In this document: in pieces, positions 1 to 64,000 of the stretch
Layout: every line of letters starts with the position of its first letter
How positions within the stretch are numbered: the stretch's first letter is position 1
Source: Alphaproteobacteria bacterium PA2
GTDB taxonomy: Bacteria; Pseudomonadota; Alphaproteobacteria; Caulobacterales; Caulobacteraceae
Direction: 5' to 3'
Assembly: GCA_002256425.1 (NCBI GenBank)
Contig: NKIZ01000001.1
Span: forward strand, 806,001 to 870,000
DNA length: 64,000 nucleotides
Translations under genes and position numbers: made by a program
The notes under the pieces: model-generated
What the model saw: the letters and a program-made list of their open reading frames with translations, nothing else
What the model was told of the DNA's origin: nothing
The model's database searches: none

Positions 1-572
1 CGGGCACCCACGATGTCGCCCTGGGAATTCAGGTTCTTGAAGCCCTGCTCATGCCCGGCGTGACGCCGCTGCCGCGCTTTGACAAGGCCACCGACGATCC
101 CGTTCCGCAATCAGCATGGCCCCGCCTGACCGGGCCCGTGGACGTCCTGCTGTTTGAAGGATGGTGTATCGGTGCGCGTCCCCAGCCTGACGCGGACCTT
201 GCGATCCCGATCAATGCCCTCGAGCGGGACGAAGACCCCGATGGCCGCTGGCGCACCTATGTGAATGAGCAGCTTAAAGAAGCGTACGCCGACCTGTTCT
301 CGAAACTGGATCTCCTGGTCTTTCTGCGGGCCCCCGATTTTGGCGTGGTGGCCGGGTGGCGTCTGGAGCAGGAGGAAAAGCTCCGCGCCCGCCGGCTGGA
401 AGCGGGCGCTGCTACTGACGGCCTGATGGATGAAGCCGGCGTCCGCCGGTTCGTCGCCCACTATGAACGGGTGACCCGCGCCCTGCTGAAGGAGGCGCCG
501 GATCGGGCCGATGTCCTGGTCAGGCTCGCCGCCGACAGGTCCGTGAGCGAGGTCCGCTTCAGACCAGGCTAG
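1..572 (+). CDS. D-glycerate 3-kinase, C-terminal part (cut by window edge)
   Basis: An open frame enters from the left edge and ends at TAG 570-572, leaving about 190 codons of a family usually near 300 residues. Visible features match plant-type (GLYK) D-glycerate 3-kinases, which make 3-phosphoglycerate from D-glycerate and ATP in the cytoplasm: a GTHDV segment near the edge, an acidic strand ending in FEGWCIG, a WRTYVNEQL segment and LLVFLRAPDF followed by a WRLEQE helix. The P-loop would lie outside the window. The first ATG in view (51) is internal, because homology begins before it. It converges with the next gene and the two stop codons overlap. A related P-loop kinase such as a pantothenate or uridine kinase paralogue is less likely. 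Confidence 0.8.
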   Translation, partial: GTHDVALGIQVLEALLMPGVTPLPRFDKATDDPVPQSAWPRLTGPVDVLLFEGWCIGARPQPDADLAIPINALERDEDPDGRWRTYVNEQLKEAYADLFSKLDLLVFLRAPDFGVVAGWRLEQEEKLRARRLEAGAATDGLMDEAGVRRFVAHYERVTRALLKEAPDRADVLVRLAADRSVSEVRFRPG

Positions 573-844
573 TCAATCTGGGAGTAGAGGCCCCGCGCCT
601 CCTCCGGAGGGCCCCGTCGGTCCCCAACGCCTTCGACACGAATGGCCACGATCCTTCCGCCGTTGGCGAAGACCAGACTGTCCCCCGGCTTGACCGGTCG
701 GGCGCACTTGTCGATCCGGCTTTCCTGGCCTGAACGGGTCAGTCTGACCTTGCCTTCATCGAGGAATTTGGCGGCCAGGGATCGCGTCTTGAAGAACCGC
801 GCACGCCACAACCAGACATCGGCCCTGACCGACGCCTCCGTCAT
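569..844 (-). CDS. S4-domain RNA-binding protein (Hsp15/HslR-like)
   Basis: A 91-residue protein made almost entirely of one S4 RNA-binding fold (about residues 7-70): VWLWRARFFKTRSLAAKF, a G-VRLT strand and PGDSLVF. Hsp15-type proteins bind stalled 50S subunits carrying peptidyl-tRNA. The size suits the short alphaproteobacterial form, which lacks the longer basic tail of E. coli HslR. The ATG overlaps the stop of the upstream helicase gene by 4 nt (ATGA, 841-844), so the two are probably translationally coupled and share a role in RNA metabolism. The family is clear; the ribosome-rescue role is inferred. Confidence 0.85.
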   Translation of the reverse strand: MTEASVRADVWLWRARFFKTRSLAAKFLDEGKVRLTRSGQESRIDKCARPVKPGDSLVFANGGRIVAIRVEGVGDRRGPPEEARGLYSQID

Positions 845-3378
845 GCCTTGACCGCCTTGGTCCTGCGCCGGCGTCGGGGACGGCGGGCGGCAGGCGGGGT
901 TTCCCGCAGGGCTTCCAGGGCGGCGAATGGAGAGGCGGGCCGGACCGCTGCAGGCTCAATGGCCTTTGACGCTGTGCGACGTCGCCAGGCGGTCGGTTCG
1001 CCGGGCTTTGGCCTTGCTGTGGGCGCGAAATTGAGGCCGCGCAGGACCTCGCGCATTTCGCCCTCGCTCCATCCCAGTTGGGTGATGATTTCAGGCCCGA
1101 CGACTGAGCCCTGACCCTGTCTCGGGGCGGCCCGGATCAGGTCGTCCAGACGGTCCAGATCAGCCACCGGAACCGCCAGGCGGCCCACTGACCTGAGGCC
1201 GGAGGCCGACAGCACCTTGGGCTCTGCGCCGCCCGGGGGAAGGGGGGTCAACCGGTCTGCAGGCGGTCGCCAGCTGCGGTCCACAAAGCCCTGGGCCAGA
1301 TGCCTGGCTTCGGGCTTCAGAATGCCGGGAAGGCAGATAGAGAACGCGGTCAGCCTAACCCCGAGGCCTTTCAGGGCCCGCCGTTCGATCGGGCTTAAGG
1401 CCTTGGCCTCGGCCTGGACGCTGGATCTGTCCATGACTCCGCCGGCCTCGATCAGCCGATAGGCCAGACCCCGCGCCATGCCCTTGATCTGACCTGAGGA
1501 CAGGGCGTTCTCAAGCTTGCGCAGGGGGGCCAGCCGGCGGCCGGCCTCAGCAGCAAGGTAGGCTTCCATTCGTCGCTGGGCCCGCTCGCGAGGGGCAGGA
1601 TGCCCCAGGTCTCCAAGCAGGCGCACCCTTGGCGCAAACGGCGACCCGCCGGCAATGACGCCGGCAATCTCGCCCCGCCACAGGATCGCCCCGTCCCGTC
1701 CCAGCTTGAAGGCGGAATCAGGGTCTGCCGCCAGCTGTCCCAGGCGCTTGTTGATCTCGGGGCCAACGGCGGCGACAGCAGCGGCCCGCAGCGCCTTTTC
1801 GGCCAGCAGGGTTTCGCCATGCTCTGCTTCGAACTGCACACCCTTCAGGCGGCCGACAAACTGCCCTTCGACGGTGACGGCGCCGTCGGTTCCGACCCCT
1901 GCCAGGATCTCCTCGCGGACCCGCAGTCCATGCATGAGGGCGCTGGTCCTGCGGTCGACGAACCGCGCCATCAGCTTCTCGTGCAGGGTGTCGGAGAGCT
2001 TGTCCTCCACCACCCGGGTCTGGCCCTGCCAGCCGGCGGCGTCGGCCAGCCAGTCTGGCCGGTTGGCCACATAGGCCAGGGTGCGGACACTGGCCAGGCG
2101 GGCCGACAGTGTGTCGATCTCGCCGTCGGTCCGGTCCAGATGCTTCAGCTGATCTGACATCCAGTTGGCCGGAATGCGACGCCCATGGCTGGACAGCCAG
2201 AAGAAGAATTCCTTGGCCAGTCTCTGGTGCTCTTCCGCGCTGGTCTTGCGGAAGTCGGGCATCTGGCAGACGTCCCAAAGCCGGGCCAGGGCGGTCCGGT
2301 CCCGACAGCGCTCGATCACATCGGCTTCGCCCGCCATTCGCTTGAGGGTGATCTCGTCCAGGGCTTCGGCAGACAGGGTCAGTCCCTCCCTGTGCGGCCC
2401 CCTGGCGAGGGACTTCATGAGGTTTGGCAGAGAGGTGAAGTCCAGTTCGGCATTGCGCCATTCAGCTGCGACGACCGGCTCGAACTGATGCTCCTGGACG
2501 GCCTCGACCAGGTCGACGTCCATCTCTTCGCATTCGCCCGTGACGCCGAAGGTTCCGTCAGTACGGTATCGCCCGGCCCGGCCGGCGATCTGGCCGACCT
2601 CCTGCGGGAACAGGAACCGTGTCCGACGGCCGTCGAACTTTCTCAGGCCGGCAAAGGCCACATGGTCGACGTCCATGTTCAGGCCCATGCCGATGGCGTC
2701 GGTGGCGACCAGAAAGTCCACTTCCCCGGACTGGTAGAGGGCGACCTGGGCATTGCGGGTGCGAGGGCTGAGCGAGCCCATGACCACGGCGGCCCCACCC
2801 CTCTGACGGCGGATCAGTTCGGCTATGGCGTAGACCTGGTCCGCCGAGAAGGCGACGATGGCGCTGCGGCGCGGCAGGCGGGTCAGCTTCTTGGATCCTG
2901 CATAGGTCAGGGCGGAAAAGCGCTCGCGGGTCTGGATTTCGGCCTTGGGCAGCAGGCGCCGGATCAGGGGCGCCATGGTCCCGGCGCCCATCAGCATGGT
3001 CTCGTACTTGCCCCTGGCGTGGAGCAGGCGGTGGGTGAAGACATGGCCCCGCTCGGGGTCCGCGCAGAGCTGGATCTCGTCTACCGCCAGGAATTCAACC
3101 TCGCGGCTGAGCGGCATGGCCTCGACCGTGCAGATGAAATAGACGGCCCGGGGCGGGACGATCTTTTCCTCGCCAGTGATCAGGGCCACCCGGCTGGCGC
3201 CCCGCGCCTTGACCACCCGGTCATAGATTTCCCGGGCCAGCAGCCGCAGGGGCAGGCCGATCATGCCGGAGGCGTGGCCCAGCATCCGCTCAACGGCCAG
3301 ATGGGTCTTGCCGGTATTGGTCGGGCCCAGGACCGCCACAAGACGGGCCGGCGCCGCGCCGGTGGGGCGGTGGCTCAT
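841..3378 (-). CDS. SUV3-like DEAD/DEAH-box RNA helicase
   Basis: An 845-residue superfamily 2 helicase. Walker A GPTNTGKT lies at residues 18-25, motif II reads DEIQ (typical of SUV3 rather than DEAD), and motif VI reads QIAGRAGR. SUV3 proteins unwind RNA and RNA/DNA with a 3' overhang; in mitochondria they work with PNPase or an exonuclease in RNA decay, and bacterial versions are common in alphaproteobacteria. The N-terminal ~300 residues are the RecA-like pair, followed by helical SUV3 C-terminal domains and a very basic tail of consecutive Arg residues that probably binds nucleic acid. It is the first gene of a two-gene operon with the S4 protein. Confidence 0.88.
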   Translation of the reverse strand: MSHRPTGAAPARLVAVLGPTNTGKTHLAVERMLGHASGMIGLPLRLLAREIYDRVVKARGASRVALITGEEKIVPPRAVYFICTVEAMPLSREVEFLAVDEIQLCADPERGHVFTHRLLHARGKYETMLMGAGTMAPLIRRLLPKAEIQTRERFSALTYAGSKKLTRLPRRSAIVAFSADQVYAIAELIRRQRGGAAVVMGSLSPRTRNAQVALYQSGEVDFLVATDAIGMGLNMDVDHVAFAGLRKFDGRRTRFLFPQEVGQIAGRAGRYRTDGTFGVTGECEEMDVDLVEAVQEHQFEPVVAAEWRNAELDFTSLPNLMKSLARGPHREGLTLSAEALDEITLKRMAGEADVIERCRDRTALARLWDVCQMPDFRKTSAEEHQRLAKEFFFWLSSHGRRIPANWMSDQLKHLDRTDGEIDTLSARLASVRTLAYVANRPDWLADAAGWQGQTRVVEDKLSDTLHEKLMARFVDRRTSALMHGLRVREEILAGVGTDGAVTVEGQFVGRLKGVQFEAEHGETLLAEKALRAAAVAAVGPEINKRLGQLAADPDSAFKLGRDGAILWRGEIAGVIAGGSPFAPRVRLLGDLGHPAPRERAQRRMEAYLAAEAGRRLAPLRKLENALSSGQIKGMARGLAYRLIEAGGVMDRSSVQAEAKALSPIERRALKGLGVRLTAFSICLPGILKPEARHLAQGFVDRSWRPPADRLTPLPPGGAEPKVLSASGLRSVGRLAVPVADLDRLDDLIRAAPRQGQGSVVGPEIITQLGWSEGEMREVLRGLNFAPTARPKPGEPTAWRRRTASKAIEPAAVRPASPFAALEALRETPPAARRPRRRRRTKAVKA

Positions 3379-3448
3379 GGTCCGAAGTTGGGACGGGAAT
3401 CACCGGCGGGCAAGCTCTGCGCCGCCGATAGCCCCTTTTATTTCCTGA

Positions 3449-5278
3449 TCAGCGACGTTTTGCGGCGGCGATATAGTCGTCGATGACATTGTCCAGCACG
3501 GTCAGGGGAACGCCGCCGGCCAGCAGACCAGCATCGTGGAACCTGCGGATGTCGAACCTGCCGCCCAGGGCCTTCTTCGCCCGCTCACGGCCGCGGAGCC
3601 AGGTGATCTTGCCGACCATGTAGCTGGAGGCCTGGCCTGGCCAGACAGAGTAGCGCTCGATCTCGGTGATGGCCGCCGGCTCGGGGTCGCCAATATGGTC
3701 GACATAGTACTTCAGCGCCTGCTCGCGGCTCCAGCGCTTGGCGTGCATGCCGCTGTCCACCACCAACCGCACGGCCCGGAAGATGGCGTCGTGCAGCATG
3801 CCGATATGACCCACCGGGTCCTTGTCATACATGCCCATCTCGACCGCCAGGGCCTCGGCATAGAGGGCCCAGCCCTCGCTGTAACCGGAAAAGCCCTGGA
3901 TCTTGCGGATCAGGGGCAGGGCCTCGGCCTCGTTCTTCAGGGCCAGCTGCAGGTGATGGCCAGGAATGCCTTCGTGATAGGTCAGGGTGGGCAGGCCCCA
4001 TTTGGGGTTTTCAGCCGTATCCCGAAGGTTGATCCAGTAAATGCCGGGGCGGCTGCCATCCAGGGGCGGGGCGTCGTAATAGCCGCCGGGGGCGCCGGCC
4101 TCGATGGATTGAGGCACCCGGCGGATTTCCATGGGCGCCTTGGGCAGTTGGCCGAAATAGGCGGGAAGCTTTGCGGTGACGATCTTGTTCAGACTGTTCA
4201 GGTGGGTCAGCAACTCGGCCTTGCCCGCCTCGGTGTTGGGATAAAGCATTTTCGGGTCGGTCCCGAGAACGCGATAGCGTTCGCCCACCGTGCCCTTGGT
4301 GTAGCCGATCTTCTTCATCAGGACGTCGGCTTCGGCGCTCAGGCTGGCCACCAGATCGAGGCCCAGCTTGTGGACCTCGTCCGGACTGATCTTCGCCGTG
4401 GTGTACTGCTTGAGGGAGGTCTCGTAATAGGCCTCGCCGTCCGGCAGGCGCCAACAGCCGGCGTCGTGAACCGCCTTTGACCTCTGGGCGGTCAGAAGCT
4501 CCACCTGACGCTGCAGGGCCGGCTGAACCCGGTCGGCGTAAAGGCCCAGGGCCTGCTTGGCCCAATCGCCGGAAATGGATTTCTCCTTTGTCCGCCGGAC
4601 CAGGCTGTTGACCAGGGTGGTTTCAGACGGAGCGGTTCCCAGCATGGCCCGGTACTGGACCAGGGCCTTGTCGATCGCGAAATCGGGCGCAATCACCCCC
4701 AGGCCAGCATCGTGTCGAACGACTTCGGCTTCCTGATCCAGCAGGACGGCGAAACCTTCCATCCGCGACAGATAGGCGTCCGCATCGGCCTTGGTCTCTA
4801 TGGAATGCTGGTTGTCCATGAAGTCGGGAACCGACTGATAGGCCCCGGTCAGCTGGGTCAGGATATAGGGCGCGCCCGATCCGCCGCCGCCATAGTTGAA
4901 GCGGCGATTGCCCTCGTCATCGACCTCAAGGGTGAAGGCGACCGTGTCATAGGTGATGGCGTCAACGCCCGAGATCTTGGCGCGATCAATAGTGCGCAGC
5001 TGGGCGAGCCTGCGGGCCGTCTTCTTCTTTCCCTCAGAAATGGCGGTCAGGGACAGGTCGCCCAGTTCGGACTTGGTCCAGGCCAGGGTTCCCTTGTCGA
5101 GGCCAAGGCTCGAGGTCAGGGTCGGCGCATCCCGCAGGGTGCTGTCCATGAAGTCGTCGAACAGGGCGTACATTTTCGCCGCTTCACCGGTCGGGGTCGC
5201 CGCCTCGGCGATCCTGGGCAAGGCGGTCATGGCGCCAAGGGCGGCGGCGGAAAGAAGAAGGTCGCGGCGGCTGTGCAT
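3449..5278 (-). CDS. DUF885 family exported hydrolase
   Basis: A 609-residue DUF885 protein. The reading frame runs further upstream, but I place the start at ATG 5276-5278 because it gives a clean export signal (MHSRRDLLLSAAALG..., a twin-arginine-like n-region and hydrophobic core, cleavage near AEA) and avoids overlap with the upstream gene. The family signature HEGIPGHH is present, followed by GYSEGWALYAE; these resemble zinc-peptidase HExxH motifs and the family is thought to be metallohydrolases of the bacterial envelope. A lipoprotein cysteine is absent, so the protein is probably soluble in the periplasm. The substrate is unknown. It is the last gene in a run on the minus strand, 95 nt after the ABC permease, and may be co-transcribed. 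Confidence 0.8.
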   Translation of the reverse strand: MHSRRDLLLSAAALGAMTALPRIAEAATPTGEAAKMYALFDDFMDSTLRDAPTLTSSLGLDKGTLAWTKSELGDLSLTAISEGKKKTARRLAQLRTIDRAKISGVDAITYDTVAFTLEVDDEGNRRFNYGGGGSGAPYILTQLTGAYQSVPDFMDNQHSIETKADADAYLSRMEGFAVLLDQEAEVVRHDAGLGVIAPDFAIDKALVQYRAMLGTAPSETTLVNSLVRRTKEKSISGDWAKQALGLYADRVQPALQRQVELLTAQRSKAVHDAGCWRLPDGEAYYETSLKQYTTAKISPDEVHKLGLDLVASLSAEADVLMKKIGYTKGTVGERYRVLGTDPKMLYPNTEAGKAELLTHLNSLNKIVTAKLPAYFGQLPKAPMEIRRVPQSIEAGAPGGYYDAPPLDGSRPGIYWINLRDTAENPKWGLPTLTYHEGIPGHHLQLALKNEAEALPLIRKIQGFSGYSEGWALYAEALAVEMGMYDKDPVGHIGMLHDAIFRAVRLVVDSGMHAKRWSREQALKYYVDHIGDPEPAAITEIERYSVWPGQASSYMVGKITWLRGRERAKKALGGRFDIRRFHDAGLLAGGVPLTVLDNVIDDYIAAAKRR

Positions 5279-5373
5279 CTGGTGGACTCTGTGAGGTCGA
5301 GGTTCAGCCGCAGACAATGCACCGCCAGGCGGACCAGTGACACCCCGCCCCACGTGAAATCGCTGTAATCTGG

Positions 5374-6507
5374 CTAGTCCAGGGTCCGCCGATATCGCGC
5401 CATGGCCAGGGCGGTCACAACACACAGGAAGGCGCCGAGGGCCGCAAGTTCACGCCACATGTCGCCCAGGTTCTGGCCTTTGAGCAGGGCGCCACGGACA
5501 ATCCTCAGGAAATGGGTGACCGGAATGACCTCTCCTATGGCCTGGGCCCAGACCGGCATGCCGCGAAAAGGGAACATGAAGCCCGACAGCAGGATGGACG
5601 GCAGTATGTAGAAAAAGCTCATCTGCATGGCCTGCAGCTGGGACTGAGCCGCTGTCGAAATCAGGAACCCCAGGGCGAGGGACCCGATGATGAACAGGCT
5701 TGTTCCGGCGATCAGGCCGCCCCAACCGCCCATCATGGGAACATGGAACAGGACCTTGGCCAGGGTCAGTATGACCAGGGTCTGGATCACCCCCACCAGG
5801 ACATATGGGGCCAGTTTTCCGATCATCACCTCGATCGGTTCCAGGGGCGTCGCCAGCAGGCTTTCCATGGTGCCCCGCTCGGTCTCCCGGGTCATGGATA
5901 GGGCGGTCATCATCACCAGGGTCATGGACAGGATCACCCCCAGCAGGCCGGGCACGATATTGTAGGCGGTGACGGCTTCGGGATTGTAGCGCCGGTGAAC
6001 CACCACTTCGAAGGGACCAGCCTTGCCCATCCTGCCCTGCAGGGCGCCCTTCAGATCGTGGGACAGGGCTTCGGTGGGCAGCGCCGAGAGGGCGGCGACT
6101 GCGCTTCCGGTTGCGGAGGGATCGGCGGCGTCGGCCTCCACCAGGATCTGAGCCCTGTCGCCGCGGACCACCCGGCGTGAGAAGTCGGCCGGAATGGTGA
6201 TGGCGAACTGCACCTCGCCCCTCTGCAGCATGCCGTCCAGTTCCCCCGGGGTCCGGGCCTGGGCGGTAAGGCGGAAGAAGGCGCTGTTCTGGAGGGCCGA
6301 GAGGATGGACCGGGCGAAGGTCGAGTCCTCCTGGATCAGCACCGCCGTCGGAAGGTGTCGGGGCTCGGCGTTGATCGCATAGCCAAACAGCAGGAGCTGG
6401 ACCACGGGCAGCATCAGGATCATGGCATAGGTCACCCGGTCCCGGGTGAGTTGCTTGAACTCCTTGATCAGGACCGCCAGGACCCGGGTGAGGGAAAAGC
6501 CGCTCAT
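5374..6507 (-). CDS. ABC-2 type transporter permease (YbhS/YbhR-like)
   Basis: A 377-residue permease. One membrane helix near residues 25-45 is followed by a periplasmic domain of about 130 residues and then five hydrophobic segments (about 180-375), the usual ABC-2 drug/lipid exporter layout. The ALSMTRETERGTMESLLATP segment before the transmembrane block is the conserved coupling region of this family. Its ATG overlaps the ATPase stop (ATGA, 6504-6507). E. coli ybhGFSR has two permeases while only one is present here, so it probably acts as a homodimer. It likely exports a toxic or amphipathic compound together with the HlyD protein. Confidence 0.88.
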   Translation of the reverse strand: MSGFSLTRVLAVLIKEFKQLTRDRVTYAMILMLPVVQLLLFGYAINAEPRHLPTAVLIQEDSTFARSILSALQNSAFFRLTAQARTPGELDGMLQRGEVQFAITIPADFSRRVVRGDRAQILVEADAADPSATGSAVAALSALPTEALSHDLKGALQGRMGKAGPFEVVVHRRYNPEAVTAYNIVPGLLGVILSMTLVMMTALSMTRETERGTMESLLATPLEPIEVMIGKLAPYVLVGVIQTLVILTLAKVLFHVPMMGGWGGLIAGTSLFIIGSLALGFLISTAAQSQLQAMQMSFFYILPSILLSGFMFPFRGMPVWAQAIGEVIPVTHFLRIVRGALLKGQNLGDMWRELAALGAFLCVVTALAMARYRRTLD

Positions 6508-7427
6508 TGGAAATTGTCCCGTGAGCCGTCCATCAGCTGGATGAAGATGTCCTCCAGGCTGGGCCGGACCTCCGAGATCTTCACCCCGGGCGCGGCGACT
6601 GTCGTGAGTGCGGCGGTGAGGGCTGCCCGGTCAGTCCCGGAAACATGCAGGCTGGCGCCGAAGGGGGCGGCCATTTCGACGCCGGACTGAGTGCGAAGAT
6701 GATCGGCCACCTGGTCAATATCACCACCCTCAAGGTTGAAGGTGATGAGTCCTGAACGGTCGATCAGTTCGTCCGCCGTACCCCGGGCGATCAGCTGGCC
6801 ATAGCTGATATAGGCGATCTCGTGGCATCGCTCGGCTTCGTCCATATAGTGGGTTGAGACCAGAACCGTCAGGCCTGCCCGGGCCAGGGCGTGGATCTCG
6901 TCCCAGAAGGTGCGGCGGGCCTTGGGGTCCACCCCGGCGGTGGGCTCGTCCAGCAGCAGGAGCTTCGGTTCATGCAGGGTGGCGCTGGCCAGGGCCAGCC
7001 TCTGTTTCCAGCCGCCAGAGAGGGTTCCCGCCAACTGCCGCCGCCGGGCGGTGAGGCCCAGGTTTTCGAGGGCGCGATCAACCCGGTCCTGCCGGTGGTC
7101 CAGCTCATGAACCCGGGCGGCGAACATCAGGTTTTCCTCAAGGGTCAGGTCCTCGTAGAGGGAAAACTTCTGGGTCATGTAGCCCGTCGCCCGCTTGATG
7201 GCGCCGGCTTGCCGGATGATGTCCTGGCCAAGGCAGGTTCCGGATCCTGAGTCCGGGGTCAGAAGGCCGCACAGCATGCGCAGGGTCGTGGTCTTGCCCG
7301 AGCCATTGGGACCCAGAAAGCCGCAGATCTGTCCCTGGCCCAGCTGGATGGAGACATCATCCACCACCTTGCGGCCGCCATAGCTCTTGTTCAGGCCTTG
7401 GACATCGATGACCAGGGGCTCGCTCAT
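6504..7427 (-). CDS. ABC transporter ATP-binding protein
   Basis: A 307-residue single-domain ATPase of the CcmA/YbhF class. Walker A GPNGSGKTTT lies at residues 39-48, the signature is LSGGWKQRL, Walker B LLLLDEPTAGVDP, and the switch histidine lies in VLVSTHYMDEAE. The C-terminal ~80 residues form the small extension seen in ABC-2 drug exporters. E. coli YbhF is a fusion of two ATPases; this one is a single copy, implying a homodimer. It overlaps by ATGA with the adaptor gene upstream and the permease downstream, so stoichiometric co-translation is likely. Confidence 0.92.
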   Translation of the reverse strand: MSEPLVIDVQGLNKSYGGRKVVDDVSIQLGQGQICGFLGPNGSGKTTTLRMLCGLLTPDSGSGTCLGQDIIRQAGAIKRATGYMTQKFSLYEDLTLEENLMFAARVHELDHRQDRVDRALENLGLTARRRQLAGTLSGGWKQRLALASATLHEPKLLLLDEPTAGVDPKARRTFWDEIHALARAGLTVLVSTHYMDEAERCHEIAYISYGQLIARGTADELIDRSGLITFNLEGGDIDQVADHLRTQSGVEMAAPFGASLHVSGTDRAALTAALTTVAAPGVKISEVRPSLEDIFIQLMDGSRDNFQ

Positions 7428-8395
7428 CGGGCGGCGACCAGGGGCGTGACATCCACGGGCTGGCCGGGGTTCAGTCGCACCGAGGGGCGGGCTTCAACCA
7501 GATAGACCAGCCGGTCACGGGTCTCGCGGCTGTAGATCACCGGTGGGGTGAACTCGGGCCTGGGGCTGATTAAGTCGATCCTGGCCGTGAGGCCTTTTGC
7601 GCAGCCGTCGCACGAGAAGGCGACATTCTTGCCCGGTGAGTAGAGCGCAATCTGCGTCTCCGGAACAAAGAACCGGACCTTGATCCTGTCTTCCGGCAGC
7701 AGGGCCATAACCGGCTGGTTGGCGATGACCCATTCGCCCTTCTGGAAGAAGACATCTTCCACCAGGCCGGCGGCAGGGGCCGTTGGCGCAGTGTCAGAAA
7801 GACGGGCCGACGCGGCGGCGGCGCCCGCCCGGGCCTGGGTGACCCGGCTGTCGGCGGCCGTGACCTGGCCTTCCCGCGCGCCCAGGGTCAGTGCGTCCCT
7901 CTGGCGTCTCGCTGCGGTCAACTGGGCGAGCGCCGCATCGCGACTGGCCTTTGCATCGTCCAGACGCGCCGGGGCGAAGATACCTTTCGCAGCCAGGGGC
8001 CGGATACGATTGAGGACCGCGTCGGCCTCCCGCAGGCGCGCTTCAGCCGCGGCGACATTGGCGTCATAGATGGCCAGTTCCACAGGGCGCAATCCTCTCC
8101 TTGCATCCTGCGCCTGGGCGGTAGCGGCGGAGACCTCGGCCTGAGCCTGATCCCGGGCGGCGGCAGGCTGGCTGGGATCCAAGCTGAACAGCCTCTGCCC
8201 CGCCGCGACCCTTGCGCCCTTCTCCACCTGCAGGTCCGTCAGGGCGCCGGAAACGGGGGAGGCCAGGTAAAGAGCATCGCCCTCCACATAACCTGACAGC
8301 AAGGTCTGTCCCTGCTGCCTTGGCAGGAAGACGAGGGCCGCGATCAGTGCAAGGGCGACGCCCACAAGGGCAACGGGAAGGAGCCGGTGCTTCAT
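7424..8395 (-). CDS. HlyD-family periplasmic adaptor of an ABC exporter
   Basis: A 323-residue membrane-fusion protein. I use ATG 8393-8395 (MKHRLLPVALVG...): it overlaps the tetR stop by 4 nt and is followed directly by an N-terminal membrane anchor; the longer open frame has no export signal. After the anchor come a lipoyl half-domain (YVEGDALYLASPVSG...VEKGARVAAGQRLFSLD), a long Ala/Arg-rich coiled-coil hairpin (about residues 75-190), the second lipoyl half and a beta-barrel domain containing a CDGC pair. It resembles E. coli YbhG and would bridge the ABC permease to an outer-membrane channel, which is not encoded here. Confidence 0.87.
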   Translation of the reverse strand: MKHRLLPVALVGVALALIAALVFLPRQQGQTLLSGYVEGDALYLASPVSGALTDLQVEKGARVAAGQRLFSLDPSQPAAARDQAQAEVSAATAQAQDARRGLRPVELAIYDANVAAAEARLREADAVLNRIRPLAAKGIFAPARLDDAKASRDAALAQLTAARRQRDALTLGAREGQVTAADSRVTQARAGAAAASARLSDTAPTAPAAGLVEDVFFQKGEWVIANQPVMALLPEDRIKVRFFVPETQIALYSPGKNVAFSCDGCAKGLTARIDLISPRPEFTPPVIYSRETRDRLVYLVEARPSVRLNPGQPVDVTPLVAAR

Positions 8396-9027
8396 GGCTT
8401 TGGATCCGGGGTCATGCCGCGCAGCACGGTTTCGGCGTGCTGCCGGGCCAGGGCGGTGATGTCGAAGGGCTGGGCGCCGATGGGGACAAAGGTCTCGCGC
8501 CACATGACCCCCACCAGGGTCGGCGCCACCATGCCCATGGCGAACAGGCGCGGGTCACCGGGGCGGACCTCGCCCCTGGCCTGGGCCTGTTCAATGATGT
8601 CGCAGAGCAGGGTCAGGACCGGTTCAATGGTCCGCTCATGCCAGATACTGGCCAGCTCCGGAAAATTCCGGGCCTCGGCCAGGATCATTTTCACAATGCC
8701 GCCGATGGGAGAGTGCGCCGCGAGGGGCGCCGTGATTGCCGCAAACTGGCGCACCCGGTCCGCAAAGGGGGTTGGAACCTGCGCCAGGTCCCGCATGAGC
8801 TTGATGTTCGGAGCTACAGCCGTTTCGACCACGGCCCGGAAGATGTCCTGCTTGGTGGCGAAATAGAGATAGATGGCGCCCTTGGACACCCCTGCCCGGG
8901 CGGCGATGTCGTCCAGCCGGGCGGCGGCGAAGCCCTTTTCCACAAAGACCTCCAGGGCCGCCGCGACGATTTCGTCGGGCCGATCAGCCTTGCGTCGGCG
9001 GAATTTCGGAGGGCCAGGAGGCAGCAT
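8392..9027 (-). CDS. TetR-family repressor of the ABC exporter operon (CecR-like)
   Basis: A 211-residue regulator. The N-terminal HTH (ARLDDIAARAGVSKGAIYLYFATKQDIF, about residues 33-60) is typical TetR, with a variable C-terminal ligand-binding domain. Two starts are possible: GTG at 9036, which lies inside the palindromic operator, and ATG at 9027; I prefer ATG, preceded by a GTGAG element. The gene opens an operon with hlyD, ATPase and permease joined by 4-nt overlaps, the same order as E. coli cecR-ybhGF(S)R. It most likely represses this operon, and possibly the divergent DUF4153 gene, until an exported compound binds it. Confidence 0.88.
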   Translation of the reverse strand: MLPPGPPKFRRRKADRPDEIVAAALEVFVEKGFAAARLDDIAARAGVSKGAIYLYFATKQDIFRAVVETAVAPNIKLMRDLAQVPTPFADRVRQFAAITAPLAAHSPIGGIVKMILAEARNFPELASIWHERTIEPVLTLLCDIIEQAQARGEVRPGDPRLFAMGMVAPTLVGVMWRETFVPIGAQPFDITALARQHAETVLRGMTPDPKP

Positions 9028-9033
9028 GGGACT

Positions 9034-9063
9034 CACTAATAACTGACTGGTCAGTTATTAGTG
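9034..9063. promoter_or_regulatory. Perfect palindromic TetR operator
   Basis: Two 14-nt arms (cactaataactgac and its exact complement) are separated by TG, giving a perfect 30-nt inverted repeat. Its core ACTGAC-N2-GTCAGT resembles operators of many TetR proteins. It lies just upstream of the tetR ATG and between tetR and the divergent DUF4153 gene, the expected place for an autoregulatory site that could control both directions. The GTG alternative start of tetR falls inside it. Confidence 0.85.
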
Positions 9064-9141
9064 CAGACTTGGGCGGAGGTTTCAAGGCGTGATTGGCGGT
9101 AGCGAGCAACCGTGGCACCTTCAAACCAAAGGGAGGTCGCC

Positions 9142-10905
9142 ATGACCCGGATCGACAGCCAGCCTGATCATCGCCGCCTCGCGCCTGCCCGCCTCGCCAC
9201 AGGACTTGTGGCCGGCGTCGCACTCTATCTGATCGACCTTTGGGGTAAGGGCGCCGGAAAGACCTCCCACGAGCTCTTCGCTGTTCTGATCACAACCTGG
9301 GTCTTTGTCCCGGTGGTCCTTCTGGGGGCTTTCGGCGCCATGCAGAGGCGGGGTCTGACCCTCTGGGCCCTGGCGTCGACGGTCATTGTGGTCGGGCTGT
9401 CCGCCTATCAGGCGAAGGTTTCGGGCGATGCAAATCTGCCGACCCCGCCGTCCTTTGCCTTCGGCTTCTTCCTGGCTGTCGGACTGTTCATCGCCCACGG
9501 GCTGATCCTTGGAGCCAGCGCAGCCGGGCGCTGGCGGGCGCCCTACAGCCTCTATTTCGATATCGCCTGGAAGGACGCCGTACGGCTGGCCCTGGCGGCC
9601 GCCTTTGTCGGCGCCCTCTGGCTGGTGCTCTTCCTCGGCGCGGCGCTCTTCAACCTGATTGGCGTCAAGGCGCTGCAGGACATCATCACCAGGCCAGTCT
9701 TCGCCTTTCCCGCAACCTCGACCTTCTTCGCCCTTGCCGTTCATGTGACGGACGCGAGGGCAGGACTGGTCCGCGGGGCGCGCACCCTGGCCCTGACCCT
9801 GCTGTCCTGGCTCTTGCCCCTGATGACGGTTCTGGCTGTGGGCTTCCTGGCAGCCCTGCCGTTTACGGGGCTGGAGCCGCTCTGGAAGACCAAATCAGCG
9901 GCGGGAATCCTGCTGGGCGCTGCGGCCGCCCTGATCGTCCTGATCAACGCCGCCTATCAGGAGGGCGAGCAGGACGGCTTTCCACCCCTGGCGTTGAAGC
10001 TGTCGGCCCGGATCGCGGCTTTTGTCCTGACGCCGCTGCTGGCGATCGCCGCCTTCGGACTGGTCCTGCGCATCCGCCAGCACGGCTTTACCCCTGACCG
10101 GCTTGAAGGGCTGGCGGCTGTCCTGCTCGGGGCCGTCTATGCCCATGGCTATGGCTGGGCGGCGGTGCGGACCCATCCCTGGATGAAGCATCTGGAGGGA
10201 ACCAACGTCCTCGCAGCCCATGTGGCCCTGGCCCTGCTGCTGGCGATCTTTTCTCCCTTGGCGGACCCGGCCCGGCTCTCCGTGAATGACCAGATGCACC
10301 GACTGCGGACGGGCAAGGTCTCGGTGCAGGACTTTGACTACAACTTCCTGCGACATGCCTCCGGACTACATGGCCGGAAAGCCCTGGATCAGCTGGTGGA
10401 TCATCCCTTCGGGCCCAGGGCCGCCGAGATGGCCGAGCGCGCCAGGAATGCCCGGAAGGCAGAGAACCCCTGGGACCATGTTCCGGCTACGGCGGCCGAG
10501 CAGGCGAGGGCGGTGAAGGTCATCGGCGCTGAGGCCCTACCTGGATCATTTACATCCCAGGTCTGGTCAAACGCCGATGATCCCCTTCGGGACTGCAAGG
10601 GTGACCAGCCCTGCGCGGCCATTATTCGGGACTTCGATTCTCAGGAAGGAGCAGAGATCCTCATCCAGGCGCCTTCAACCAACAACCTGTATGCCCTGCA
10701 AGGCGACCAATGGGTGCGCGTCGGATATGTACCAGCCAACTGCGGAAACAAGGATGACGAGGCGCTCAGGGCCGGGGACTTCAAGCTTGAGCCGCCGAAG
10801 AGGGTCTGGAGCGACCTTGTGATTGACGGGCGCCGGGTTCCGGTGGTTCTGGATACACAATGCCCGCCAGTTACAGCTTCTGCTGCGGCATCGACAGATA
10901 AATAA
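9142..10905 (+). CDS. DUF4153 polytopic membrane protein
   Basis: A 587-residue protein. ATG 9142 is chosen because GGGAGG lies about 8 nt upstream, although the frame opens at 9112. About ten to twelve hydrophobic segments span residues 15-385 and include SLYFDIAWKDAVRLALAA, typical of DUF4153. A soluble tail of about 200 residues follows (from NDQMHRLRTGKVSVQDFDYN onward) and holds paired cysteines (DCKGDQPCA, NCGN, TQCPP), consistent with a periplasmic disulfide-bonded domain. The function of DUF4153 is not established. It faces away from tetR across the 9034-9063 palindrome and may share its control. Confidence 0.75.
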   Translation: MTRIDSQPDHRRLAPARLATGLVAGVALYLIDLWGKGAGKTSHELFAVLITTWVFVPVVLLGAFGAMQRRGLTLWALASTVIVVGLSAYQAKVSGDANLPTPPSFAFGFFLAVGLFIAHGLILGASAAGRWRAPYSLYFDIAWKDAVRLALAAAFVGALWLVLFLGAALFNLIGVKALQDIITRPVFAFPATSTFFALAVHVTDARAGLVRGARTLALTLLSWLLPLMTVLAVGFLAALPFTGLEPLWKTKSAAGILLGAAAALIVLINAAYQEGEQDGFPPLALKLSARIAAFVLTPLLAIAAFGLVLRIRQHGFTPDRLEGLAAVLLGAVYAHGYGWAAVRTHPWMKHLEGTNVLAAHVALALLLAIFSPLADPARLSVNDQMHRLRTGKVSVQDFDYNFLRHASGLHGRKALDQLVDHPFGPRAAEMAERARNARKAENPWDHVPATAAEQARAVKVIGAEALPGSFTSQVWSNADDPLRDCKGDQPCAAIIRDFDSQEGAEILIQAPSTNNLYALQGDQWVRVGYVPANCGNKDDEALRAGDFKLEPPKRVWSDLVIDGRRVPVVLDTQCPPVTASAAASTDK

Positions 10906-11146
10906 TTAAATCAATATCTTATGTCGATTTCGGCAGGGTGGCGGCCGCTTCGTAAACGGCTATGGTTAATTCCTGGAACAGGGGCGAAACGAATCAGGAC
11001 CGAATCAGTGACTTCCACCCATTCGGCATATGTTCCCTACGAGATATGGTAGCCTAACGGCCGTTAACCACAATTGGGCCGGAACGTCGCAGGGGGGACA
11101 GGGGAACAGATTCCGCAGACTCTCAGTCCGGATCACCCGCCCTGCC
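10906..11146. other. Intergenic region upstream of rpmB
   Basis: I see no gene here. The start is AT-rich (taattaaatcaatatc). It holds a perfect 12-nt palindrome, taacggccgtta, at 11055-11066 and a near-repeat of GAATCAGGACCGAATCAG around 10990-11007. There is no clear intrinsic terminator for the DUF4153 gene. Confidence 0.5.
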
Positions 11147-11175
11147 TTGACGCGGCGGTCAGCCTTGCCCTATAT
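11147..11175 (+). promoter_or_regulatory. Probable rpmB promoter
   Basis: TTGACG (11147-11152) and CTATAT (11170-11175) are 17 nt apart, a good match to the alphaproteobacterial housekeeping promoter. It lies 60 nt before the rpmB ATG. Confidence 0.65.
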
Positions 11176-11235
11176 CGCCGCTCTTCCGCGCGGGCTTGCC
11201 CGTTCGAACCCAATTATTTTGCCTGGATGACTGCT

Positions 11236-11532
11236 ATGTCGCGTCGCTGCGAACTCACCGGGGTCGGCCCCATGGTCGGCCACAATGTGAGCCACTCCAA
11301 TGTAAAGACCAAGCGCCGGTTCCTGCCGAACCTGGCCCCGGTCAACCTGCAGTCCGAGGCCCTCGGTCAGAGCTTCAAGCTGCGCATCACCAATGCGGCC
11401 CTGCGCACCCTGGATTTCCGCGGTGGTCTGGACCCCTTCCTGGTCAAGGCTGATGACGAAGTGCTGTCGCCCCGCGCCTTGAAGATCAAGCGTCAGTTGA
11501 AGGCCAAGCTGGCCGAGACCGCCGCCGCATAA
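11236..11532 (+). CDS. rpmB: 50S ribosomal protein L28
   Basis: A 98-residue L28, a structural protein of the large subunit. ATG 11236 gives [20 protein letters not shown], the alphaproteobacterial L28 N-terminus, followed by [10 protein letters not shown]. Another ATG nine bases earlier would add three residues, but the family start favours 11236. The C-terminal extension (about residues 70-98) is normal for alphaproteobacteria. It stands alone with its own promoter at 11147 and a strong intrinsic terminator directly downstream. Confidence 0.97.
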
Positions 11533-11560
11533 GTTTGAGCGAAAGCTCCGAATTCGCAGA

Positions 11561-11587
11561 GGCCGTCCGAAAGGGCGGCCTTTTTCG
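11561..11587 (+). terminator. Rho-independent terminator of rpmB
   Basis: GGCCGTCC-GAAA-GGGCGGCC forms a GC-rich stem with a GAAA tetraloop (11561-11580), followed at once by TTTTTCGTT. It lies 28 nt after the rpmB stop codon. Confidence 0.9.
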
Positions 11588-11639
11588 TTGGGCGCCCCGC
11601 CCTGTTTGACCCGCGGGCGCTGCAGGCCTAACTTCCCAT

Positions 11640-11830
11640 TTGCGTCAGGTTCCCCGGAGACGGGGATGAAAAGGGAACTCGGGTGAAAATCCCGGACTGC
11701 CCCCGCAACTGTAAGCGGCGAGCCCGCACGTCATACGCCACTGGAAAGGGACCCCACCGGTCCGGCTCTGGGAAGGCGACGTGCAAAGGGTGTTGACCCG
11801 CAAGCCAGGAGACCTGCCCGGCGCAATCGT
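11640..11830 (+). ncRNA. Cobalamin (AdoCbl) riboswitch
   Basis: The conserved cobalamin-riboswitch elements appear in order: the entry helix strand CAGGTTCCCC, AAAAGGGAA, GGGTGAAAATCCCGG, CTGCCCCCGCAACTGTAAGCGG (from about 11697), the B12-box core GCCACTGG at 11737-11744 and the closing CGCAAGCCAGGAGACCTGCC (about 11799-11818). It precedes a BtuB-like receptor whose ATG is at 11939; about 110 nt lie between, including a GC-rich hairpin near 11893-11910 that could hide the ribosome site. Binding of adenosylcobalamin would lower receptor expression. Confidence 0.93.
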
Positions 11831-11938
11831 CCTTCGACCGGCCGGGGTGCGCCGGGCGAACGGGGTTTCCCGAGCGGCGATGCTTCCTTGAGCCCCCGCG
11901 CAAGCGTGGGTTCGCCATCGCTTGACCGGGACTGACCC

Positions 11939-13858
11939 ATGAAGACCATTCTGTTCGCCGCTACAGCTCTCTCGCTGTCCATCCCAATTGCAGCCCAGGC
12001 TGAAACGCCCCTCGCCGAAATCGTCGTGGTCGGCGCCCGTACGCCCCAGGCGGTGGACCGACTGGGCCAGCAGGTCTCGGTGGTCACCTCCGAGACCCTC
12101 AAGGCCCGCCAGGCCGTGGTGATCTCGGACCTTCTCGCAACCCTGCCCGGAGTCAGCGTCAGCCGGAACGGCGGCATTGGGGGCGTGACCTCCGTGCGCA
12201 TCCGCGGCGCCGAGACGGACCAGACTGTCGTCCTGGTGGACGGGATCAAGCTGAACGATCCTGCCTCAGCCGGCGGCGCCTACAACTTTGCGAACCTGCT
12301 GGCAGGCCCCGTTTCCTCCATCGAAGTCCTGCGCGGCTCGCCCTCGACCCTGTGGGGCAGCCAGGCCATTGGCGGCGTCGTCAATATCATCACCACAGGG
12401 CCGACCCGGCCACTGGAGGGCGTCGTCAGTCTCGAGGGCGGATCCTATGGTCAGGCCGATGGCCGGCTCAGCCTGGGCGGCGTCGCCCGGGGTCTGACCT
12501 GGGGCCTGTCCGGGGAAAGCTTCGCCAATACCGGCGTCTCCGCCTATCGGGGCGGAAAGGAAGCAGACGGCTATCGCCATCAGGGCCTCTCCGCCAAGGT
12601 CGCCTACGACCTGCCCGGCGATGTCCGGATAGATCTGCGCGGCCTCTGGTCCCGCGGGCGGGTCCGGATCGACGGCTTTCCGCCGCCCAACTACACCTTT
12701 GCTGATGACCCGGAGTATGGGGTCACTGAGTCCCGTCTGGGCTATGGCGGCGTCAGCTTTCCCTTCGGCCGTCTGAAGAACCGGCTGGCCCTGTCGCAGA
12801 CATCCACGGACACGGACAGTTTCGACCCGACCCAGACGCTTACCCAACTGACCTACCAGACCCGGGGTGACACCCGCCGTTGGGAGTATCAGGGTGTTCT
12901 GGAACTCGCGTCTGCCTGGCAGGCGACCTTCGGGGCCGAGCGTGAGGCCTCCCGGTCCTGGACGGCGGCGCCCAGCACCTTTGATCCCCAACCGACACCG
13001 GCCATAGCCCGGACCGGTCTCACCAGTTTCTATGCCCAGGCCATTGGCGATGCGGCGCCGGGCCTGACCCTGACGGGCGGACTGCGCCACGACCGCCACG
13101 ACGCCTTTGGCAATCATACCCTTGGCCAGGTCGCCGCCGCCTGGCGGCTGCCTGATGGCGCGACCATCCTGCGGGCCAGCCTGTCCCAGGGCTTCAAGGC
13201 GCCGACCCTCTACCAGCTCTTCAGTGAGTACGGGACATCGACCCTGAGGCCTGAAGCTGCTGACAGCGGCGATCTGGGCCTGGAGCACAGGTTTGAGCCC
13301 CTGGCGCTGACCGTCGCAGCGACCGCCTTCCAGCGGCAGACCCGCGACCAGATCGATTTTGTCTCCTGCGCTTTCGGGGCGACCAGTACTGTCTGCCGGC
13401 CAAACGGGGTCAGCCGCTTCGGCTATTATGACAACATCGCCCGCACCCGGGCCCAGGGCGTCGAGGTTACAGCGGAAGCCCGGATGGAAGCCCTGACCCT
13501 AAGCGCAAACTACACCCATCTCCGGGCGACCAATCAGGCGGCAGGCTCGGCCAATCATGGCAAGCTCCTCGCCCGCCGTCCCCAGCATCAGGCCAATCTC
13601 AATGCCGACTACAGCCGGACTTCCGGACTCAGTGTGGGCCTGGGGGTGCGCTATGTGGGCGAGAGCTTCGAGGACGCAGCCAATACCTATCGGCTGAAGT
13701 CGCATGTCCTCACGGACCTGCGGATGTCCTGGCCGCTCAAGGCCGGGCTGGAGGCCTATGGACGGGTCGAAAACCTGATGGACCGGAGGTACGAGCCCAC
13801 GCGCGGGTATGGGGCGCCCGGCCGTGGTGTCTATCTGGGGCTTCGCGGCCGCTTCTAG
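11939..13858 (+). CDS. btuB: BtuB-like TonB-dependent vitamin B12 receptor
   Basis: A 639-residue outer-membrane receptor. It has a signal peptide (about 1-21, ending AQA), a TonB box-like EIVVVGARTPQ, a plug domain (about 35-150; SDLLATLPGVSV, VRIRGAETDQTVVLVDGIKLNDP, GSPSTLWGSQAIGGVVNIIT) and a 22-strand barrel ending in LRGRF with a terminal Phe. BtuB-type receptors import cobalamins with TonB energy. The cobalamin riboswitch directly upstream supports that substrate better than the family match alone. No btuCDF or cobalamin synthesis genes are in the window. Confidence 0.92.
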   Translation: MKTILFAATALSLSIPIAAQAETPLAEIVVVGARTPQAVDRLGQQVSVVTSETLKARQAVVISDLLATLPGVSVSRNGGIGGVTSVRIRGAETDQTVVLVDGIKLNDPASAGGAYNFANLLAGPVSSIEVLRGSPSTLWGSQAIGGVVNIITTGPTRPLEGVVSLEGGSYGQADGRLSLGGVARGLTWGLSGESFANTGVSAYRGGKEADGYRHQGLSAKVAYDLPGDVRIDLRGLWSRGRVRIDGFPPPNYTFADDPEYGVTESRLGYGGVSFPFGRLKNRLALSQTSTDTDSFDPTQTLTQLTYQTRGDTRRWEYQGVLELASAWQATFGAEREASRSWTAAPSTFDPQPTPAIARTGLTSFYAQAIGDAAPGLTLTGGLRHDRHDAFGNHTLGQVAAAWRLPDGATILRASLSQGFKAPTLYQLFSEYGTSTLRPEAADSGDLGLEHRFEPLALTVAATAFQRQTRDQIDFVSCAFGATSTVCRPNGVSRFGYYDNIARTRAQGVEVTAEARMEALTLSANYTHLRATNQAAGSANHGKLLARRPQHQANLNADYSRTSGLSVGLGVRYVGESFEDAANTYRLKSHVLTDLRMSWPLKAGLEAYGRVENLMDRRYEPTRGYGAPGRGVYLGLRGRF

Positions 13859-13926
13859 GCCGATCCGCCATTGGCCTGGATCATCAAAGCCCCTATCGGT
13901 TGAGGCAACTCTCCCCCGAGGTTCTC

Positions 13927-15657
13927 ATGAAGCGTCTTGTCTCACTCATTGTCGGTCTGACCCTGTCTTCCGCCTTTGCGGCCAACGGGCAGGCAGTAGA
14001 GATCCCGGCTGACCCCGCAACGGCCCGAGCCCTGCATGACGGGCCGGTTGTCGGATATGTGGACGCCGCAACGGGCGCCCAGGCCTGGCGCGCCATTCCC
14101 TTCGCAAGGCCGCCTGTGGGGGATCTGCGGTGGCGGGCGCCACGCCCAGCTGAGGCCTGGTCAGCACCCCGGATCTCCACCAAGGCCGCCCCATGGTGCC
14201 CCCAGCAGCTCAGCGCCATGGATGGGGTCGACCGGGCCAAATTCGGCCAGATCGCCGGCCAGGAGGATTGCCTCTATCTGGACGTCTACGCGCCCCCAAT
14301 GACCACCGAGGCGGCGGCCTCGGCGAAGTTGCCGATCATGATGTGGATCCATGGCGGCTCCAACACCTGGGGCCGGGCCGAGCAGTACGACGGTTCTGCC
14401 CTGGCGGCGCGCTTCAAGGTCGTCGTCGTGGTGGTCCAGTATCGGCTGGGCGCCCTGGGCTGGTTCGCCCACCCGGCCTTGCGTGAAGGCGGGACCCTTG
14501 CCGAAGACGCCTCGGCCAATTTCGGAACCCTCGACCAGATCCGCGCCCTGGAATGGATCCAGCAGAACGGCGCAGCCTTTGGCGGCGACACCAGCCGGGT
14601 GACAATTTTCGGCGAAAGCGCCGGCGGACAGAATGTCGCGACCCTGCTGACCAGCCCCCGGGCCAAGGGCCTTTTCCACCGGGCGGTGATCCAGTCTGGC
14701 AGCTTCAAGTCAGAACCCCTCGACCTGGCGGAGGGCAAGACCGGGTCAAGCCCGGTTTCCGGAACCACTATCGCCGCCAAGATTGTCGGTTCCGGCCAGC
14801 CGGTCACCGCTGCGGCCCTGCGTTCTGCGCCTGTCAGCGCCATCTATGACGCCTACAAGGCCGAAACCCGCGATCTGGATCCCTTCCGCATCATTGCAGA
14901 CGGGATTGTGGTTCCTGCCGCTGGTCTGGACTCGGTCCTCGACGCGCCATCACAGTTCAATGCCGTGCCGGTCATCACTGGCACCAACCGCGACGAAATG
15001 AAGCTGTTCAACGCCCTGAACCCGAAGTTCGTGAAGTATGTGGCGGGCAAGCTGCCCGTGGCTCGCGATCCGGCCTTCTATGAAGCGGCCTCCTTCTATC
15101 CCAGCCGCATGTGGCGGGCCAACGCCGTCGACGGGCCAGCAAACCGCATGGCGGCGGGCGGCCACGGTCCGGTCTGGGCCTACCGGTTCGACTGGAAGGA
15201 AGAGGGCAAGGTCCTGGTGACGGACCTGGGACAATTGCTGGGCGCTGGCCACAGCATCGAGATCCCCTTTGTCTTCGGCCATTTCAAGCTGCTGGGCGCC
15301 TTCGACTCCCTGGCCTTCAACAAGGACAATGCCCCGGGCCGCATCGCGCTTTCGGACACCATGATGAGCTATTGGGTGAACTTCGCGGCGACCGGGGCGC
15401 CTGGCAAGGGCGTCGATGGCAAGCTGCCGGAGTGGAAGACCTGGACGCCGTCGAGAGACGCTCCGAACCTGATGGTGTTCGACAGCCCGAAGGCCGGTGG
15501 ATCCCGGATGATCACCGACCACGAAACCCCAGCCCGGATCGCCGATGACCTGTTAGCGGACAAGACCCTGAAGTCAGAGGATCAGCGGTGCCAGATCCTC
15601 AAGGGTCTGACCCGGGACAATCCGGAGATCAAGGACAAGGCCGCCACCTGCGGCTAG
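13927..15657 (+). CDS. Secreted type B carboxylesterase
   Basis: A 576-residue carboxylesterase/lipase of the para-nitrobenzyl esterase family. ATG 13927 follows a GAGG element and starts a clear signal peptide (MKRLVSLIVGLTLSSAFAANG); the longer open frame does not. Family motifs include the N-terminal EDCLYLDV (113-120), the oxyanion HGG (142-144) and the nucleophile elbow GESAGG with Ser231; the catalytic acid is likely in TGTNRDEMKLF and the His in GAGHSIEIPF. It cleaves esters in the periplasm or outside the cell; the natural substrate is unknown. It lies 68 nt after the BtuB gene, outside any clear catabolic operon. Confidence 0.88.
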   Translation: MKRLVSLIVGLTLSSAFAANGQAVEIPADPATARALHDGPVVGYVDAATGAQAWRAIPFARPPVGDLRWRAPRPAEAWSAPRISTKAAPWCPQQLSAMDGVDRAKFGQIAGQEDCLYLDVYAPPMTTEAAASAKLPIMMWIHGGSNTWGRAEQYDGSALAARFKVVVVVVQYRLGALGWFAHPALREGGTLAEDASANFGTLDQIRALEWIQQNGAAFGGDTSRVTIFGESAGGQNVATLLTSPRAKGLFHRAVIQSGSFKSEPLDLAEGKTGSSPVSGTTIAAKIVGSGQPVTAAALRSAPVSAIYDAYKAETRDLDPFRIIADGIVVPAAGLDSVLDAPSQFNAVPVITGTNRDEMKLFNALNPKFVKYVAGKLPVARDPAFYEAASFYPSRMWRANAVDGPANRMAAGGHGPVWAYRFDWKEEGKVLVTDLGQLLGAGHSIEIPFVFGHFKLLGAFDSLAFNKDNAPGRIALSDTMMSYWVNFAATGAPGKGVDGKLPEWKTWTPSRDAPNLMVFDSPKAGGSRMITDHETPARIADDLLADKTLKSEDQRCQILKGLTRDNPEIKDKAATCG

Positions 15658-15702
15658 GGCATGGCGCGACATGGGAAAGGCCGGGTTGACGCTGGGTCGC
15701 GC

Positions 15703-15731
15703 TTGACCTTGGTCGCCCATGGCCGACTAAT
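15703..15731 (+). promoter_or_regulatory. Candidate promoter of the GST gene
   Basis: TTGACC (15703-15708) and ACTAAT (15726-15731) are 17 nt apart and end 33 nt before the GST ATG. A second TTGACG lies at 15685 without a good partner. Confidence 0.45.
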
Positions 15732-15764
15732 CCGGGCAAACCTCCAAACCCGGGAAGAAACACC

Positions 15765-16379
15765 ATGAAGCTCTACAATTCCGTTGGCCCCAATCCGCAC
15801 GTCGTCCGTATGTTCATGGCCGAAAAGGGCCTTGATATTCCGAAGGTCGATATCGACATCCGCGCCGGCGAGAACCGCAAGCCACCCTATGACAAGGTCA
15901 ATGTGGCCGGTCAGACCCCGGCCCTGGAACTGGACGACGGCGCTGTCGTCTCCGAGATCACCGTGATCTGCGAGTACCTTGAAGAAAAGCACCCGACCCC
16001 GGCCCTGATCGGCACGACGGCGGAAGAGCGCGCTGAGACCCGCATGTGGGTCCGCCGTATTGACCTGAACATCAATGAGCCCCTGGCCAATGGCTTCCGG
16101 GCGGCGGAGGGCCGCCCCATGTTCGAGCCGAGAATGAAGCTGGTCGGGGCCGAGGGCGCAGCCGAGCTGAAGGCCATTGCCCGGGATCGCATTCTCTGGC
16201 TGGACGCTCAGATCGCCGGTCGCGATTTCGTGGTTCCAGGCCGCTTCACCCTGGCCGACATCCTGCTGTTCGGCTTCCTCGGATTCGGGGCCGTGGTCGG
16301 CCAGCCGATTCCGGACGAGGCGTCCAACATCAAGGCCTGGTTCGAGCGGGTAAAGGCCCGCCCGAGCGCAGCGGCTTAG
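15765..16379 (+). CDS. Glutathione S-transferase family protein
   Basis: A 204-residue GST with an N-terminal thioredoxin-like domain (about 1-80; VNVAGQTPALELDDGAVVSEITVICEYLEEKHP contains the cis-Pro and the Glu/Ser glutathione contacts) and an all-helical C-terminal domain ending in FTLADILLFGFLGF, where ADI is the conserved folding motif. The N-terminal catalytic region reads NSVGPNPHVVRMFM, a position that holds Ser, Tyr or Cys in different classes, so the class is unclear. It would act in the cytoplasm in conjugation or thiol-dependent isomerisation. It converges with the symporter gene 6 nt away. Confidence 0.85.
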   Translation: MKLYNSVGPNPHVVRMFMAEKGLDIPKVDIDIRAGENRKPPYDKVNVAGQTPALELDDGAVVSEITVICEYLEEKHPTPALIGTTAEERAETRMWVRRIDLNINEPLANGFRAAEGRPMFEPRMKLVGAEGAAELKAIARDRILWLDAQIAGRDFVVPGRFTLADILLFGFLGFGAVVGQPIPDEASNIKAWFERVKARPSAAA

Positions 16380-16385
16380 ACCTCT

Positions 16386-17663
16386 CTATCCCTGGGCGGC
16401 GGCTGGACCATTTTCCAGCTCCGCCTTCAGGACATCCCTGTCCAGGTCCCCTTCCCAGCGGGCGACGACGAGGGTGGCGACGCCGTTGCCCACCAGATTG
16501 GTCAGGGCGCGGCATTCGCTCATGAACCGGTCGACGCCTACCAGGAGGGCGAGGGATGCGATCGGAATGTCGGGAATGACCGCAAGGGTCGCCGCCAGGG
16601 TGATGAAGCCCGCGCCGGTGACGCCGCTGGCCCCCTTGGAGGTCAGCATAGCCACCCCCAGAATGGTCAGCTCCTGGGTGAGAGTCAGGGGGGTGTTGGT
16701 CGCCTGGGCCAGAAACAGGGTGGCCAGGGTCATGTAGATATTGGTGCCATCCAGGTTGAAGCTGTAGCCCGTGGGGATCACCAGACCAGCCGTGGACTTG
16801 CCGACCCCCAGGGTCTGCATCTTCCGGATCATCTGCGGCAGGACCGACTCTGATGAACTGGTGCCAAGGACGATCAGCAGCTCTTCGCGGATATAGGCCA
16901 GGAATTTGAAGATCGAGAAGCCGGCCAGGGCGGCGACGGCGCCAAGCACAACGATCACGAAAATCAGCGAGGTGGCGTAGAAGGTCGCCACCAGGGCGCC
17001 CAGCTTGATCAGGGCGGCCAGGCCGTACTTGCCGATGGTGAAACCCATGGCCCCGAAGGCCCCGATGGGCGCCAGCTTCACCACCACGCCGATAATGCTG
17101 AAAAAGACGTGGGACAGATCATCCAGCCCCTTGGCCGCCTTCTCTCCGGCTGTCCCCATGCGGGTGATCGCAAACCCGGTGATGATGGCGATGACCAGGA
17201 CCTGCAGCAGCGAACCCTCCGCAAAGGGCGCGAAGAAGGTCTTGGGGATCAGGTCCAGCAGGTATTCAACAAGGGTGCCGCCGTGCTTGGCCTTTTCCAG
17301 ATAGCCAGCCGCCACAGTGGGATCCAGGCTGGCAGGGTCGATATTGAAACCCGCTCCGGGCTTGACGATCCGACCCACCACGAGGCCGACCGCAAGGGCC
17401 AGGGTCGAGACGATTTCAAAGTAGAGCAGGGTCTTGGCGCCCAGGCGTCCGAAGGACTTGATGTCTCCCATCTTGGCGACGCCGCCGGCGATGGTGCAGA
17501 AGATGACCGGTGCAATGGCCATCTTGATCAGGGCGACAAAGGCGTCGCCCAGGGGTTTCAGATCCACACCCAGTTTTGGCCAGATGGCGCCGACTGCAAT
17601 GCCCAGAACAATGCCGATCAGCACCTGAACATAGAGCACACGCAAAAGCTTGAAGACGCCCAT
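16386..17663 (-). CDS. Dicarboxylate/amino acid:cation symporter (DctA/GltP family)
   Basis: A 425-residue inner-membrane carrier of the DAACS family. ATG 17661-17663 is preceded by AGGGGGG and gives the normal family N-terminus ([21 protein letters not shown]); the frame extends upstream but without homology. Eight membrane helices and two re-entrant loops are expected; the signatures [12 protein letters not shown] (HP1, serine-rich) and [12 protein letters not shown] (Na+/substrate site) are present, as is [11 protein letters not shown] (HP2). It imports C4-dicarboxylates such as succinate and malate or acidic amino acids with H+ or Na+; the sequence does not decide which. Confidence 0.93.
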
Positions 17664-17814
17664 CGGCTGGTTCCCCCCTGACGCCCGAATGCGCCCCCGG
17701 GACAAGACTAGCCTACGGTCTGCAGCTTGCGAAGCCGATCCATCGACGCCGCCGCTGATCGCCGCTAAGGACTGACCGTCCATCCTGCCGGAAGTCCTGC
17801 TCTCGAGGCGATCC

Positions 17815-19488
17815 TTGACCAAACGACTAGCCATTTTCCATCCCGCCGGGCGACTGGGTCTCAAGCAGAACCCGTTTGGAAAGGATGTGGCCAATCTCCA
17901 GCTCTTCCAGGCCCTGGCCCGACATGGCGGCTATGAGCAGCTGGACATCCTCTCGGCCGAGGGGCTGAGCGGAGAGGTCCTGTCCGCCGACCTGTTTCCT
18001 CAGGGCCAGCCCACCCTGCGTCTGGCCGGCGGCGGCCTGCTGGCCACAGATGGCGCTGCGGCGGGGGGCACCCTTTTGCGGGGGCAGGCTGATCTGGCCG
18101 AGCTGGCCTGGAACCGCAGACGGACCGTTGGCGACAGGGCCTTCAGCCTTGTGGGGATGATCCACACCCTGGCGCCGCCGGCCCTGCGCCAGGAAATGAC
18201 GTCAGCGGCCCTGGCGCCGGTCCAGGACTGGGACGCCCTGATCTGCACATCGCCTTCGGTTCAATCGGCCATGACGACCATGTTCGATGGCCTTGCCGAG
18301 CACTTCTCCGAACGGCTCGGCGCTGTCCGGTCGCCCCGGCCCCGGTTGCCGGTCATCCCCCTGGGGGTGGATGGCGGACGTTTCGCCGCGATTTCGCAGG
18401 ACGGGGCCGCTCGCGCCCGGCTCCGCGCCGACCTGAAGGTCCCCGAGGATGAGGTCCTGGTCATCTGGGTCGGGCGCCTGTCCTTCTTCGAAAAGGCCTT
18501 CCCCCAGCCCATGTTCCGGGCGGTGGAAGAGGCGGCTGCCCTGTGCGGCCAGAAGCTGCACTTCGCCCTGGCGGGCTGGTTCCCCAATGGCGAGCAGGAC
18601 CACCAGCGTTATGTCCAGGCCGCCCGGGCCTATTGTCCCAGCGTCTCGGTGACCTTTGTGGACGGCAACCGTCCGGACCTGGTGGCCGACCTGTGGGCCG
18701 CCGCGGACGTCTTCATCTCCCTGGTGGACAATATCCAGGAGACCTTCGGCATTACGCCCGTGGAGGCCATGGCGGCCGGACTTCCCGTGGTGGTCAGCGA
18801 TTGGGACGGCTATCGGTTCACCGTGCGGGACGGACAGGAAGGTTTCCTCATTCCCACCCTCGGCGCCCCGCCTGGTCCCCTTGGCGAATTGCTTGCGGCG
18901 CGACATGGCGTCGGGCAGGAGACCTATCAGGGCTATGTCGGCGCCGTGGCTGCGCACACCGCCGTGCATGTGGGCCGGGCTGCCCGTGCCATTTCCGACC
19001 TGGCTTCCAGTCCCGACTTGCGCCGCACCATGGGCGCGGCGGGACAGGCAAGAGTCGCCAGCACCTTCAACTGGCCGGTGGTGGTGGGCGAACTGAACCG
19101 GCTGTTTGATGAACTTGCCGAGGTTCGCGCCGCGGCGCCGGCATCTCCCCCGCCACGGACACGGCTCAACCCCGTGCGCGGCGACCCCTATGCCGACTTC
19201 GCCCACTTTGCGACGCACGCCCTGACCGTGGACAGCCTGCTGACACTGCGCGCTGGCGTGACTGGAGCCGAAGTAGACCGGGCCGCTGCTACGGAGCTCG
19301 ACGGCATGTTCCAGAAATGGCGGGCGCCGGTCGCCGAAGCCCGGACCATCATCGCCCATCTTCAGGCCACGGGATCGTGCACCGCCAAGGACCTGCTCCT
19401 GCTGTTTCCCACCCCGCAAAGGCGGGGAATCCTCATGCTTCTGGCCTGGATGGCCAAGCTTGGCATGGTCGACTGGATGGAAGTCTGA
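17815..19488 (+). CDS. Glycosyltransferase family 4-like protein with long C-terminal extension
   Basis: A 557-residue protein starting at TTG 17815, with GAGG about 8 nt upstream. The N-terminal half opens with [34 protein letters not shown], a GT-B Rossmann fold. [21 protein letters not shown] and the E-x7-E-type motif [23 protein letters not shown] (about residues 317-340) are typical of retaining GT4 enzymes that use nucleotide sugars. About 150 extra residues follow the catalytic core and are not recognised. No polysaccharide genes lie nearby. It is probably cytoplasmic or peripheral to the membrane; the sugar and acceptor are unknown. Confidence 0.8.
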
Positions 19489-19546
19489 GGGCAGGGCGCT
19501 GGGGGTTTCCCTTCCCCCCAAAAACCCACTAGAAGGCCCTGCAGCA

Positions 19547-19620
19547 GGCCCGGTAGCTCAGCAGGATAGAGCAGCGCTTTCCTAAAGCGAAGGTCGGGGG
19601 TTCGAGTCCCTCCCGGGCCG
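19547..19620 (+). tRNA. tRNA-Arg (anticodon CCU)
   Basis: A 74-nt cloverleaf. The acceptor strands GGCCCGG and CCGGGCC pair fully, the D arm has GCTC/GAGC, the anticodon loop is TTCCTAA (CCU, reads AGG), and the T arm is GGGGG-TTCGAGT-CCCTC. The discriminator is G and no CCA is encoded. The anticodon stem has a G-A mismatch at its top pair. It is followed by a degraded sigma-factor fragment on the other strand. Confidence 0.95.
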
Positions 19621-19652
19621 CTGTAAAATTGGGATGCCGAAGACGTGACGGC

Positions 19653-19817
19653 TCAGGGAACAAGCATCATCAGGGCGGTGCGCGCTCGATAGACGCAGCT
19701 CTTGATGGCGCCCATGGGCGCGCCGCTGATGGCGGCGACTTCGTCAAAGGTGAGGCCGCTGGCCGCGATCAGCACCATCGCGACCAATCCTGGGTTCAGG
19801 AGTGAGATGGTGAGCGC
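19653..19817 (-). pseudogene. Remnant of an ECF sigma factor (region 4)
   Basis: Between an in-frame TAG (19818-19820) and TGA (19653-19655) the minus strand encodes about 54 codons. They include VAMVLIAASGLTFDEVAAI, SGAPMGAIKSCVYRARTAL and a short end MMLVP. This is the helix-turn-helix of sigma region 4 (compare VAAEGLSYEEAA...VGTVKSRVNRAR in ECF factors). Region 2 and a plausible start are missing, and the upstream sequence carries a stop in frame, so I call it a decayed 3' end. It sits directly after tRNA-Arg. Confidence 0.78.
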
Positions 19818-19882
19818 CTACGGGCTCCTCCAGGGAGGTAACCCGAGAGCCGTCCTCTCAGTCTGATTGGGAACAGCACCCG

Positions 19883-22579
19883 TCAGCCGGTATTGCGCAG
19901 TCCTGCTGCAATCCCGTTGATCGTCAGGTGAATCCCTTCGCGCACGGCCTGCTCATCATCGCCCGCCCGGCGCCTGCGAATGAGCTCGATCTGGAGATGG
20001 TTCAGCGGATCGATATAGGGCAGGCGCGAGCGGATGACGGCGGCAAGGTCGGGGTTCGCTTCCAGCAGTCGGCTCTGGCCGGTGATGGCCAGAAGGGCTT
20101 CATGTGTCCGATCCCATTCGGCGCGGATTTCTCCGAAAACATGATCAGCCAGAGACCTGTTTTCCACCAGCCCGGCATAACGCCCGGCAATGGCCATATC
20201 TCCCTTGGCCAGCACCATTTCCATATTCGCAAGGGCGGACGAGAAGAACGGCCAGGAACTGTGCATATCCCGCAGCTGACCCATGGAAACCCCGCCCTTC
20301 GCCACAGCTGACCCAAAGCCGAACCAGCCGGGCAGGAGGGTGCGCGACTGGGACCAGGAGAAGACCCACGGGATGGCCCTCAGGCCTTCAATACTGGGCT
20401 TGGCCTGACGGGAAGTGGGGCGGCTGCCGATATTGAGGTCGGCGATCTCGCTGATGGGCGTGGCGCCGAAGAAATAGTCCACAAAGCCGGGCGTTTCGTA
20501 GACCAGGGCGCGATAGGCGCCCATGGCCTGCCGGGCAAGGCTGTCCATGGCTGCGGCGTGCGGTGCGGCCGCTTCCGAGCTGGGCGGCTTGCGCAGGGAG
20601 GCAAGGATCACCCCTGAAGCGAGGGTCTCAAGGCTCTGCCGCGCCAGTTCCGGATCGGCGTATTTGTTGGCGACCACCTCGCCCTGTTCAGTTATCCGGA
20701 TGCGGCCGCCGATAGTGCCTGGAGGCTGGGCCAGCAGGGCGTCGAAACTTGAGCCGCCACCCCGACCGACGGCGCCACCGCGCCCGTGAAACAGTTGCAG
20801 CCGCAGATCAGCCGCCCTCGCAGTCTCCGCCAGGGCCAGGGAGGCCTGGTGCAGTTCCCAGGTTGAGGTGAGATAGCTGCCGTCCTTGTTGGAGTCGGAA
20901 TAGCCGATCATCACTTCCTGGATGCCGACGGGTTCAACCAGTTTCCGGATCAGGGGGAAACTGAAATAGCGGCCAAGGATTGCTGGTGCGGCGCGCAGGT
21001 CGGCGATGGTTTCGAAAAGGGGCTCGGCGAAAACCTGGGTATGGGGCGTTTCGCCTGGCGAGAACAGCCCGACTTCCTTGAGCAGGACATAGACCTCCAG
21101 CAGGTCTGAAACGGAGGTCGTATTGGAGACAATGTGTGCCCGGATGGAGTCCCGGCCATATCGCGCCTTGATGTCGGCGGCGGCCTGAAGGATCGCAAAC
21201 TCGCGCCCGGTTTCCTCGCTGTAGCTGGCGAAGGGCGTATGCAGCAGTCGGCCGTGGGACAGTTCCTTGAGCAACAGATCGCAGCGGGCGTCCTCGTCCA
21301 GGGCCTCATAGTCGCCGCAGACGCCGGCGCCCTTCAGCAATTCTGCCACCACCCGGGCATGCACCGCCGAGTTCTGCCGCAAGTCCAGGCGGGCGAGGTG
21401 GAAACCGAAGATCTCAACAGCCCGGATCAGATCCGGCAGCGGGCCTCTTTCAAAGGCCTGGCCATGGTGTTCCAGCAGGGAAACGAGGATTGTCTCCAGA
21501 TCTGCACGCAGGGCGTCCGGAGCTTCATAGGCGGGCGCATGGCCGGCTGCGGGCCGCGCTGCGGGCTCGCCAGTCAGATCTTCGTAGGTGGCGGCGAGGC
21601 GTGCATAAATGTAGCTGAGCGCTCGGCGATAGGGTTCGTCCGCCCGTTGGCGGGAGTCGTCGGGCGTGGCGTCGGCCAGGGCCTGCAATGCTGGAGAGAC
21701 CACAGTCAGACCCGCCGACATGGAAAGTTCTGCGCCGAGGGCGTGAATCTGGTCGAGATAGCTGCGTAACGCCGCCCGGGACTGACGGGCCATGGCCCGG
21801 CGCATGACGGCGGCGGTTACATTGGGATTGCCATCCCGGTCGCCGCCAACCCAGGATCCCACCCGAAGAAACCCGGGCAACCGACCCGGTTCACCCAGAA
21901 CTTCCCGCCAGTGAGCGTACATGCGCGGCAGCTCGGGCAGGAAGCTGCGCTCGAGATAGGAGATGGCGTTCTCGATTTCGTCGTCGACGCCCAGCTTCAC
22001 ATTGCGCAGAAGGCGGGTGCGCCAGAAGATCGCCACCTGGCGGATCAGGTCACGCTCAAGGCTTTTACGCTCGATATCAGACCTTGCCCGGTCATGGGCG
22101 TCCAGATCATCGGCAATAGCCCCTTGGCGGTCCAGCACGCTCTTGCGGCGAACTTCGCTGGGATGGGCGGTGATGACTGGCGCCACCAGGGCGCCGTCCA
22201 GAAGGGTCAGAACCTGCTCAAGCCCAACCCCTTCCGACGCCAGGGCGCGGACCGCGCCCGCAAGCGTATCGGAACGTGAGTCTCCGGCCCGCCCGCGACG
22301 GCGCTGGATCTGATCCTCGGCAATGTTGGTGATCTGCAGGAAGCAGGCGAAGGAATGCGCAAACCGAACGGTCTCCGGCAGGCTCAAGCCCTCCAGGAGG
22401 TCGGCCACCAGCTCGGCCGAAGCGCCCGTTCCCTTGCGATGGAAGTCTACCGAGGCCTGCCGGATGGCTTCAATCTGCGCGAAAACTTCATCCCCGTCCT
22501 CTGCCCGGATGACATCGCCAAGTATCCTTCCAAGGAACCGGACATTGGCACGCAGGAGTTCAGGCAGGGTTTGGGTCAT
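19883..22579 (-). CDS. ppc: Phosphoenolpyruvate carboxylase
   Basis: An 898-residue enzyme that forms oxaloacetate from phosphoenolpyruvate and bicarbonate, refilling the TCA cycle. Key motifs are all present: the catalytic His in VITAHPSEVRRKS, the VGSWVGGDRDGNPNV segment, GYSDSNKDG, the FHGRGGAVGRGGG glycine loop and the C-terminal NTG that closes over the active site. ATG 22577-22579 (MTQTLPELLRANV) gives the normal family N-terminus; the frame continues to 22627. The Shine-Dalgarno is weak. Allosteric control by aspartate and acetyl-CoA is usual. Gene remnants lie on both sides. Confidence 0.96.
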   Translation of the reverse strand: MTQTLPELLRANVRFLGRILGDVIRAEDGDEVFAQIEAIRQASVDFHRKGTGASAELVADLLEGLSLPETVRFAHSFACFLQITNIAEDQIQRRRGRAGDSRSDTLAGAVRALASEGVGLEQVLTLLDGALVAPVITAHPSEVRRKSVLDRQGAIADDLDAHDRARSDIERKSLERDLIRQVAIFWRTRLLRNVKLGVDDEIENAISYLERSFLPELPRMYAHWREVLGEPGRLPGFLRVGSWVGGDRDGNPNVTAAVMRRAMARQSRAALRSYLDQIHALGAELSMSAGLTVVSPALQALADATPDDSRQRADEPYRRALSYIYARLAATYEDLTGEPAARPAAGHAPAYEAPDALRADLETILVSLLEHHGQAFERGPLPDLIRAVEIFGFHLARLDLRQNSAVHARVVAELLKGAGVCGDYEALDEDARCDLLLKELSHGRLLHTPFASYSEETGREFAILQAAADIKARYGRDSIRAHIVSNTTSVSDLLEVYVLLKEVGLFSPGETPHTQVFAEPLFETIADLRAAPAILGRYFSFPLIRKLVEPVGIQEVMIGYSDSNKDGSYLTSTWELHQASLALAETARAADLRLQLFHGRGGAVGRGGGSSFDALLAQPPGTIGGRIRITEQGEVVANKYADPELARQSLETLASGVILASLRKPPSSEAAAPHAAAMDSLARQAMGAYRALVYETPGFVDYFFGATPISEIADLNIGSRPTSRQAKPSIEGLRAIPWVFSWSQSRTLLPGWFGFGSAVAKGGVSMGQLRDMHSSWPFFSSALANMEMVLAKGDMAIAGRYAGLVENRSLADHVFGEIRAEWDRTHEALLAITGQSRLLEANPDLAAVIRSRLPYIDPLNHLQIELIRRRRAGDDEQAVREGIHLTINGIAAGLRNTG

Positions 22580-22668
22580 GGGGTATATCGTCGAAGTTCC
22601 TGGAATTTTGTTGGGCCTGGCAGGCATTTCTCGAGGTGATCAGCCTTGGCTGGAGAATTGGGCGAGTC

Positions 22669-22977
22669 TCACTTCAGTCGGGAAGCCTCACGCGACAGGG
22701 AGTTGATCCGCTGCCAGTCGCCCGCCTTCATGGCGTCTAGCATATGTCGGTTGAGCACCGTTCTAGCGCCGACCTCACAACCCTCGACCTCTGCAGCGAT
22801 ACGCTCAATAGAGGCCAGTGCCGCGGGGGTGCGAAGGGTGACTTCCAGGGCGAAGAGGCCACCGGCGACCAATGCTCCGGCAAGGGGAACGGCGTGGGTC
22901 TCATCCTCGATGATCAGCACCGGCGCCACAGGCTCCAGGCCGAGTGATTCAGGCAGTGATTTCATGTTTGGAAGCAA
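22669..22977 (-). pseudogene. Truncated KDPG aldolase (eda) remnant
   Basis: A 102-codon frame whose first ~75 codons match the N-terminal half of 2-keto-3-deoxy-6-phosphogluconate aldolase: PVLIIEDETHAVPLAGAL, VAGGLFALEVTLRTPAAL with the catalytic Glu, and AAEVEGCEVGARTVLN, where GAGTVL has become GARTVL. After this the similarity stops and an unrelated tail (MLDAMKAGDWQRINSLSRE) runs to the stop. The Schiff-base lysine half is missing, so it cannot be an active aldolase; intact enzymes have about 205 residues. A short expressed product cannot be excluded. It lies 89 nt upstream of ppc on the same strand. Confidence 0.75.
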
Positions 22978-23336
22978 CTTTTCGAACGCCCGGTCTCCGG
23001 GCGAAGACAGAAGCTTGCGGTCTGAATATCATGTCAGTTCAAATACTTCAAAGTGACATCGTGGGCTCAACAGACCTGGCGCTTCAGACCTTGGGCTAAC
23101 TACAGCCACACGAAGTGGTTCTGGTCGACGAGAGGCGCATGAGGCTTGTCGCCAACACCTGCGCCTAATCCCAGACCACCTGGGTAATCGGAGCCTCAAA
23201 TTCCAAGATTCACAGGTGTCTCGCGACCCTGGCAAGGGCCATTCCAACAGGCCCTTGCCAGGCTGAGCGGTATACTGTTATTCATATGGCGAATTAAAGT
23301 TCGTAATCCGAACAATAGAATCGGGGAGGAAACAAA
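22978..23336. other. Intergenic region upstream of the first large TBDR
   Basis: No gene is seen. The stretch is more AT-rich than its surroundings and holds a perfect 13-nt inverted repeat (23228-23262), a TATACT element at 23271-23276 and a small GTTCG-N5-CGAAC repeat at 23299-23313. It must carry the promoter of the catabolic block that starts at 23337. Confidence 0.6.
23228..23262. promoter_or_regulatory. Perfect 13-nt inverted repeat before the TBDR promoter
   Basis: CCTGGCAAGGGCC and its exact complement are separated by nine bases. No T-run follows, so it is not a classic terminator. The right arm overlaps TTGCCA (23255-23260), a possible -35 with TATACT 10 nt further on, within the shorter spacing accepted by Caulobacter-type promoters. 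An operator for the IclR regulator encoded at 27890 is a reasonable but untested reading; an upstream terminator hairpin is the alternative. Confidence 0.6.
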
Positions 23337-26216
23337 ATGACGAATTCGGCAAGGAAGTGTCTCTTGGCTTCGGGCGTCAGTGCAGTCGCCATGTTTTGGA
23401 GTGTCAGCGCGTTCGCTGCTGACGCGGCGGCGGCCAATACCGTTGATGAAGTCGTCGTCACCGGCACGCGTATCCAGAACGCGGGGATGACCTCACCGAC
23501 GCCACTGACGGTGCTCAATGCTGATCAGTTCAAGCAGACAGCCCCGTCGTCAGTTGATGACATCATCTCCCAGCTTCCTGCCTTCAGGAACAACTCCGGC
23601 CCCAATCAGCTGCAGCGCAACACCGGGTCAATTTCCACCGGGCAGAGCCTGGCCAATCTCCGCGGCCTTGGCGGCCAGCGCACCCTGACCCTGATCAATG
23701 GCCAGCGACCCGTGCCCACCAATGCGGCGGGAACGACCAGCACCAGCATCATACCCGTGGAAATGATCAAGCGGGTTGAAGTGGTGACCGGCGGCGCCTC
23801 TGCAGCCTATGGCTCTGACGCCGTCGCCGGCGTGGTCAATTTTGTCCTGAAGGACAAGATCACCAGTCTTCGCGGCTCGGTCTATGGTGGTCAGTCCCGC
23901 TATGGCGACAATACTGAGATCGGCCTCAGCCTTGCTGACGGCTTCTCCCTTCTTGGGGATCGTCTGCGCATCGTAGCGGGCGCCGACTACAACAAGAACG
24001 AAGGCATGGGCAATATCTACACCCGTGACTGGTCGGCCGTGGAGCCCGGAAACTCGGGCAATGCAATTTCATTCGGGGCGACCCGCCCCGCGGGGACGCC
24101 AGCCTTCGGCTGGGCCAATGGCGTTGAGTACGCCACCCAGACGCCCGGCGGCGTGATCAACACCGCAAGGACGACGACGGGCGGCGCTTCGACCGTTTTC
24201 AATCAGTTGGCGTTCAACCCCGATGGCAGCACCTTTAAGCTGGTCCGGGGTCCGGTTTTCGGCAACCTGATGATCAATTCATCCAGCAATCCAATTGCGA
24301 CCCCGATCGCCCAGTGGCAGCTCAAGCAACCGCTGACCCAGTTCGCCTCTCTGGTGAAGGCTGACTACGATATCGACGATTCGACGACGGTCTTCCTGCA
24401 GGCTTCCTACGCCGAGAGCAGCGTGTTCTCCGAGTCCCAGTATCATCAGACGCCTGCCCTCACTGTCCTGGCGTCCAACCCCTACCTGCCGGCCTCAATG
24501 AAGGCCTTGATGGCGGCCAACAACATCACCCAGTTCGACATGGGCCGGGTGGATACCGAGTGGCTGGGCACAACCGGGGACAACCGCTATTCGACCTACC
24601 AGGTTTCTGCCGGGGTTAAGGGCAAACTGCTCGACAAGTACAACTGGGATGCCAGCTATACTTACGGCAACTCGATGATCGACTCCCACGTTTACGGCAC
24701 CCGTGAAGCCAATCTGGCCGCCGCGGAGTATGCCGTTCTGGATGCCAGCGGAAACATCGTCTGCGGCCCGATTGCGACAAATCCAAACTTCGCCGCCAAC
24801 AAGCTTACGAACACGATCACTGTGGCCAATGTCCAACCCGGTTGCGTGCCCCTGAATCCCTTCGGCGTTGGGAACATGTCCGCCGCTTCCAAGGACTATG
24901 TGGCCGGCATCGAGTACACAAAGAACCAGATCCTGCGTCAGGACCTGGCGATCAACCTGACGGGCGCACTCTGGGATCTGCCAGCGGGGCCGCTATCCTT
25001 CGCCATTGGAGCCGAGTACCGCAAGGACAGTCTCCGTCAGACGGCAGACCCCCTGCAGATCCTCGGCCTCTATTCTTCCGGCAACAACAAGACCTATTCA
25101 GGTCGTGAGACCGTCAAGGAAGCCTACGCCGAGTTCGAAATTCCGCTCCTCAAGGAGCTCCCGGGCATTGATTCCCTCGGCCTCAACGCCGCAGTACGCC
25201 GTACCGCCTACAAGATCAGCGGCAATGTCACGACATGGAAGGTTGGCGGGACCTACGAGCCGATTTCCGGCGTGAGGTTCCGGGCGACGCGCTCCCAGGA
25301 TATCCGCGCGCCGTCCCTGTCGGACCTCTTCCTGATCGGCGGCGTTTCGGCGACGGGCTCCTTCGTCAATCCCTTCAACGGACAATCATCCAGGTTGCCG
25401 GTCCAGACCACCGGCAACTCGGCGCTCACGCCGGAAGAAGCTGAAACCACGTCCTTCGGCGTCGCCTTCCAGGGGCGCGACGGCTTCCTGCCTGGCGCCC
25501 GCTTCTCGGTTGACTACTACAAGATCAAGGTCAGCGACGTGATCGCTTCGGTGTCCGCTACGGACACTCTGGCGCGCTGTTTCCAGGGCGTTCAGAGCTA
25601 TTGTGCGGCCATCCAGTTCGACAGTTCGGCTTTCGGCATTTCCAAGGTCTTCGTGCAACCCTTCAACCAGTCGGTGCTGGATACGGACGGCGTGGACTAT
25701 GAGTTCGGCTACAAAACTGACCTGTCAGCCCTCAACCTGCCTGGCGCAGTCGACCTTACCGTGTTCGCCACCAATCTGCGGCATCTGAAGACAACCGACC
25801 GGCCAGGCCCCACAGGCGTGACGGTCGACAATGCCGGGGTGCAGGCTGGCTCGCCAAAATGGGTCGGTGCGGCCTACCTGAACTATCGTCTCGACGCTCT
25901 CAGCCTTGGCGTCCAGGTCCGGGCCTTCTCGGAAATCCGCTATTCGGCCCTGTTTGTCGGACCAGGGGAGGCGGGCTATTCGCCGACCCTCTCGAACAGC
26001 ATCAACAAGAATACATTCCCGGCGCTCGCCTATGTGAACCTCAATGGCGCCTATGATTTCAAGTACGGCGACCGGAACTACCAGGTCTTCGCAAACGTGA
26101 ACAACCTGCTCGACACCGAGCCGCCCGCCTATGCGATCGCGGCGATCAACCTTGGCGGTAACCCGTACGATTATGTCGGGCAGACCTTCAAGCTTGGCGT
26201 TCGGTTCGGCTTCTAG
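23337..26216 (+). CDS. TonB-dependent receptor (large Caulobacter/sphingomonad type)
   Basis: A 959-residue outer-membrane receptor. A strong ribosome site (GGGGAGGAAAC) precedes the ATG. It has a signal peptide of about 27 residues ending FAA, a TonB box VDEVVVTGTRI, a plug domain (about 45-170; LRGLGGQRTLTLINGQRPVP, VTGGASAAYGSDAVAG) and a long barrel ending KLGVRFGF. Receptors of this group import carbohydrates, aromatic or hydroxy-acid conjugates rather than iron. It is the first gene of a block with two esterases, an IclR regulator and a tartrate dehydratase, so it likely admits that block's substrate. It is about 260 residues longer than siderophore receptors. Confidence 0.92.
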   Translation: MTNSARKCLLASGVSAVAMFWSVSAFAADAAAANTVDEVVVTGTRIQNAGMTSPTPLTVLNADQFKQTAPSSVDDIISQLPAFRNNSGPNQLQRNTGSISTGQSLANLRGLGGQRTLTLINGQRPVPTNAAGTTSTSIIPVEMIKRVEVVTGGASAAYGSDAVAGVVNFVLKDKITSLRGSVYGGQSRYGDNTEIGLSLADGFSLLGDRLRIVAGADYNKNEGMGNIYTRDWSAVEPGNSGNAISFGATRPAGTPAFGWANGVEYATQTPGGVINTARTTTGGASTVFNQLAFNPDGSTFKLVRGPVFGNLMINSSSNPIATPIAQWQLKQPLTQFASLVKADYDIDDSTTVFLQASYAESSVFSESQYHQTPALTVLASNPYLPASMKALMAANNITQFDMGRVDTEWLGTTGDNRYSTYQVSAGVKGKLLDKYNWDASYTYGNSMIDSHVYGTREANLAAAEYAVLDASGNIVCGPIATNPNFAANKLTNTITVANVQPGCVPLNPFGVGNMSAASKDYVAGIEYTKNQILRQDLAINLTGALWDLPAGPLSFAIGAEYRKDSLRQTADPLQILGLYSSGNNKTYSGRETVKEAYAEFEIPLLKELPGIDSLGLNAAVRRTAYKISGNVTTWKVGGTYEPISGVRFRATRSQDIRAPSLSDLFLIGGVSATGSFVNPFNGQSSRLPVQTTGNSALTPEEAETTSFGVAFQGRDGFLPGARFSVDYYKIKVSDVIASVSATDTLARCFQGVQSYCAAIQFDSSAFGISKVFVQPFNQSVLDTDGVDYEFGYKTDLSALNLPGAVDLTVFATNLRHLKTTDRPGPTGVTVDNAGVQAGSPKWVGAAYLNYRLDALSLGVQVRAFSEIRYSALFVGPGEAGYSPTLSNSINKNTFPALAYVNLNGAYDFKYGDRNYQVFANVNNLLDTEPPAYAIAAINLGGNPYDYVGQTFKLGVRFGF

Positions 26217-26236
26217 GGCGACAGATGGGATCGGAC

Positions 26237-27820
26237 ATGAACAGGCATCTGAAGACTGCGGGTCTGGCCTCCGTCCTGCTCCTGGCGGCTATGGCGTCGG
26301 GGTCAATGGCCCAGACTCCCATGCTCGACTACGAGTCCGCCGCAAAGGCGTCTCAGGTCCAGCAGTCGGCAGAGTGGCGGTTGGCGTTCAGGCCGCCCCT
26401 GTTTGTCCTTTCCCAGACTGTGTCGCAGTTGAAGTCTGCGCCAGGGCTGACGCCGGACATCACCACCCAGGTCGACACCCTCATGAAGCAGGCTGAAGGG
26501 CAGGTCGGGGGCGAGGCGCAGCGCACCATCTGGCGAGCTGTAACCCTGCTTAACGGACGCAAGTGGACATCTGGTCAGGAGCTTGTCGGGTCCCTGTCCC
26601 TCCGGTCCGCCGCTCCGGTTTGGAGCGGGAAGGGAGATCCACTATTCCTTGAGAAGGCCTATCCCGCCGAGGCAGGCGGCGGCGCGAAGTATGTTGTCGA
26701 CCTGTACGCCAGTGAACCGACGACCTCGGCCACACCCAAACTCGGCGCACGCCTGCGGACTGTCGCCTCCGGGGAAATTGGACCTGGGTCCAAGCAGTCA
26801 CTTCCCGTTCAGTTGGGCAGCGCCCCGGATGGCGCCTATCTGTTGGTTGCAAGCCTTTCGGCGTCGGACGGAGCGACCGGGCGGGTGGTCCAACCGGTCT
26901 ATCTCGTCCGCAATCTTCCAGCCCGGGCAGCGGCGCTCAAGGTAAGCCTGGGGCGCATCAAGGGCCATGCCGCCGCCAAGGCCATCGCCGAATACCCCTT
27001 CGAACTTGCGGTCGCCCTGAACGCCGGAAAGAGGGAGATCGTCTCCTATGACTTTCCAGCGGCCATGGCGAATTCAGACCGCATTCTTGCAGGGCTCAAG
27101 GCAGGACGTGATCCTGTCCTTCGCGCCAGGGGCTTGCAGGCCAGGGCCTACCGCTTTCCGGAAACCGGAGAACTTGTTCCCTACCAGGTCTATGTTCCGA
27201 GCAATTGGACGCCTGACCGGAAATGGCCTCTGATCGTTGCGCTCCATGGCGCCAATCTCGACGAGACAAACATGCTGGGCCGCAATGGCGCCAACATGCA
27301 AAAGCTCGCCGAGGCCCAGGGCTTTGTCGTCGTCACGCCCCTGGGCTATCGGCTGAACAGCGCCTACGGCTCGCAACGAGGCTTCAGCAGGGCGATCGTC
27401 GGTGAACAAGCCGATCGTCGCCGACGCAGTGAGGATGACGTCCTGCATGTCACCTCCCTGGTCGAGGCGGAGTACAATATCGATCCTCACAGGCGCTATC
27501 TGACCGGCAATTCCATGGGCGGCGGCGGAACCTGGTGGATAGGCGGTCGCTATCCGGATCGCTGGGCGGCTCTGGCGCCGGGCGCTTATGGCGGCGTCCT
27601 TCCGGAGGATGTGCCGGGCCTGGCCAGAACGCCGATCATGGCTGTCGTCGGCGACCGTGACGAACTGGGCATGCTCGATCGGGTCAAGGATGCGGTCGCC
27701 GTCCTGCGCGCCGGTGGTGTTGTTCCCGAGTATGTCGAGGTTGCAGGCGGCACTCACGCCAGCGCCTTTGATCAGGCCCTGCCTCAGATTTTCAAGTTCT
27801 TCCAAAACCACGTCAAATAG
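26237..27820 (+). CDS. Exported alpha/beta-hydrolase esterase (PHB depolymerase/feruloyl esterase-like)
   Basis: A 527-residue protein from ATG 26237, which gives a clean signal peptide (cut near SMAQ); an ATG 12 nt earlier is possible. Residues 30-300 form an unrecognised N-terminal domain. The C-terminal third is an alpha/beta hydrolase: WPLIVALHGANLDE (oxyanion), nucleophile elbow GNSMGG with Ser426, Asp in VVGDRDE and His in GGTHASAFD. The closest families are PHB depolymerases, feruloyl esterases and prolyl-oligopeptidase-like hydrolases. It starts 20 nt after the TBDR stop, so it probably cleaves the imported compound in the periplasm. Confidence 0.8.
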   Translation: MNRHLKTAGLASVLLLAAMASGSMAQTPMLDYESAAKASQVQQSAEWRLAFRPPLFVLSQTVSQLKSAPGLTPDITTQVDTLMKQAEGQVGGEAQRTIWRAVTLLNGRKWTSGQELVGSLSLRSAAPVWSGKGDPLFLEKAYPAEAGGGAKYVVDLYASEPTTSATPKLGARLRTVASGEIGPGSKQSLPVQLGSAPDGAYLLVASLSASDGATGRVVQPVYLVRNLPARAAALKVSLGRIKGHAAAKAIAEYPFELAVALNAGKREIVSYDFPAAMANSDRILAGLKAGRDPVLRARGLQARAYRFPETGELVPYQVYVPSNWTPDRKWPLIVALHGANLDETNMLGRNGANMQKLAEAQGFVVVTPLGYRLNSAYGSQRGFSRAIVGEQADRRRRSEDDVLHVTSLVEAEYNIDPHRRYLTGNSMGGGGTWWIGGRYPDRWAALAPGAYGGVLPEDVPGLARTPIMAVVGDRDELGMLDRVKDAVAVLRAGGVVPEYVEVAGGTHASAFDQALPQIFKFFQNHVK

Positions 27821-27889
27821 CTGCCCTATCATAGGAGAGTCTCAAGGGCTCAGTTCGGAGCGTTCGAGACATGCACAGCAGGGGCGATC

Positions 27890-28693
27890 ATGGTTGAAGA
27901 GAAGAACATCGTAAAATCAGTCGGCAAGGCCTTCTCGGTCCTGGAGGCTTTTGGTCCGGACGCCTGTGAAATGGTGCTGGCTGACATCGCCCGGGCGGCC
28001 AAGCTGGACAATGCGACAGCGTTCCGGCTCCTGAACACCCTGGTCATGCTCGGCTATGTCGAGAGGGTCCAGGATACCCGACGGTTTCGATTGACCTTCA
28101 AGTGCCTGGAGCTTGGCTTCAACGCCATCGCGCGGTCCGACCTTCGGAGCCTGGGCCGGCCCTTCCTGCGCGCCATCGTCAATGACCGGCTGGAGGCCGC
28201 TTCGATTGGCGTGCTCGACGGCCATGAGGTGGTCTATATCGAACGAATTCAGGCCGGACTTGAGCGGCTTGCCGTCGACATCCGTGTCGGCAACCGGGTG
28301 CCGGCCTACTCATCAGCAATCGGTCGGGCCATACTTTCCCGCATGCCGGTGGATATCCAGCGGTCCATCCTTCAGTCAGCGCCGCCGCGACGGCTGACAG
28401 ACCAGACCTTGATCGATGTTGACCAGATCCTGGGGCAAATCGCGAAGGCGACTGCCGCCGGCTATGCTGTATCCGACCAGGAGACCGTCACCGGCCTTCG
28501 GGTAATTGCAGCGCCCATTACGGACATTGATGGCGTGCCGATCGCCGCGATCAGCGCCGCAGCCCCGGCCTTTGGCCGGAGCCTTGAAGACTTCATCGGC
28601 GATGCGCGCGATCTCACCTGCGACGCCGCCGCCCGGCTTTCCCTCGCTCTTCGCGCTTCGGGCGGCATGGCCGCCCAGCGATCCGTCACCTAA
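27890..28693 (+). CDS. IclR-family transcriptional regulator
   Basis: A 267-residue regulator. The N-terminal winged HTH covers about residues 5-70 (GKAFSVLEAF, LADIARAAKLDNATAFRLLNTLVMLGYVE), followed by the IclR effector domain (about 85-255; AIGRAILSRMP, GYAVSDQETVTGLRVIAAPITD). Members sense small organic acids and commonly control adjacent catabolic genes. It sits in the same direction between the receptor/esterase pair and the lyase/dehydratase genes, so control of both halves is likely. Its ATG follows AGGGGC by 5 nt. Confidence 0.92.
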   Translation: MVEEKNIVKSVGKAFSVLEAFGPDACEMVLADIARAAKLDNATAFRLLNTLVMLGYVERVQDTRRFRLTFKCLELGFNAIARSDLRSLGRPFLRAIVNDRLEAASIGVLDGHEVVYIERIQAGLERLAVDIRVGNRVPAYSSAIGRAILSRMPVDIQRSILQSAPPRRLTDQTLIDVDQILGQIAKATAAGYAVSDQETVTGLRVIAAPITDIDGVPIAAISAAAPAFGRSLEDFIGDARDLTCDAAARLSLALRASGGMAAQRSVT

Positions 28694-28717
28694 CCTGCAA
28701 TCCCGGAGTTCTCCCCA

Positions 28718-29662
28718 GTGCCGCATACCCTCGACCTCAAGGGACTCATCCCCGCCATCGCCATCCCGTTCGCTGACGACTTCAGCATCGATGCGGCCGG
28801 TTTGACCCGCTTCGCCAAATGGCTCTCGGGGCAGCGCGGCATCAAGGCGCTGATGACCAACGGACATACCGGGGAGGTATTCTCCCTGACGCCGGCAGAG
28901 CGGGTCGAGGTTACGCGGATCACGGTCGCTGCCGTCGAGGGGAGGGTGCCCATCATCTCCTCCATCGTCTGCGAGGGGATCATCGATGCAATAGATCAAG
29001 CCTGTCAGGCAAAGGAGGCCGGCGCTTCGGCCCTCGACATCATGCCGCCGCACCACTGGCTGAGGTTTGGTTTCCGGCCCCAGCATGTGATCGACTATTT
29101 CACCGCCATTGGCGACGCCTGCCAGCTTCCCCTTGTGGTTCATGTCTATCCGGCCTGGACCAAGGCCTCCTTTTCTTCGGAGCTTCTTGCTGAACTGGCG
29201 CGGATGGATCATGTCCATGCCTTCAAGATCGGCACCCGGGAGATGAACAAGTACGCCCGGGACCTTAAGGCCATCCGGGCAGCGGCGCCCGAAAAGGCCC
29301 TCCTGACCTGCCACGATGAATACCTGCTGGCCTCCCTGGTCCAGGGTGTCGACGGCGCTCTGGTGGGCTTCGCATCGCTCATTCCCAACCTGATCCAGGA
29401 CCTGCTCGAGGCGGTCGCCCGGGGCGATCTGGTCGAGGCCATGAGGATCCAGGGCATGATCGATCCGCTGAAGGAGGCCGTCTATGGCGATGGCGAACCC
29501 ACGGGTGAAGCTCATGCCTGCATGAAGGCCGCCATGGCGGCGGCGGGTATCTTCACCAGCGGAACTGTTCGGGCGCCGACCATCGCGCCGTCACAACAGG
29601 AGCTGGTCAGGATCGCAGCGGCCGTCAAGGGCGCGGGCCTGGTCCAGCGTACCGCGGCCTAG
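28718..29662 (+). CDS. Dihydrodipicolinate synthase/N-acetylneuraminate lyase family protein
   Basis: A 314-residue class I aldolase starting at GTG 28718 with CGGAG about 10 nt upstream. The TIM barrel carries the Schiff-base Lys170 (AFKIGT) and the catalytic Tyr144 (HVYP). The usual GTTGE pyruvate-carboxyl motif reads TNGHTGE at residues 47-53. True DapA and NanA differ here, so lysine synthesis is unlikely. In a catabolic setting such proteins act as 2-keto-acid aldolases, hydratase-aldolases or 5-dehydro-4-deoxyglucarate dehydratases. It is followed by the SDR gene with a 3-nt gap. The substrate is unknown, but pyruvate or another 2-oxoacid should be one partner. Confidence 0.85.
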   Translation: MPHTLDLKGLIPAIAIPFADDFSIDAAGLTRFAKWLSGQRGIKALMTNGHTGEVFSLTPAERVEVTRITVAAVEGRVPIISSIVCEGIIDAIDQACQAKEAGASALDIMPPHHWLRFGFRPQHVIDYFTAIGDACQLPLVVHVYPAWTKASFSSELLAELARMDHVHAFKIGTREMNKYARDLKAIRAAAPEKALLTCHDEYLLASLVQGVDGALVGFASLIPNLIQDLLEAVARGDLVEAMRIQGMIDPLKEAVYGDGEPTGEAHACMKAAMAAAGIFTSGTVRAPTIAPSQQELVRIAAAVKGAGLVQRTAA

Positions 29663-29665
29663 GGC

Positions 29666-30361
29666 GTGACCCTGTCCGGCATCCCTGACGGCGCCATCCT
29701 GGTGACCGGAAGCCAATCCGGCATCGGCGCGGCCATCGCCAGCCGGCTTGTCCGCGAGGGGCGTCAGGTGATTGGCGTGGATCTTGTGGCGTCGGCTGAG
29801 GCTGGGTCAGGTTATCTGCAATTCGGCGCAGATCTGACAGATCCCGCCCAGATTCACGCTCTTCTTGAACGCCTTCCGCCGATAGCCGGGCTGGTTCACG
29901 CTGCTGGCTTCATGCGGACGGGTGACATCGCATCCCTGGATCCGGGCGATGGCCAGTCAATGTGGGCGATCCACGTCCAGGCCCTGGTTCTGCTCGCCCA
30001 GCGACTGGTTCCCGCCATGCCCCGCGGCGGCCGTCTCCTGGCGATAGGAAGCAGGACGAGCACCGGCGCCGGAGGCAAGAGTCAGTATGCCGCCTGCAAG
30101 GCGGCGGTGACGGCCCTGATCCGCAGTTGGGCCATCGAGCTGGCGCCCTCCGGGGTGACCGCCAACGTCATTGCTCCGGCGGCGACGGCGACGGGAATGC
30201 TCGTCGACCCCAAGCGGACCCTGGCGCCTGTGGTGCCGCCCATCGGCCGATACATCGAACCCGACGAGATCGCGGCTTTGGCAGCCTTTATTCTCAGCCC
30301 CGAAGCATCCGCCATTACCGGCCAGGAGCTTCTCATCTGCGGCGGCGCTTCGCTCTCGTGA
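29666..30361 (+). CDS. Short-chain dehydrogenase/reductase
   Basis: A 231-residue NAD(P)-dependent SDR from GTG 29666, 3 nt after the lyase stop. The cofactor motif TGSQSGIG lies at about residues 14-21 and the catalytic S...YxxxK is GSRTSTGAGGKSQYAACK. VIGVDL places an Asp at the end of the second strand, suggesting NAD over NADP. It probably oxidises a hydroxyl of the imported hydroxy acid or reduces a product of the aldolase. The tight spacing argues that it works with its neighbours. Confidence 0.9.
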   Translation: MTLSGIPDGAILVTGSQSGIGAAIASRLVREGRQVIGVDLVASAEAGSGYLQFGADLTDPAQIHALLERLPPIAGLVHAAGFMRTGDIASLDPGDGQSMWAIHVQALVLLAQRLVPAMPRGGRLLAIGSRTSTGAGGKSQYAACKAAVTALIRSWAIELAPSGVTANVIAPAATATGMLVDPKRTLAPVVPPIGRYIEPDEIAALAAFILSPEASAITGQELLICGGASLS

Positions 30362-30392
30362 GCGGTGGGCCCAAATTCCAGAAGGACGTCTC

Positions 30393-31565
30393 GTGACCAC
30401 CCCGCGTATTGTCGACATTGTCGAAGTCACCAAGCCCATCTCTTCACCGATCCGGAACGCCTATATCGACTTTTCGAAGATGACCTCCAGCCTCGTTGCG
30501 GTGGTCACCAATGTCGTTCGTGATGGTCGTCGTGTCGTCGGGTATGGCTTCAATTCCAATGGCCGGTACGGGCAGGGCGGCTTGATCCGGGAGCGATTTG
30601 CCGATCGGATCAAGGAAGCCGATCCTGCCACCCTGCTTGATGAAACCGGTGAGAACCTGGATCCGCACCGGATCTGGGCGGCCCTCATGACCAATGAGAA
30701 ACCCGGAGGTCACGGAGAACGGTCGGTCGCCGTTGGCACCATCGACATGGCGGTCTGGGACGCGGTAGCCAAGATTGCGGGAAAGCCCCTGTTCAGGCTG
30801 CTGGCGGAAAGAAAAGGGCGCGAGGCCAACCCCAGGGTCTTCGTCTACGCAGCCGGAGGCTACTATTATCCGGGTAAGGACGATACAGCCCTGCGGGCCG
30901 AGATGCGTAGCTATATCGATCGTGGCTACAATGTCGTGAAAATGAAGATTGGCGGCGAAAGTCTGGCGACAGACGCCCGTCGAATTGAATCGGTCCTGGC
31001 GGAAATCGGATCAGATGCCCAGCTGGCGGTCGACGCGAACGGGCGGTTCGATACGCTCACAGCCATAGAGTACGCCAAGGTTCTCCGGAACTATCCGCTC
31101 TTCTGGTACGAAGAGGCGGGCGACCCGCTGGACTACCACCTGCAATCCGTACTGGCCGAGTTCTATCCCGGGCCCATGGCCACGGGTGAGAACCTGTTCA
31201 GCCATCAGGACGCAGCCAACCTGCTACGATATGGCGGCATGCGCCCCGATCGCGACTGGCTGCAGTTTGACTGCGCCCTGTCCTACGGCCTTGTTGAATA
31301 CCTGCGGACCCTCGATGTCCTGGCCACGGCCGGATGGTCTCCCGCGCGCTGCATTCCCCATGGCGGCCACCAGATGTCCCTCAACATAGCCGCCGGCCTG
31401 GGGCTTGGCGGAAACGAAAGCTACCCGGACCTTTTCCAGCCCTATGGGGGCTTCCCCGACGGTGTCCGGGTGGAAAGCGGACACATCGTCATGCCTGAGC
31501 TGCCGGGCATCGGCTTTGAGGGCAAGAGCGACCTGATTTCAGTGATGCGCGATCTCGCAGAGTAA
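30393..31565 (+). CDS. tarD: D-tartrate dehydratase (enolase superfamily, MLE/MR type)
   Basis: A 390-residue enzyme starting at GTG 30393 with AGAAGGA upstream. It matches my memory of the characterised Bradyrhizobium D-tartrate dehydratase almost end to end, with a one-residue offset: catalytic Lys185 (VVKMK), metal ligands Asp214 (AVDANG), Glu240 (WYEE) and Glu266 (TGEN), and catalytic His323 (IPHGGH). The N-terminal capping loop YGFNSNGRYGQGG and HGERSV are also kept. It would dehydrate D-tartrate to oxaloacetate with Mg2+ in the cytoplasm. A nearby hydroxy-acid substrate remains possible, since the superfamily changes specificity easily. Confidence 0.85.
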   Translation: MTTPRIVDIVEVTKPISSPIRNAYIDFSKMTSSLVAVVTNVVRDGRRVVGYGFNSNGRYGQGGLIRERFADRIKEADPATLLDETGENLDPHRIWAALMTNEKPGGHGERSVAVGTIDMAVWDAVAKIAGKPLFRLLAERKGREANPRVFVYAAGGYYYPGKDDTALRAEMRSYIDRGYNVVKMKIGGESLATDARRIESVLAEIGSDAQLAVDANGRFDTLTAIEYAKVLRNYPLFWYEEAGDPLDYHLQSVLAEFYPGPMATGENLFSHQDAANLLRYGGMRPDRDWLQFDCALSYGLVEYLRTLDVLATAGWSPARCIPHGGHQMSLNIAAGLGLGGNESYPDLFQPYGGFPDGVRVESGHIVMPELPGIGFEGKSDLISVMRDLAE

Positions 31566-31609
31566 CCAGCAAACAAGGGTCGGGCTACACCGACCAAAGG
31601 GAGGTCCAG

Positions 31610-33007
31610 ATGACCGCAAGTTATATGCGTGAAGCAATGATCATAGGTTCGATCATCGTCTATATCCTGCTGACGAGCGTGTGGGCCTGGGTTCTTCGAA
31701 GCAAGACCAGCGCCCAGTTCATGGTCGGGTCGCGAACGCTTCCAGCCGTCGTCATCGGCGTGTTGCTGATGTCGGAATTCATCGGCGCCAAATCCACGGT
31801 CGGCACTGCACAGGAGGCCTTTGAAAAAGGGATTGCCGCAGGGTGGTCCGTGGTCGCAGCCTCGATCGGCTTCCTGCTTCTCGGTCTTTTCTTTGCGCGC
31901 CAGATCTACAATTCCAACCAGCACACCATATCGGGCCTGATCGAGCAGAGGTTCGGCAATGGAACCCGTATCGTGGTGTCGATCATCATGATCTACGCCC
32001 TGCTGCTGGTGAATGTGGGAAACTATCTGAGCGGCGCGGCCGTCCTGAAATCAGCCCTGCACGTAGACCTTACCGTCGCAGCCTTCATCATCGCCGCCTT
32101 CAGCGCCGTCTACTACGTCTTTGGCGGTCTCAAGAGCATTGCCTATGTCACTGTGCTCCACAGCATCGTGAAACTGGCCGGGATCGCAATTCTGGTGGCG
32201 GTCGCCGCAAGGCTTGCGGGCGGGATTACACCCATGCACGCGGCCTTGCCGCAGTACTATTTCACCCTCGACGGCACGATCGGCGCCCCGACCATATTTG
32301 CGTGGATTGTGGGAACTGTCGGGGCGATCTTCTCGACGCAGTACATCGTCCAGGCTATCGCCTCCAACCGCGATACGTCGTCGGCGCGCACCTCTGTTCT
32401 CCTGTCGGCGCTTTTCTGTCTTCCGCTGGGCTTTGCCCTGGCCTTTATCGGCGTCGCGGCTCGATATCTGTACCCCGACCAGGACAGCCTCTTCGCGCTC
32501 CCGGTCTTCATCTCGAAAATGTCGGCGCCCCTGGCGGCTATCGTTTCGGTTTCGCTGGTGGCGTCCGTTCTGGTCAGTGTCAGCACGGTGGCTCTGGCGA
32601 CCACAGCCCTGGTCATGCGGGATTTCTATACGCCCTGGCGCAAGCCTGGCCCTGAGGCCGAGCTGAAGGCCACCCGTTATGTGTCGCTGGCTGTCGGTCT
32701 GACGCCACTGATCTGCGTCTTTTTCGCACCGCACATCCTGGAGCTTTCGTTCTTTACGCGGGCCCTGCGGCTTTCCATTGCCATCGTCGCCCTGATCGGC
32801 GTCTTCCTGCCCTTTGTCGGGTCACCCAGATCGGCGATCACTGCACTGGTCGCCAGTGGTCTCGCCACCACCGCCTGGTACCTGCTGGGCAACCCGTTCC
32901 ACATCGACAACATCTTTGTCGCAGCCATCGTGCCGATTCTTGTCCTGGGCGCAGGCCGCCTCATGGGCGGCCCTGCCGCGCCTCCGCCAACTCCAGCTGA
33001 GGGATAA
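31610..33007 (+). CDS. Sodium:solute symporter (SSS family)
   Basis: A 465-residue inner-membrane symporter with about 13 hydrophobic segments and a strong AAGGGAGG ribosome site. Family features include FMVGSRTLPA, GFLLLGLFFARQIY, the LSGLIEQRFG-like HTISGLIEQRFG loop and AVYYVFGGLKSIAYV. SSS members import sugars, carboxylates, amino acids or vitamins with Na+. It follows the tartrate dehydratase by 44 nt, so it most likely brings the free hydroxy acid released by the esterases across the inner membrane. This role is inferred from context. Confidence 0.9.
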   Translation: MTASYMREAMIIGSIIVYILLTSVWAWVLRSKTSAQFMVGSRTLPAVVIGVLLMSEFIGAKSTVGTAQEAFEKGIAAGWSVVAASIGFLLLGLFFARQIYNSNQHTISGLIEQRFGNGTRIVVSIIMIYALLLVNVGNYLSGAAVLKSALHVDLTVAAFIIAAFSAVYYVFGGLKSIAYVTVLHSIVKLAGIAILVAVAARLAGGITPMHAALPQYYFTLDGTIGAPTIFAWIVGTVGAIFSTQYIVQAIASNRDTSSARTSVLLSALFCLPLGFALAFIGVAARYLYPDQDSLFALPVFISKMSAPLAAIVSVSLVASVLVSVSTVALATTALVMRDFYTPWRKPGPEAELKATRYVSLAVGLTPLICVFFAPHILELSFFTRALRLSIAIVALIGVFLPFVGSPRSAITALVASGLATTAWYLLGNPFHIDNIFVAAIVPILVLGAGRLMGGPAAPPPTPAEG

Positions 33008-33011
33008 CCCG

Positions 33012-34094
33012 ATGAACCGGTTTTTTTCGTTCAGACGCATGGCGGTCCCTACATCCGCCGCTTTCGCCACGGCCCTGGCCGGCGCGACCTCGGTGGCTTT
33101 CGCCCAACAGATTGAGGTCGCGCCCAATGGCGCCACATCGATCCCGGCCATGGAGGTCCCGAGCAGCAACCTCTACAGCGCGGAAGGCAATGCATCCCGC
33201 GTCGAGCACATCCTCACCGAGCGGACGCTCAAGGGCAAATCCATTGATGACCTCAACGCGGCCCTGTTTGGGCCGCGGCTGGAGCGAACCAAGGCTGCCT
33301 ATGCCGTAGCAATTTCCCCGCAGGTCATCGGGGGCGTCAAGGTTCTGGTCTATACGCCCAGGGGCGGGGTCAAACCCGCTGACAGGGACAAGGTCCTGAT
33401 CAACCTGCACGGTGGCGGCTTTGTCGGCTGTTTTGTGGAGTGCGGTGGGCTTGAGGCCATTCCGACGGCGGCCCTTACCGGCTTCAAGGTCATCAGCGTC
33501 GACTATCGCCTGGCTCAGGTCGCGCCATTTCCTGCGGCGACCCAGGATGTGGCGGCGGTCTATCGGGAAGTCCTGAAGACCACACCTGCCCGGAAGGTTG
33601 GTGTTTTTGGCTGCTCTGCCGGGGGCCTGCTCACCGCACAGTCTCTCGCCTGGTTCCAGCATCACGGACTTCCCCGGCCGGGAGCTGCCGGCATCTTCTG
33701 TGCTGGCGCCGATTCCGGCATGGGCGGGGACTCGCGGATCATCGGCATGCTGCTTGGCGATGGGGAACGGCCCGCCGAGGCAAGGCCGGCGCCGACCTCG
33801 CCGCCGACTTCAGGATACCTCAGAGGCGTCTCCCTGACGGACCCCGATGCCTATCCCGCCAGGGATGGCAAAACCCTGGCGGCCTTTCCGCCGACCCTGG
33901 TTGTTACCGGAACCCGGGATTTCGCCATGAGCAGCGCCGTCAATCTGCACAGCAAGCTCGTGGCGTCCGGCGTCGCCGCAGACCTGCACGTCTGGGAGGG
34001 AGGGCGCCATGCCTTCTTCTATGACATCCGGGTCCCTGAGGCGCGTGAGGCCTTCGACGTGGTCAAGGCCTTCTTCAGGTCAAGACTGCGTTAG
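33012..34094 (+). CDS. Exported alpha/beta hydrolase (HSL/hydrolase-fold-3 esterase)
   Basis: A 360-residue esterase whose ATG lies 4 nt after the symporter stop. A signal peptide (about 1-31, AFAQQ) directs it out of the cytoplasm. The oxyanion motif HGGG is at residues 133-136 and the nucleophile Ser202 lies in GCSAGG; the expected GDSAGG has Cys in place of Asp. The acid is in VTGTRDFAMS and the His in GGRHAFFY. Hormone-sensitive-lipase-type enzymes hydrolyse short acyl or aryl esters. It is the last gene of the block and the second secreted esterase in it. Confidence 0.87.
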   Translation: MNRFFSFRRMAVPTSAAFATALAGATSVAFAQQIEVAPNGATSIPAMEVPSSNLYSAEGNASRVEHILTERTLKGKSIDDLNAALFGPRLERTKAAYAVAISPQVIGGVKVLVYTPRGGVKPADRDKVLINLHGGGFVGCFVECGGLEAIPTAALTGFKVISVDYRLAQVAPFPAATQDVAAVYREVLKTTPARKVGVFGCSAGGLLTAQSLAWFQHHGLPRPGAAGIFCAGADSGMGGDSRIIGMLLGDGERPAEARPAPTSPPTSGYLRGVSLTDPDAYPARDGKTLAAFPPTLVVTGTRDFAMSSAVNLHSKLVASGVAADLHVWEGGRHAFFYDIRVPEAREAFDVVKAFFRSRLR

Positions 34095-34219
34095 GCGGAG
34101 ACAACTCGACGCCTGACTGGCAGCACCGCCACGCAGTCACGGCAACCCGTCTCATTGCGCCCTCCCTATGAATTCTGGCGCCTCGCCTTAGCCACTAGCC
34201 CGCTGCAGCGGCGGGAGTG

Positions 34220-34825
34220 TCAGGCCGACAGGTCGCGCAGGAGGATGTCGATCATCTGCGCAGCCAGCCCTTCGGGCTCGATGAAGTCCAGGCGATCAAG
34301 GTTCACCGGAAGGGCGAGGCACCCGTGGACGCCGGCCCAGACGATTTGGGCCAGTTTCCGGGGGTCGCCTTCCTTAAGGACCCCCAGGGCCTGGCCCTCA
34401 CCGATCGTCGAGATCAGCAAGCTTGCGAAGGGGGCGCCGTCCAGGGGCTCGCGGTCAGGCCTGGGCATTGTTTCCGGGCGGACAAAGAGAAAGGCGCCAC
34501 GAAAGAGCTGAGGGCGGGTGACCGCGATCTCGACATAGGCGTTCAGCAGGGCTCTCAACCGCTGGACCGGATCGGTGATCTCAGCAGCCATCTCCCACAG
34601 TTTCACATTGATGGCTTCAATAGGCTCCATCCACAGCGACTGCATGAGCCCCTGCAGGCTGCCAAAATGGGCGTAGATCTTTCCGACGCTGACGCCAGCC
34701 CGCTGTGCGACCGCCCGGGCCGAGACCGCGGCGGCGCCATGCTCCGCGTAGAAGCTGGCCGCCGCCTTCTGGATCTGGCGACGGGCGGCTTTTTTCTGCG
34801 CTTCTGTCGCCGGTCGACGGGCCAT
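34220..34825 (-). CDS. TetR-family regulator linked to the Coq4-like gene
   Basis: A 201-residue regulator with an N-terminal TetR HTH (VSARAVAQRAGVSVGKIYAHFGSLQGLM, about residues 34-61) and a helical effector domain with MEPIEAINVKLWEM and a VRPE segment. It starts 7 nt after the Coq4-like stop, so the two are co-transcribed. A perfect palindrome just upstream of the operon (35582-35605) is the likely binding site, giving autoregulation. The ligand is unknown. Confidence 0.88.
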   Translation of the reverse strand: MARRPATEAQKKAARRQIQKAAASFYAEHGAAAVSARAVAQRAGVSVGKIYAHFGSLQGLMQSLWMEPIEAINVKLWEMAAEITDPVQRLRALLNAYVEIAVTRPQLFRGAFLFVRPETMPRPDREPLDGAPFASLLISTIGEGQALGVLKEGDPRKLAQIVWAGVHGCLALPVNLDRLDFIEPEGLAAQMIDILLRDLSA

Positions 34826-34832
34826 GCGCCCC

Positions 34833-35537
34833 TTATGCGGCGAACTTTTCCCGGTTCAAGTTCATTCTCGCGCGCAAAACTTCGAGGGGGGTATCCAGCT
34901 CGTCCTCCCAGCGCTCGAAGTTGAGGTTGCGGGCGCTGCGGCCATAGCTCCACCCATCAACAAAGGCATCCATGGCGTCGACGATGAGGCCAGGCCTGAC
35001 AAAGGCCATGTGGGCTGCGGTCACCGCCACCCGCATGGCGTGATAGGGGAACCGCAATTGCGCAAGATAGAAGGCGGCCAGGGCCAGCTCGCCCCAGTTG
35101 GTCGCCTCATAGCCCGTCAGGACGTGAAGGAAGTCGTGGATCTGGAAACCGCGCACCATCATGTAGCTGAGGTCTGGCGGCAGCCGGTCCAGCTTGCCGG
35201 AACTGGTCAGCTCCTCATTGAACCTGCGATAGTTGCGCCCGAGGTTTGCTTCCAGCTTGTTATCCAGGATGAAGCGCCGGTAGGCGTGACCGAGCGTACC
35301 CGGCGCGCATTCCGCCAGACGATCCAGGGACAAAGGCTCTGAGATGTAGCGGCTGGCCAGCAAAGGCGCGGCCTCCGGAATGGAGGCGAGCTCACGACTA
35401 TAGGCATCGATGGCCTTTTGTGGAGCTTCCGCCCACCAGTCATGAAAGAGCAGGTAAACCCCGTAGTCGAGGGGCGCGTCTGCGGCCCGCAGGAACTTAT
35501 CTGCGAAGGCCCGATCGATAATTTCTGCGCCAGACAT
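34833..35537 (-). CDS. Coq4-family protein
   Basis: A 234-residue protein with the Coq4 zinc motif HDxxH-x11-E: His134-Asp135, His138 and Glu150 (FQIHDFLHVLTGYEATNWGE). PGTLGHAYRRFILDN is another Coq4 signature. In eukaryotes Coq4 supports ubiquinone synthesis and C1 decarboxylation/hydroxylation; bacterial copies often occur outside ubi operons with unclear roles. Of two ATGs, 35537 is better spaced from GGAGG (7 nt) than 35543. Pairing with its own TetR gene suggests an inducible rather than housekeeping function. Confidence 0.8.
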   Translation of the reverse strand: MSGAEIIDRAFADKFLRAADAPLDYGVYLLFHDWWAEAPQKAIDAYSRELASIPEAAPLLASRYISEPLSLDRLAECAPGTLGHAYRRFILDNKLEANLGRNYRRFNEELTSSGKLDRLPPDLSYMMVRGFQIHDFLHVLTGYEATNWGELALAAFYLAQLRFPYHAMRVAVTAAHMAFVRPGLIVDAMDAFVDGWSYGRSARNLNFERWEDELDTPLEVLRARMNLNREKFAA

Positions 35538-35581
35538 GCTCATTCCTCCAATGTGGACGGCTCAAGCCTAGCACCCTGGAT

Positions 35582-35605
35582 ATAAAATGAACAAGTTCAT
35601 TTTAT
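35582..35605. promoter_or_regulatory. Perfect palindromic operator of the coq4-tetR operon
   Basis: ATAAAATGAAC, two bases (AA), then the exact complement GTTCATTTTAT. The site lies 45 nt upstream of the Coq4-like start and includes TATA-like sequence, so a bound TetR dimer would cover the promoter. The core TGAAC-N2-GTTCA resembles TetR operators. Confidence 0.8.
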
Positions 35606-35759
35606 TCGCGGCCTCTGAGGCGCGCCTGCACGAGGACGGGTCGGGGATTTGCGCCATCCCAGAAGTGGGTGGCACCGAAGGAGAGTATCAGGTCAGACCT
35701 GCCCAGTGGTTCGCAAGGCATGGCGCTTGCCAAATGCACCCATGCTTGTGGGCGGCGAC

Positions 35760-37247
35760 CTACAGAGAAATTGATGCGCGGACCAGTTTCGCCAGGTCAT
35801 CCCTGAGCCTTACCGCTCTGGCTCGACCAGCTGCCGTCTTGATGATGTTCACCTGTTCCCTGGGATCGGCCCTGAGGTCGTAGAGCTCGTCCAGTTCCGG
35901 CGACATGTTCCAGTGGACGTACTTGAAATCACTTGTCCGAATGGCCTTGTAATCAGCATCCAGAAGCCAGGTGAATGGCAAGTCGTCGCTGAAATTTTCT
36001 ATCAGGACCTCTGACCTTCTTTTGGGAACTCCAAATTTCCGGGACAGTAGTGGAGCAAAGGAGATTCCCTGGACATGGTCTCCTATGGTCGCATTGCCGA
36101 TCTGAAGTATGGACGGCGCCAAATCAACACTGGAAACAAGGGATTCGATCCGCGAGTTTTCCTTAACGACACCAGGGTATCGGACGAGAAGCGGAGACTT
36201 TATGGATTCTTCATAGGGAAGTCTGCGCTCTAAACTCAGGCCGTGTTCACCAAAGAAGTACCCATTGTCGCTGGTGAAAATGATTGCGGTATTATCCAGC
36301 TGGTTTGCTTCAACCAGTGCTTGATATATATTCCCCAGGCTTTCATCGACGGACAGGATCATTTCCGCCCGATCCCGAATGCTCTGTTCGCTGGTTCCCG
36401 GATCCAGAATGGGTCCAAACTCGCGGACCACTTCTGGTGATTGCTTTCTATCAAGAAACCGTTTGACCATTGCGCTGCCAAGCGTGCCCTCAGCCGCGGT
36501 CTTGCTGATGCTTTGCCTTGGGAAGATCTGATCCTTGTATCGGTCCTTGTACTTTGCAGCCGGGATGTAGCGGTTTCCATATTCCGTATCCACGGAGCCA
36601 TCATCCCTCTGAATGGCGTCCGGGTGTACGGCCTTGTGGGCGAGATGCAGGAAGAACGGCCTGGAATCATCCTTCTGGCGGTTGATGAACCCTGTCGCCC
36701 GATCTGTCAGAATCTCCGTGACATACCCCTTCACGGTGGCGAGGCGACCATTCTCATAGATTTTCGGGTCATTAATCCGCCCCTGCCCAGGGAAGCTGAC
36801 CCAATAGTCAAAGCCCGGTCGCGGCGTTGGATCATTGCCCATATGCCACTTGCCCACATGAGCCGTCGCATAGCCTGCACGCTGAAGATCCTGCGGGAAG
36901 GTCCTCAGGAGGTGGCTGAGGGCATCCCGGCTGGCATTGTTGTAAACACCATGACGCGCTGTGTACTGCCCGGTGAGAATGCATGCCCGATTTGGCGAAC
37001 ATAGCGGGGTCGCGTGGAATGCATTCGAGAATGTCGCGCCTTCCCTGGCCAGACGATCGATGTTTGGCGTCTTCAGGTATGGGTGGCCGGCCGCGCCGAA
37101 TTCATCCCAACGCAGGTCATCGACCAGGATGAGAATGATGTTCGGCGGCCGTTGGGGAACTGGCGTCGGCAATCCGCGAGCTGGTCCTGCTGCAGCCAGG
37201 GTAGCTCCACTGGCGCCGACCAAACCCATGAGTTTTCTACGGTTCAT
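35760..37247 (-). CDS. Type I sulfatase (arylsulfatase/choline-sulfatase-like)
   Basis: A 495-residue sulfatase. ATG 37245-37247 gives a Tat-like signal (MNRRKLMGLVGASG...). The formylglycine site is CSPNR-x4-TG with Cys83, and the metal ligands Asp43-Asp44 lie in ILVDDLRWDEF. GKWHMG, the FLHLAHKAVHP segment and TSDNGYFFGEHGL are family hallmarks. Such enzymes release sulfate from aryl, steroid or carbohydrate esters after conversion of Cys83 by a formylglycine-generating enzyme, which is not in the window. The gene is clearly AT-richer than its neighbours (29 G+C of 60 at 36001-36060), suggesting recent acquisition. It is divergent from the next TBDR. Confidence 0.92.
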   Translation of the reverse strand: MNRRKLMGLVGASGATLAAAGPARGLPTPVPQRPPNIILILVDDLRWDEFGAAGHPYLKTPNIDRLAREGATFSNAFHATPLCSPNRACILTGQYTARHGVYNNASRDALSHLLRTFPQDLQRAGYATAHVGKWHMGNDPTPRPGFDYWVSFPGQGRINDPKIYENGRLATVKGYVTEILTDRATGFINRQKDDSRPFFLHLAHKAVHPDAIQRDDGSVDTEYGNRYIPAAKYKDRYKDQIFPRQSISKTAAEGTLGSAMVKRFLDRKQSPEVVREFGPILDPGTSEQSIRDRAEMILSVDESLGNIYQALVEANQLDNTAIIFTSDNGYFFGEHGLSLERRLPYEESIKSPLLVRYPGVVKENSRIESLVSSVDLAPSILQIGNATIGDHVQGISFAPLLSRKFGVPKRRSEVLIENFSDDLPFTWLLDADYKAIRTSDFKYVHWNMSPELDELYDLRADPREQVNIIKTAAGRARAVRLRDDLAKLVRASISL

Positions 37248-37606
37248 AGCATCATCCAGAGCGCCAGGAGCGGGGGCAAACACACGACTCGCCGTCAGAT
37301 CTGCGGCGTTGCTGAAGCCAGGTGACGCTCCAGCCCCGCCCGGCGAATGGCTGATCCGCCTTATGCCCAGCGCTTGATGAGTACAAGGGGCGACCAAGGG
37401 ATCCGAGCCGATGTTTTGCTCAGGACGCCAGGCCCCGGCGCCCTGTCGCAAGGGCCGTTGGCAATTTTTTCAGGCAGGCATTCCGCCTGATACCCCAATC
37501 ACCTGCCCATGCATGGGTATCCGACCTGCGCCAAAACGAACCTGTTGACCTCAGGCAGACAGGGGCCTCTATTCCGCCCCAAGAAAATACAGGGGGAGAA
37601 ACCACA
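37248..37606. other. Divergent control region between sulfatase and TBDR
   Basis: No gene is seen. It contains the perfect palindrome CCCATGCATGGG (37506-37517) about 28 nt upstream of the TBDR -35, and near 37469-37493 an AT-rich stretch with AGGC/GCCT arms. Promoters for both directions must be here. Confidence 0.55.
37545..37573 (+). promoter_or_regulatory. Probable promoter of the second large TBDR
   Basis: TTGACC (37545-37550) and TCTATT (37568-37573) are 17 nt apart. The predicted start lies about 27 nt before the ATG, and AGGGGGAGAAA provides the ribosome site. The palindrome at 37506-37517 is placed where an activator would bind. Confidence 0.55.
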
Positions 37607-40426
37607 ATGTTGAACACCATTTCGCGTCATCGCGCCTTGAAGACCGGGGCGAGCCTTGCCGCCCTGGCCATGGCCGCACAAATTCTGCCGGCCACGAGCG
37701 CCATGGCTCAAGCCGCGGCAAGCCCATCGGACACCGCCGTTGATGAGGTTGTCATCACCGGAACCCGCCTTCAGCAGAGTGGATTCCAGGCGCCTACGCC
37801 GGTGACGGCCACGGCGGCTGAGGACCTCAAGCGCGCAGCTCCGCGCAACCTGGCCGACGCCCTGACACAGTTGCCGACCTTCAATGCCAGCACGCGGTCA
37901 GAAAACCCGACGACGGCGGCCACCGGCGGCACCAACGGCCAGAACCTTCTGAACCTGCGCGGTCTGGGTCCCAACCGGAACCTGGTCCTGCTCAATGGCC
38001 ACCGGCTGGTGGCGACCAATTCGTCGGGATCTGTTGACATCAACATCCTGCCCCAGGGCCTGGTCCAGCGGGTCGATGTCGTGACGGGCGGCGCCTCTGC
38101 AGCCTATGGCTCGGACGCCGTGGCCGGGGTCGTCAATTTCGTGCTCGACACCCGCTTTGAAGGCCTCAAGGGCGAAGTTCAGGCAGGGGTTTCAACCTAT
38201 GGCGACCTGCCCAGCGGACAGGCCAGCCTGACCTTTGGTCGCAGCTTCATGGACGACCGTCTCCACTTCGTGGCCAGCGCCGAAGTCGCCAGCCAGAAGG
38301 GTCTCGGCCCGACTGAAGATACTGGCCGCGACTGGTTCGAAAAGGCCGCCGGACAGCTTCCCAACCCGGCAGGCGGCTCGCCCGCAGTCCTGGTGGTGTC
38401 TGACATACGTAACGGCGTCGCCACCTATGGCGGCCTCATCACCAACAGCACACTGAGGGGGACCCAGTTCCTGCCCGGTGGCGCGACCTCGACCTTTGTG
38501 CCCGGCAGCATTGTGGGAACCACCTTCCAGAGCGGCGGCGACGGCGCCCGGATCAATATCGGCTTCAGTCCCGACCAGTTCCGGGCAAATGCCTTCGGTC
38601 ACCTGGATTTCGAACTTACCCCCAACGTGAAACTGTTTGCGGAGGGAATGCTTTCGAATTCCCACGTGACGTCAGACAATTTCGTGAACCTGCACACCGG
38701 TTCCGCCAGCCAGTTCACGATCTTCCGGGACAATGCCTACCTGCCGGCCGCTGTCCTGGCGCGCATGGTGTCTGGCAATATCCAGTCCTTCACCATGGGG
38801 CGTTACGAGCGTGACTTCCCCGTCGTGCAGATTGAAACCATCTCGGACATGAAGCGGTTTTCCTTCGGTTCCGAAGGGAAGATCACTGATGACTGGAAGT
38901 TCGACGCCTATGTCACCTATGGCCGCACCGAACAGGAGCTTCGTGAGAACAATCTGACAATCAACCGGCGTCTCTATGCCGCGGCCGACGCCGTGGTGAA
39001 CCCGGCCAATGGTCAGATTGTCTGCCGGTCCACCCTGTCCGGACTTGATGCAGGCTGCGTGCCCCTCAACCTCTTTGGCGAGGGTTCTCCGAGCGCTGCG
39101 GCCATCAGGTATGTGATCGGCGACTCCGTAAAGTACCTTACCCTTGAGCAGACTGTTGCGGCGGTGAACTTCAGCGGAAATCTCGGCGAGACCCTCAATT
39201 TCGGAGCCGGCCCGATTGAGGTCGCCTTTGGTGGTGAGTATCGCAAGGAGACTGCTGACCAGACCGTCGACGCCCTGTCGCCCCTGGTCACCGACGTGAC
39301 AGGCATTCGCGGAGCGCCCGCCTCCCAGCAAGGGCGTCCGGGCTCGTTCAACTTCTTCAATCCCCTGCCCCTGGCCGGCAGTTATGATGTGAAGGAGGCC
39401 TATACCGAAGTCGGCGCTCCCCTCCTGAAGGACAGGCCTTTCGTCAAGGAACTGAGCCTGAGCCTTGCGGCCCGCTATGCTGACTACAGCCAGTCCGGAG
39501 GCGTCACGACCTGGAAGTATGGCCTCAACTATGCGGTCAATGACCAGATCCGTCTGCGCCTGACAAAGTCCCGGGATATCCGCGGCCCGAACATTCTGGA
39601 GCTGTTCAACTCAGCGACCCAGAACAGCAACAACCAGATCTACAAGGGCAAGACGACCCAGGCCCTGACCATTTCGTCGGGCAACCCGGATCTGAAGCCT
39701 GAGCGGGCGACCACCCTGACCTATGGGATCGTCTACCGTCCGGATTTCGTGCCCGGCCTTCAGGCCTCCCTCGACTACTATGAGATCTCCATCGAGGACG
39801 CGATCGGCAATCTGACCGCCCAGCAGACCCTCGATCAGTGCGCTGCGGGTAACCAGCTGCTGTGCAACCAGTTCTCCGTGACCCCACAGAACACCCTGCT
39901 CATCTATACCCGTCAGTTGAACCTTAGCGTTCAGGAGACGGCAGGCTTCGACTTCGAAACAGCCTATCGCCATGAATTCATGGGAGGCGAGGCCTCCATC
40001 CGCCTGCTGCTGAACAAGTCCATTCAGGGCATAAGCCAGGCCCCCGGATCACCCCGCAACACGTCTCTGGGGACCGCCAACTTCCCGAAATTGCGGGGCT
40101 CACTCCAGGCTCGCTATTCCAAGGACAACTGGTCGGTGTTCGTGCAGCAGCGGTACATTTCCGAGGCCCTGTTCGATCCGGACAAGGTTGAGGGCAAGGA
40201 TACCAATGACAACCGTTCTCCGGCCATCGGCTATGTCGATGCAACGGCGACCTATCGCCTGAAGCTTATGGGCGGTGACCAGGAAGCTTTCCTGTCGGTG
40301 ACCAACCTGCTCGACCAGGATCCGCCGGTGGTGACGAGCAACCCCACCAGCTTCTCCTCTCCCACCAGCACCGCCTTTGACCGGACCGGCCGTTACATTT
40401 CAACGGGTCTTCGGTTCCGCTTCTGA
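37607..40426 (+). CDS. TonB-dependent receptor (large Caulobacter/sphingomonad type)
   Basis: A 939-residue receptor of the same group as the one at 23337. It has a signal peptide of about 35 residues (SAMAQA), TonB box VDEVVITGTRL, a plug domain (LRGLGPNRNLVLLNGHRLV, VTGGASAAYGSDAVAG) and a barrel ending GLRFRF. Plug-coding DNA shares an exact 26-nt stretch with the other receptor. It lies between a sulfatase and two putative metallohydrolases, so a sulfated or otherwise conjugated organic substrate is likely, though unproven. Confidence 0.92.
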   Translation: MLNTISRHRALKTGASLAALAMAAQILPATSAMAQAAASPSDTAVDEVVITGTRLQQSGFQAPTPVTATAAEDLKRAAPRNLADALTQLPTFNASTRSENPTTAATGGTNGQNLLNLRGLGPNRNLVLLNGHRLVATNSSGSVDINILPQGLVQRVDVVTGGASAAYGSDAVAGVVNFVLDTRFEGLKGEVQAGVSTYGDLPSGQASLTFGRSFMDDRLHFVASAEVASQKGLGPTEDTGRDWFEKAAGQLPNPAGGSPAVLVVSDIRNGVATYGGLITNSTLRGTQFLPGGATSTFVPGSIVGTTFQSGGDGARINIGFSPDQFRANAFGHLDFELTPNVKLFAEGMLSNSHVTSDNFVNLHTGSASQFTIFRDNAYLPAAVLARMVSGNIQSFTMGRYERDFPVVQIETISDMKRFSFGSEGKITDDWKFDAYVTYGRTEQELRENNLTINRRLYAAADAVVNPANGQIVCRSTLSGLDAGCVPLNLFGEGSPSAAAIRYVIGDSVKYLTLEQTVAAVNFSGNLGETLNFGAGPIEVAFGGEYRKETADQTVDALSPLVTDVTGIRGAPASQQGRPGSFNFFNPLPLAGSYDVKEAYTEVGAPLLKDRPFVKELSLSLAARYADYSQSGGVTTWKYGLNYAVNDQIRLRLTKSRDIRGPNILELFNSATQNSNNQIYKGKTTQALTISSGNPDLKPERATTLTYGIVYRPDFVPGLQASLDYYEISIEDAIGNLTAQQTLDQCAAGNQLLCNQFSVTPQNTLLIYTRQLNLSVQETAGFDFETAYRHEFMGGEASIRLLLNKSIQGISQAPGSPRNTSLGTANFPKLRGSLQARYSKDNWSVFVQQRYISEALFDPDKVEGKDTNDNRSPAIGYVDATATYRLKLMGGDQEAFLSVTNLLDQDPPVVTSNPTSFSSPTSTAFDRTGRYISTGLRFRF

Positions 40427-40500
40427 TCGGTCTCAACCAGGCCGGGCCCGGCGTAATGTCCGGGTCCGGTCCAACTTCCCAGCATTGTTCAGGCGCCTCC

Positions 40501-42804
40501 ATGTCAACATCCCTGCCCGTTATGAGACGTGTCCTTGGTATGGTCCTGACAGGGTCGGCCCTGTTGGCCAGTCATGCCATGGCGGCGCCCCTGGTCTGCG
40601 AAACAGCAGGGTTCAGCCCGGGTGACGGATTTGAGGTCAGCAAGGGCCCGGAAGACGTAACCCTCCAGTGGAGTGGTGAGGCGGGTCAGACCGGCCGACT
40701 GAAGCTGCAGGTCGTCGCCGGAGAGCCGCGAATTGCGGAACTCGCACTCAGGAAGGACGGGGGAGACTGGGTCGTGGTCGGGTCCGACCTGCGTCCCGAA
40801 TTCAGCGTTGTCAGCGGCGTCCGCCGCATGAGCAACCAACAGCTTCAGCCCCTGCGGGACCTGAAGGTTCCCATCACCCAGGAGGTCCTGGACAAGTATC
40901 GCTGGGACCCCTTCTGGGATGCGCCGCTGGATCTCGCGGTCCCGGTTCCAGGCCGGCAGATGAGCGGCAATCCTCCGCCCGGAGCAGGTCTTCCGGGGAC
41001 AGACCAGGCGGGCCTTCCGCGCTCGGCGCAGGAAATCAAGCGCGCAGCCATCGAGTACCGCATCGAAAACTGTTCTGTCCGCCGTGATGGCGGCCGGATC
41101 GTCGCGTCATTTCCTGGCGTAAAACTCGGGGTCTTTGACGGGCGTCTCGAGATCACTGTCTTCAAGGGCACCAATCTGATCCGTCAGGAAGTGATCGCCT
41201 CAACCCAGGAAAAATGGGTCGCCTACAAGTTTGATGCGGGTCTCTCCGGATTCCGTTCAGGCCCGGAGGCCTCAGTGACCTGGCGGGACACGGCGGGCGA
41301 TCAGCAGGCCTATCGGTTTGGCGGGGCGCCAAACAAGGGGCCAGTCGCCCTCGAGGCAGCCAATCGCATCATCGTTGCAGAGCAGGGTGCGAGCGCCATC
41401 GCAGCATTTCCCACGCCTCACAAATTCTTCTGGGCGCGGGAGGTGGCGATCAACATGGGCTACAACTGGTACCGCAAGGACAGCGAAGCCAGTTTCAGCA
41501 TCGGCGTCCGCCAGAACGAACACGAGGATCCAAGCGAGGCCCAGGCCAACTGGGCGCTCTACAGCGCCCGGCCAGGTACGGATCAGCTGATGACGCTCTT
41601 TCTCTATCCGAGTCTTGCGGGAGGGCAGGGCGCCAGAGAGGCTGCAATGAGCTTCACCCATGGCGACCGCTACAAGCCGCTGGCGGGCTACCAGGTGATG
41701 AACCACCACTATCACATGGATCTCGGGCAGAGGCTCCTGGATGCCGGAAGCCCTGACGAAAAGGTTCCTGATCTGGTCGCCCTCAAGGCCCTGGGGATCA
41801 ATATCGTCAGCCTGATCGACTCCGTCTTCTTCCAGCCGCCCAATGCCCCGCCGCCGACCGGGCGGGTGCGCCCCGATCAGCTGCCGATCACTGCGTCTTC
41901 GATCAAGGGAGCCCAGATCCATTCGGACAAGGACTTCCTCGTCATGGCCAACCAGGAAGTCTATGGCAGCCCTCTGGGCGGGCACACCGACCTGCTCTTC
42001 AGCCGTCCGGTTTACTGGGACAGCCGCAAGTCAGGTCAGCCCTTCAAGGAAGCGCATCCGACCTATGGAAACGTCTATCACATTGGCGATGCCGCCGACT
42101 TTCTGCAGATGGCCAAGGAACAGGACATACTGATTTCCATGCCCCATCCCCGGACCAAGGGGTCAACGGGGTATCCTGACGCCATCCGGGAAGAGTCCTA
42201 TTTCAACGACCCCCACTATCACGGGGTCGGTATGCGCTGGGGTATGGGGCTGGATGGCTCCGAAAGGCGTTTGTGCGAACTCAGGTGCTGGCCCCTGCTG
42301 GACGATATGAGCAACTGGGCCGTAGACCGTCCAATGCCGCTCAAGTTTGTCACCGCCATTTCCGAGGTCAGGTACATGGCCCCCGGCGATGACATCTATG
42401 GCAGCCAGCCTGTGAGTTATCTTCGTTTGCCGACCCTCCCGCCGGCCACTGACCCCAGTCCCGTGATCCAGGCCCTCGCCCGTGGCGACAGCTTCTGGAC
42501 AACTGGCGAGGTCCTGATCCGGAACCTGGCCTTGCAACCTGCCAAAGGCGGCCAGCAGCTGTCTGCAGAGGTCGAATGGACCTATCCGCTGGAATTCGTC
42601 GAAATGGTTTGGGGCGATGGCAAGACGACACGGCGTACGGTCATCCCGACCCGTGATCTGGCGCCCTTCGCCAGCCACAGGTTCGAGTTTCCCATCCCGG
42701 CCAAGGGCGCCAAGTGGGTCCGGTTTGCGGCCTGGGACATCGCGTCCAATGGGGCTGTCAGCCAGCCGATGCGTACGGGCGCCATGCCGGGGAAGGCCAA
42801 ATAA
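40501..42804 (+). CDS. Exported CehA/McbA-like PHP-family metallohydrolase
   Basis: A 767-residue protein downstream of the TBDR (74-nt gap). ATG 40501 gives an export signal (hydrophobic segment MRRVLGMVLTGSALLASHAMAA); a start at 40522 is also possible. The N-terminal ~380 residues are beta-rich and unrecognised. The C-terminal part carries His402-His403-x-His405 (NHHYH), DKDFLVMANQE and HPRTKG with His549, then ALARGDSFWTTGEVLI, which resembles the end of CehA (carbaryl hydrolase)-type PHP domains. A periplasmic metal-dependent hydrolase of esters, carbamates or phosphates is the best guess; the exact metal set differs from what I remember of CehA. Confidence 0.6.
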   Translation: MSTSLPVMRRVLGMVLTGSALLASHAMAAPLVCETAGFSPGDGFEVSKGPEDVTLQWSGEAGQTGRLKLQVVAGEPRIAELALRKDGGDWVVVGSDLRPEFSVVSGVRRMSNQQLQPLRDLKVPITQEVLDKYRWDPFWDAPLDLAVPVPGRQMSGNPPPGAGLPGTDQAGLPRSAQEIKRAAIEYRIENCSVRRDGGRIVASFPGVKLGVFDGRLEITVFKGTNLIRQEVIASTQEKWVAYKFDAGLSGFRSGPEASVTWRDTAGDQQAYRFGGAPNKGPVALEAANRIIVAEQGASAIAAFPTPHKFFWAREVAINMGYNWYRKDSEASFSIGVRQNEHEDPSEAQANWALYSARPGTDQLMTLFLYPSLAGGQGAREAAMSFTHGDRYKPLAGYQVMNHHYHMDLGQRLLDAGSPDEKVPDLVALKALGINIVSLIDSVFFQPPNAPPPTGRVRPDQLPITASSIKGAQIHSDKDFLVMANQEVYGSPLGGHTDLLFSRPVYWDSRKSGQPFKEAHPTYGNVYHIGDAADFLQMAKEQDILISMPHPRTKGSTGYPDAIREESYFNDPHYHGVGMRWGMGLDGSERRLCELRCWPLLDDMSNWAVDRPMPLKFVTAISEVRYMAPGDDIYGSQPVSYLRLPTLPPATDPSPVIQALARGDSFWTTGEVLIRNLALQPAKGGQQLSAEVEWTYPLEFVEMVWGDGKTTRRTVIPTRDLAPFASHRFEFPIPAKGAKWVRFAAWDIASNGAVSQPMRTGAMPGKAK

Positions 42805-42956
42805 GCCACAGCCCGGCGCCATTGGGGATCTTGTCGAAGGACTGTCGCGCGCGTCGCAAATTGGCAAGGATGATTTCCTAGACGGGTTCTGCGATACGAA
42901 AAGGTGTGGAGCCGCCCCGATCTGCGGTTCTGTGGGGCAGTCAGGGAGACCCAGAA

Positions 42957-44651
42957 ATGCGTGGCTTCGATTCCGATCCTTCGGTGGTCGTCAGTGGACC
43001 GCTGGGGCAACTGACCCACCGCCGCAATCTTGAACACAGTGCACGACTGGCCAAGCAGTTCTATGCCGTGCGGCCAGGTGTCTGGACCTTCGTGGGCAAC
43101 GGGCTTTCCAACCAGACATTTGTGGAAGGGCCCGGGGGGATCATCGCTGTCGACACCGGCGAGAGCATCGAGGAGATGCGCGCCGCCCTGGCTGAGTTGC
43201 GTCAGCAGACCCAGGCGCCCGTGGTGGCCGTGCTCTATACCCACTTCCACTATATCGGCGGAACACGGGCGATCCTGGATGAGGCTGGCGCCGACATCCC
43301 CATTCTTGGTCACGAGCGGATCCCGCTCAATCTTGCCCGCGTCTCGAGCGAAATCGGACCGGCCTATTCCCGTGGCCTGATCCATCAGTTCGGATTGAGG
43401 TTGCCCGAGGAGGGGCCCGACGCCCTGGTCAATGAAGGGCTGGGTTCGCACTTCCGCAACCCGGAACACGCCCCGTTTACGCCGGGCTATGTCCCGCCGA
43501 CGGCGGTCTTCAAGGGCGGCGAGCGGCTGAACCTTGCGGGGTTGACCGTCGAGATCACCCACGCCCCATCCGACGCCGACGACTCCGTCACCTTCTGGTT
43601 TCCCGATCTCGACGTTTGCATCCAGAATCTCGTCTGGCCGACCCTGTTCAATATCTTCCCCATTCGCGGCGAGGCCTACCGCGATCCGCAGGTCCTGCTG
43701 CAAGGGATCGACCATATTGTCGGCCTCCAACCCGAGCACCTTCTCGGGGCGCATGGCCCGCCGATCTCTGGCAAGGCCCAGACCGTGGCCCGCGCGACAG
43801 CCTATCGGGACTCCATCCAGTTCCTCTGGGATCAGACGGTGCGCGGCATGAACAAGGGTCTGACCGCCGATCAGATGGCCCACGCCATCGTCCTGCCCGC
43901 CAGTTTCGATGACGACTATCTCACCTCGGAATTCTACGGGGTCGCCGAGCACCATGTGCGGCAGATCGCGGCCGGTGTCAGGGGTTGGTTCGACGATGAC
44001 ACCTCGCGCCTCTTTCCCCTGGAGCCGGTCGAGCGCGCTGGCCGCCTGATCGCCGAACTCGGTGGAGCCGAAGCCGTCCGTGGCAAGGTCACGGCGGCGC
44101 GGGCCTCGAACGATCTGCGCTGGGCGCTCGAGCTGGCTTCGTGGCTGAACACCCGGGCCGGCGCCGAGACAGCGGACCGTGAACTGCTTGCGGGCGTGCT
44201 GCGCGATCTGGCCAGCCGGACCACCGCCATGAACATCCGCAACTGGTGTCTGACCCGGGCCCGGGACCTTGACGGGTCAACGGACCTGTCCAAGTTGCGC
44301 GAGCACAGACTCCGTGCTTCGCAGCTGCTGGGCCAGTCGCCCTTTGAAACCCTTCATCTCCTGCGGGTCCTGCTGGATCCGGAACGGGCCAGCGGAATTG
44401 ATCTGCATGTCGGGTTCAGGTTCCCCGATGCCGAGGCTGCCGGCCTTCATATCCGCAATTGCGTCTCGGTCGCCACATCGGGCAAGGGTGCGGCTAACAC
44501 CCTCGAAATCACCTATGCCGATCTTGTCCGTGTACTGACCGGCACTGCGAATCTCTCTGATCTTCTCACCACAGGTGGCGCCAAGGCCGAGGGGGACGCC
44601 GAAGGACTGCGGCGCGCCCTGGCGAGCTTTGATGTCCCCGGCCTGCGTTAG
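42957..44651 (+). CDS. Alkylsulfatase-like MBL-fold protein
   Basis: A 564-residue protein in three parts like SdsA1/BDS1 alkylsulfatases: an MBL domain (1-270), an alkylsulfatase dimerisation domain (about 275-420; GMNKGLTADQMAHAIVLP, EFYGVAEHHVRQIAAGVRGWFD) and an SCP2-like C-terminal domain. ATG 42957 follows AGGGAG; it has no obvious signal peptide. The metal motif is unusual: HxHxDH reads THFHYIGG (His96, His98), lacking the Asp-His pair, and the TEAPAE-like segment reads HAPSDADDS (202-210). His266 is kept (GAHGPP). It may bind one metal or act on a different ester. Confidence 0.82.
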   Translation: MRGFDSDPSVVVSGPLGQLTHRRNLEHSARLAKQFYAVRPGVWTFVGNGLSNQTFVEGPGGIIAVDTGESIEEMRAALAELRQQTQAPVVAVLYTHFHYIGGTRAILDEAGADIPILGHERIPLNLARVSSEIGPAYSRGLIHQFGLRLPEEGPDALVNEGLGSHFRNPEHAPFTPGYVPPTAVFKGGERLNLAGLTVEITHAPSDADDSVTFWFPDLDVCIQNLVWPTLFNIFPIRGEAYRDPQVLLQGIDHIVGLQPEHLLGAHGPPISGKAQTVARATAYRDSIQFLWDQTVRGMNKGLTADQMAHAIVLPASFDDDYLTSEFYGVAEHHVRQIAAGVRGWFDDDTSRLFPLEPVERAGRLIAELGGAEAVRGKVTAARASNDLRWALELASWLNTRAGAETADRELLAGVLRDLASRTTAMNIRNWCLTRARDLDGSTDLSKLREHRLRASQLLGQSPFETLHLLRVLLDPERASGIDLHVGFRFPDAEAAGLHIRNCVSVATSGKGAANTLEITYADLVRVLTGTANLSDLLTTGGAKAEGDAEGLRRALASFDVPGLR

Positions 44652-44706
44652 TGACAAGGGCCGCTGACTGACTCGACCCTCGACGGGCCGGCCAGCATGG
44701 ATCGCA

Positions 44707-45615
44707 TCAGCTGCGGGTATAGGTGTTGAACCACTCGATCATCCGGGTCCAGGCCTGGGGAGCGGTCACCTTGTTGTATCGTTCCGGTGTGGCGTCGTTG
44801 AAGAAGCCGTGGACGGAATTGGGCCAGAGATGGCCCTCATAGCGGATATTGTTCTTTTTCAATTCGGCTTCCTGCGCCGCATAGCCGGCGGCCAGGGCTG
44901 AATCCAGGGCGCCGTGATTGATCAGAATGGCCGCCTTGATCCTGGGAACATCCGCCGCCGGGGTCGCAGAGCCGTAGAACGGCGCCGCCGCGGCCAGGTC
45001 TTCGCCGAGGATGGCCGCCAGGGCATTGGATTGTCCGCCCCCAAAGCAGAATCCGGTGGCCGCGATCTTGCCCGTGCAGTCGGGGCGGTCCTTGAGCCAC
45101 CTCGCCGCAGCGACCAGATCTTCAGTCATCTTCGCCCGGTCGATCTTGGCGAACATCTGGCCCCCCTTGTAGTCGTCACCGGGATAGCCGCCCAGGGAGG
45201 TCAGGGTGTCAGGGGCAAAGGCCATGAAATTCTCCAGGGCGAACCGGCGGGCCACATCTTCAGTATGAGGATTCAGGCCCCGGTTTTCATGGATCACGAT
45301 GACGCCCGGCAGCTTGGCCGGGGTGGCGCTTCGGGTGTCTGCACTGTTGGGACGGACCAGATAGCCGCGAATGGATCCATTTCCATTGGGCGAGGGTATG
45401 GTCACATAAGAGGCCTTGATCCGTTCATCGTCCTTCCGGACCTGCTGCCCCAGGGCATAATTGGGCATCAGGGCGTTGATGATCGTCGCTGCCGTAAGTC
45501 CGCCAACCGCGTGCTTGCCGACTCCGCTGACAAAGGCGCGACGGCTGATCTCGCCGTGGATGAAGCGGGTGTAGAGATCAACGGCCTCGGCAGGAATTTT
45601 GCGGCCTTCGGTCAT
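44707..45615 (-). CDS. Dienelactone hydrolase family protein, Tat-exported
   Basis: A 302-residue carboxymethylenebutenolidase-type hydrolase. The triad is visible: Cys190 (GFCFGGG), Asp238 and His269 (NSVHGFFND). The N-terminus (EISRRAFVSGVGKHAVGGLTAATII) has a twin-arginine motif and hydrophobic stretch, as in the common Tat-exported members that begin MTE..IP.EA..LY..FIHGEI. Classical DLH opens dienelactone in the chlorocatechol/beta-ketoadipate route, but exported forms have broader, poorly known substrates. It converges with the alkylsulfatase-like gene and is divergent from the KDPGal aldolase gene. Confidence 0.88.
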   Translation of the reverse strand: MTEGRKIPAEAVDLYTRFIHGEISRRAFVSGVGKHAVGGLTAATIINALMPNYALGQQVRKDDERIKASYVTIPSPNGNGSIRGYLVRPNSADTRSATPAKLPGVIVIHENRGLNPHTEDVARRFALENFMAFAPDTLTSLGGYPGDDYKGGQMFAKIDRAKMTEDLVAAARWLKDRPDCTGKIAATGFCFGGGQSNALAAILGEDLAAAAPFYGSATPAADVPRIKAAILINHGALDSALAAGYAAQEAELKKNNIRYEGHLWPNSVHGFFNDATPERYNKVTAPQAWTRMIEWFNTYTRS

Positions 45616-45957
45616 GGCGTTCTCCCACTACAGCCCGGCCTGATGTCGGGGCCTTCCAGTCCTGCCAAGCTAAGGAAAACGCTAGCCCATTCAAGTGGGT
45701 AGTTCCGGAGCAAGGCTTTGGTGGAGTCCTGCGGAAAAGCTGGGCAATTGCGTGCCTTTGTCAGGCGTCACAGTCTCATTCCAAAGCGCCTGGTTTCGCG
45801 GAAATCGGCCGGCGCCGTCGATCCTGCCTGGAGACCCCGACAGCGTCGCAATGTATGCTGCCCCATTGCAATCGCCTTGCGATCGTCTCGAAGTCCATTA
45901 GGCAAGGCAAGCGGCGCTGCACGGAGGCGGCGCTCTGGATTCAGGAGTGCCCGATCA
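45616..45957. other. Divergent intergenic region
   Basis: I see no convincing gene. An open frame runs leftward from the aldolase (to 45718) but lacks homology and has poor coding character. It should hold promoters for the DLH and aldolase genes; I could not pick a clear -35/-10 pair. Confidence 0.4.
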
Positions 45958-46578
45958 ATGACAAGTTTCCAGGCCGCCTTCGAAGAAGCGCCTCTTGTCG
46001 CAATCCTGCGGGGGGTCCGCCCCGATGAAGTGGCGTCCATCGCCGAGGCGCTTTTTGCTGCCGGACTTCGTCTGGTCGAGGTGCCTCTCAATTCCCCCCA
46101 ACCGCTCGAAAGCATTTCAGCCCTTCGACAGATGGAAGGGCGGATGATCTGGGGCGCGGGTACGGTGCTCACTCCGGATCAGGTTGACGCGGTCGCAGGG
46201 GTTGGAGGGCGAATGATCGTCAGTCCGAATACAAGCCCTGCGGTCATACTCCGCACGGTCGAACTGGGTCTGGAGCCACTGCCAGGGTTCGCAACCGCGA
46301 CCGAAGCCTTCGCCGCCCTTGACGCCGGCGCCAGACGGCTGAAGCTCTTTCCTGCGGCCAGCTATGGTCCTGATCACCTCAAGGCCCTGAAGGCTGTCCT
46401 TCCGGTCGAGGCCGAAGTCATTCCTGTTGGAGGAGTGGGGCCAGACCAGATGGCGGCATGGAAGGCGGCGGGCGCCCGGGGTTTCGGTCTCGGGTCGGAC
46501 CTCTACAAGCCCGGCATGACAGCCGATGAGGTCGGGCGCCGTGCTTCGGCCGCATTGACGGCCCTACGTGCGGCGTAA
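45958..46578 (+). CDS. dgoA: 2-dehydro-3-deoxy-6-phosphogalactonate aldolase
   Basis: A 206-residue class I aldolase of the KDPG/KDPGal family. The catalytic Glu41 (LVEVPLNSP), GAGTVL, the phosphate loop PVGGVGPDQM and Schiff-base Lys129 (RLKLFPA) are present. VPLNSP rather than VTLRTP, GSDLYKPG and PLPGFAT point to DgoA (De Ley-Doudoroff galactose pathway), giving pyruvate and glyceraldehyde 3-phosphate. An in-frame GTG 12 nt upstream is possible. The other genes of that pathway (dgoK, dgoD, galactose dehydrogenase) are not in the window. Confidence 0.9.
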   Translation: MTSFQAAFEEAPLVAILRGVRPDEVASIAEALFAAGLRLVEVPLNSPQPLESISALRQMEGRMIWGAGTVLTPDQVDAVAGVGGRMIVSPNTSPAVILRTVELGLEPLPGFATATEAFAALDAGARRLKLFPAASYGPDHLKALKAVLPVEAEVIPVGGVGPDQMAAWKAAGARGFGLGSDLYKPGMTADEVGRRASAALTALRAA

Positions 46579-46611
46579 GAACAATAGCTCAATCGTCCCC
46601 GGGAATTTCCA

Positions 46612-46941
46612 ATGCGTTTCAGTATCTCTTTCGCCGCCCTGGCCATGGCGGCCGCCTTGTCCTCCCAGGCCCTGGCGCAGGATGACCTGCCCGAGGGACC
46701 AGGCAAGGTCGCCATCCAGGAAGACTGCGCCCAGTGTCATGACCTAGGCACCGCCATTGGCCAGAAACGTTCACCGGACGAATGGGTCGAGGTGGTGGAC
46801 CGTATGACTGGTTTTGGACTGACCCTCACCGACGCCAGGCGGACCGAGATACTGCAATATCTCAATGCCAATCGCAGTACGGCGCCTGCTGTGGCCGCCC
46901 CGCCAGCGACAGGCGGGGCGCATGCCTCCAAAACGCCCTGA
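46612..46941 (+). CDS. Small periplasmic cytochrome c
   Basis: A 109-residue protein with a signal peptide (about 1-22, LAQ) and one heme site CAQCH (Cys39, Cys42, His43). The following pattern, DEWVEVVDRMTGFGLTLTDARRTEILQYLNAN, is typical of short monoheme cytochromes, with Met60s as the probable sixth ligand, and the tail is Ala/Pro-rich. It likely carries electrons from a periplasmic dehydrogenase that is not obvious nearby. It follows the aldolase by 33 nt and may be co-transcribed. Confidence 0.85.
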   Translation: MRFSISFAALAMAAALSSQALAQDDLPEGPGKVAIQEDCAQCHDLGTAIGQKRSPDEWVEVVDRMTGFGLTLTDARRTEILQYLNANRSTAPAVAAPPATGGAHASKTP

Positions 46942-46975
46942 CCGAATAGTTGGACCTGTTTCTGGAAGGTCCGAC

Positions 46976-48205
46976 CTAGACGCCCACCACCAGGCTGACC
47001 GAGGTTGTGGCGCTGCCGCCAACATTGAAGGTGGCGAAATTCCTGGCGCCTTCCACCTGATAGTCGCCGGCATTGCCTGAAACCTGACGCCAGGCGTCCA
47101 GGGCCATGCGCACGCCGGTTGCGCCCACCGGATGGCCCAGGCCGATCAGTCCGCCTGACGGATTGACGGGCAGGCGGCCGCCCAGGGCGATGGTGCCGTC
47201 TTCAACAGCCCGCCAGCTCTGGCCTGGGGGCGTTATGCCGAAGTGGTCAATGGCCATGTATTCGGTGATCGAGAAGCAGTCGTGCACCTCTACCCCGTCA
47301 CAGGCATAGATATCCTCCATGCCGGCGCGACCCAGGGCGTCCATCATCGCCTTGCGCACGGTCGGGAAGACATAGGGCTGTCCACGGCTGGCATTCACCT
47401 TTGTAGAGTAGAGCAGAGGGGCGGTAGCGTGGCCCCAGCCCTTGATGCGCGGAATGCTCTCCAGCGCAATGCCACGCCGCTTGGCGTACTGCTCTGCCAC
47501 CTCTCGGGAGGCCAGGAAGATGGCTGCCGCGCCGTCGGTCACCTGACCACAATCGGCCTTGCGCAGGCTGCCCTCGATGTGCGGGTTCAGCTCGTCATTG
47601 TCGGTGAAGTGGTCAGGAGTGATCGCCCACTTGCGCGTCTGTGAGTTGGGATTCTTCTTGGCGTTGGCGAAGGCGATTTCGGAAATGCCCCGCAGATGGG
47701 CCCGGTCGAGGCCGAAGCGCTCCTCATATTCTTCGGCGACGTTTGAGAACATGTAGGGCCAGAGATAGCGGGCGTCCTGCGCCTCCTGCCCGGCCCAGGC
47801 GGCTGATCCCAGATACTCCGCTGCGCGCTGGCCAGGCACATTGCGCATGAGCTCAATGCCCAGCACCAGGGCCAGACCATACCGTCCAGCCTCGATCTCG
47901 GCGCTGGCCGCCAGAATGGCGATGCTGCCAGACGCGCAGGCCGCTTCATGGCGCGAGGTCGGAATGCCTGCCATGTCGGGGTGCACATGGCCGAAGAATC
48001 CGCCCAGCTGACCCTGACCGGCAAACAGCTCTCCCACGAAATTGCCGACATGGGCGGTCTGGACCTCACGGGGCTCAATTCCCGTAGTGGCAAAGGCCGC
48101 CTCGGCGGCGTCGCGGAAAAGCTCGAACATGCCACCGCCTTCGCGCTCGATATTCCGGGCAAAATCGGTCTGGGCGCCGCCCAGAATGAAAACTTCAGCG
48201 GCCAT
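46976..48205 (-). CDS. Thiolase family protein (SCP2/SCPx type)
   Basis: A 409-residue thiolase. ATG 48203-48205 follows AAAGGAG; the frame extends upstream without homology. The nucleophile Cys90 lies in HEAACASGSIAI and the His in GLGHPVGATGVR. The C-terminal NVGGSATTSVSLVV replaces the usual CxGGG, which marks SCPx-like thiolases and related acyl-transfer enzymes rather than acetoacetyl-CoA thiolase. It probably shortens branched, steroid-side-chain or otherwise bulky 3-ketoacyl-CoAs; loss of the second Cys may instead mean a different acyl acceptor. Confidence 0.85.
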   Translation of the reverse strand: MAAEVFILGGAQTDFARNIEREGGGMFELFRDAAEAAFATTGIEPREVQTAHVGNFVGELFAGQGQLGGFFGHVHPDMAGIPTSRHEAACASGSIAILAASAEIEAGRYGLALVLGIELMRNVPGQRAAEYLGSAAWAGQEAQDARYLWPYMFSNVAEEYEERFGLDRAHLRGISEIAFANAKKNPNSQTRKWAITPDHFTDNDELNPHIEGSLRKADCGQVTDGAAAIFLASREVAEQYAKRRGIALESIPRIKGWGHATAPLLYSTKVNASRGQPYVFPTVRKAMMDALGRAGMEDIYACDGVEVHDCFSITEYMAIDHFGITPPGQSWRAVEDGTIALGGRLPVNPSGGLIGLGHPVGATGVRMALDAWRQVSGNAGDYQVEGARNFATFNVGGSATTSVSLVVGV

Positions 48206-48399
48206 GTCAGTCTCCTTTGTCGATCCCCGCCAGGGAGGGCGCATGAACACTGATGCGCATCACCTTGCTGGTCGTTGAGCGCGGCAGGCCTTCGGAATGG
48301 AAAGGCCGTCCATGTGGGTGGAAGACTGCCAAATCCTTCGGGGTTTGTCAGGACAAATGTATCGGTCGGCGATCGGCCCCTGCCTTGAGGGCGGCCACC

Positions 48400-49338
48400 T
48401 CAATTCCCGACAAGATCCGCCAAACGGGTCCCCGATAGCCAGGCGGCCTCGACCCGTGGCCCCAGCAGCCAGTCTCCGCAGAGACCCAGGCAGCGCCTGG
48501 GGTCCCAAAGGGCGCCAGACCCCTGGGTCCCAGATCTGGCATATCGCCAGCGGTGGGCGCTCTGGGCGATCGGGTGTGCAGGACTGATGGCAAGGGAGTC
48601 GAAAAGGGCGCCGAGCAGGGCCGGGATGACCTCTTCAGCCGATGCCTCAAGATGCGTGCGTGACCATGCGGGAGAGGCCTGCAGAACCCAGGCCTCGGGG
48701 CCTGTGCGTCCGGGCTTTGACGAATTGCGTGCGGCCCAGACGAGGGGGGAGGCCTCATCACCACGCCAGCAGTCGATCCCTGTTTCCAGCCTTTCGCTGA
48801 ACGCCGCCATGACGGTCCAGCACGGATCAGTCGGTGTCGCCTCCGCCAAGGCTGAGAAGTCAGGTGAAACCGACGCCGTCAGTTCAGCCGCCTGTTCGGC
48901 CGGAAGGGCGACCACGACGGCGGCCACTGCCTGTGAGGCGCCATTTTCCAGCACCACCCGCCACCCCGCTCCGTCGGGCGCCAGTTGCATGACCCTTGCA
49001 CCCCAATGAACCTCAAATCTTCCCGCCATTTCGCGCAGGGGTGCGTTCATGCCTGGCGTGCCGACAAAGGCGTCTTCTCCGGCCGCAGGCCAGGGTGCAA
49101 TCAGGCCTGCCCGGATCCAGGCCTCGGCTCTGGCCTGAAAGCCCGGGTCCCGAACGGTGAAATACTGGGCGCCGTGGTCGAAGGCGGCTTCTCCCATCGG
49201 AGTCTCTGTCCGGCGAACCGACATCCGGCCGCCGGCGCCGCGCCCCTTGTCGAAAAGCAGGACCTTGTGACCGGATTCCGCCAGGCGTTCGGCGCACGCC
49301 AGGCCCGCCATGCCTGCACCTATGATCCCGATATGCAT
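48400..49338 (-). CDS. FAD-dependent amine-oxidase-like (renalase-type) protein
   Basis: A 312-residue flavoprotein. The N-terminal Rossmann motif GIIGAGMAGLACAERL, the E/D-type LLFDKGRGAGGRMS and AAFDHGAQYFT match small NAD(P)/FAD-dependent oxidoreductases related to renalase and to protoporphyrinogen/amine oxidases. The C-terminal CLGLCGDWLLGPRVEAAWLSG is the FAD-closing motif. The natural substrate of bacterial members is mostly unknown; renalases oxidise alpha/6-dihydroNAD(P). It is probably cytoplasmic. Confidence 0.85.
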   Translation of the reverse strand: MHIGIIGAGMAGLACAERLAESGHKVLLFDKGRGAGGRMSVRRTETPMGEAAFDHGAQYFTVRDPGFQARAEAWIRAGLIAPWPAAGEDAFVGTPGMNAPLREMAGRFEVHWGARVMQLAPDGAGWRVVLENGASQAVAAVVVALPAEQAAELTASVSPDFSALAEATPTDPCWTVMAAFSERLETGIDCWRGDEASPLVWAARNSSKPGRTGPEAWVLQASPAWSRTHLEASAEEVIPALLGALFDSLAISPAHPIAQSAHRWRYARSGTQGSGALWDPRRCLGLCGDWLLGPRVEAAWLSGTRLADLVGN

Positions 49339-49447
49339 TGGTCTCTACGCCCTGCGACTCACGAACTGTATCGGGCGCCAGTCTAGGTCCACCCGCCTGA
49401 TCAGGTCTTGATCGGATTTCCGACGACCGTGAATCGAGGGTCTTCAG

Positions 49448-51292
49448 TCAGGCCTGGGCAGAGCCAGCCATGACCGCTGACGAGGGCTCGGCCTCCTGCC
49501 TGCCGGAAACATCAGGGCGCATGGCCTCATCAATGGCCGCGAAAAGCGCGCTGACTTCCAGAGGCTTTGCGACGTGTCCGTCAAAGCCCAGGGCGCCATA
49601 CTCCGCAACCTGATGGGCCAGGGCGTCTGCAGTAAGGGCGAGAATGGGTGTGCGGGCCCGACCTGTTTTCAGCTCCAGCGCCCGGATCTGCCGGGTTGCT
49701 TCGATGCCCCCCATGACGGGCATATTGATATCCATGAGCACAAGGTCCCAGTCCCCGGAGGCGAAGGTTTCGACCGCTTCCATGCCGTTGGACGCCAGGG
49801 TGGGGGTAAAGCCGCCATGACCCAGCAGGGTTCTGAGGACAAGCTGGTTTATCTCATTGTCCTCAACGGCGAGGATGCGAGGGGATCTGGAGTTTTCAGC
49901 CTGTTCGACAGGTTGAGCGTCATCCGTGATCGCCTCATGCTCTCCCTGAGCCACGGCTCCGGAGGCGCTGACCGGAACGCACGGGATCGACAGGGTGAAG
50001 ACCGACCCCTCTCCCTGGGTGCTCCGCACGGCAATGTCGCCATCCATCAGCCCTGCCAGCCGGCTGCAGATGGAAAGTCCCAGGCCCGTGCCGCCAAAAT
50101 TACGGGTCGTAGAGGTTTCAGCCTGGGTAAAGGGCTGGAACAGGGCGCCCAGCCGGTCAGCGGGGATACCGATACCCGTATCGGCCACGCTCAGCCGCAG
50201 GGTTCCGTCCTGATAGTCTGACGCCAGGGTAATACTGCCCGCCGGGGAAAATTTGATGGCGTTGGAGATCAGATTGTAGAGGATCTGCCGAAGACGCGTG
50301 GGGTCTCCCAGATAGCTGCCAGCCGATCCCTCGCCCAGCTGAACGGCTAGCGTCAGGCCCTTGGCGGTCGCCAGGCGCTCAAATGGCGCAGTCGCGCTTT
50401 CCAGAAGGGCCGTGAGATCAAACTCGACAGATTCCAGCGTCAGCATGCCGGCCTCGATCTTGGCCTCATCGAGTATGTCGTTCAGGACCGTCAGCAGGTT
50501 GTCCCCGGACTCCTTGATCACATTCAGCCGTGCGCGCTGCTCCTGGGAAAGATCGCCCAGGGTCATGGCCTGCGCCATGCCAAGAATGCCGTTCAGTGGG
50601 GTACGGATCTCATGGCTCATGGTCGCCAGGAAGCTCGACTTCGCTTCGCTCGCCAGGCGGGCGGCCTCTGCAGCTCGCGCCAACTCTTCATTGGAACGCA
50701 TCAGCTTTCGTTCGGTGGCGTTGAGAATGAAGGAATTCAGCAGGATGGTTCCACAGGCCCCCAGGGTCGCCAGGCTCGCGGCCAGGGCGACGAACGGCGT
50801 TGCATGCGCCGATAGATAGGAGATCAGCAGGTAGGACAGGGTCGTCAGTTGGGGCAGGATCAGGGTGAGAAACAGCTTGCGGCTGTAGTAGGAACCCAGC
50901 GCCGCAAAGAACGACACGGACATCAGGTTCATCACTGCAGCAATATGGGTCACCATCCCGCCCACATTCCACAGCAGGAGGGCATGGGTGATCCAGATCA
51001 GCGAAGATGCTAGCGCATTGGCGTAGATGGCCCGGCTGTACCTGAAGTTTCCGGAGGCGAACCGCCTGCACAACCAGTATCCAGCGGCCTCGTTGACAAG
51101 CAATGCGGCCAGCCAGGCCACAGCAATCGCGGGCGAGAGGTAGGCGTAGAGGAAACTGGAGATCAGCAGGCCGATCACCGGGCGAACCATCGCCCTGGAG
51201 CCTTCTGCCCTTGCATAGTTTGCCAGGCTCTTGCGTTCTTCTGTTTCCAGAGCCCGGTCGAACACAGACAGCTTTGATCCTGGGGCCAGCAT
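49448..51292 (-). CDS. Membrane hybrid histidine kinase with C-terminal receiver
   Basis: A 614-residue kinase. ATG 51290-51292 (AGGGT upstream) is chosen because residues 35-190 contain five to six closely spaced membrane helices; the open frame reaches 51427, almost at the divergent GST. Then come HisKA with phospho-acceptor His227 ([13 protein letters not shown]), HATPase ([26 protein letters not shown]) and a REC domain (VEDNEINQ, phospho-Asp in [18 protein letters not shown]). No PAS or periplasmic sensor is seen, so the membrane block is the likely sensor. A phosphotransferase and output regulator must be encoded elsewhere. Confidence 0.92.
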
Positions 51293-51432
51293 CAGGACCC
51301 TATACCCACAATAGGTTTGAGGATGTCCTAACCGTCCGACACTGATCAGCCTGGGACAGCTGCGTATTGTGTCAAAACCCGTGACGAAGGCAGGCATAGC
51401 GTCGATAGTCACGCGACGCAGGAGCATAAGAC

Positions 51433-52146
51433 ATGATGAAACTCTATTCCGGGGACCTGAGCCCCTATTCGGCCCGGGTGCGGATGCAGATCTACGCCAA
51501 GGGCCTGACCGACATCAGCATTGAGCGCCCCGCCCACTTCGGAACACCGAAGTTCCGGGAGGAATTTCCCATAGGCCGCATTCCGGTCCTGGATATCGAC
51601 GGCGACATGATGCCGGAGTCCGAGGTCATCGCCGAATATCTGGAAGAGATGTTTCCCACGCCTTCCATGCTGGGCGCCAGCCCTCGGGAGACCGCCCATA
51701 TCAGGACCATCGCCCGGGTGGGGGACATCTACATATTGAACAACATGTTCATGCTGTCTGGCCAGTCCCGGGCCGAGACCCGCAACCAGGGGATCATCGA
51801 CCTGCTGGGTGGGCAGGTGGTGCGCAATATCAAGGCCCTGAACAAGATGATCGGTCAGGATGGCTATGCCTGCTGCGGCCGCCTGACCATGGCTGACTGC
51901 GCCCTCGTGCCGGCCCTGTTCATGGTCGAGAACGTCCTGCCTTCCACGGGCATGGAAGACCCTATCCCGAAGGCGGCCAATGTCGCGGCCTACTGGGCTG
52001 CGATCCAGCAGAACGAACACGCGGCAAAGACCCTGGTGGAGCTGCACCGGGGTCTCGAAGAGCGGCGGGAGATGATCCGCAACGGCACCTTCGCCAAGAT
52101 GATGGCCAAGGCCGCCGCGGCCATGGCGGAGGCTGAAAAGGACTGA
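51433..52146 (+). CDS. Glutathione S-transferase family protein
   Basis: A 237-residue GST with thioredoxin-like N-terminus (GDLSPYSARVRMQIYAKG; Ser10/Ser13 candidates for activating glutathione), FPIGRIPVLDIDG cis-Pro, ESEVIAEYLEEMFP, and a helical domain (GRLTMADCALVPALF) with an Ala/Lys-rich end. It is not close in sequence to the GST at 15765. It lies 140 nt from and divergent to the hybrid kinase and converges with the CocE gene 4 nt away. The substrate is unknown. Confidence 0.85.
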   Translation: MMKLYSGDLSPYSARVRMQIYAKGLTDISIERPAHFGTPKFREEFPIGRIPVLDIDGDMMPESEVIAEYLEEMFPTPSMLGASPRETAHIRTIARVGDIYILNNMFMLSGQSRAETRNQGIIDLLGGQVVRNIKALNKMIGQDGYACCGRLTMADCALVPALFMVENVLPSTGMEDPIPKAANVAAYWAAIQQNEHAAKTLVELHRGLEERREMIRNGTFAKMMAKAAAAMAEAEKD

Positions 52147-52150
52147 TCCC

Positions 52151-54100
52151 TCAGGGCGCCTTCGCCAGATCGTCCGACACGGGCAGTACGACTGCCGATG
52201 GCGCCTTTGGACTGTGATGAATGCTCTGGGTCGCCTTGCGGTAGTCGCCGGGACGGGCGTTGAAGATGTTGGGCACAAAGGTCTGCGGATTGCGGTCATA
52301 GAGCGGGAAGAGGCTGGACTGAACCTGCACCATCAGCCTGTGTCCAGGCAGGACCACATGGTCCACATTGGGCAGGTTGAAGCGGTAGAGCTCGACCTTG
52401 CCGGGGGTCAGGGTCTTGGGATCCGACAGGCTGTGCACATAGCGGCCGCGATAGATCTCGATCCCCACCGGCAGTTCATAGCCCGCCATTTGCGGCTTCT
52501 CGGTCTGTCCGTTTTCTGGCGAGGTGTTTGGGTAGACATCGATCAGCTTGACCACCCAGTCTGAATCCGTTCCCGAGGTTGCGGCGTAGAGCTCGACCTG
52601 CGGCGCGCCCTTGATGTGGACAGGATGGTCCAGGGGGGCGGTCTGATAGGACAGGACGTCCGGACGGTCAGTGACAAACCTCTGATCGCGGACCAGCCAG
52701 GTCTTCCACTGATTTCCGTCCTCCATGTCGATCGGCCGGGGCAGGAAGGGCACAGGCTTGGCGGGGTCAGACACATAGTCGTCATGGTCGCTGGCCTGGG
52801 CGCCTGGCGCTTCGAAGGAAGCCTTGAACCCATCGTGCAGGTAAAGCCTCACGGGCTTGCCGACCGGCCAGTGGCTTGAGGTTTCCCAGCGGTTGATGCC
52901 GGTTGCGTATGTCAGGACCGGCGGGGTGTGCGGGTCGGGGGCGTCCTTGAGATAACGGTCGAAGAAGGGCTTCATGTATCGGACCCGGAATTCCAGGGCC
53001 GTATCTCCCGTGAAGGCCAGGGGTCCAAGGCCCATGCCATAATGGTTGACCCCGGAATGCCGCCACGGGCCGATCACCAGGAACACCTTGTCATTGGCCT
53101 TGTCCTTGGGCTCCATGGCCCGATAGACCGCAGGGGCGCCATAGCTGTCTTCCTGGTCCCACTGACCCACCACCAGCATGGTCGGGACGGTCAGGGGCTG
53201 GTCTGCCATCCACTTGTCCACCGCCTGCAGGGACCAGAAAGACGTATAGGCCGGGTTCTGCAGGAGCTTCTGGTTGGACGGATAGTGTTCGACCCCCCAC
53301 TTGCGCATGTAGTCGCCGCTCGAGCCGGCCTCCAGGTAACGGGTGTAGTCGTCGCCAACACCGCCGGCGATGTTGGCGCCCTCGGCCTTGGCCGTGCTCT
53401 GGCCGACCACAAAGCCGATGGTCGGGTTGCGGAAGGCGCCATTGTGGAAATCGTCATCACCGATCCAGGTGTCGACCATGGGACTCTGCGGCGCCACCGC
53501 CTTCAGGGCCGGATGCGGATTGATCGCGGTCATCAGGGTGGTGAACCCAAGGTAGGAAGATCCGACGACGCCCACCTTGCCGTTGGATTCCGGCGTGTTC
53601 TTCACCAGCCAGTCTATGGTGTCCCAGGCGTCGGTCGACTCATCAATACCGGTCGAGTTCAGGGGTCCGACAATCGGTCGGGTCATCACGAAGTCGCCCT
53701 CGGAGTTATGCAGGCCCCGGATGTCCTGATAGACGCGGATGTAGTTATCTTCGACGAATTCCGTGTCCATGATCGGCAGGATTTCGGTTATGGACTGGCT
53801 GGGGGTGCGATGCACCGAGCCCTTGGCGTCATAGGGCGTCCGCGACATCAGGATGGGGGCGCCGGTGGTCCCCTTCTTCATGACAATGACCGTGTAGAGC
53901 TTCACCCCGTCGCGCATGGGGATCATCACTTCCCGCTTGATGAAGTCCGCCTCGGGTCTGACCTGTTCGTACTTCGCCACCACATCGGGGGTCATGGGGG
54001 TGACGGGCGCAGCCAGGGCGGGGAGGCTGAAGGCCGCACCGGCGAGCAGGGCGATGGCCAGGCGGATCGGGAAATGTGGACGGGTCATGCAGGCGCTCAT
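52151..54100 (-). CDS. CocE/NonD-family secreted hydrolase (S15)
   Basis: A 649-residue X-Pro dipeptidyl-peptidase-like hydrolase. A signal peptide ends near residue 31 (PALAAP). The catalytic Ser182 is in GSSYLG; the acid and His lie further on (HSGVNHYG). A jelly-roll C-terminal domain (FNLPNVDHVVLPGHRLMVQVQSSLFPLYDRNPQ) is typical of alpha-amino-acid ester hydrolases, glutaryl-7-ACA acylases and cocaine esterase. It probably cleaves esters or amides in the periplasm. It is downstream of the NTF2-like gene on the same strand. Confidence 0.9.
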   Translation of the reverse strand: MSACMTRPHFPIRLAIALLAGAAFSLPALAAPVTPMTPDVVAKYEQVRPEADFIKREVMIPMRDGVKLYTVIVMKKGTTGAPILMSRTPYDAKGSVHRTPSQSITEILPIMDTEFVEDNYIRVYQDIRGLHNSEGDFVMTRPIVGPLNSTGIDESTDAWDTIDWLVKNTPESNGKVGVVGSSYLGFTTLMTAINPHPALKAVAPQSPMVDTWIGDDDFHNGAFRNPTIGFVVGQSTAKAEGANIAGGVGDDYTRYLEAGSSGDYMRKWGVEHYPSNQKLLQNPAYTSFWSLQAVDKWMADQPLTVPTMLVVGQWDQEDSYGAPAVYRAMEPKDKANDKVFLVIGPWRHSGVNHYGMGLGPLAFTGDTALEFRVRYMKPFFDRYLKDAPDPHTPPVLTYATGINRWETSSHWPVGKPVRLYLHDGFKASFEAPGAQASDHDDYVSDPAKPVPFLPRPIDMEDGNQWKTWLVRDQRFVTDRPDVLSYQTAPLDHPVHIKGAPQVELYAATSGTDSDWVVKLIDVYPNTSPENGQTEKPQMAGYELPVGIEIYRGRYVHSLSDPKTLTPGKVELYRFNLPNVDHVVLPGHRLMVQVQSSLFPLYDRNPQTFVPNIFNARPGDYRKATQSIHHSPKAPSAVVLPVSDDLAKAP

Positions 54101-54216
54101 GCGAGGTCGGGCGGAAGGACCGTTGGCGCAGGCGGGCTGAACCAGTTGGGACCTGGGCGTGTTGAATGCAGGATCATGCGGCGATTGCCGAAAGACCGCA
54201 AACTGCCGGGCGGGAT

Positions 54217-54672
54217 CTAGCTGCCCTTGACGGCCTTCTGATCGAGGATCCGGGTCATTTCCCGCCGCTCAATCCGCCACCCGTCCGGTGTCTTGCGGTA
54301 GTGGTCCCGATATTCGGCCACCAGCTCCACGCCGCCAGGAGAGATCGGATAGGGGAGGGGCCCCTGGCGGGCGGGGCCATCGACCACGAGGCCGATGCAG
54401 AAACCCTCGGCGCGATCGGGGCCCAGGACCGTGACAACCGGGTTCTGCAACATGTGCCGGCGGATCTTTTCCCGTGGAAGCCGCTCGGCGACCTTGCGGA
54501 TGGCCCCATGCCCCTTCACCTCGAATGAGGGTTCGGTGGTCTGCCCCCAGACGGCGTCTTCTGTGAAGACTTTGACGAAGCTCTCATAGTCCTCGGCATC
54601 CAGCGTGACATTGTACCTCGCCATCAGTTTCAGGCAGGCGTGCTCGATCATGAAGGTTTCCAGGTCGGTCAT
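54217..54672 (-). CDS. NTF2-like / SnoaL-type small protein
   Basis: A 151-residue cone-shaped alpha+beta protein (LETFMIEHACLKLMARYNVTLDAEDYESFVKVFTEDAVW, then VELVAEYRDHYRKTPDGWRIERREMTRI), the pattern of the nuclear-transport-factor-2 superfamily that includes SnoaL cyclases, ketosteroid isomerases and ring-hydroxylating dioxygenase beta subunits. No alpha subunit is nearby, so an isomerase, dehydratase or lyase role fits better. Its ATG overlaps the SDR stop (ATGA, 54669-54672), so the two very likely work together. Confidence 0.8.
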   Translation of the reverse strand: MTDLETFMIEHACLKLMARYNVTLDAEDYESFVKVFTEDAVWGQTTEPSFEVKGHGAIRKVAERLPREKIRRHMLQNPVVTVLGPDRAEGFCIGLVVDGPARQGPLPYPISPGGVELVAEYRDHYRKTPDGWRIERREMTRILDQKAVKGS

Positions 54673-55583
54673 GACTTGTTCTCGATTCCGTCTCGGGCCG
54701 CCGCTTCGGCATAGCTGGGATTGCGCGAAGACCTCAGCAGGGGCTCCGGATCGAGGAAGGCGGTGTCCGGGACATCCTGAAACGCCGCAAGCACAGCCCT
54801 TTGGCGTTCTTCCACCAGCGGCAGGTATTCCGGATGAGTGATCACGTGAAGCCGGTCCTCGACAATCGCTTCAAGGACCCTCTGTCCGACATCTTCAGCG
54901 GGCATGAGGATGACCCCGGCTGGATTGACCACCTTTGCCGGGCGACCCGCTGCCAGGGCGTGGCGGGACTCTGAATTTGCACTGAGACGGCTTTCGACCC
55001 CGCCCGGACAAAGTATCGAGACCCCGATGCCCATGGACGCCAGTTCCGCCCGGAGGCTTTCGGACAGCGCGACGACCGCAAACTTCGAAGCCGCGTAGGC
55101 GCCAAGGCCGGCGGGGGCGATCAGGCCGGCCATGGACGCCGTATTGACCACGTGACCGGGCCGACCGTCAGCCAGCATGCGGGGAACGATTTCGCGGACC
55201 CCCAGGAAGACGCTGGTGGCGTTGGTTTCCATTACCAGACGCCAGGTCGACTCCGACATGTTGATCAGGCCCGGCGCGACCCCTTTTTCCCTTTGCCCCT
55301 GTCCGACGCCCGCATTGTTGCAAACGATGTCCAGCCGTCCGAACCGTGCCCAGACCCGATCCGCGGCCTGCTTCCACGAGGATGCGCTTGTGACGTCCAG
55401 ATGCACGGGAAGGCAGGTGACGCCTTCTGCCTCGAGAGTCCGTTGCGCGGAGTTTAGGGCTTCGGGGTCGATGTCAGCGATGGCGATGGCCAGGCCCTGG
55501 CCGCCAAGGGCCCTGGCGATACCGAGGCCAATGCCACTTGCGCCCCCGGTTATCAGGGCGACCTGATCAGACTTCAGCTGCAT
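54669..55583 (-). CDS. Short-chain dehydrogenase/reductase
   Basis: A 304-residue SDR with cofactor motif TGGASGIGLG, NNAGVGQ, catalytic Ser in NTASMAGL and Tyr-x3-Lys in AYAASK. IADIDPEAL gives an Asp after the second strand, favouring NAD(H). A C-terminal extension of about 50 residues follows the core. I use ATG 55581-55583; a GTG 15 nt upstream is also open. Coupled to the NTF2-like gene and followed by the CocE hydrolase, it likely oxidises or reduces a ring or hydroxyl of an unknown compound. Confidence 0.9.
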   Translation of the reverse strand: MQLKSDQVALITGGASGIGLGIARALGGQGLAIAIADIDPEALNSAQRTLEAEGVTCLPVHLDVTSASSWKQAADRVWARFGRLDIVCNNAGVGQGQREKGVAPGLINMSESTWRLVMETNATSVFLGVREIVPRMLADGRPGHVVNTASMAGLIAPAGLGAYAASKFAVVALSESLRAELASMGIGVSILCPGGVESRLSANSESRHALAAGRPAKVVNPAGVILMPAEDVGQRVLEAIVEDRLHVITHPEYLPLVEERQRAVLAAFQDVPDTAFLDPEPLLRSSRNPSYAEAAARDGIENKS

Positions 55584-55813
55584 GCCCTTGCGCTCCACTT
55601 CCTGTAACGCGAACGCCAGTGCTGGCTCCGGCCGCGCACTCTATGACCCTTTGACGGGAATCGGGAAGGCGGCGGGGGAGAATATTGATCCAGGGCGGCA
55701 GGAGAGATCCTGGCCGACCAGCACCTGTCTGACGGGGTTTCAGGCGATAACCATCCAGCTATAAGTCCACGTTGGCAAAACTGCCGGTGACAGCCTTGAA
55801 AGGGAAGGGAAGC

Positions 55814-56863
55814 ATGTCCGGAACCTTGGCCGCAGCGCCCATGATCTCCTTCTTGATCTGGCTTCTCGCCGCAGGCTCAGCCTTCGCGGGTCCGCTCGAA
55901 GATGGACGAGCAGCCTGGGCGAAGGCCGACTACGGACGCGCCATGACCCTCCTGCGACCGTTGGCGGACAAGGGTTCGGCCATGGCCCAGGGTCTCGTCG
56001 GACGGATGTACGATGATGGCCTGGGCGTGCCTCAGGACAAGGCCAAGGCCGTCGAATACTACGAAAAGGCTGCGGCGCAGGGCGACTCAACCGCAAGAAA
56101 CAACCTCGGCGTCATGCTTCAGGCGGGTGACGGCGTTCCAGCCGATCCCGTCAGGGCCGCCAACCTCTACGAGGCCGCGGCGGCTTCGGGAAATGCTACG
56201 GGTCAGTACAACTTCGGCTGGGCGTTGGTGCACGGCATGGGGCGTACTGCGGACCCTGAGGCAGGTTATCGCTATTACCGGCTCGCGGCGGCGCAGGGCC
56301 ATGTGGCGGCCGGAGACAGCCTGCCAAACCCTGACCTGCCTGACGGAGATCGCATCTCCCTTTCCGACTTCACGGTGACTGTAGAGCCCGGAAATGGGCA
56401 GCCTCTATACAAGCTGACACCCACGCGCACGCTTCCGGACATCCATTTTCCGGGCAAGGCCGATCCGCGCGTCTCCCTGATCCTCGACCTTGGCAAGCCG
56501 ACAAGGACCATGGGCGATTTCATTGATGTCTATCTCAAGTGGGACGAGCGGCGCCTCCCGACATCCCGGTTGAATTACGCCCTCGTCACCATTGAGGTTG
56601 ACTGCAACCGTCACAGGTTCCGGGAAACCGTCGTCTACAATCTCTTCAAGGCGTCAGCAGGCGGCGGCGGCGGTATCGGCGCCCCCGACCATCCGGACTG
56701 GAGTTGGCCCGCCAAGGGCGGACCTTACGATCTGGCCATGACCAGGGCCTGCCAGTTCAAGGCCTTCATCGGCCCCAACCTGGAAGCCATGGCCGCCAAG
56801 CCGGCGCAAGCCCCGGCATCAGAGGTTGGAGAGCCCAAAGACGCCGAGCGTACGAAGCGCTGA
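55814..56863 (+). CDS. Secreted Sel1-repeat protein
   Basis: A 349-residue protein from ATG 55814 (AAGGGAAG upstream), with a signal peptide ending near residue 25. Three Sel1-type TPR-like repeats (about 56-92, 93-128, 129-165; e.g. AMAQGLVGRMYDDGLGVPQD) are followed by an unrecognised domain of about 180 residues with two conserved-looking cysteines (VDCNRH, RACQF). Sel1 repeats serve as protein-interaction scaffolds, often in the periplasm. The partner is unknown. It converges with the M14 peptidase gene. Confidence 0.82.
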   Translation: MSGTLAAAPMISFLIWLLAAGSAFAGPLEDGRAAWAKADYGRAMTLLRPLADKGSAMAQGLVGRMYDDGLGVPQDKAKAVEYYEKAAAQGDSTARNNLGVMLQAGDGVPADPVRAANLYEAAAASGNATGQYNFGWALVHGMGRTADPEAGYRYYRLAAAQGHVAAGDSLPNPDLPDGDRISLSDFTVTVEPGNGQPLYKLTPTRTLPDIHFPGKADPRVSLILDLGKPTRTMGDFIDVYLKWDERRLPTSRLNYALVTIEVDCNRHRFRETVVYNLFKASAGGGGGIGAPDHPDWSWPAKGGPYDLAMTRACQFKAFIGPNLEAMAAKPAQAPASEVGEPKDAERTKR

Positions 56864-56869
56864 CCCTGT

Positions 56870-59653
56870 TCAGCGACATCCCCCTTCGCTAGCGCTGGCC
56901 GGGCCATAATAGAGCCCGTTGAACAGGAACCGGAAGGCGGCGTGGGACTGGGCGCGCTGGTTTACCTCCGGTCCCATGAGGACCAGGCGGCCCTTACCGA
57001 CGCAGGCGTCGACAATGGCGCCGGCGCCTTTCAGCTGTTTCTGGCCGAGGGCCCAGCCGCTCATGAGCGGGTTTTCACTGTCAAAGGACGCGACCACTTT
57101 CACGCGGGCCGTCCCGGTCGCCTTGAACACCGGGCTTGAGTCAAAGAACAGGGCCACCTTGTCTGGCGCGCCAAAGGCCAGGGGATTGGCGGTGTCGACA
57201 CTGGCCTGGACCACAGAGCCTGGAATGTAGAACCGTGTGTTTGGCAGGGCGCGCGTCTTGCCGTCGACGGTCTCGGTCAGGGGATTGGTCAATGGCAGGC
57301 CCAGCATTTCAGCCAGGCCTGTGGAGTCCCCCACCGCCAGGACGGTTCCGCCGGCCTTCATGAAGGCGTCCAGTTGAGGCGCCGTCTTCTCGGCCGTGAC
57401 GGCGCCGAGCAAGGCGCGGTATTGCGGTGGAATGTCCTCGGCCCGGGGCTGTCCGGGACCCCGACGCACGGCCTTCACATTGTGGGCCTCGATGCCGATG
57501 CTGTCGGGCAGGATCAGGACGTCAAAGTCCCGGCGCAGGGCTCCCGCGTCCAGACGTTGGGGATAGACGACGGTGTAGGGGAACTCGAACTGCTCCAGCA
57601 GCCAGCGGTTCCAGCCGGAGGCCATGCTGCCTCCATAGATATCGGCCAGGGCGATCCTGGGCGCTTTCAGGGCGATCAGCTTGCCAGTCGGCGCCTTGTC
57701 GACACCATGTGCCGGGACCCCAAGGCGGGCTGCAGCGGTCTCAACGATCTGCCGGGATTTGGGGCTGGCGGGGATCCAGAGGGCCCCGCGACCCAGGTCC
57801 TGGCCGCCTGCGGTCGTCGGACCATCGATCCAGTAGACCGGCAGACCAGCTCTGGTCAGGCGGTTGGTCAGGATGAAGCTGTCATTGATCTGATGGCTGA
57901 CCAGATAGCCGGCGCCGACATGGCCGACCACGGCTGCAGGGGGCGGGGCGATTTCGTCCGTCACCGGCTGGAAGGGACCAGTAAAGCCCTCGAGGACCCG
58001 GTCGAACTTCACGCCCATCTGATAGGCCAGGGTGTAGCCGGTGGTGTCATAGGGCCGGATCGGCGGGCCGCCGGGATATTCGAAATCCTGGGGGTGATCC
58101 TGCGGCTCGAACATGTCCAGCACATGGGGCCGATAGGCCTGGGCGGTCAGCACCACATAGGACCCTGCAGGATAGGTCTTGCCCTCAACGGCGAAGCTAG
58201 CGGTCGCTTTCTGGACGGTCACTCCGGTCTTGACCAGGGTGTTGAGGAACTTCACCGCCGTAGGGAAGTCCGGCTGATCTGCCGGGAGGATATAGCCCCG
58301 GGCGTCGCGCTTGGCCGGATCGCGCAGGACCTGGGCGTAGAGGGCGGGATCTATGCCGCCCTGGGGCGGCGGAGCCTTGCCCTTGGCGGCGACATCCAGG
58401 GCCTCGATGTCATGGCTGGTGATGGTCCAGCTGTCGGTTGAACCCCTGGCGATCTGGTTCGCGCCCATCCTGTAGATGTTGAACAGCAGGCGTTCGCGGT
58501 TACGGCTGGCATAGTCCAGCAGGCTGCGGTTCATCGACAGGGAGTAGTCGATGGACTGACGGAAGTGCCAGGTCTGCGGTGCGACCGGCAGGGGGATGTC
58601 GTTGCGGGGCAGCTGGTTGCGGGCCACCAGGGGCACCGGCATGGGGGTCGGATTGCCGATGATCTCGGTCAGTATGCCGATGGCGTTGTGGAAGTAGGAA
58701 ATGGTCCGCAGGGAGCCGTTGAACCATGTGGAATAGGTCGCGCCGCTGCGCATGGTCGAACCGGGCTTGCCCTCGGCCACCAGTCGACTGTGCATGGCCG
58801 CGCCGGCCTCGCTCAGCTCGGTCATGATCAGGGGATCATAGTTGTAGTTAAACGGGTCGCGGAAGGGCGGCATGAAGACGATCGCGCCCTGGGGCCCGGT
58901 CTGGTGGTGGTTGTAGATGATCTGCGGAAACCACTCCCGGAAGTTCACCCGGTTGATGTTGGTGCTTTCCGGCTGGGCCGACATGTAGAAGTCGCGGTTG
59001 TTATCGTGGCCGATGTACTTGTGATAGAGGACCGGCGTGTTCGCCAACGGGTTGGGCACGGTCGAAACCCCGCCGACCCGCTTCAGGGGATCGGTGTTGC
59101 GCATGTACCAGTTGGCCAGCAGTTCCTGGCCGTCGGGATTGTCCTGGGCGAACAGGATGATGTTGTCGTCGAGGATCCGCATCCATTCCGGATCCGTATC
59201 GGTCAGGCCCTTGTAGACGGCGAGCATCAGGGCCTGGGCTGGTTCGACCTCGGAGGCGTGCAGGCCGCCGTCAATCCATACCACCGCCTTGCCCTCCCGC
59301 GAGAGTGCGCGGGCCTCGTCTTCGGAAAGCCCTTCGGCCCTGGCCAGTCGCGCGGCAATCGCCTTGTACCGGTCAAGGTTCTTCATGTTCTCCGGCGAGG
59401 ACACGATCATCATGTACTGGGGGCGGCCTTCGGCGGTCTTGCCGATCTCTACAAGCCGGGCGCGGTCGGACTGGGTGGCCAGGGTCTTCCAGTAGGACTC
59501 AAGCTGGCTGTAGGTCGCCAGGAAATAGTCCTCTCCCAGGTCGTGACCCAGGGCCTCCCGTGGGGTGGTGATGTGCGCGGCGGGCTGGGCGGCCAGTGGC
59601 GCGGTCTGCAGTGAGAGGGCCGCGATAGCCAGCAGGACAAGGCGCTTGCGCAT
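56870..59653 (-). CDS. Secreted M14-family zinc carboxypeptidase
   Basis: A 927-residue protein with a signal peptide (about 1-22, AAQP). The M14 zinc motif HxxE is His132 and Glu135 (DGGLHASEVEPAQ), and later HDNNRDFYM, YNHHQTGP and ILTEIIGNP provide the third ligand, the substrate Arg and the catalytic Glu. About 500 residues after the catalytic domain look like a class I glutamine amidotransferase-like/beta domain typical of large bacterial M14 peptidases. It removes C-terminal residues or acts on peptides in the periplasm. Confidence 0.9.
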   Translation of the reverse strand: MRKRLVLLAIAALSLQTAPLAAQPAAHITTPREALGHDLGEDYFLATYSQLESYWKTLATQSDRARLVEIGKTAEGRPQYMMIVSSPENMKNLDRYKAIAARLARAEGLSEDEARALSREGKAVVWIDGGLHASEVEPAQALMLAVYKGLTDTDPEWMRILDDNIILFAQDNPDGQELLANWYMRNTDPLKRVGGVSTVPNPLANTPVLYHKYIGHDNNRDFYMSAQPESTNINRVNFREWFPQIIYNHHQTGPQGAIVFMPPFRDPFNYNYDPLIMTELSEAGAAMHSRLVAEGKPGSTMRSGATYSTWFNGSLRTISYFHNAIGILTEIIGNPTPMPVPLVARNQLPRNDIPLPVAPQTWHFRQSIDYSLSMNRSLLDYASRNRERLLFNIYRMGANQIARGSTDSWTITSHDIEALDVAAKGKAPPPQGGIDPALYAQVLRDPAKRDARGYILPADQPDFPTAVKFLNTLVKTGVTVQKATASFAVEGKTYPAGSYVVLTAQAYRPHVLDMFEPQDHPQDFEYPGGPPIRPYDTTGYTLAYQMGVKFDRVLEGFTGPFQPVTDEIAPPPAAVVGHVGAGYLVSHQINDSFILTNRLTRAGLPVYWIDGPTTAGGQDLGRGALWIPASPKSRQIVETAAARLGVPAHGVDKAPTGKLIALKAPRIALADIYGGSMASGWNRWLLEQFEFPYTVVYPQRLDAGALRRDFDVLILPDSIGIEAHNVKAVRRGPGQPRAEDIPPQYRALLGAVTAEKTAPQLDAFMKAGGTVLAVGDSTGLAEMLGLPLTNPLTETVDGKTRALPNTRFYIPGSVVQASVDTANPLAFGAPDKVALFFDSSPVFKATGTARVKVVASFDSENPLMSGWALGQKQLKGAGAIVDACVGKGRLVLMGPEVNQRAQSHAAFRFLFNGLYYGPASASEGGCR

Positions 59654-59811
59654 GAGGGGCTCCGTCGGCTCGGGACGCTGGGTTGAAGTGCAGACCCGAC
59701 CCTAGCAGCCCCTCCTTCAGTCGGCCATCTTGCAGGCATCCGGGTAATCGCGACCTTCCCGTCAGGGATAGCAGGCCTAGTCTGGAATCAGGGCCAGGCG
59801 AGCGCTGCCAT

Positions 59812-60510
59812 ATGGTCGATACTGGAGAACCTGTCTTGAACGTGTCCGAAGCCCTGGAGAGTCGCTTTACCTGCCGGGCCTTCCTGCCCGATCCCGTGGC
59901 CCCTTCGACAATTGCGGCATTGCTCGAAGCCGCCCGGCGGACGCCCTCCGGCGGAGACCTCCAACCCTGGTGGGTCTGGGCCCTGACCGGAGAAAAGCTG
60001 AAGGCGCTGACGTCCATTGCGACGGGGGAAGTTGCGGCCGGAAGGCTACTGGCGGACCCCGTGGAGTACGTGATCTATCCCCCCGAGAAAGAACCCTATT
60101 CCGGACGCCGGTTCAGGACGGGCGAGGCCATGTACGAGGCCATTGGTCTTGCCCGGGATGACTGGCAGGGGCGCATGCAGCAGACGTCCCGCAATTTTGA
60201 GTTCTTCGGCGCGCCTGTAGGCCTGTTCATCGCCATTGACCGGACCATGCTGCCGCCCCAGTGGGCCGACCTGGGCATGTTTCTCCAGTCCCTCATGCTT
60301 CTGGCCCGGGAGCATGGACTGCATACCGCCCCGATCGAAGCCTGGTCTTTCCAGCACAGGACGGTCCGGGACTTCCTGGGCATGCCCGAAGATCTGATCC
60401 TCTGGTGCGGCCTGGCGATCGGCCATGCGGACCCCGCAGACCCGATCAATGCCTTTCGCGCCGAGAGGGCTTCGCTGAGCGAATTCGCCTCACTTATTGG
60501 GTTCGAATGA
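59812..60510 (+). CDS. Nitroreductase family protein
   Basis: A 232-residue FMN-dependent enzyme. RFTCRAFLPDPVAPSTIAALLEAARRTPSGGDLQPWWVWAL is family-typical, with the usual S-x2-N-x-QPW reading SGGDLQPW. The C-terminal ILWCGLAIGHADP is the second FMN contact. ATG 59812 is used; a TTG at 59836 after GGAGAA is an alternative. Likely a homodimeric NAD(P)H-dependent reductase of nitro, quinone or enone compounds. Confidence 0.88.
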   Translation: MVDTGEPVLNVSEALESRFTCRAFLPDPVAPSTIAALLEAARRTPSGGDLQPWWVWALTGEKLKALTSIATGEVAAGRLLADPVEYVIYPPEKEPYSGRRFRTGEAMYEAIGLARDDWQGRMQQTSRNFEFFGAPVGLFIAIDRTMLPPQWADLGMFLQSLMLLAREHGLHTAPIEAWSFQHRTVRDFLGMPEDLILWCGLAIGHADPADPINAFRAERASLSEFASLIGFE

Positions 60511-60525
60511 GCTGCAATTCACTTA

Positions 60526-60554
60526 TTGACGGTTTATATAATAATGGATCTACT
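60526..60554 (+). promoter_or_regulatory. Candidate promoter of the PhyH operon
   Basis: TTGACG (60526-60531) and TCTACT (60549-60554) with 17-nt spacing lie in a notably AT-rich gap. A 9-nt direct repeat CACTTATTG occurs at 60491 and 60520 just upstream. Confidence 0.45.
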
Positions 60555-60580
60555 GCCTTCGGTTTCAGGGAGGAAGCCGA

Positions 60581-61537
60581 ATGGACAGGATAAGCGACCC
60601 CAATGACGGGGACTGGACCCTTGACCCCGAGGTGCTCGCCCTGCGCGCCCACCTCGAGGCCAATAACGGCATCAAGGGCCTGGATATCCTCGACGCCAGT
60701 GATGTCGGCCATGCCCCCGAACTGTTCCTGAGGGACGGGTTTGTGGTCATCGCAAACGCCCTGACCTCCGAGCAGACCGACTTCCTGGCCAAGGGCTGTG
60801 ATGAGGTGATGGCCGGGATCCTGGCCCTCGACGAAGACCGCAAGGGCAATCGCGGATCGCACCGATATTCCTTTGGCGGCTCCAGCCTGACACGAAGCCA
60901 GCTGCATCGCCCGGAGTGGCAGATGCTGCTGGACATTCCGGTGGTGACGCAGGTCGTGACGTCGATCTTCCAGTCTTCGAACTATGTCCTGCGGGCGGCC
61001 AGCGGGGACTTCTGCCTGCCTGGCGCCGTGGGCTATCAGCCCCTGCACTCCGACGTCCAGGACTGGCGTGACGACAGCAAGACGCCCTTCAGCGCTTTTC
61101 ACGATCCCCGGCGGCAGCTGACCATCCGCGATCTGCCCTGTCCCTATGTCTGCGTGAACTTCCTGCCCCAGGACGTCACCCGCCTGAACGGGCCCACCCG
61201 CCAGATCCCCGGCACCCAGCATTCCCGCACCCGTATTCCGTCCCTGGACGACGAGCCGGAATGGATGCGCCTCAGCACGGTCTGTCCGGCGCCGGCGGGC
61301 GCCATCATGGTCCGGGACGTCCGGGCCTGGCATGGCGGAACCCCCAATATCTCGGACAAGGCCAGATCCATTCCCAATCTGGAATTCTACGCCCCCTGGT
61401 TCAGGGAACCCATGGTCCCGGGCATCTCCCATGCCGACTACAGGAAGCTCTCGGATCATGCCCAGCGGCTGGTGCGCCATTGTGTGGCGGACTCCAGCGA
61501 AACCCTCCAGACTGGCCCCACCCTGCGCGCGCCGTAG
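60581..61537 (+). CDS. Phytanoyl-CoA dioxygenase (PhyH) family protein
   Basis: A 318-residue Fe(II)/2-oxoglutarate oxygenase. FLRDGFVVIANALTSEQTDFL opens the fold, the metal pair His-x-Asp is LHSDVQ, LNGPTRQIPGTQHSRTR follows, and the distal His lies in VRAWHGGTPN with NLEFYAPWF after it. PhyH-like enzymes hydroxylate small lipophilic or CoA-bound substrates; many bacterial members are of unknown substrate. It leads a three-gene operon with an aldo-keto reductase and a hydrolase. Confidence 0.87.
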   Translation: MDRISDPNDGDWTLDPEVLALRAHLEANNGIKGLDILDASDVGHAPELFLRDGFVVIANALTSEQTDFLAKGCDEVMAGILALDEDRKGNRGSHRYSFGGSSLTRSQLHRPEWQMLLDIPVVTQVVTSIFQSSNYVLRAASGDFCLPGAVGYQPLHSDVQDWRDDSKTPFSAFHDPRRQLTIRDLPCPYVCVNFLPQDVTRLNGPTRQIPGTQHSRTRIPSLDDEPEWMRLSTVCPAPAGAIMVRDVRAWHGGTPNISDKARSIPNLEFYAPWFREPMVPGISHADYRKLSDHAQRLVRHCVADSSETLQTGPTLRAP

Positions 61538-61555
61538 GTCCGGGGAAGGACCCTC

Positions 61556-62521
61556 ATGAAGTATCGTCAACTTGGCCGGTCGGCCCTGAAGGTCAGCGAA
61601 GTCTGCCTGGGCACCATGAATTTCGGGCCGCGCACTTCGCGTGAAGACTCCTTCGCCATTCTGGATGCGGCGGTTGGGGCAGGGGTCAATTTCATCGACA
61701 CCGCCAACCAGTATGGCGGCCATCTGGGTGTCGGGACCACAGAGACCCTGCTTGGAGAATGGCTGGCGCAGGATCGCGCCCGGCGGGACCGGCTGGTCCT
61801 GGCCACCAAGGTCCATGAGCCCATGTCCGACGACATCAATGACCGGGGCCTATCGGCGCGCCACATCCAGATGGCCTGCGACGCCAGCCTCAAGCGGCTG
61901 CAGGTGGACCACATCGACCTCTACCAGATGCACCACATTGACCGGTCCGCGCCGATGGACGAGATCTGGCAGGCCATGGATCGGCTGAGGGCCCAGGGCA
62001 AGATCACCTATGTCGGCTCGAGCAACTTCCCGGGCTGGAAGATCGCCCAGGCCAATGAGCGGGCCATGGCCGCCCGCCAGCTGGGCCTGATCTGCGAGCA
62101 GAGCCTGTACAATCTGGTGGAGCGGCGGATCGAGCTTGAGGTCCTGCCGGCCTGTCAGGAATACGGGGTCGGGGTGATCGCCTGGAGCCCCCTGGCCGGT
62201 GGGCTGCTGGCTGGACCTTCACAGGATGCTTCCGGGCGTCGCAGTGCGGGAAATATCAGTGAGGCGGCGTCAAAGCGCGCCGGTCAGCTGGCGGCCTATG
62301 CAGACCTCTGCAGCAGCCTTGGAAAGTCGCCAAGTCTGGTGGCCATTGCCTGGTTGCTGCACCAGAAAGGCGTGGCCTCGGCCATCATCGGCCCACGGAC
62401 CCTGGATCAGTTTACATCCCTGCTGGCGGCCCCGGACCTGCAGATGGACCCTGATGTCCTGGGCAGGCTCGACGCCATTTTCCCGGCCTGCGGTCCGGCC
62501 CCGGAGGCCTACGCCTGGTGA
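61556..62521 (+). CDS. Aldo/keto reductase
   Basis: A 321-residue AKR (beta/alpha)8 barrel of the YajO/IolS/Gpr class. The catalytic residues are Asp and Tyr in FIDTANQYGG, Lys in LATKVHEP and His in YQMHHID; the NADPH site includes the C-terminal VASAIIGPRTLDQF. It reduces aldehydes or ketones with NADPH. It starts 18 nt after PhyH and overlaps the hydrolase start by 4 nt (GTGA). Confidence 0.92.
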   Translation: MKYRQLGRSALKVSEVCLGTMNFGPRTSREDSFAILDAAVGAGVNFIDTANQYGGHLGVGTTETLLGEWLAQDRARRDRLVLATKVHEPMSDDINDRGLSARHIQMACDASLKRLQVDHIDLYQMHHIDRSAPMDEIWQAMDRLRAQGKITYVGSSNFPGWKIAQANERAMAARQLGLICEQSLYNLVERRIELEVLPACQEYGVGVIAWSPLAGGLLAGPSQDASGRRSAGNISEAASKRAGQLAAYADLCSSLGKSPSLVAIAWLLHQKGVASAIIGPRTLDQFTSLLAAPDLQMDPDVLGRLDAIFPACGPAPEAYAW

Positions 62522-63309
62522 CCTGGACCAGCGGGCTTGTCGACGTCACGGACGGTCAGCTGGCCTTTCACCGGACCGGCGGACCGGGCCCGGTCCTCGT
62601 CCTTTCCCATGGCCTCACCGACAATGGCCTGTGCTGGAAGCGCTTTGTTGCGGCGGTGGAGGACCGGTTCGACACCATCATGCTGGACGCCAGGGGCCAC
62701 GGTCGCAGTTCGAGGATTGCCGATGGCCAATCCTTTGATCCAGCCCGGGACATTGCGGACGCACTTGTCGGTCTGGGGATTTCCGGCGCCATCGTCATGG
62801 GTCACTCGGTCGGGGCGCGGGCGACAATGGACATGGCGGCCGCCCGGCCGGATCTTGTTTCAAGGGTCATACTCGAGGATCCGCCCCTCATGCCGCTGCT
62901 GGATGGTCCGGCCCAGGAGAAACGCCGCACCGGGTTCCGACGGCAGGTGGATGCCTATGGCCAGATGACGGGGACCGAACTCCTGGCCCTGGGCCGCAAG
63001 TCCCATCCGACCTGGGGCGAGGATGAGTTTCCCGCCTGGGCACAGGCCAAGAGCCAGGTCGATCCCAACGCCTTGCCGAACTACCTCATCCCCTGGCGGG
63101 ACTCCCTTGCGAAGATCCAGGCGCCGACCCTCATCGTTCACGGCGAGGCCGGGATGGGCAGCCTCGTTTCGTCAGACCTTACGCTGGAGGCCAGGGGGCT
63201 CAATGCCCTTGTGGTGACGGCTGAGATCGCCGGCGCGGGACACAATACCCGCCGCGAGAATTTTGAAGGCTATCTGGACGCTGTATCGCCGTTTCTGGAC
63301 GCAGCCTGA
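62518..63309 (+). CDS. Alpha/beta hydrolase
   Basis: A 263-residue hydrolase starting at GTG 62518, overlapping the AKR stop (GTGA). The nucleophile elbow is MGHSVGA, the acid near LIVHGEAGMG (the usual GExD position) and the His in GAGHNTRREN. LSHGLTDNGLCWKR is the oxyanion loop. Members include lactonases, epoxide hydrolases, C-C hydrolases and haloperoxidases. Its place after an oxygenase and a reductase suggests it opens or trims the oxidised product. Confidence 0.88.
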   Translation: MTWTSGLVDVTDGQLAFHRTGGPGPVLVLSHGLTDNGLCWKRFVAAVEDRFDTIMLDARGHGRSSRIADGQSFDPARDIADALVGLGISGAIVMGHSVGARATMDMAAARPDLVSRVILEDPPLMPLLDGPAQEKRRTGFRRQVDAYGQMTGTELLALGRKSHPTWGEDEFPAWAQAKSQVDPNALPNYLIPWRDSLAKIQAPTLIVHGEAGMGSLVSSDLTLEARGLNALVVTAEIAGAGHNTRRENFEGYLDAVSPFLDAA

Positions 63310-63930
63310 CTATTCCGACGACGGCTTGCTCGCCACTAGGTCAATGAGGGCTGACATGCCCTCGTGACCGACACCTTCGTGGATGGGTGTGTCGTGGCTC
63401 TTCAGGGTGACGATTTCGAAGTCATGGAAGGCCTCCCGAAGCATGGCTTCGGTATAGAGGTGGTCGGGTTGTTGCGGACCGCCTGTGCCATTGGCGATCT
63501 GCTCTGGTCTGTATCCCTGCAGGAGCAGCAATCCTCCAGGCTTCAAGGCGACTTTGATGTTCCGGAAGATTTCGGTCCGCAGTTCCGGCGGCGCGAACTG
63601 GATGAAGATGGCGACGACGACATCAAAGGCCTCCTGCGGCCATGTCCAATGGGCCAGGTCGACCTGCTCCAGGTCAATTCTGACGCCTCGACTGTCCGCC
63701 AGCTTGCGCGCCTTTTCCTGGGCGACTGCAGAGTTGTCTATGGAAAGGACAGAGAGGCCCTGTTCCGCCAGCCAGACGCCATTGCGGCCTTCACCATCGG
63801 CCACGGCCAGCGCCCTCTTGCCAACCTTGAGGTAGGAGTTGCACTGGGCGAGGAAGGCATTGGGCTCGACACCAAACAGGTAACCCTCCTGGGCATAGCG
63901 CTTGTCCCAGGGGTTCTGATGCTCGCTCAT
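63310..63930 (-). CDS. SAM-dependent methyltransferase (TehB-like)
   Basis: A 206-residue class I methyltransferase. NPWDKRYAQEGYLFGVEPNAFLA at the start is characteristic of TehB/thiopurine-type small methyltransferases, motif I reads ALAVADGEGRNG and motif II has LSIDNSAVA. FIQFAPPELRTEIF and LKPGGLLLLQGY complete the fold. It may methylate a metalloid, thiol or small molecule. Its ATG overlaps the upstream gene stop by 4 nt (ATGA, 63927-63930). It converges directly with the alpha/beta hydrolase gene. Confidence 0.9.
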   Translation of the reverse strand: MSEHQNPWDKRYAQEGYLFGVEPNAFLAQCNSYLKVGKRALAVADGEGRNGVWLAEQGLSVLSIDNSAVAQEKARKLADSRGVRIDLEQVDLAHWTWPQEAFDVVVAIFIQFAPPELRTEIFRNIKVALKPGGLLLLQGYRPEQIANGTGGPQQPDHLYTEAMLREAFHDFEIVTLKSHDTPIHEGVGHEGMSALIDLVASKPSSE

Positions 63931-64000
63931 CCGTTCAGCGCCTTCCAGGCTACAAAGGCGGCCACGATCAGCACCAGGCCTGCGAAGGCCCGCCTGGCGA
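63927..64000 (-). CDS. C-terminus of a membrane protein, cut by window edge
   Basis: About 24 codons enter from the right edge and end at TGA 63927-63929. They read ARRAFAGLVLIVAAFVAWKALNG, a single membrane helix with a positive start. This resembles the end of TauE/SafE-type sulfite exporter or anion permeases, but that is a weak match. It is coupled to the methyltransferase by an ATGA overlap. Confidence 0.55.
   Translation of the reverse strand, partial: ARRAFAGLVLIVAAFVAWKALNG

Follow-up and report, generated by a model that had tools for sequence, protein, structure and literature searches.

In the alkylsulfatases SdsAP and SdsA1, one zinc ion is held by Asp196, His197, Glu322 and His367 and the other by His192, His194, Glu303 and Glu322 (SdsAP numbering; PMC5426288), and in Pisa1 a binuclear zinc cluster activates water, with a histidine as the catalytic acid (PMC3920027). 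CehA enzymes cleave carbamate esters; four histidines are essential in CehA CFD-1 (H313, H315, H453 and H495), and one cehA gene has a TonB-dependent receptor (TBDR) gene upstream (PMC8292978). For S1_11 sulfatases, a sugar recognition triad of His and Asp-Arg has been described (PMC10154612, used here without residue numbers). We compared these systems with a four-gene stretch in a 64-kb window (the whole stretch of DNA that was analysed) from a water/soil-type Caulobacterales bacterium with a complete genome of 3.47 Mb. ORF calls and Pfam/NCBIfam matches bore out the four genes reported by the initial annotation, in both place and family, with the following features:

35760..37247, minus strand: S1 sulfatase, ~495 aa from its likely start, with a Tat-type signal and the FGly motif CSPNR
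37607..40426, plus strand: TBDR, 939 aa, divergent from the sulfatase (Pfam)
40456..42804, plus strand: putative divergent CehA/McbA-type PHP metallohydrolase with a signal peptide (NCBIfam and a bridging homolog)
42957..44651, plus strand: alkylsulfatase-fold MBL protein with an HFHY motif, ~564 aa, no signal peptide (Pfam, fold)
43242..43253, plus strand: HFHY codons (residues 113-116 of the listed ORF), in place of HxHxDH

Two of the starts as first listed call for correction. The sulfatase most likely begins at the ATG at 37247 rather than at 37451, because a Tat-like signal (NRRKLMGLVG) follows and the ortholog in a second genome of the same genus, G063, starts at the same place; the MBL gene most likely begins at the ATG at 42957 rather than at the GTG at 42906, given the family start MRSFD and an upstream GGAGA. 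With these corrections, the divergent gap between sulfatase and TBDR is ~360 bp, the TBDR-PHP gap is 29 bp and the PHP-to-MBL gap is ~150 bp, and the MBL gene has its own ribosome-binding site. Searches around the genes for consensus promoters and terminators gave nothing above shuffled sequences. Beside the sulfatase lies a Coq4-like gene (34833-35543), away from any quinone biosynthesis gene seen in the window.

We consider it likely that the four genes constitute two functional units rather than one locus. The first, comprising the S1 sulfatase, the TBDR and the PHP-like hydrolase, probably acts jointly: G063 encodes orthologs of all three (76%, 84% and 70% identical, respectively) in a row on one strand, and the adjacency has thus been kept despite re-orientation of the sulfatase, which is divergent in the window. 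The block is seen in these two genomes only, so a single comparison underlies the case for its coherence, and the PHP gene itself occurs in 2 of 149 relatives, namely the window's own genome and G063. The second unit is the alkylsulfatase-like MBL gene, which is independent and merely downstream of the PHP gene, because its G063 ortholog lies on another contig (locus L118) from the first unit and other MBL loci, including those of other Phenylobacterium, have neighbours that differ from the window's. The gene is present in 16 of the 149 relatives, all within the genus, and the nearest relatives of its product come from Phenylobacterium and other Caulobacterales MAGs. No close TBDR or PHP relatives were found in the flanks of related MBL loci, nor does any neighbour of the HFHY gene recur in most Caulobacterales loci. 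The single locus proposed by the initial annotation therefore stands for three of the four genes, which G063 keeps together, and falls for the MBL gene, which it carries elsewhere; the new sulfate-ester route proposed with it is partly supported.

The sulfatase of the first unit has full Pfam Sulfatase and SGSH_C domains (PF00884, 3e-59). Its FGly motif, CSPNRACILTG, conforms to C/S-x-P-x-R and is intact, and the genome, which encodes six S1 sulfatases, also encodes a formylglycine-generating enzyme (FGE; PF03781, 4.8e-77), making an active window sulfatase plausible. The TBDR contains both plug (PF07715, 3e-20) and beta-barrel (PF00593, 2e-34) domains. The PHP protein is harder to place: it has no Pfam match, its match to the NCBIfam CehA_McbA model is 1.7e-4, and it scores 21 bits against NF038032, below the cut-off of 80, so that from the window sequence alone the assignment is weak. 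A search of plasmids gave one match. A Hymenobacter volaticus plasmid protein aligns with 94% of the PHP protein at 27% identity and fits the CehA/McbA model over its own length (5e-15; 55.6 bits across the whole domain), and five candidate ligands (H418, H420, E501, H510 and H564) are common to all three homologs. On the strength of this bridging homolog and the shared residues, we assign the PHP protein as a putative divergent member of the CehA/McbA type. H418, H420, H510 and H564 follow the order of the CehA histidines, a comparison made without alignment to CehA itself. The window protein resembles the CehA/McbA carbamate hydrolases in its HxH, E, H and HP pattern, in its C-terminal domain and in the TBDR upstream, as in Sphingomonas CDS-1, but differs in a long unique N-terminal half. 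Only three members of the family were found; beyond the protein's own genome, 385 genomes of the class and 398 of the phylum gave no match. An AF2 model built from two sequences reached a pLDDT of 32.6.

The three-gene module is a variant of a common arrangement, and a very rare one. Its neighbours in G063 are DUF3604 (PHP-like) genes and a multicopper oxidase gene. DUF3604 was rejected as a relative of the PHP protein, since hhalign detected no similarity (with two-sequence profiles, a weak comparison), although DUF3604 genes flank the module there. Beside the G063 block, at 10576-14604 of locus L086, two consecutive full-length DUF3604 genes are 76% identical to each other and are followed by a third ORF with no Pfam match. 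A different genus of the order has an S1 sulfatase (37%) after a TBDR and a conserved 444-aa protein that shows next to no similarity to known families (L114, 5011-10783; L115, 9641-15356).

We propose that the TBDR would import a sulfated conjugate, most likely a sulfated oligosaccharide or glycoside and possibly a sulfated small molecule. In the periplasm, the exported S1 sulfatase would cut the sulfate ester and the exported CehA-like metal hydrolase a second, ester- or carbamate-like bond; the localisation, substrates and reactions in this scheme are predicted from the sequences. The initial annotation preferred a sulfated small molecule over a polysaccharide on the grounds that glycoside hydrolases and sulfate transport genes were lacking. 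Among the window ORFs scanned we likewise found no glycoside hydrolase, but the argument is weak because such genes can lie elsewhere in the genome, and the closest relatives of both the sulfatase and the PHP protein have links to carbohydrates. The best solved sulfatase relatives are N-acetylglucosamine-6-sulfatase and mucin-desulfating enzymes. On Sphingobium/Novosphingobium plasmids, sulfatase relatives at 36% identity adjoin TBDR, GH3 and FGE genes, and other sphingomonad plasmid relatives adjoin TBDR, MFS and oxidoreductase genes; in Hymenobacter, GH92 and GH97 genes come after the gene of the PHP homolog. Pointing the other way are the carbamate esters split by CehA enzymes, the TBDR upstream of one cehA (PMC8292978) and the positions aligned to the S1_11 sugar triad, which look changed. 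On balance we slightly favour a sulfated sugar or glycoside as the candidate substrate; the relatives on which this choice between glycan and small molecule depends are distant (31-37% and 27% identity).

Almost an even chance goes to another account of the first unit, as an ordinary outlier of sphingomonad-type glycan or glycoside loci whose glycoside hydrolases are supplied elsewhere in the genome. This account concerns the first unit only and is compatible with the division into two units. The S1 relatives accompanied by TBDR, GH3 and FGE genes and the PHP homolog beside GH92/GH97 speak for it; yet these relatives are distant, no glycoside hydrolase gene lies among the scanned window ORFs, and the recognition residues of S1_11 (PMC10154612) look altered. 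The window module shares an S1 sulfatase and a TBDR with the sphingomonad loci and has a PHP hydrolase instead of GH3, FGE and MFS genes. The S1_11-like GlcNAc-6-sulfatase BT4656 (5g2v) is the nearest S1 relative and shares the CxPxR motif and the Sulfatase and SGSH_C domains, but the window sulfatase is roughly one third identical to it and appears to differ at the S1_11 recognition positions. Judged by alignment to the triad, Asp may have replaced His and Glu may have replaced Asp, and the FDKR and RHYG positions read LERR and ADYK; 6S-GlcNAc specificity is therefore not indicated.

Turning to the second unit, the MBL protein matches PF14863 (6e-26), PF14864 (5e-12) and PF00753, comprising MBL, dimerisation and C-terminal domains, and its AF2 model (pLDDT 91.7) best matches YjcS, SdsA1, SdsAP and Pisa1 with Z scores of 34-36 over 527-545 residues. 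It thus shares the whole-length fold, with the dimerisation and C-terminal domains, of these type III alkylsulfatases, but is 24-28% identical to them and has no signal peptide; we expect it to be cytosolic. The protein falls into a clade with at least 80 loci, in Caulobacterales (~65-75% identity) and in Acidimicrobiia, Gammaproteobacteria and Burkholderiales (~50-55%); no HFHY protein was found on plasmids at 1e-80. About 90 columns are invariant in 41 clade sequences at 50-75% identity, which together with the confident whole-length alkylsulfatase fold indicates that the clade is conserved rather than decaying.

The metal site of the clade is remodelled. In SdsA1 numbering, used in this paragraph, the first zinc is held by D173, H174, E299 and H344 and the other by H169, H171, E280 and E299. 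By numbering offset, we take SdsA1 H306 to be equivalent to Pisa1 His317, which we presume to be the catalytic acid. A two-residue deletion converts HxHxDH to HFHY, so that D173 and H174 are absent in 82 of 82 members; all 82 also carry E280D and E299N, the latter turning the bridging Glu into Asn, and 81 have Phe at position 306, the remaining one having Tyr. In contrast, SdsA1, YjcS and two canonical paralogs of the window genome keep every ligand and H306. Because the ligands D173, H174 and E299 and the acid His306 are lost, the known alkylsulfatase mechanism, judged on sequence, should not work in this clade, which argues against the proposal that the gene encodes an alkylsulfatase-type sulfate-ester hydrolase. 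H169, H171, H344, N307 and R312 are kept, as in the type III enzymes, so the clade would retain the weaker zinc site (two His and one Asp, with E/D at 280), one His of the other site, and the Asn and Arg. The HFHY protein probably carries a single metal and acts on a different bond, by hydrolysis or rearrangement. We also considered the DNAN demethylase DnhAB, a deep-branching MBL with weak local similarity to alkylsulfatases but consisting of two short subunits of ~320 aa (PMC11631463); judged from its description, it stands apart from the HFHY clade, and we rejected it as the clade's identity for its different length and split genes.

In other lineages, the pathway of the clade appears to include an S1 sulfatase of its own. 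An S1 sulfatase gene lies directly downstream on the same strand in 41 of 80 clade loci, with a 4-base overlap in 20, and is adjacent on the other strand in two more. This partner is ~780 aa long with a CSPTR-type motif, and most of the pair loci are from Acidimicrobiia. Caulobacter L020 also has the pair, its MBL gene being caulobacterial (73% to L018) and its partner sulfatase 64-69% identical to actinobacterial ones; in Phenylobacterium G014 the pair spans two contigs, with the end of the MBL gene overlapping the start of the sulfatase on contig C113. Partner orthologs occur in 6 of 149 relatives, five of which have the MBL gene (5/6 vs 11/144 genomes; Fisher p 4e-5, a statistic that ignores shared ancestry). 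The window genome has no ortholog of the partner (best 40%). Here the role of the partner might therefore have passed to the local S1 sulfatase, and, against the division into two units, the four genes might work together after all.

A 2-oxoglutarate/Fe(II) oxygenase gene comes before the pair in many Acidimicrobiia loci, where the surrounding genes encode formate dehydrogenase, formate-tetrahydrofolate ligase, a dimethylglycine/sarcosine dehydrogenase-like fusion and ETF. This setting hints at a substrate that carries methyl groups. Tentatively, and with the odds against it, we read the HFHY clade as unrecognised single-metal (two-His-one-Asp) non-sulfatase enzymes that would, with a type I sulfatase, dismantle a sulfated, methylated lake compound; the sulfatase would be translationally coupled and act in series, in Acidimicrobiia with the 2-oxoglutarate oxygenase gene and genes of one-carbon oxidation alongside. 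At 439-20739 of L028 and in similar Acidimicrobiia loci, the pair sits among 2OG oxygenase, FTHFS, DMGDH/SarDH-GcvT fusion, ETF and GntR genes, and the formate dehydrogenase alpha subunit seems to be split over two separated genes. Two genes after the window MBL gene lies a 2-dehydro-3-deoxy-6-phosphogalactonate aldolase-type gene (45718-46578, start probably near 45960); a KDPG-aldolase-like gene likewise follows the S1 sulfatase in L142.

Two further explanations appear improbable, to about the same degree. In the first, the reading of the initial annotation, all four genes would together scavenge sulfate esters from a sulfated small molecule, different esters being attacked by the type I and the type III sulfatase. 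The TBDR, PHP and MBL genes are adjacent on the same strand, MBL relatives often adjoin an S1 sulfatase, and CehA-type hydrolases cleave small esters and carbamates, with a TBDR upstream of cehA in strain CDS-1 (PMC8292978). However, the MBL gene is unlinked in G063, in the window 150 bp separate it from the PHP gene and it has a ribosome-binding site of its own, its product has lost the metal site and catalytic His, and the sulfatase relatives are carbohydrate-linked. The second, that the clade is a non-catalytic or regulatory alkylsulfatase remnant serving as partner of the S1 sulfatase, would fit the lost Asp, His and Glu ligands and acid His and the tight operon with that sulfatase, but H113, H115, D223, H283, N249 and R254 (window protein numbering), like many residues of the pocket, do not vary across ~50% divergence, as would be expected rather of a working site, and most Caulobacterales loci of the clade lack an S1 neighbour.

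Elsewhere in the window, a separate operon (23337-34094) encodes a TBDR (33% to the locus TBDR), an esterase, an IclR regulator (PcaR/PobR-like), a DHDPS-family enzyme, an SDR, an SSF transporter and a hormone-sensitive-lipase-type esterase. Its enolase-superfamily protein is near-orthologous to Bradyrhizobium Bll6730 (PDB 2dw6/2dw7), which we take to be a D-tartrate dehydratase, and the operon may act on tartaric acid esters.

With the three-gene module, a CehA-type hydrolase joins the known components of sulfatase loci. Of the two units, the alkylsulfatase-like gene is the more unusual, for reasons absent from the initial annotation. We found no published description of the HFHY clade in the openly licensed literature. 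Databases will name its members alkyl sulfatases, while their sequences say that the known mechanism cannot run. Conserved across phyla, in MAGs that come mostly from lakes, the HFHY-S1 pair points to an organosulfate pathway that has had no assignment so far.

Follow-up and report, generated by a model that had tools for sequence, protein, structure and literature searches.

The locus described here raises the question of what a protein built like an alkylsulfatase does when the metal-binding motif of that family, HxHxDH, is shortened to HxHY. The gene lies in a window of 64,000 nucleotides, the whole stretch of DNA that was analysed, from Alphaproteobacteria bacterium PA2, a member of the Caulobacteraceae. 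Proteins with the shortened motif are referred to below as the HxHY clade.

Gene, domains and predicted fold

The gene and the two domains in the C-terminal half of its product are as follows.

42957..44651, + strand: HxHY-clade alkylsulfatase-like protein, 564 amino acids, ATG start
43863..44273, + strand: alkylsulfatase dimerisation domain (PF14863), residues 303-439, by Pfam
44352..44639, + strand: alkylsulfatase C-terminal (SCP2-like) domain (PF14864), residues 466-561, by Pfam

A GTG at 42906 is an alternative in-frame start, and the N-terminal MR(S/G)F of the 564-residue form is found again in its orthologues. A hydrophobic N-terminus is not seen in this form. All three domains score above their Pfam cut-offs: Lactamase_B (PF00753) at 31.9 bits (cut-off 22.7), PF14863 at 92 bits (cut-off 26) and PF14864 at 46.6 bits (cut-off 27). 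The dimerisation and SCP2-like domains are thus retained, as the initial annotation had stated. Sequence matches among solved proteins are YjcS, SdsA1, Pisa1, SdsAP and a second YjcS. An AlphaFold2 model built on a 77-row alignment has a pLDDT of 95.5, and structure comparison superposes it on SdsA1 over 541 residues (Z 42.5, rmsd 3.4 A, 25% identity). The Lactamase_B profile and the predicted fold place the protein in the MBL-fold superfamily, and its succession of MBL, dimerisation and C-terminal SCP2-like domains is the architecture of type-III alkylsulfatases.

A consensus scan of 42700-44900 gave no promoter or terminator match. Just upstream, a 782-residue protein (40456-42804, + strand) has no Pfam match and a weak similarity to CehA/McbA metallohydrolases (21.1 bits, cut-off 80). 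An antisense open frame of 457 residues (42582-43955, - strand) overlaps the gene, and similarity to it is seen in 44 loci; this similarity most likely just mirrors the coding strand.

The shortened motif in orthologues

43239..43262, + strand: T95-H96-F97-H98-Y99-I100-G101-G102, the shortened HxHxDH; His96 and His98 are predicted metal ligands

In alignments to YjcS, SdsA1 and Pisa1, the HxHxDHxGG of SdsA1 becomes HFHYIGG in the window protein, two residues fewer than in any of the three. The reduction noticed at the outset is confirmed, and both it and the SDADDS segment lie within the stated span of 43238-43600. A scan of GTDB genome contigs gave 213 relatives, and the best 80 (51-75% identity) were taken as orthologous loci. 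HFHY is present in 79 of them, and the eightieth (L022) is masked at the motif. This count is partly selected, since THFHYIGG was among the six peptide patterns of the scan. Whole-protein and profile searches, which are independent of the motif, found 13 core loci besides the window, every one with HFHY; ten are genes already among the 80 and three are new (L086, L087, L124). The belief, voiced in the initial annotation, that relatives with a THxHY motif exist is confirmed by the 79 loci together with these three. More distant HxHY proteins occur in L091, L102, L145 and its tandem neighbour, L151 and L162. Among 199 sampled genomes of the Caulobacteraceae, 12 hold a core member by score, the window's included, and all 12 read HxHY.

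The HFHY motif is real, neither chance nor sequencing error. An error of sequencing or assembly, or decay into a pseudogene, has practically no chance of being the cause and was rejected: the orthologues read HFHY in 79 of 80 loci, and dN (0.19-0.25) is well below dS (1.3-2.3, near saturation) between the window gene and four orthologues.

On viral contigs, none of 20 pattern matches was confirmed as a relative. A protein search of plasmids returned 170 records, all below 60% identity to the HxHY protein; the two whose motif was read, L114 and L115, both carry HxHxDH. Plasmid relatives bear the annotation 'alkyl sulfatase dimerization domain-containing protein'. No DNA match to the HxHY gene was found on plasmids. 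In another contig (L172, - strand), two different HxHY proteins are encoded back to back, at 6725-8473 and 8473-10212, with touching frames. This tandem adjoins genes that, judged by a look at their sequence, resemble an MFS transporter and a GMC oxidoreductase.

Ligands of the two metal sites

43569..43586, + strand: S205-D206-A207-D208-D209-S210; Asp206 aligns with the Glu ligand of Zn2 (Glu303 of SdsAP)
43626..43628, + strand: Asn224, aligned with Glu322, common to both SdsAP zinc ions
43647..43649, + strand: Phe231, replacing the His of the 'HN' motif, by alignment
43752..43754, + strand: His266, the sole retained Zn1-side ligand, by alignment

In SdsAP (PMC5426288), Zn1 is bound by Asp196, His197, His367 and Glu322 and Zn2 by His192, His194, Glu303 and Glu322, with Asp in place of Glu303 in Pisa1. 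Aligned with the ligands as given there, the Zn2 set corresponds to His96, His98, Asp206 and Asn224 of the window protein, whereas in the Zn1 set Asp196 and His197 have no counterpart and the remaining two fall on His266 and Asn224. The di-zinc set is thus incomplete in the sequence alignment: three of seven ligands are identical, one Glu is changed to Asp and the other to Asn, and two are deleted. The equivalent of the shared Glu is either Gln223 or Asn224 (two alignments differ by one residue). It had been suggested that SDADDS replaces the Glu-bearing segment. Instead, SDADDS corresponds to that very segment, Asp206 being aligned with the Zn2 Glu ligand.

Conservation was assessed over 99 HxHY rows, which comprise 89 distinct sequences and omit three repeat copies of the window gene; L022, with its masked motif, is left out of both groups in the comparison with HxHxDH rows. 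His98, Tyr99, Asp206, Asp209, Arg237 and Arg242 are invariant in all 99, although the invariance of His98 and Tyr99 is partly built into the definition of the group. His96 is found in 98 (the remaining row has a gap from a cut locus), His266 in 98 and Asn224 in 97; the distant member L162 has Gly for His266. The pocket residues are among the most conserved of the HxHY proteins. In the column of Asp206, 67 of 70 HxHxDH rows have Glu. All 32 classical rows have the His of the 'HN' motif, which we take to be the leaving-group acid (Pisa1 His317). This His is nearly always absent from non-classical HxHxDH rows and is replaced by Phe in 96 of the 99 HxHY rows. Residue 140 is Arg in all 70 HxHxDH rows and in the 6 outer HxHY rows, and Gly in all 96 core HxHY rows.

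By alignment, it appears that one metal site is kept in the HxHY clade and the other is lost. Since the ligands are invariant and dN is well below dS, it is reasoned that half of the metal site was removed and that the other half is under selection. The initial annotation had left three options: use of one metal, changed chemistry, or a non-enzymatic binding protein. The first is now the best supported, as the ligands of one site are conserved and those of the other are gone except for His266; the last is less likely, given the same invariance and dN/dS contrast.

The persistence of His266 in 98 of 99 rows, though its usual metal partners are gone, could also mean that a full two-metal site has been reconstituted with other ligands, such as His266 together with Tyr99, Asp208 or Asp209, Glu69 or Asn224. 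We consider a rebuilt site quite improbable. Asp209 and Glu69 are no HxHY-specific replacements, because many HxHxDH rows have them as well (36 and 19 of 70, respectively), and Asp208 varies.

Phylogeny of the clade

In a motif-masked tree of 54 rows, a single branch divides 23 HxHY from 31 HxHxDH rows (bootstrap 98, SH-aLRT 90; present in 98% of 200 bootstrap trees). Rows shorter than 450 residues and near-copies are omitted from the trees, and one locus cut at the motif (L145b) is treated as HxHY, the neighbouring full frame in L172 reading H.HY. A single loss of the motif is the simplest reading of this tree and no proof of it, because the dividing branch is very short and the end branches of some rows are long. 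The HxHY proteins are a widespread branch of alkylsulfatase relatives that is apparently so far uncharacterised; no HxHY alkylsulfatase-like clade was described in the literature searched, which comprised titles and the starts of abstracts, with subscription journals largely outside it.

A gene pair with type-I sulfatases

Gene neighbourhoods were compared over 87 HxHY loci (the 80 orthologous loci, the window, L172-L176 and L183). In 45 of them the next gene downstream, on the same strand, encodes a type-I (formylglycine) sulfatase. Such a gene is adjacent on the other strand in 2 and elsewhere in the flanks in 6, the window included; in the remaining 34 no sulfatase was seen, 8 of these having fewer than 700 bases downstream. 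Stop and start overlap by 4 bases in 34 of the 45 adjacent pairs, if the start codon nearest the stop is assumed. The other pairs overlap by 1 base (4 pairs) or 8 bases (1), or are separated by 0-13 bases (6). All 45 downstream sulfatases contain the motif C-[SA]-P-[ST]-R.

HxHxDH genes served as controls. Among 39 such loci from the window's phylum, including the two paralogues of the window's own genome (L001, L002), one has an adjacent sulfatase (L212) and two more have one nearby that carries the same motif (L213, L214); the scores of these against the partner-sulfatase profile are much lower. A further 20 controls came from genomes in which an HxHY gene is also present, and none of them has an adjacent sulfatase (two have fewer than 700 bases downstream, one has an unreadable motif, and one has a sulfatase 0.7 kb off on the other strand). 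Fisher's test of 44/78 against 1/39 gives p 1e-9, uncorrected for relatedness. After removal of near-copies at 80% identity, which leaves 48 loci, the pair is found in 23 of 29 loci of Actinomycetota, in the single locus of Acidobacteriota and in 1 of 17 of Pseudomonadota other than the window, whose gene has no adjacent sulfatase; the phyla are those given for the records, mostly MAGs. It appears that in many actinobacteria the HxHY gene and the type-I sulfatase gene are in one operon.

The partner sulfatase P0002 matches the Pseudomonas aeruginosa arylsulfatase (PDB 1HDH) over residues 38-567 (E 5.9e-58) and has the motif CSPTR. Partner sulfatases of two loci (L018, L028) start without a hydrophobic N-terminus. 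By a crude test, such an N-terminus is found in 0 of 95 core HxHY rows, 15 of 32 classical rows, 22 of 41 other HxHxDH rows and 3 of 5 outer HxHY rows; these numbers include repeat copies (three of the window gene among the 95), some rows without a start found and, among the 41, up to three cut HxHY rows (L022 twice, L145b).

In a locus of the window's phylum (L174, 6551-12109, - strand), the distant HxHY protein of the L162 row shares one stretch with two other genes. One encodes an anaerobic sulfatase maturase (TIGR03942, 482.8 bits, cut-off 349); the other encodes a sulfatase, for which the motif search selected STAGR. In Acidimicrobiia loci such as L028, L061 and L073, the pair stands among genes for subunits like those of formate dehydrogenase or NADH dehydrogenase, 2-oxoglutarate oxygenases, a HalD-like protein, an MttB-family methyltransferase and an MftD-like enzyme. 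Such neighbours could indicate a pathway in which formate or methyl groups are released.

The pair also bears on whether the HxHY protein is an enzyme at all. It could be non-catalytic, its fold having been retained for binding or as a scaffold, with the co-translated sulfatase as one conceivable partner and with any metal being structural. The Asp and His of Zn1, the shared Glu and the 'HN' His are all lost, and the frequent 4-base overlap suggests that the two proteins are made in matched amounts. However, the pocket residues would then hardly be expected among the most conserved, and many members, among them that of the window, lack a sulfatase next to them. We regard a non-catalytic protein as unlikely, though a serious alternative.

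The sulfatase of the window

35760..37451, - strand: type-I sulfatase frame (stop included), Tat-like leader, CSPNR; 5.7 kb from the HxHY gene

This sulfatase is probably not the partner of the HxHY protein. It has a strong SGSH_C match, which is absent at cut-off in P0002, and a leader that is Tat-like by eye, with none in the HxHY protein; it is also 5.7 kb away, on the opposite strand. Because it is one of six PF00884 sulfatases in a genome of 3.47 Mb, chance is a fair explanation for its proximity. In the Caulobacteraceae, homologues of the partner sulfatase are found at E <= 1e-100 in 69 of 199 genomes and at E=0 in 2. Both E=0 genomes are HxHY-positive and one of them is the source of the query itself, so that the co-occurrence of sulfatase and HxHY gene is weak.

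Proposed function

We propose that the HxHY protein is a cytosolic one-metal (2-His/1-Asp) enzyme of sulfate-ester catabolism and not an S3 alkylsulfatase, a proposal that we hold to be about equally likely to prove right or wrong. In the simplest case, one ancestral deletion of two residues in HxHxDH would have removed Zn1 ligands, leaving a mononuclear site in which His96, His98 and Asp206 may bind the metal. Two His and one carboxylate on one metal are the ligand set of many one-metal hydrolases and Fe(II) oxygenases. His266, Tyr99, Arg237 and Arg242 are likely second-sphere or catalytic residues and could serve in acid/base catalysis and anion binding. The protein would then most likely be a cytosolic, dimeric hydrolase with Zn or Fe, with a role in the breakdown of a sulfated organic compound, acting on the compound or on its desulfated product. 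In actinobacteria, where it is apparently co-translated with the formylglycine sulfatase, it probably shares the substrate of that enzyme or acts on the product.

A bolder form of this proposal, improbable as a whole, would make the clade a new class of enzyme built on the alkylsulfatase scaffold. Its mononuclear 2-His/1-Asp site might hold Fe(II). In actinobacteria it would act with a co-translated, cytosolic formylglycine sulfatase, as a pair or as a complex, and complete the breakdown of a sulfated natural compound; most Caulobacteraceae that carry it would have kept it without an adjacent partner.

Alternatively, the protein may still be an alkylsulfatase, one metal being enough for attack of water on alkyl sulfates. 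The predicted fold and domains are unchanged and the linkage to sulfatases fits. We give this reading only a small chance. The window's genome already encodes two paralogues with canonical HxHxDH (L001, L002), and the protonating His is also altered, if it is indeed His317. Moreover, in the Pisa1 mechanism, as described in a review, a binuclear zinc cluster activates water and 'a histidine residue' protonates the leaving sulfate (PMC3920027), and that cluster is altered here.

The window protein passes the Pfam cut-offs for alkylsulfatase domains, yet the HxHY clade lacks half of the catalytic centre, and for that reason the label 'alkylsulfatase' is misleading. If one metal suffices, the clade is an example of a two-metal hydrolase fold that lost one of its metals, most simply in a single step, and still remained under strong selection. 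The pairing with a type-I sulfatase is a direct lead to substrate and function.

Comparison with known systems

The type-III alkylsulfatases SdsA1, SdsAP and Pisa1 and their relative YjcS (SulfAtlas S3) have the three-domain architecture and, over the full length, the predicted fold in common with the HxHY protein (Z 34.3-42.5). Also common are the two His of the Zn2 site, the Asp/Glu ligand position, His266 and both conserved Arg. In contrast to them, the HxHY protein lacks HxHxDH, its Zn1 ligands are deleted, the shared Glu is Asn, the 'HN' His is Phe, and identity is about 25%. SdsAP has a 41-residue signal peptide (PMC5426288), whereas the core HxHY clade has no hydrophobic N-terminus. The S3 criteria (PMC5066984) are HxHxDH and at least 30% identity to SdsA1 over about 600 residues. 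By these published criteria the window protein, with HFHY and 25% identity over the 541 residues aligned in the structure comparison of its model, is outside S3.

PqsE, chlorothalonil dehalogenase and other MBL-fold proteins match the fold of residues ~25-352 (Z ~19-25), so that their likeness covers the MBL part and leaves the rest of the HxHY protein unmatched. The P. aeruginosa arylsulfatase 1HDH, among the best solved matches of partner P0002, resembles the partner and is of another family than the HxHY protein. The non-classical HxHxDH proteins (L088-L090, L092-L101, L127-L134, L146-L150, L152-L155) are like the HxHY clade in that most have Asp209, many have His119 and nearly all lack the 'HN' His. 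They differ in keeping HxHxDH and, with few exceptions, the Glu ligand, and those of them included in the tree stand on the opposite side of the branch from HxHY.
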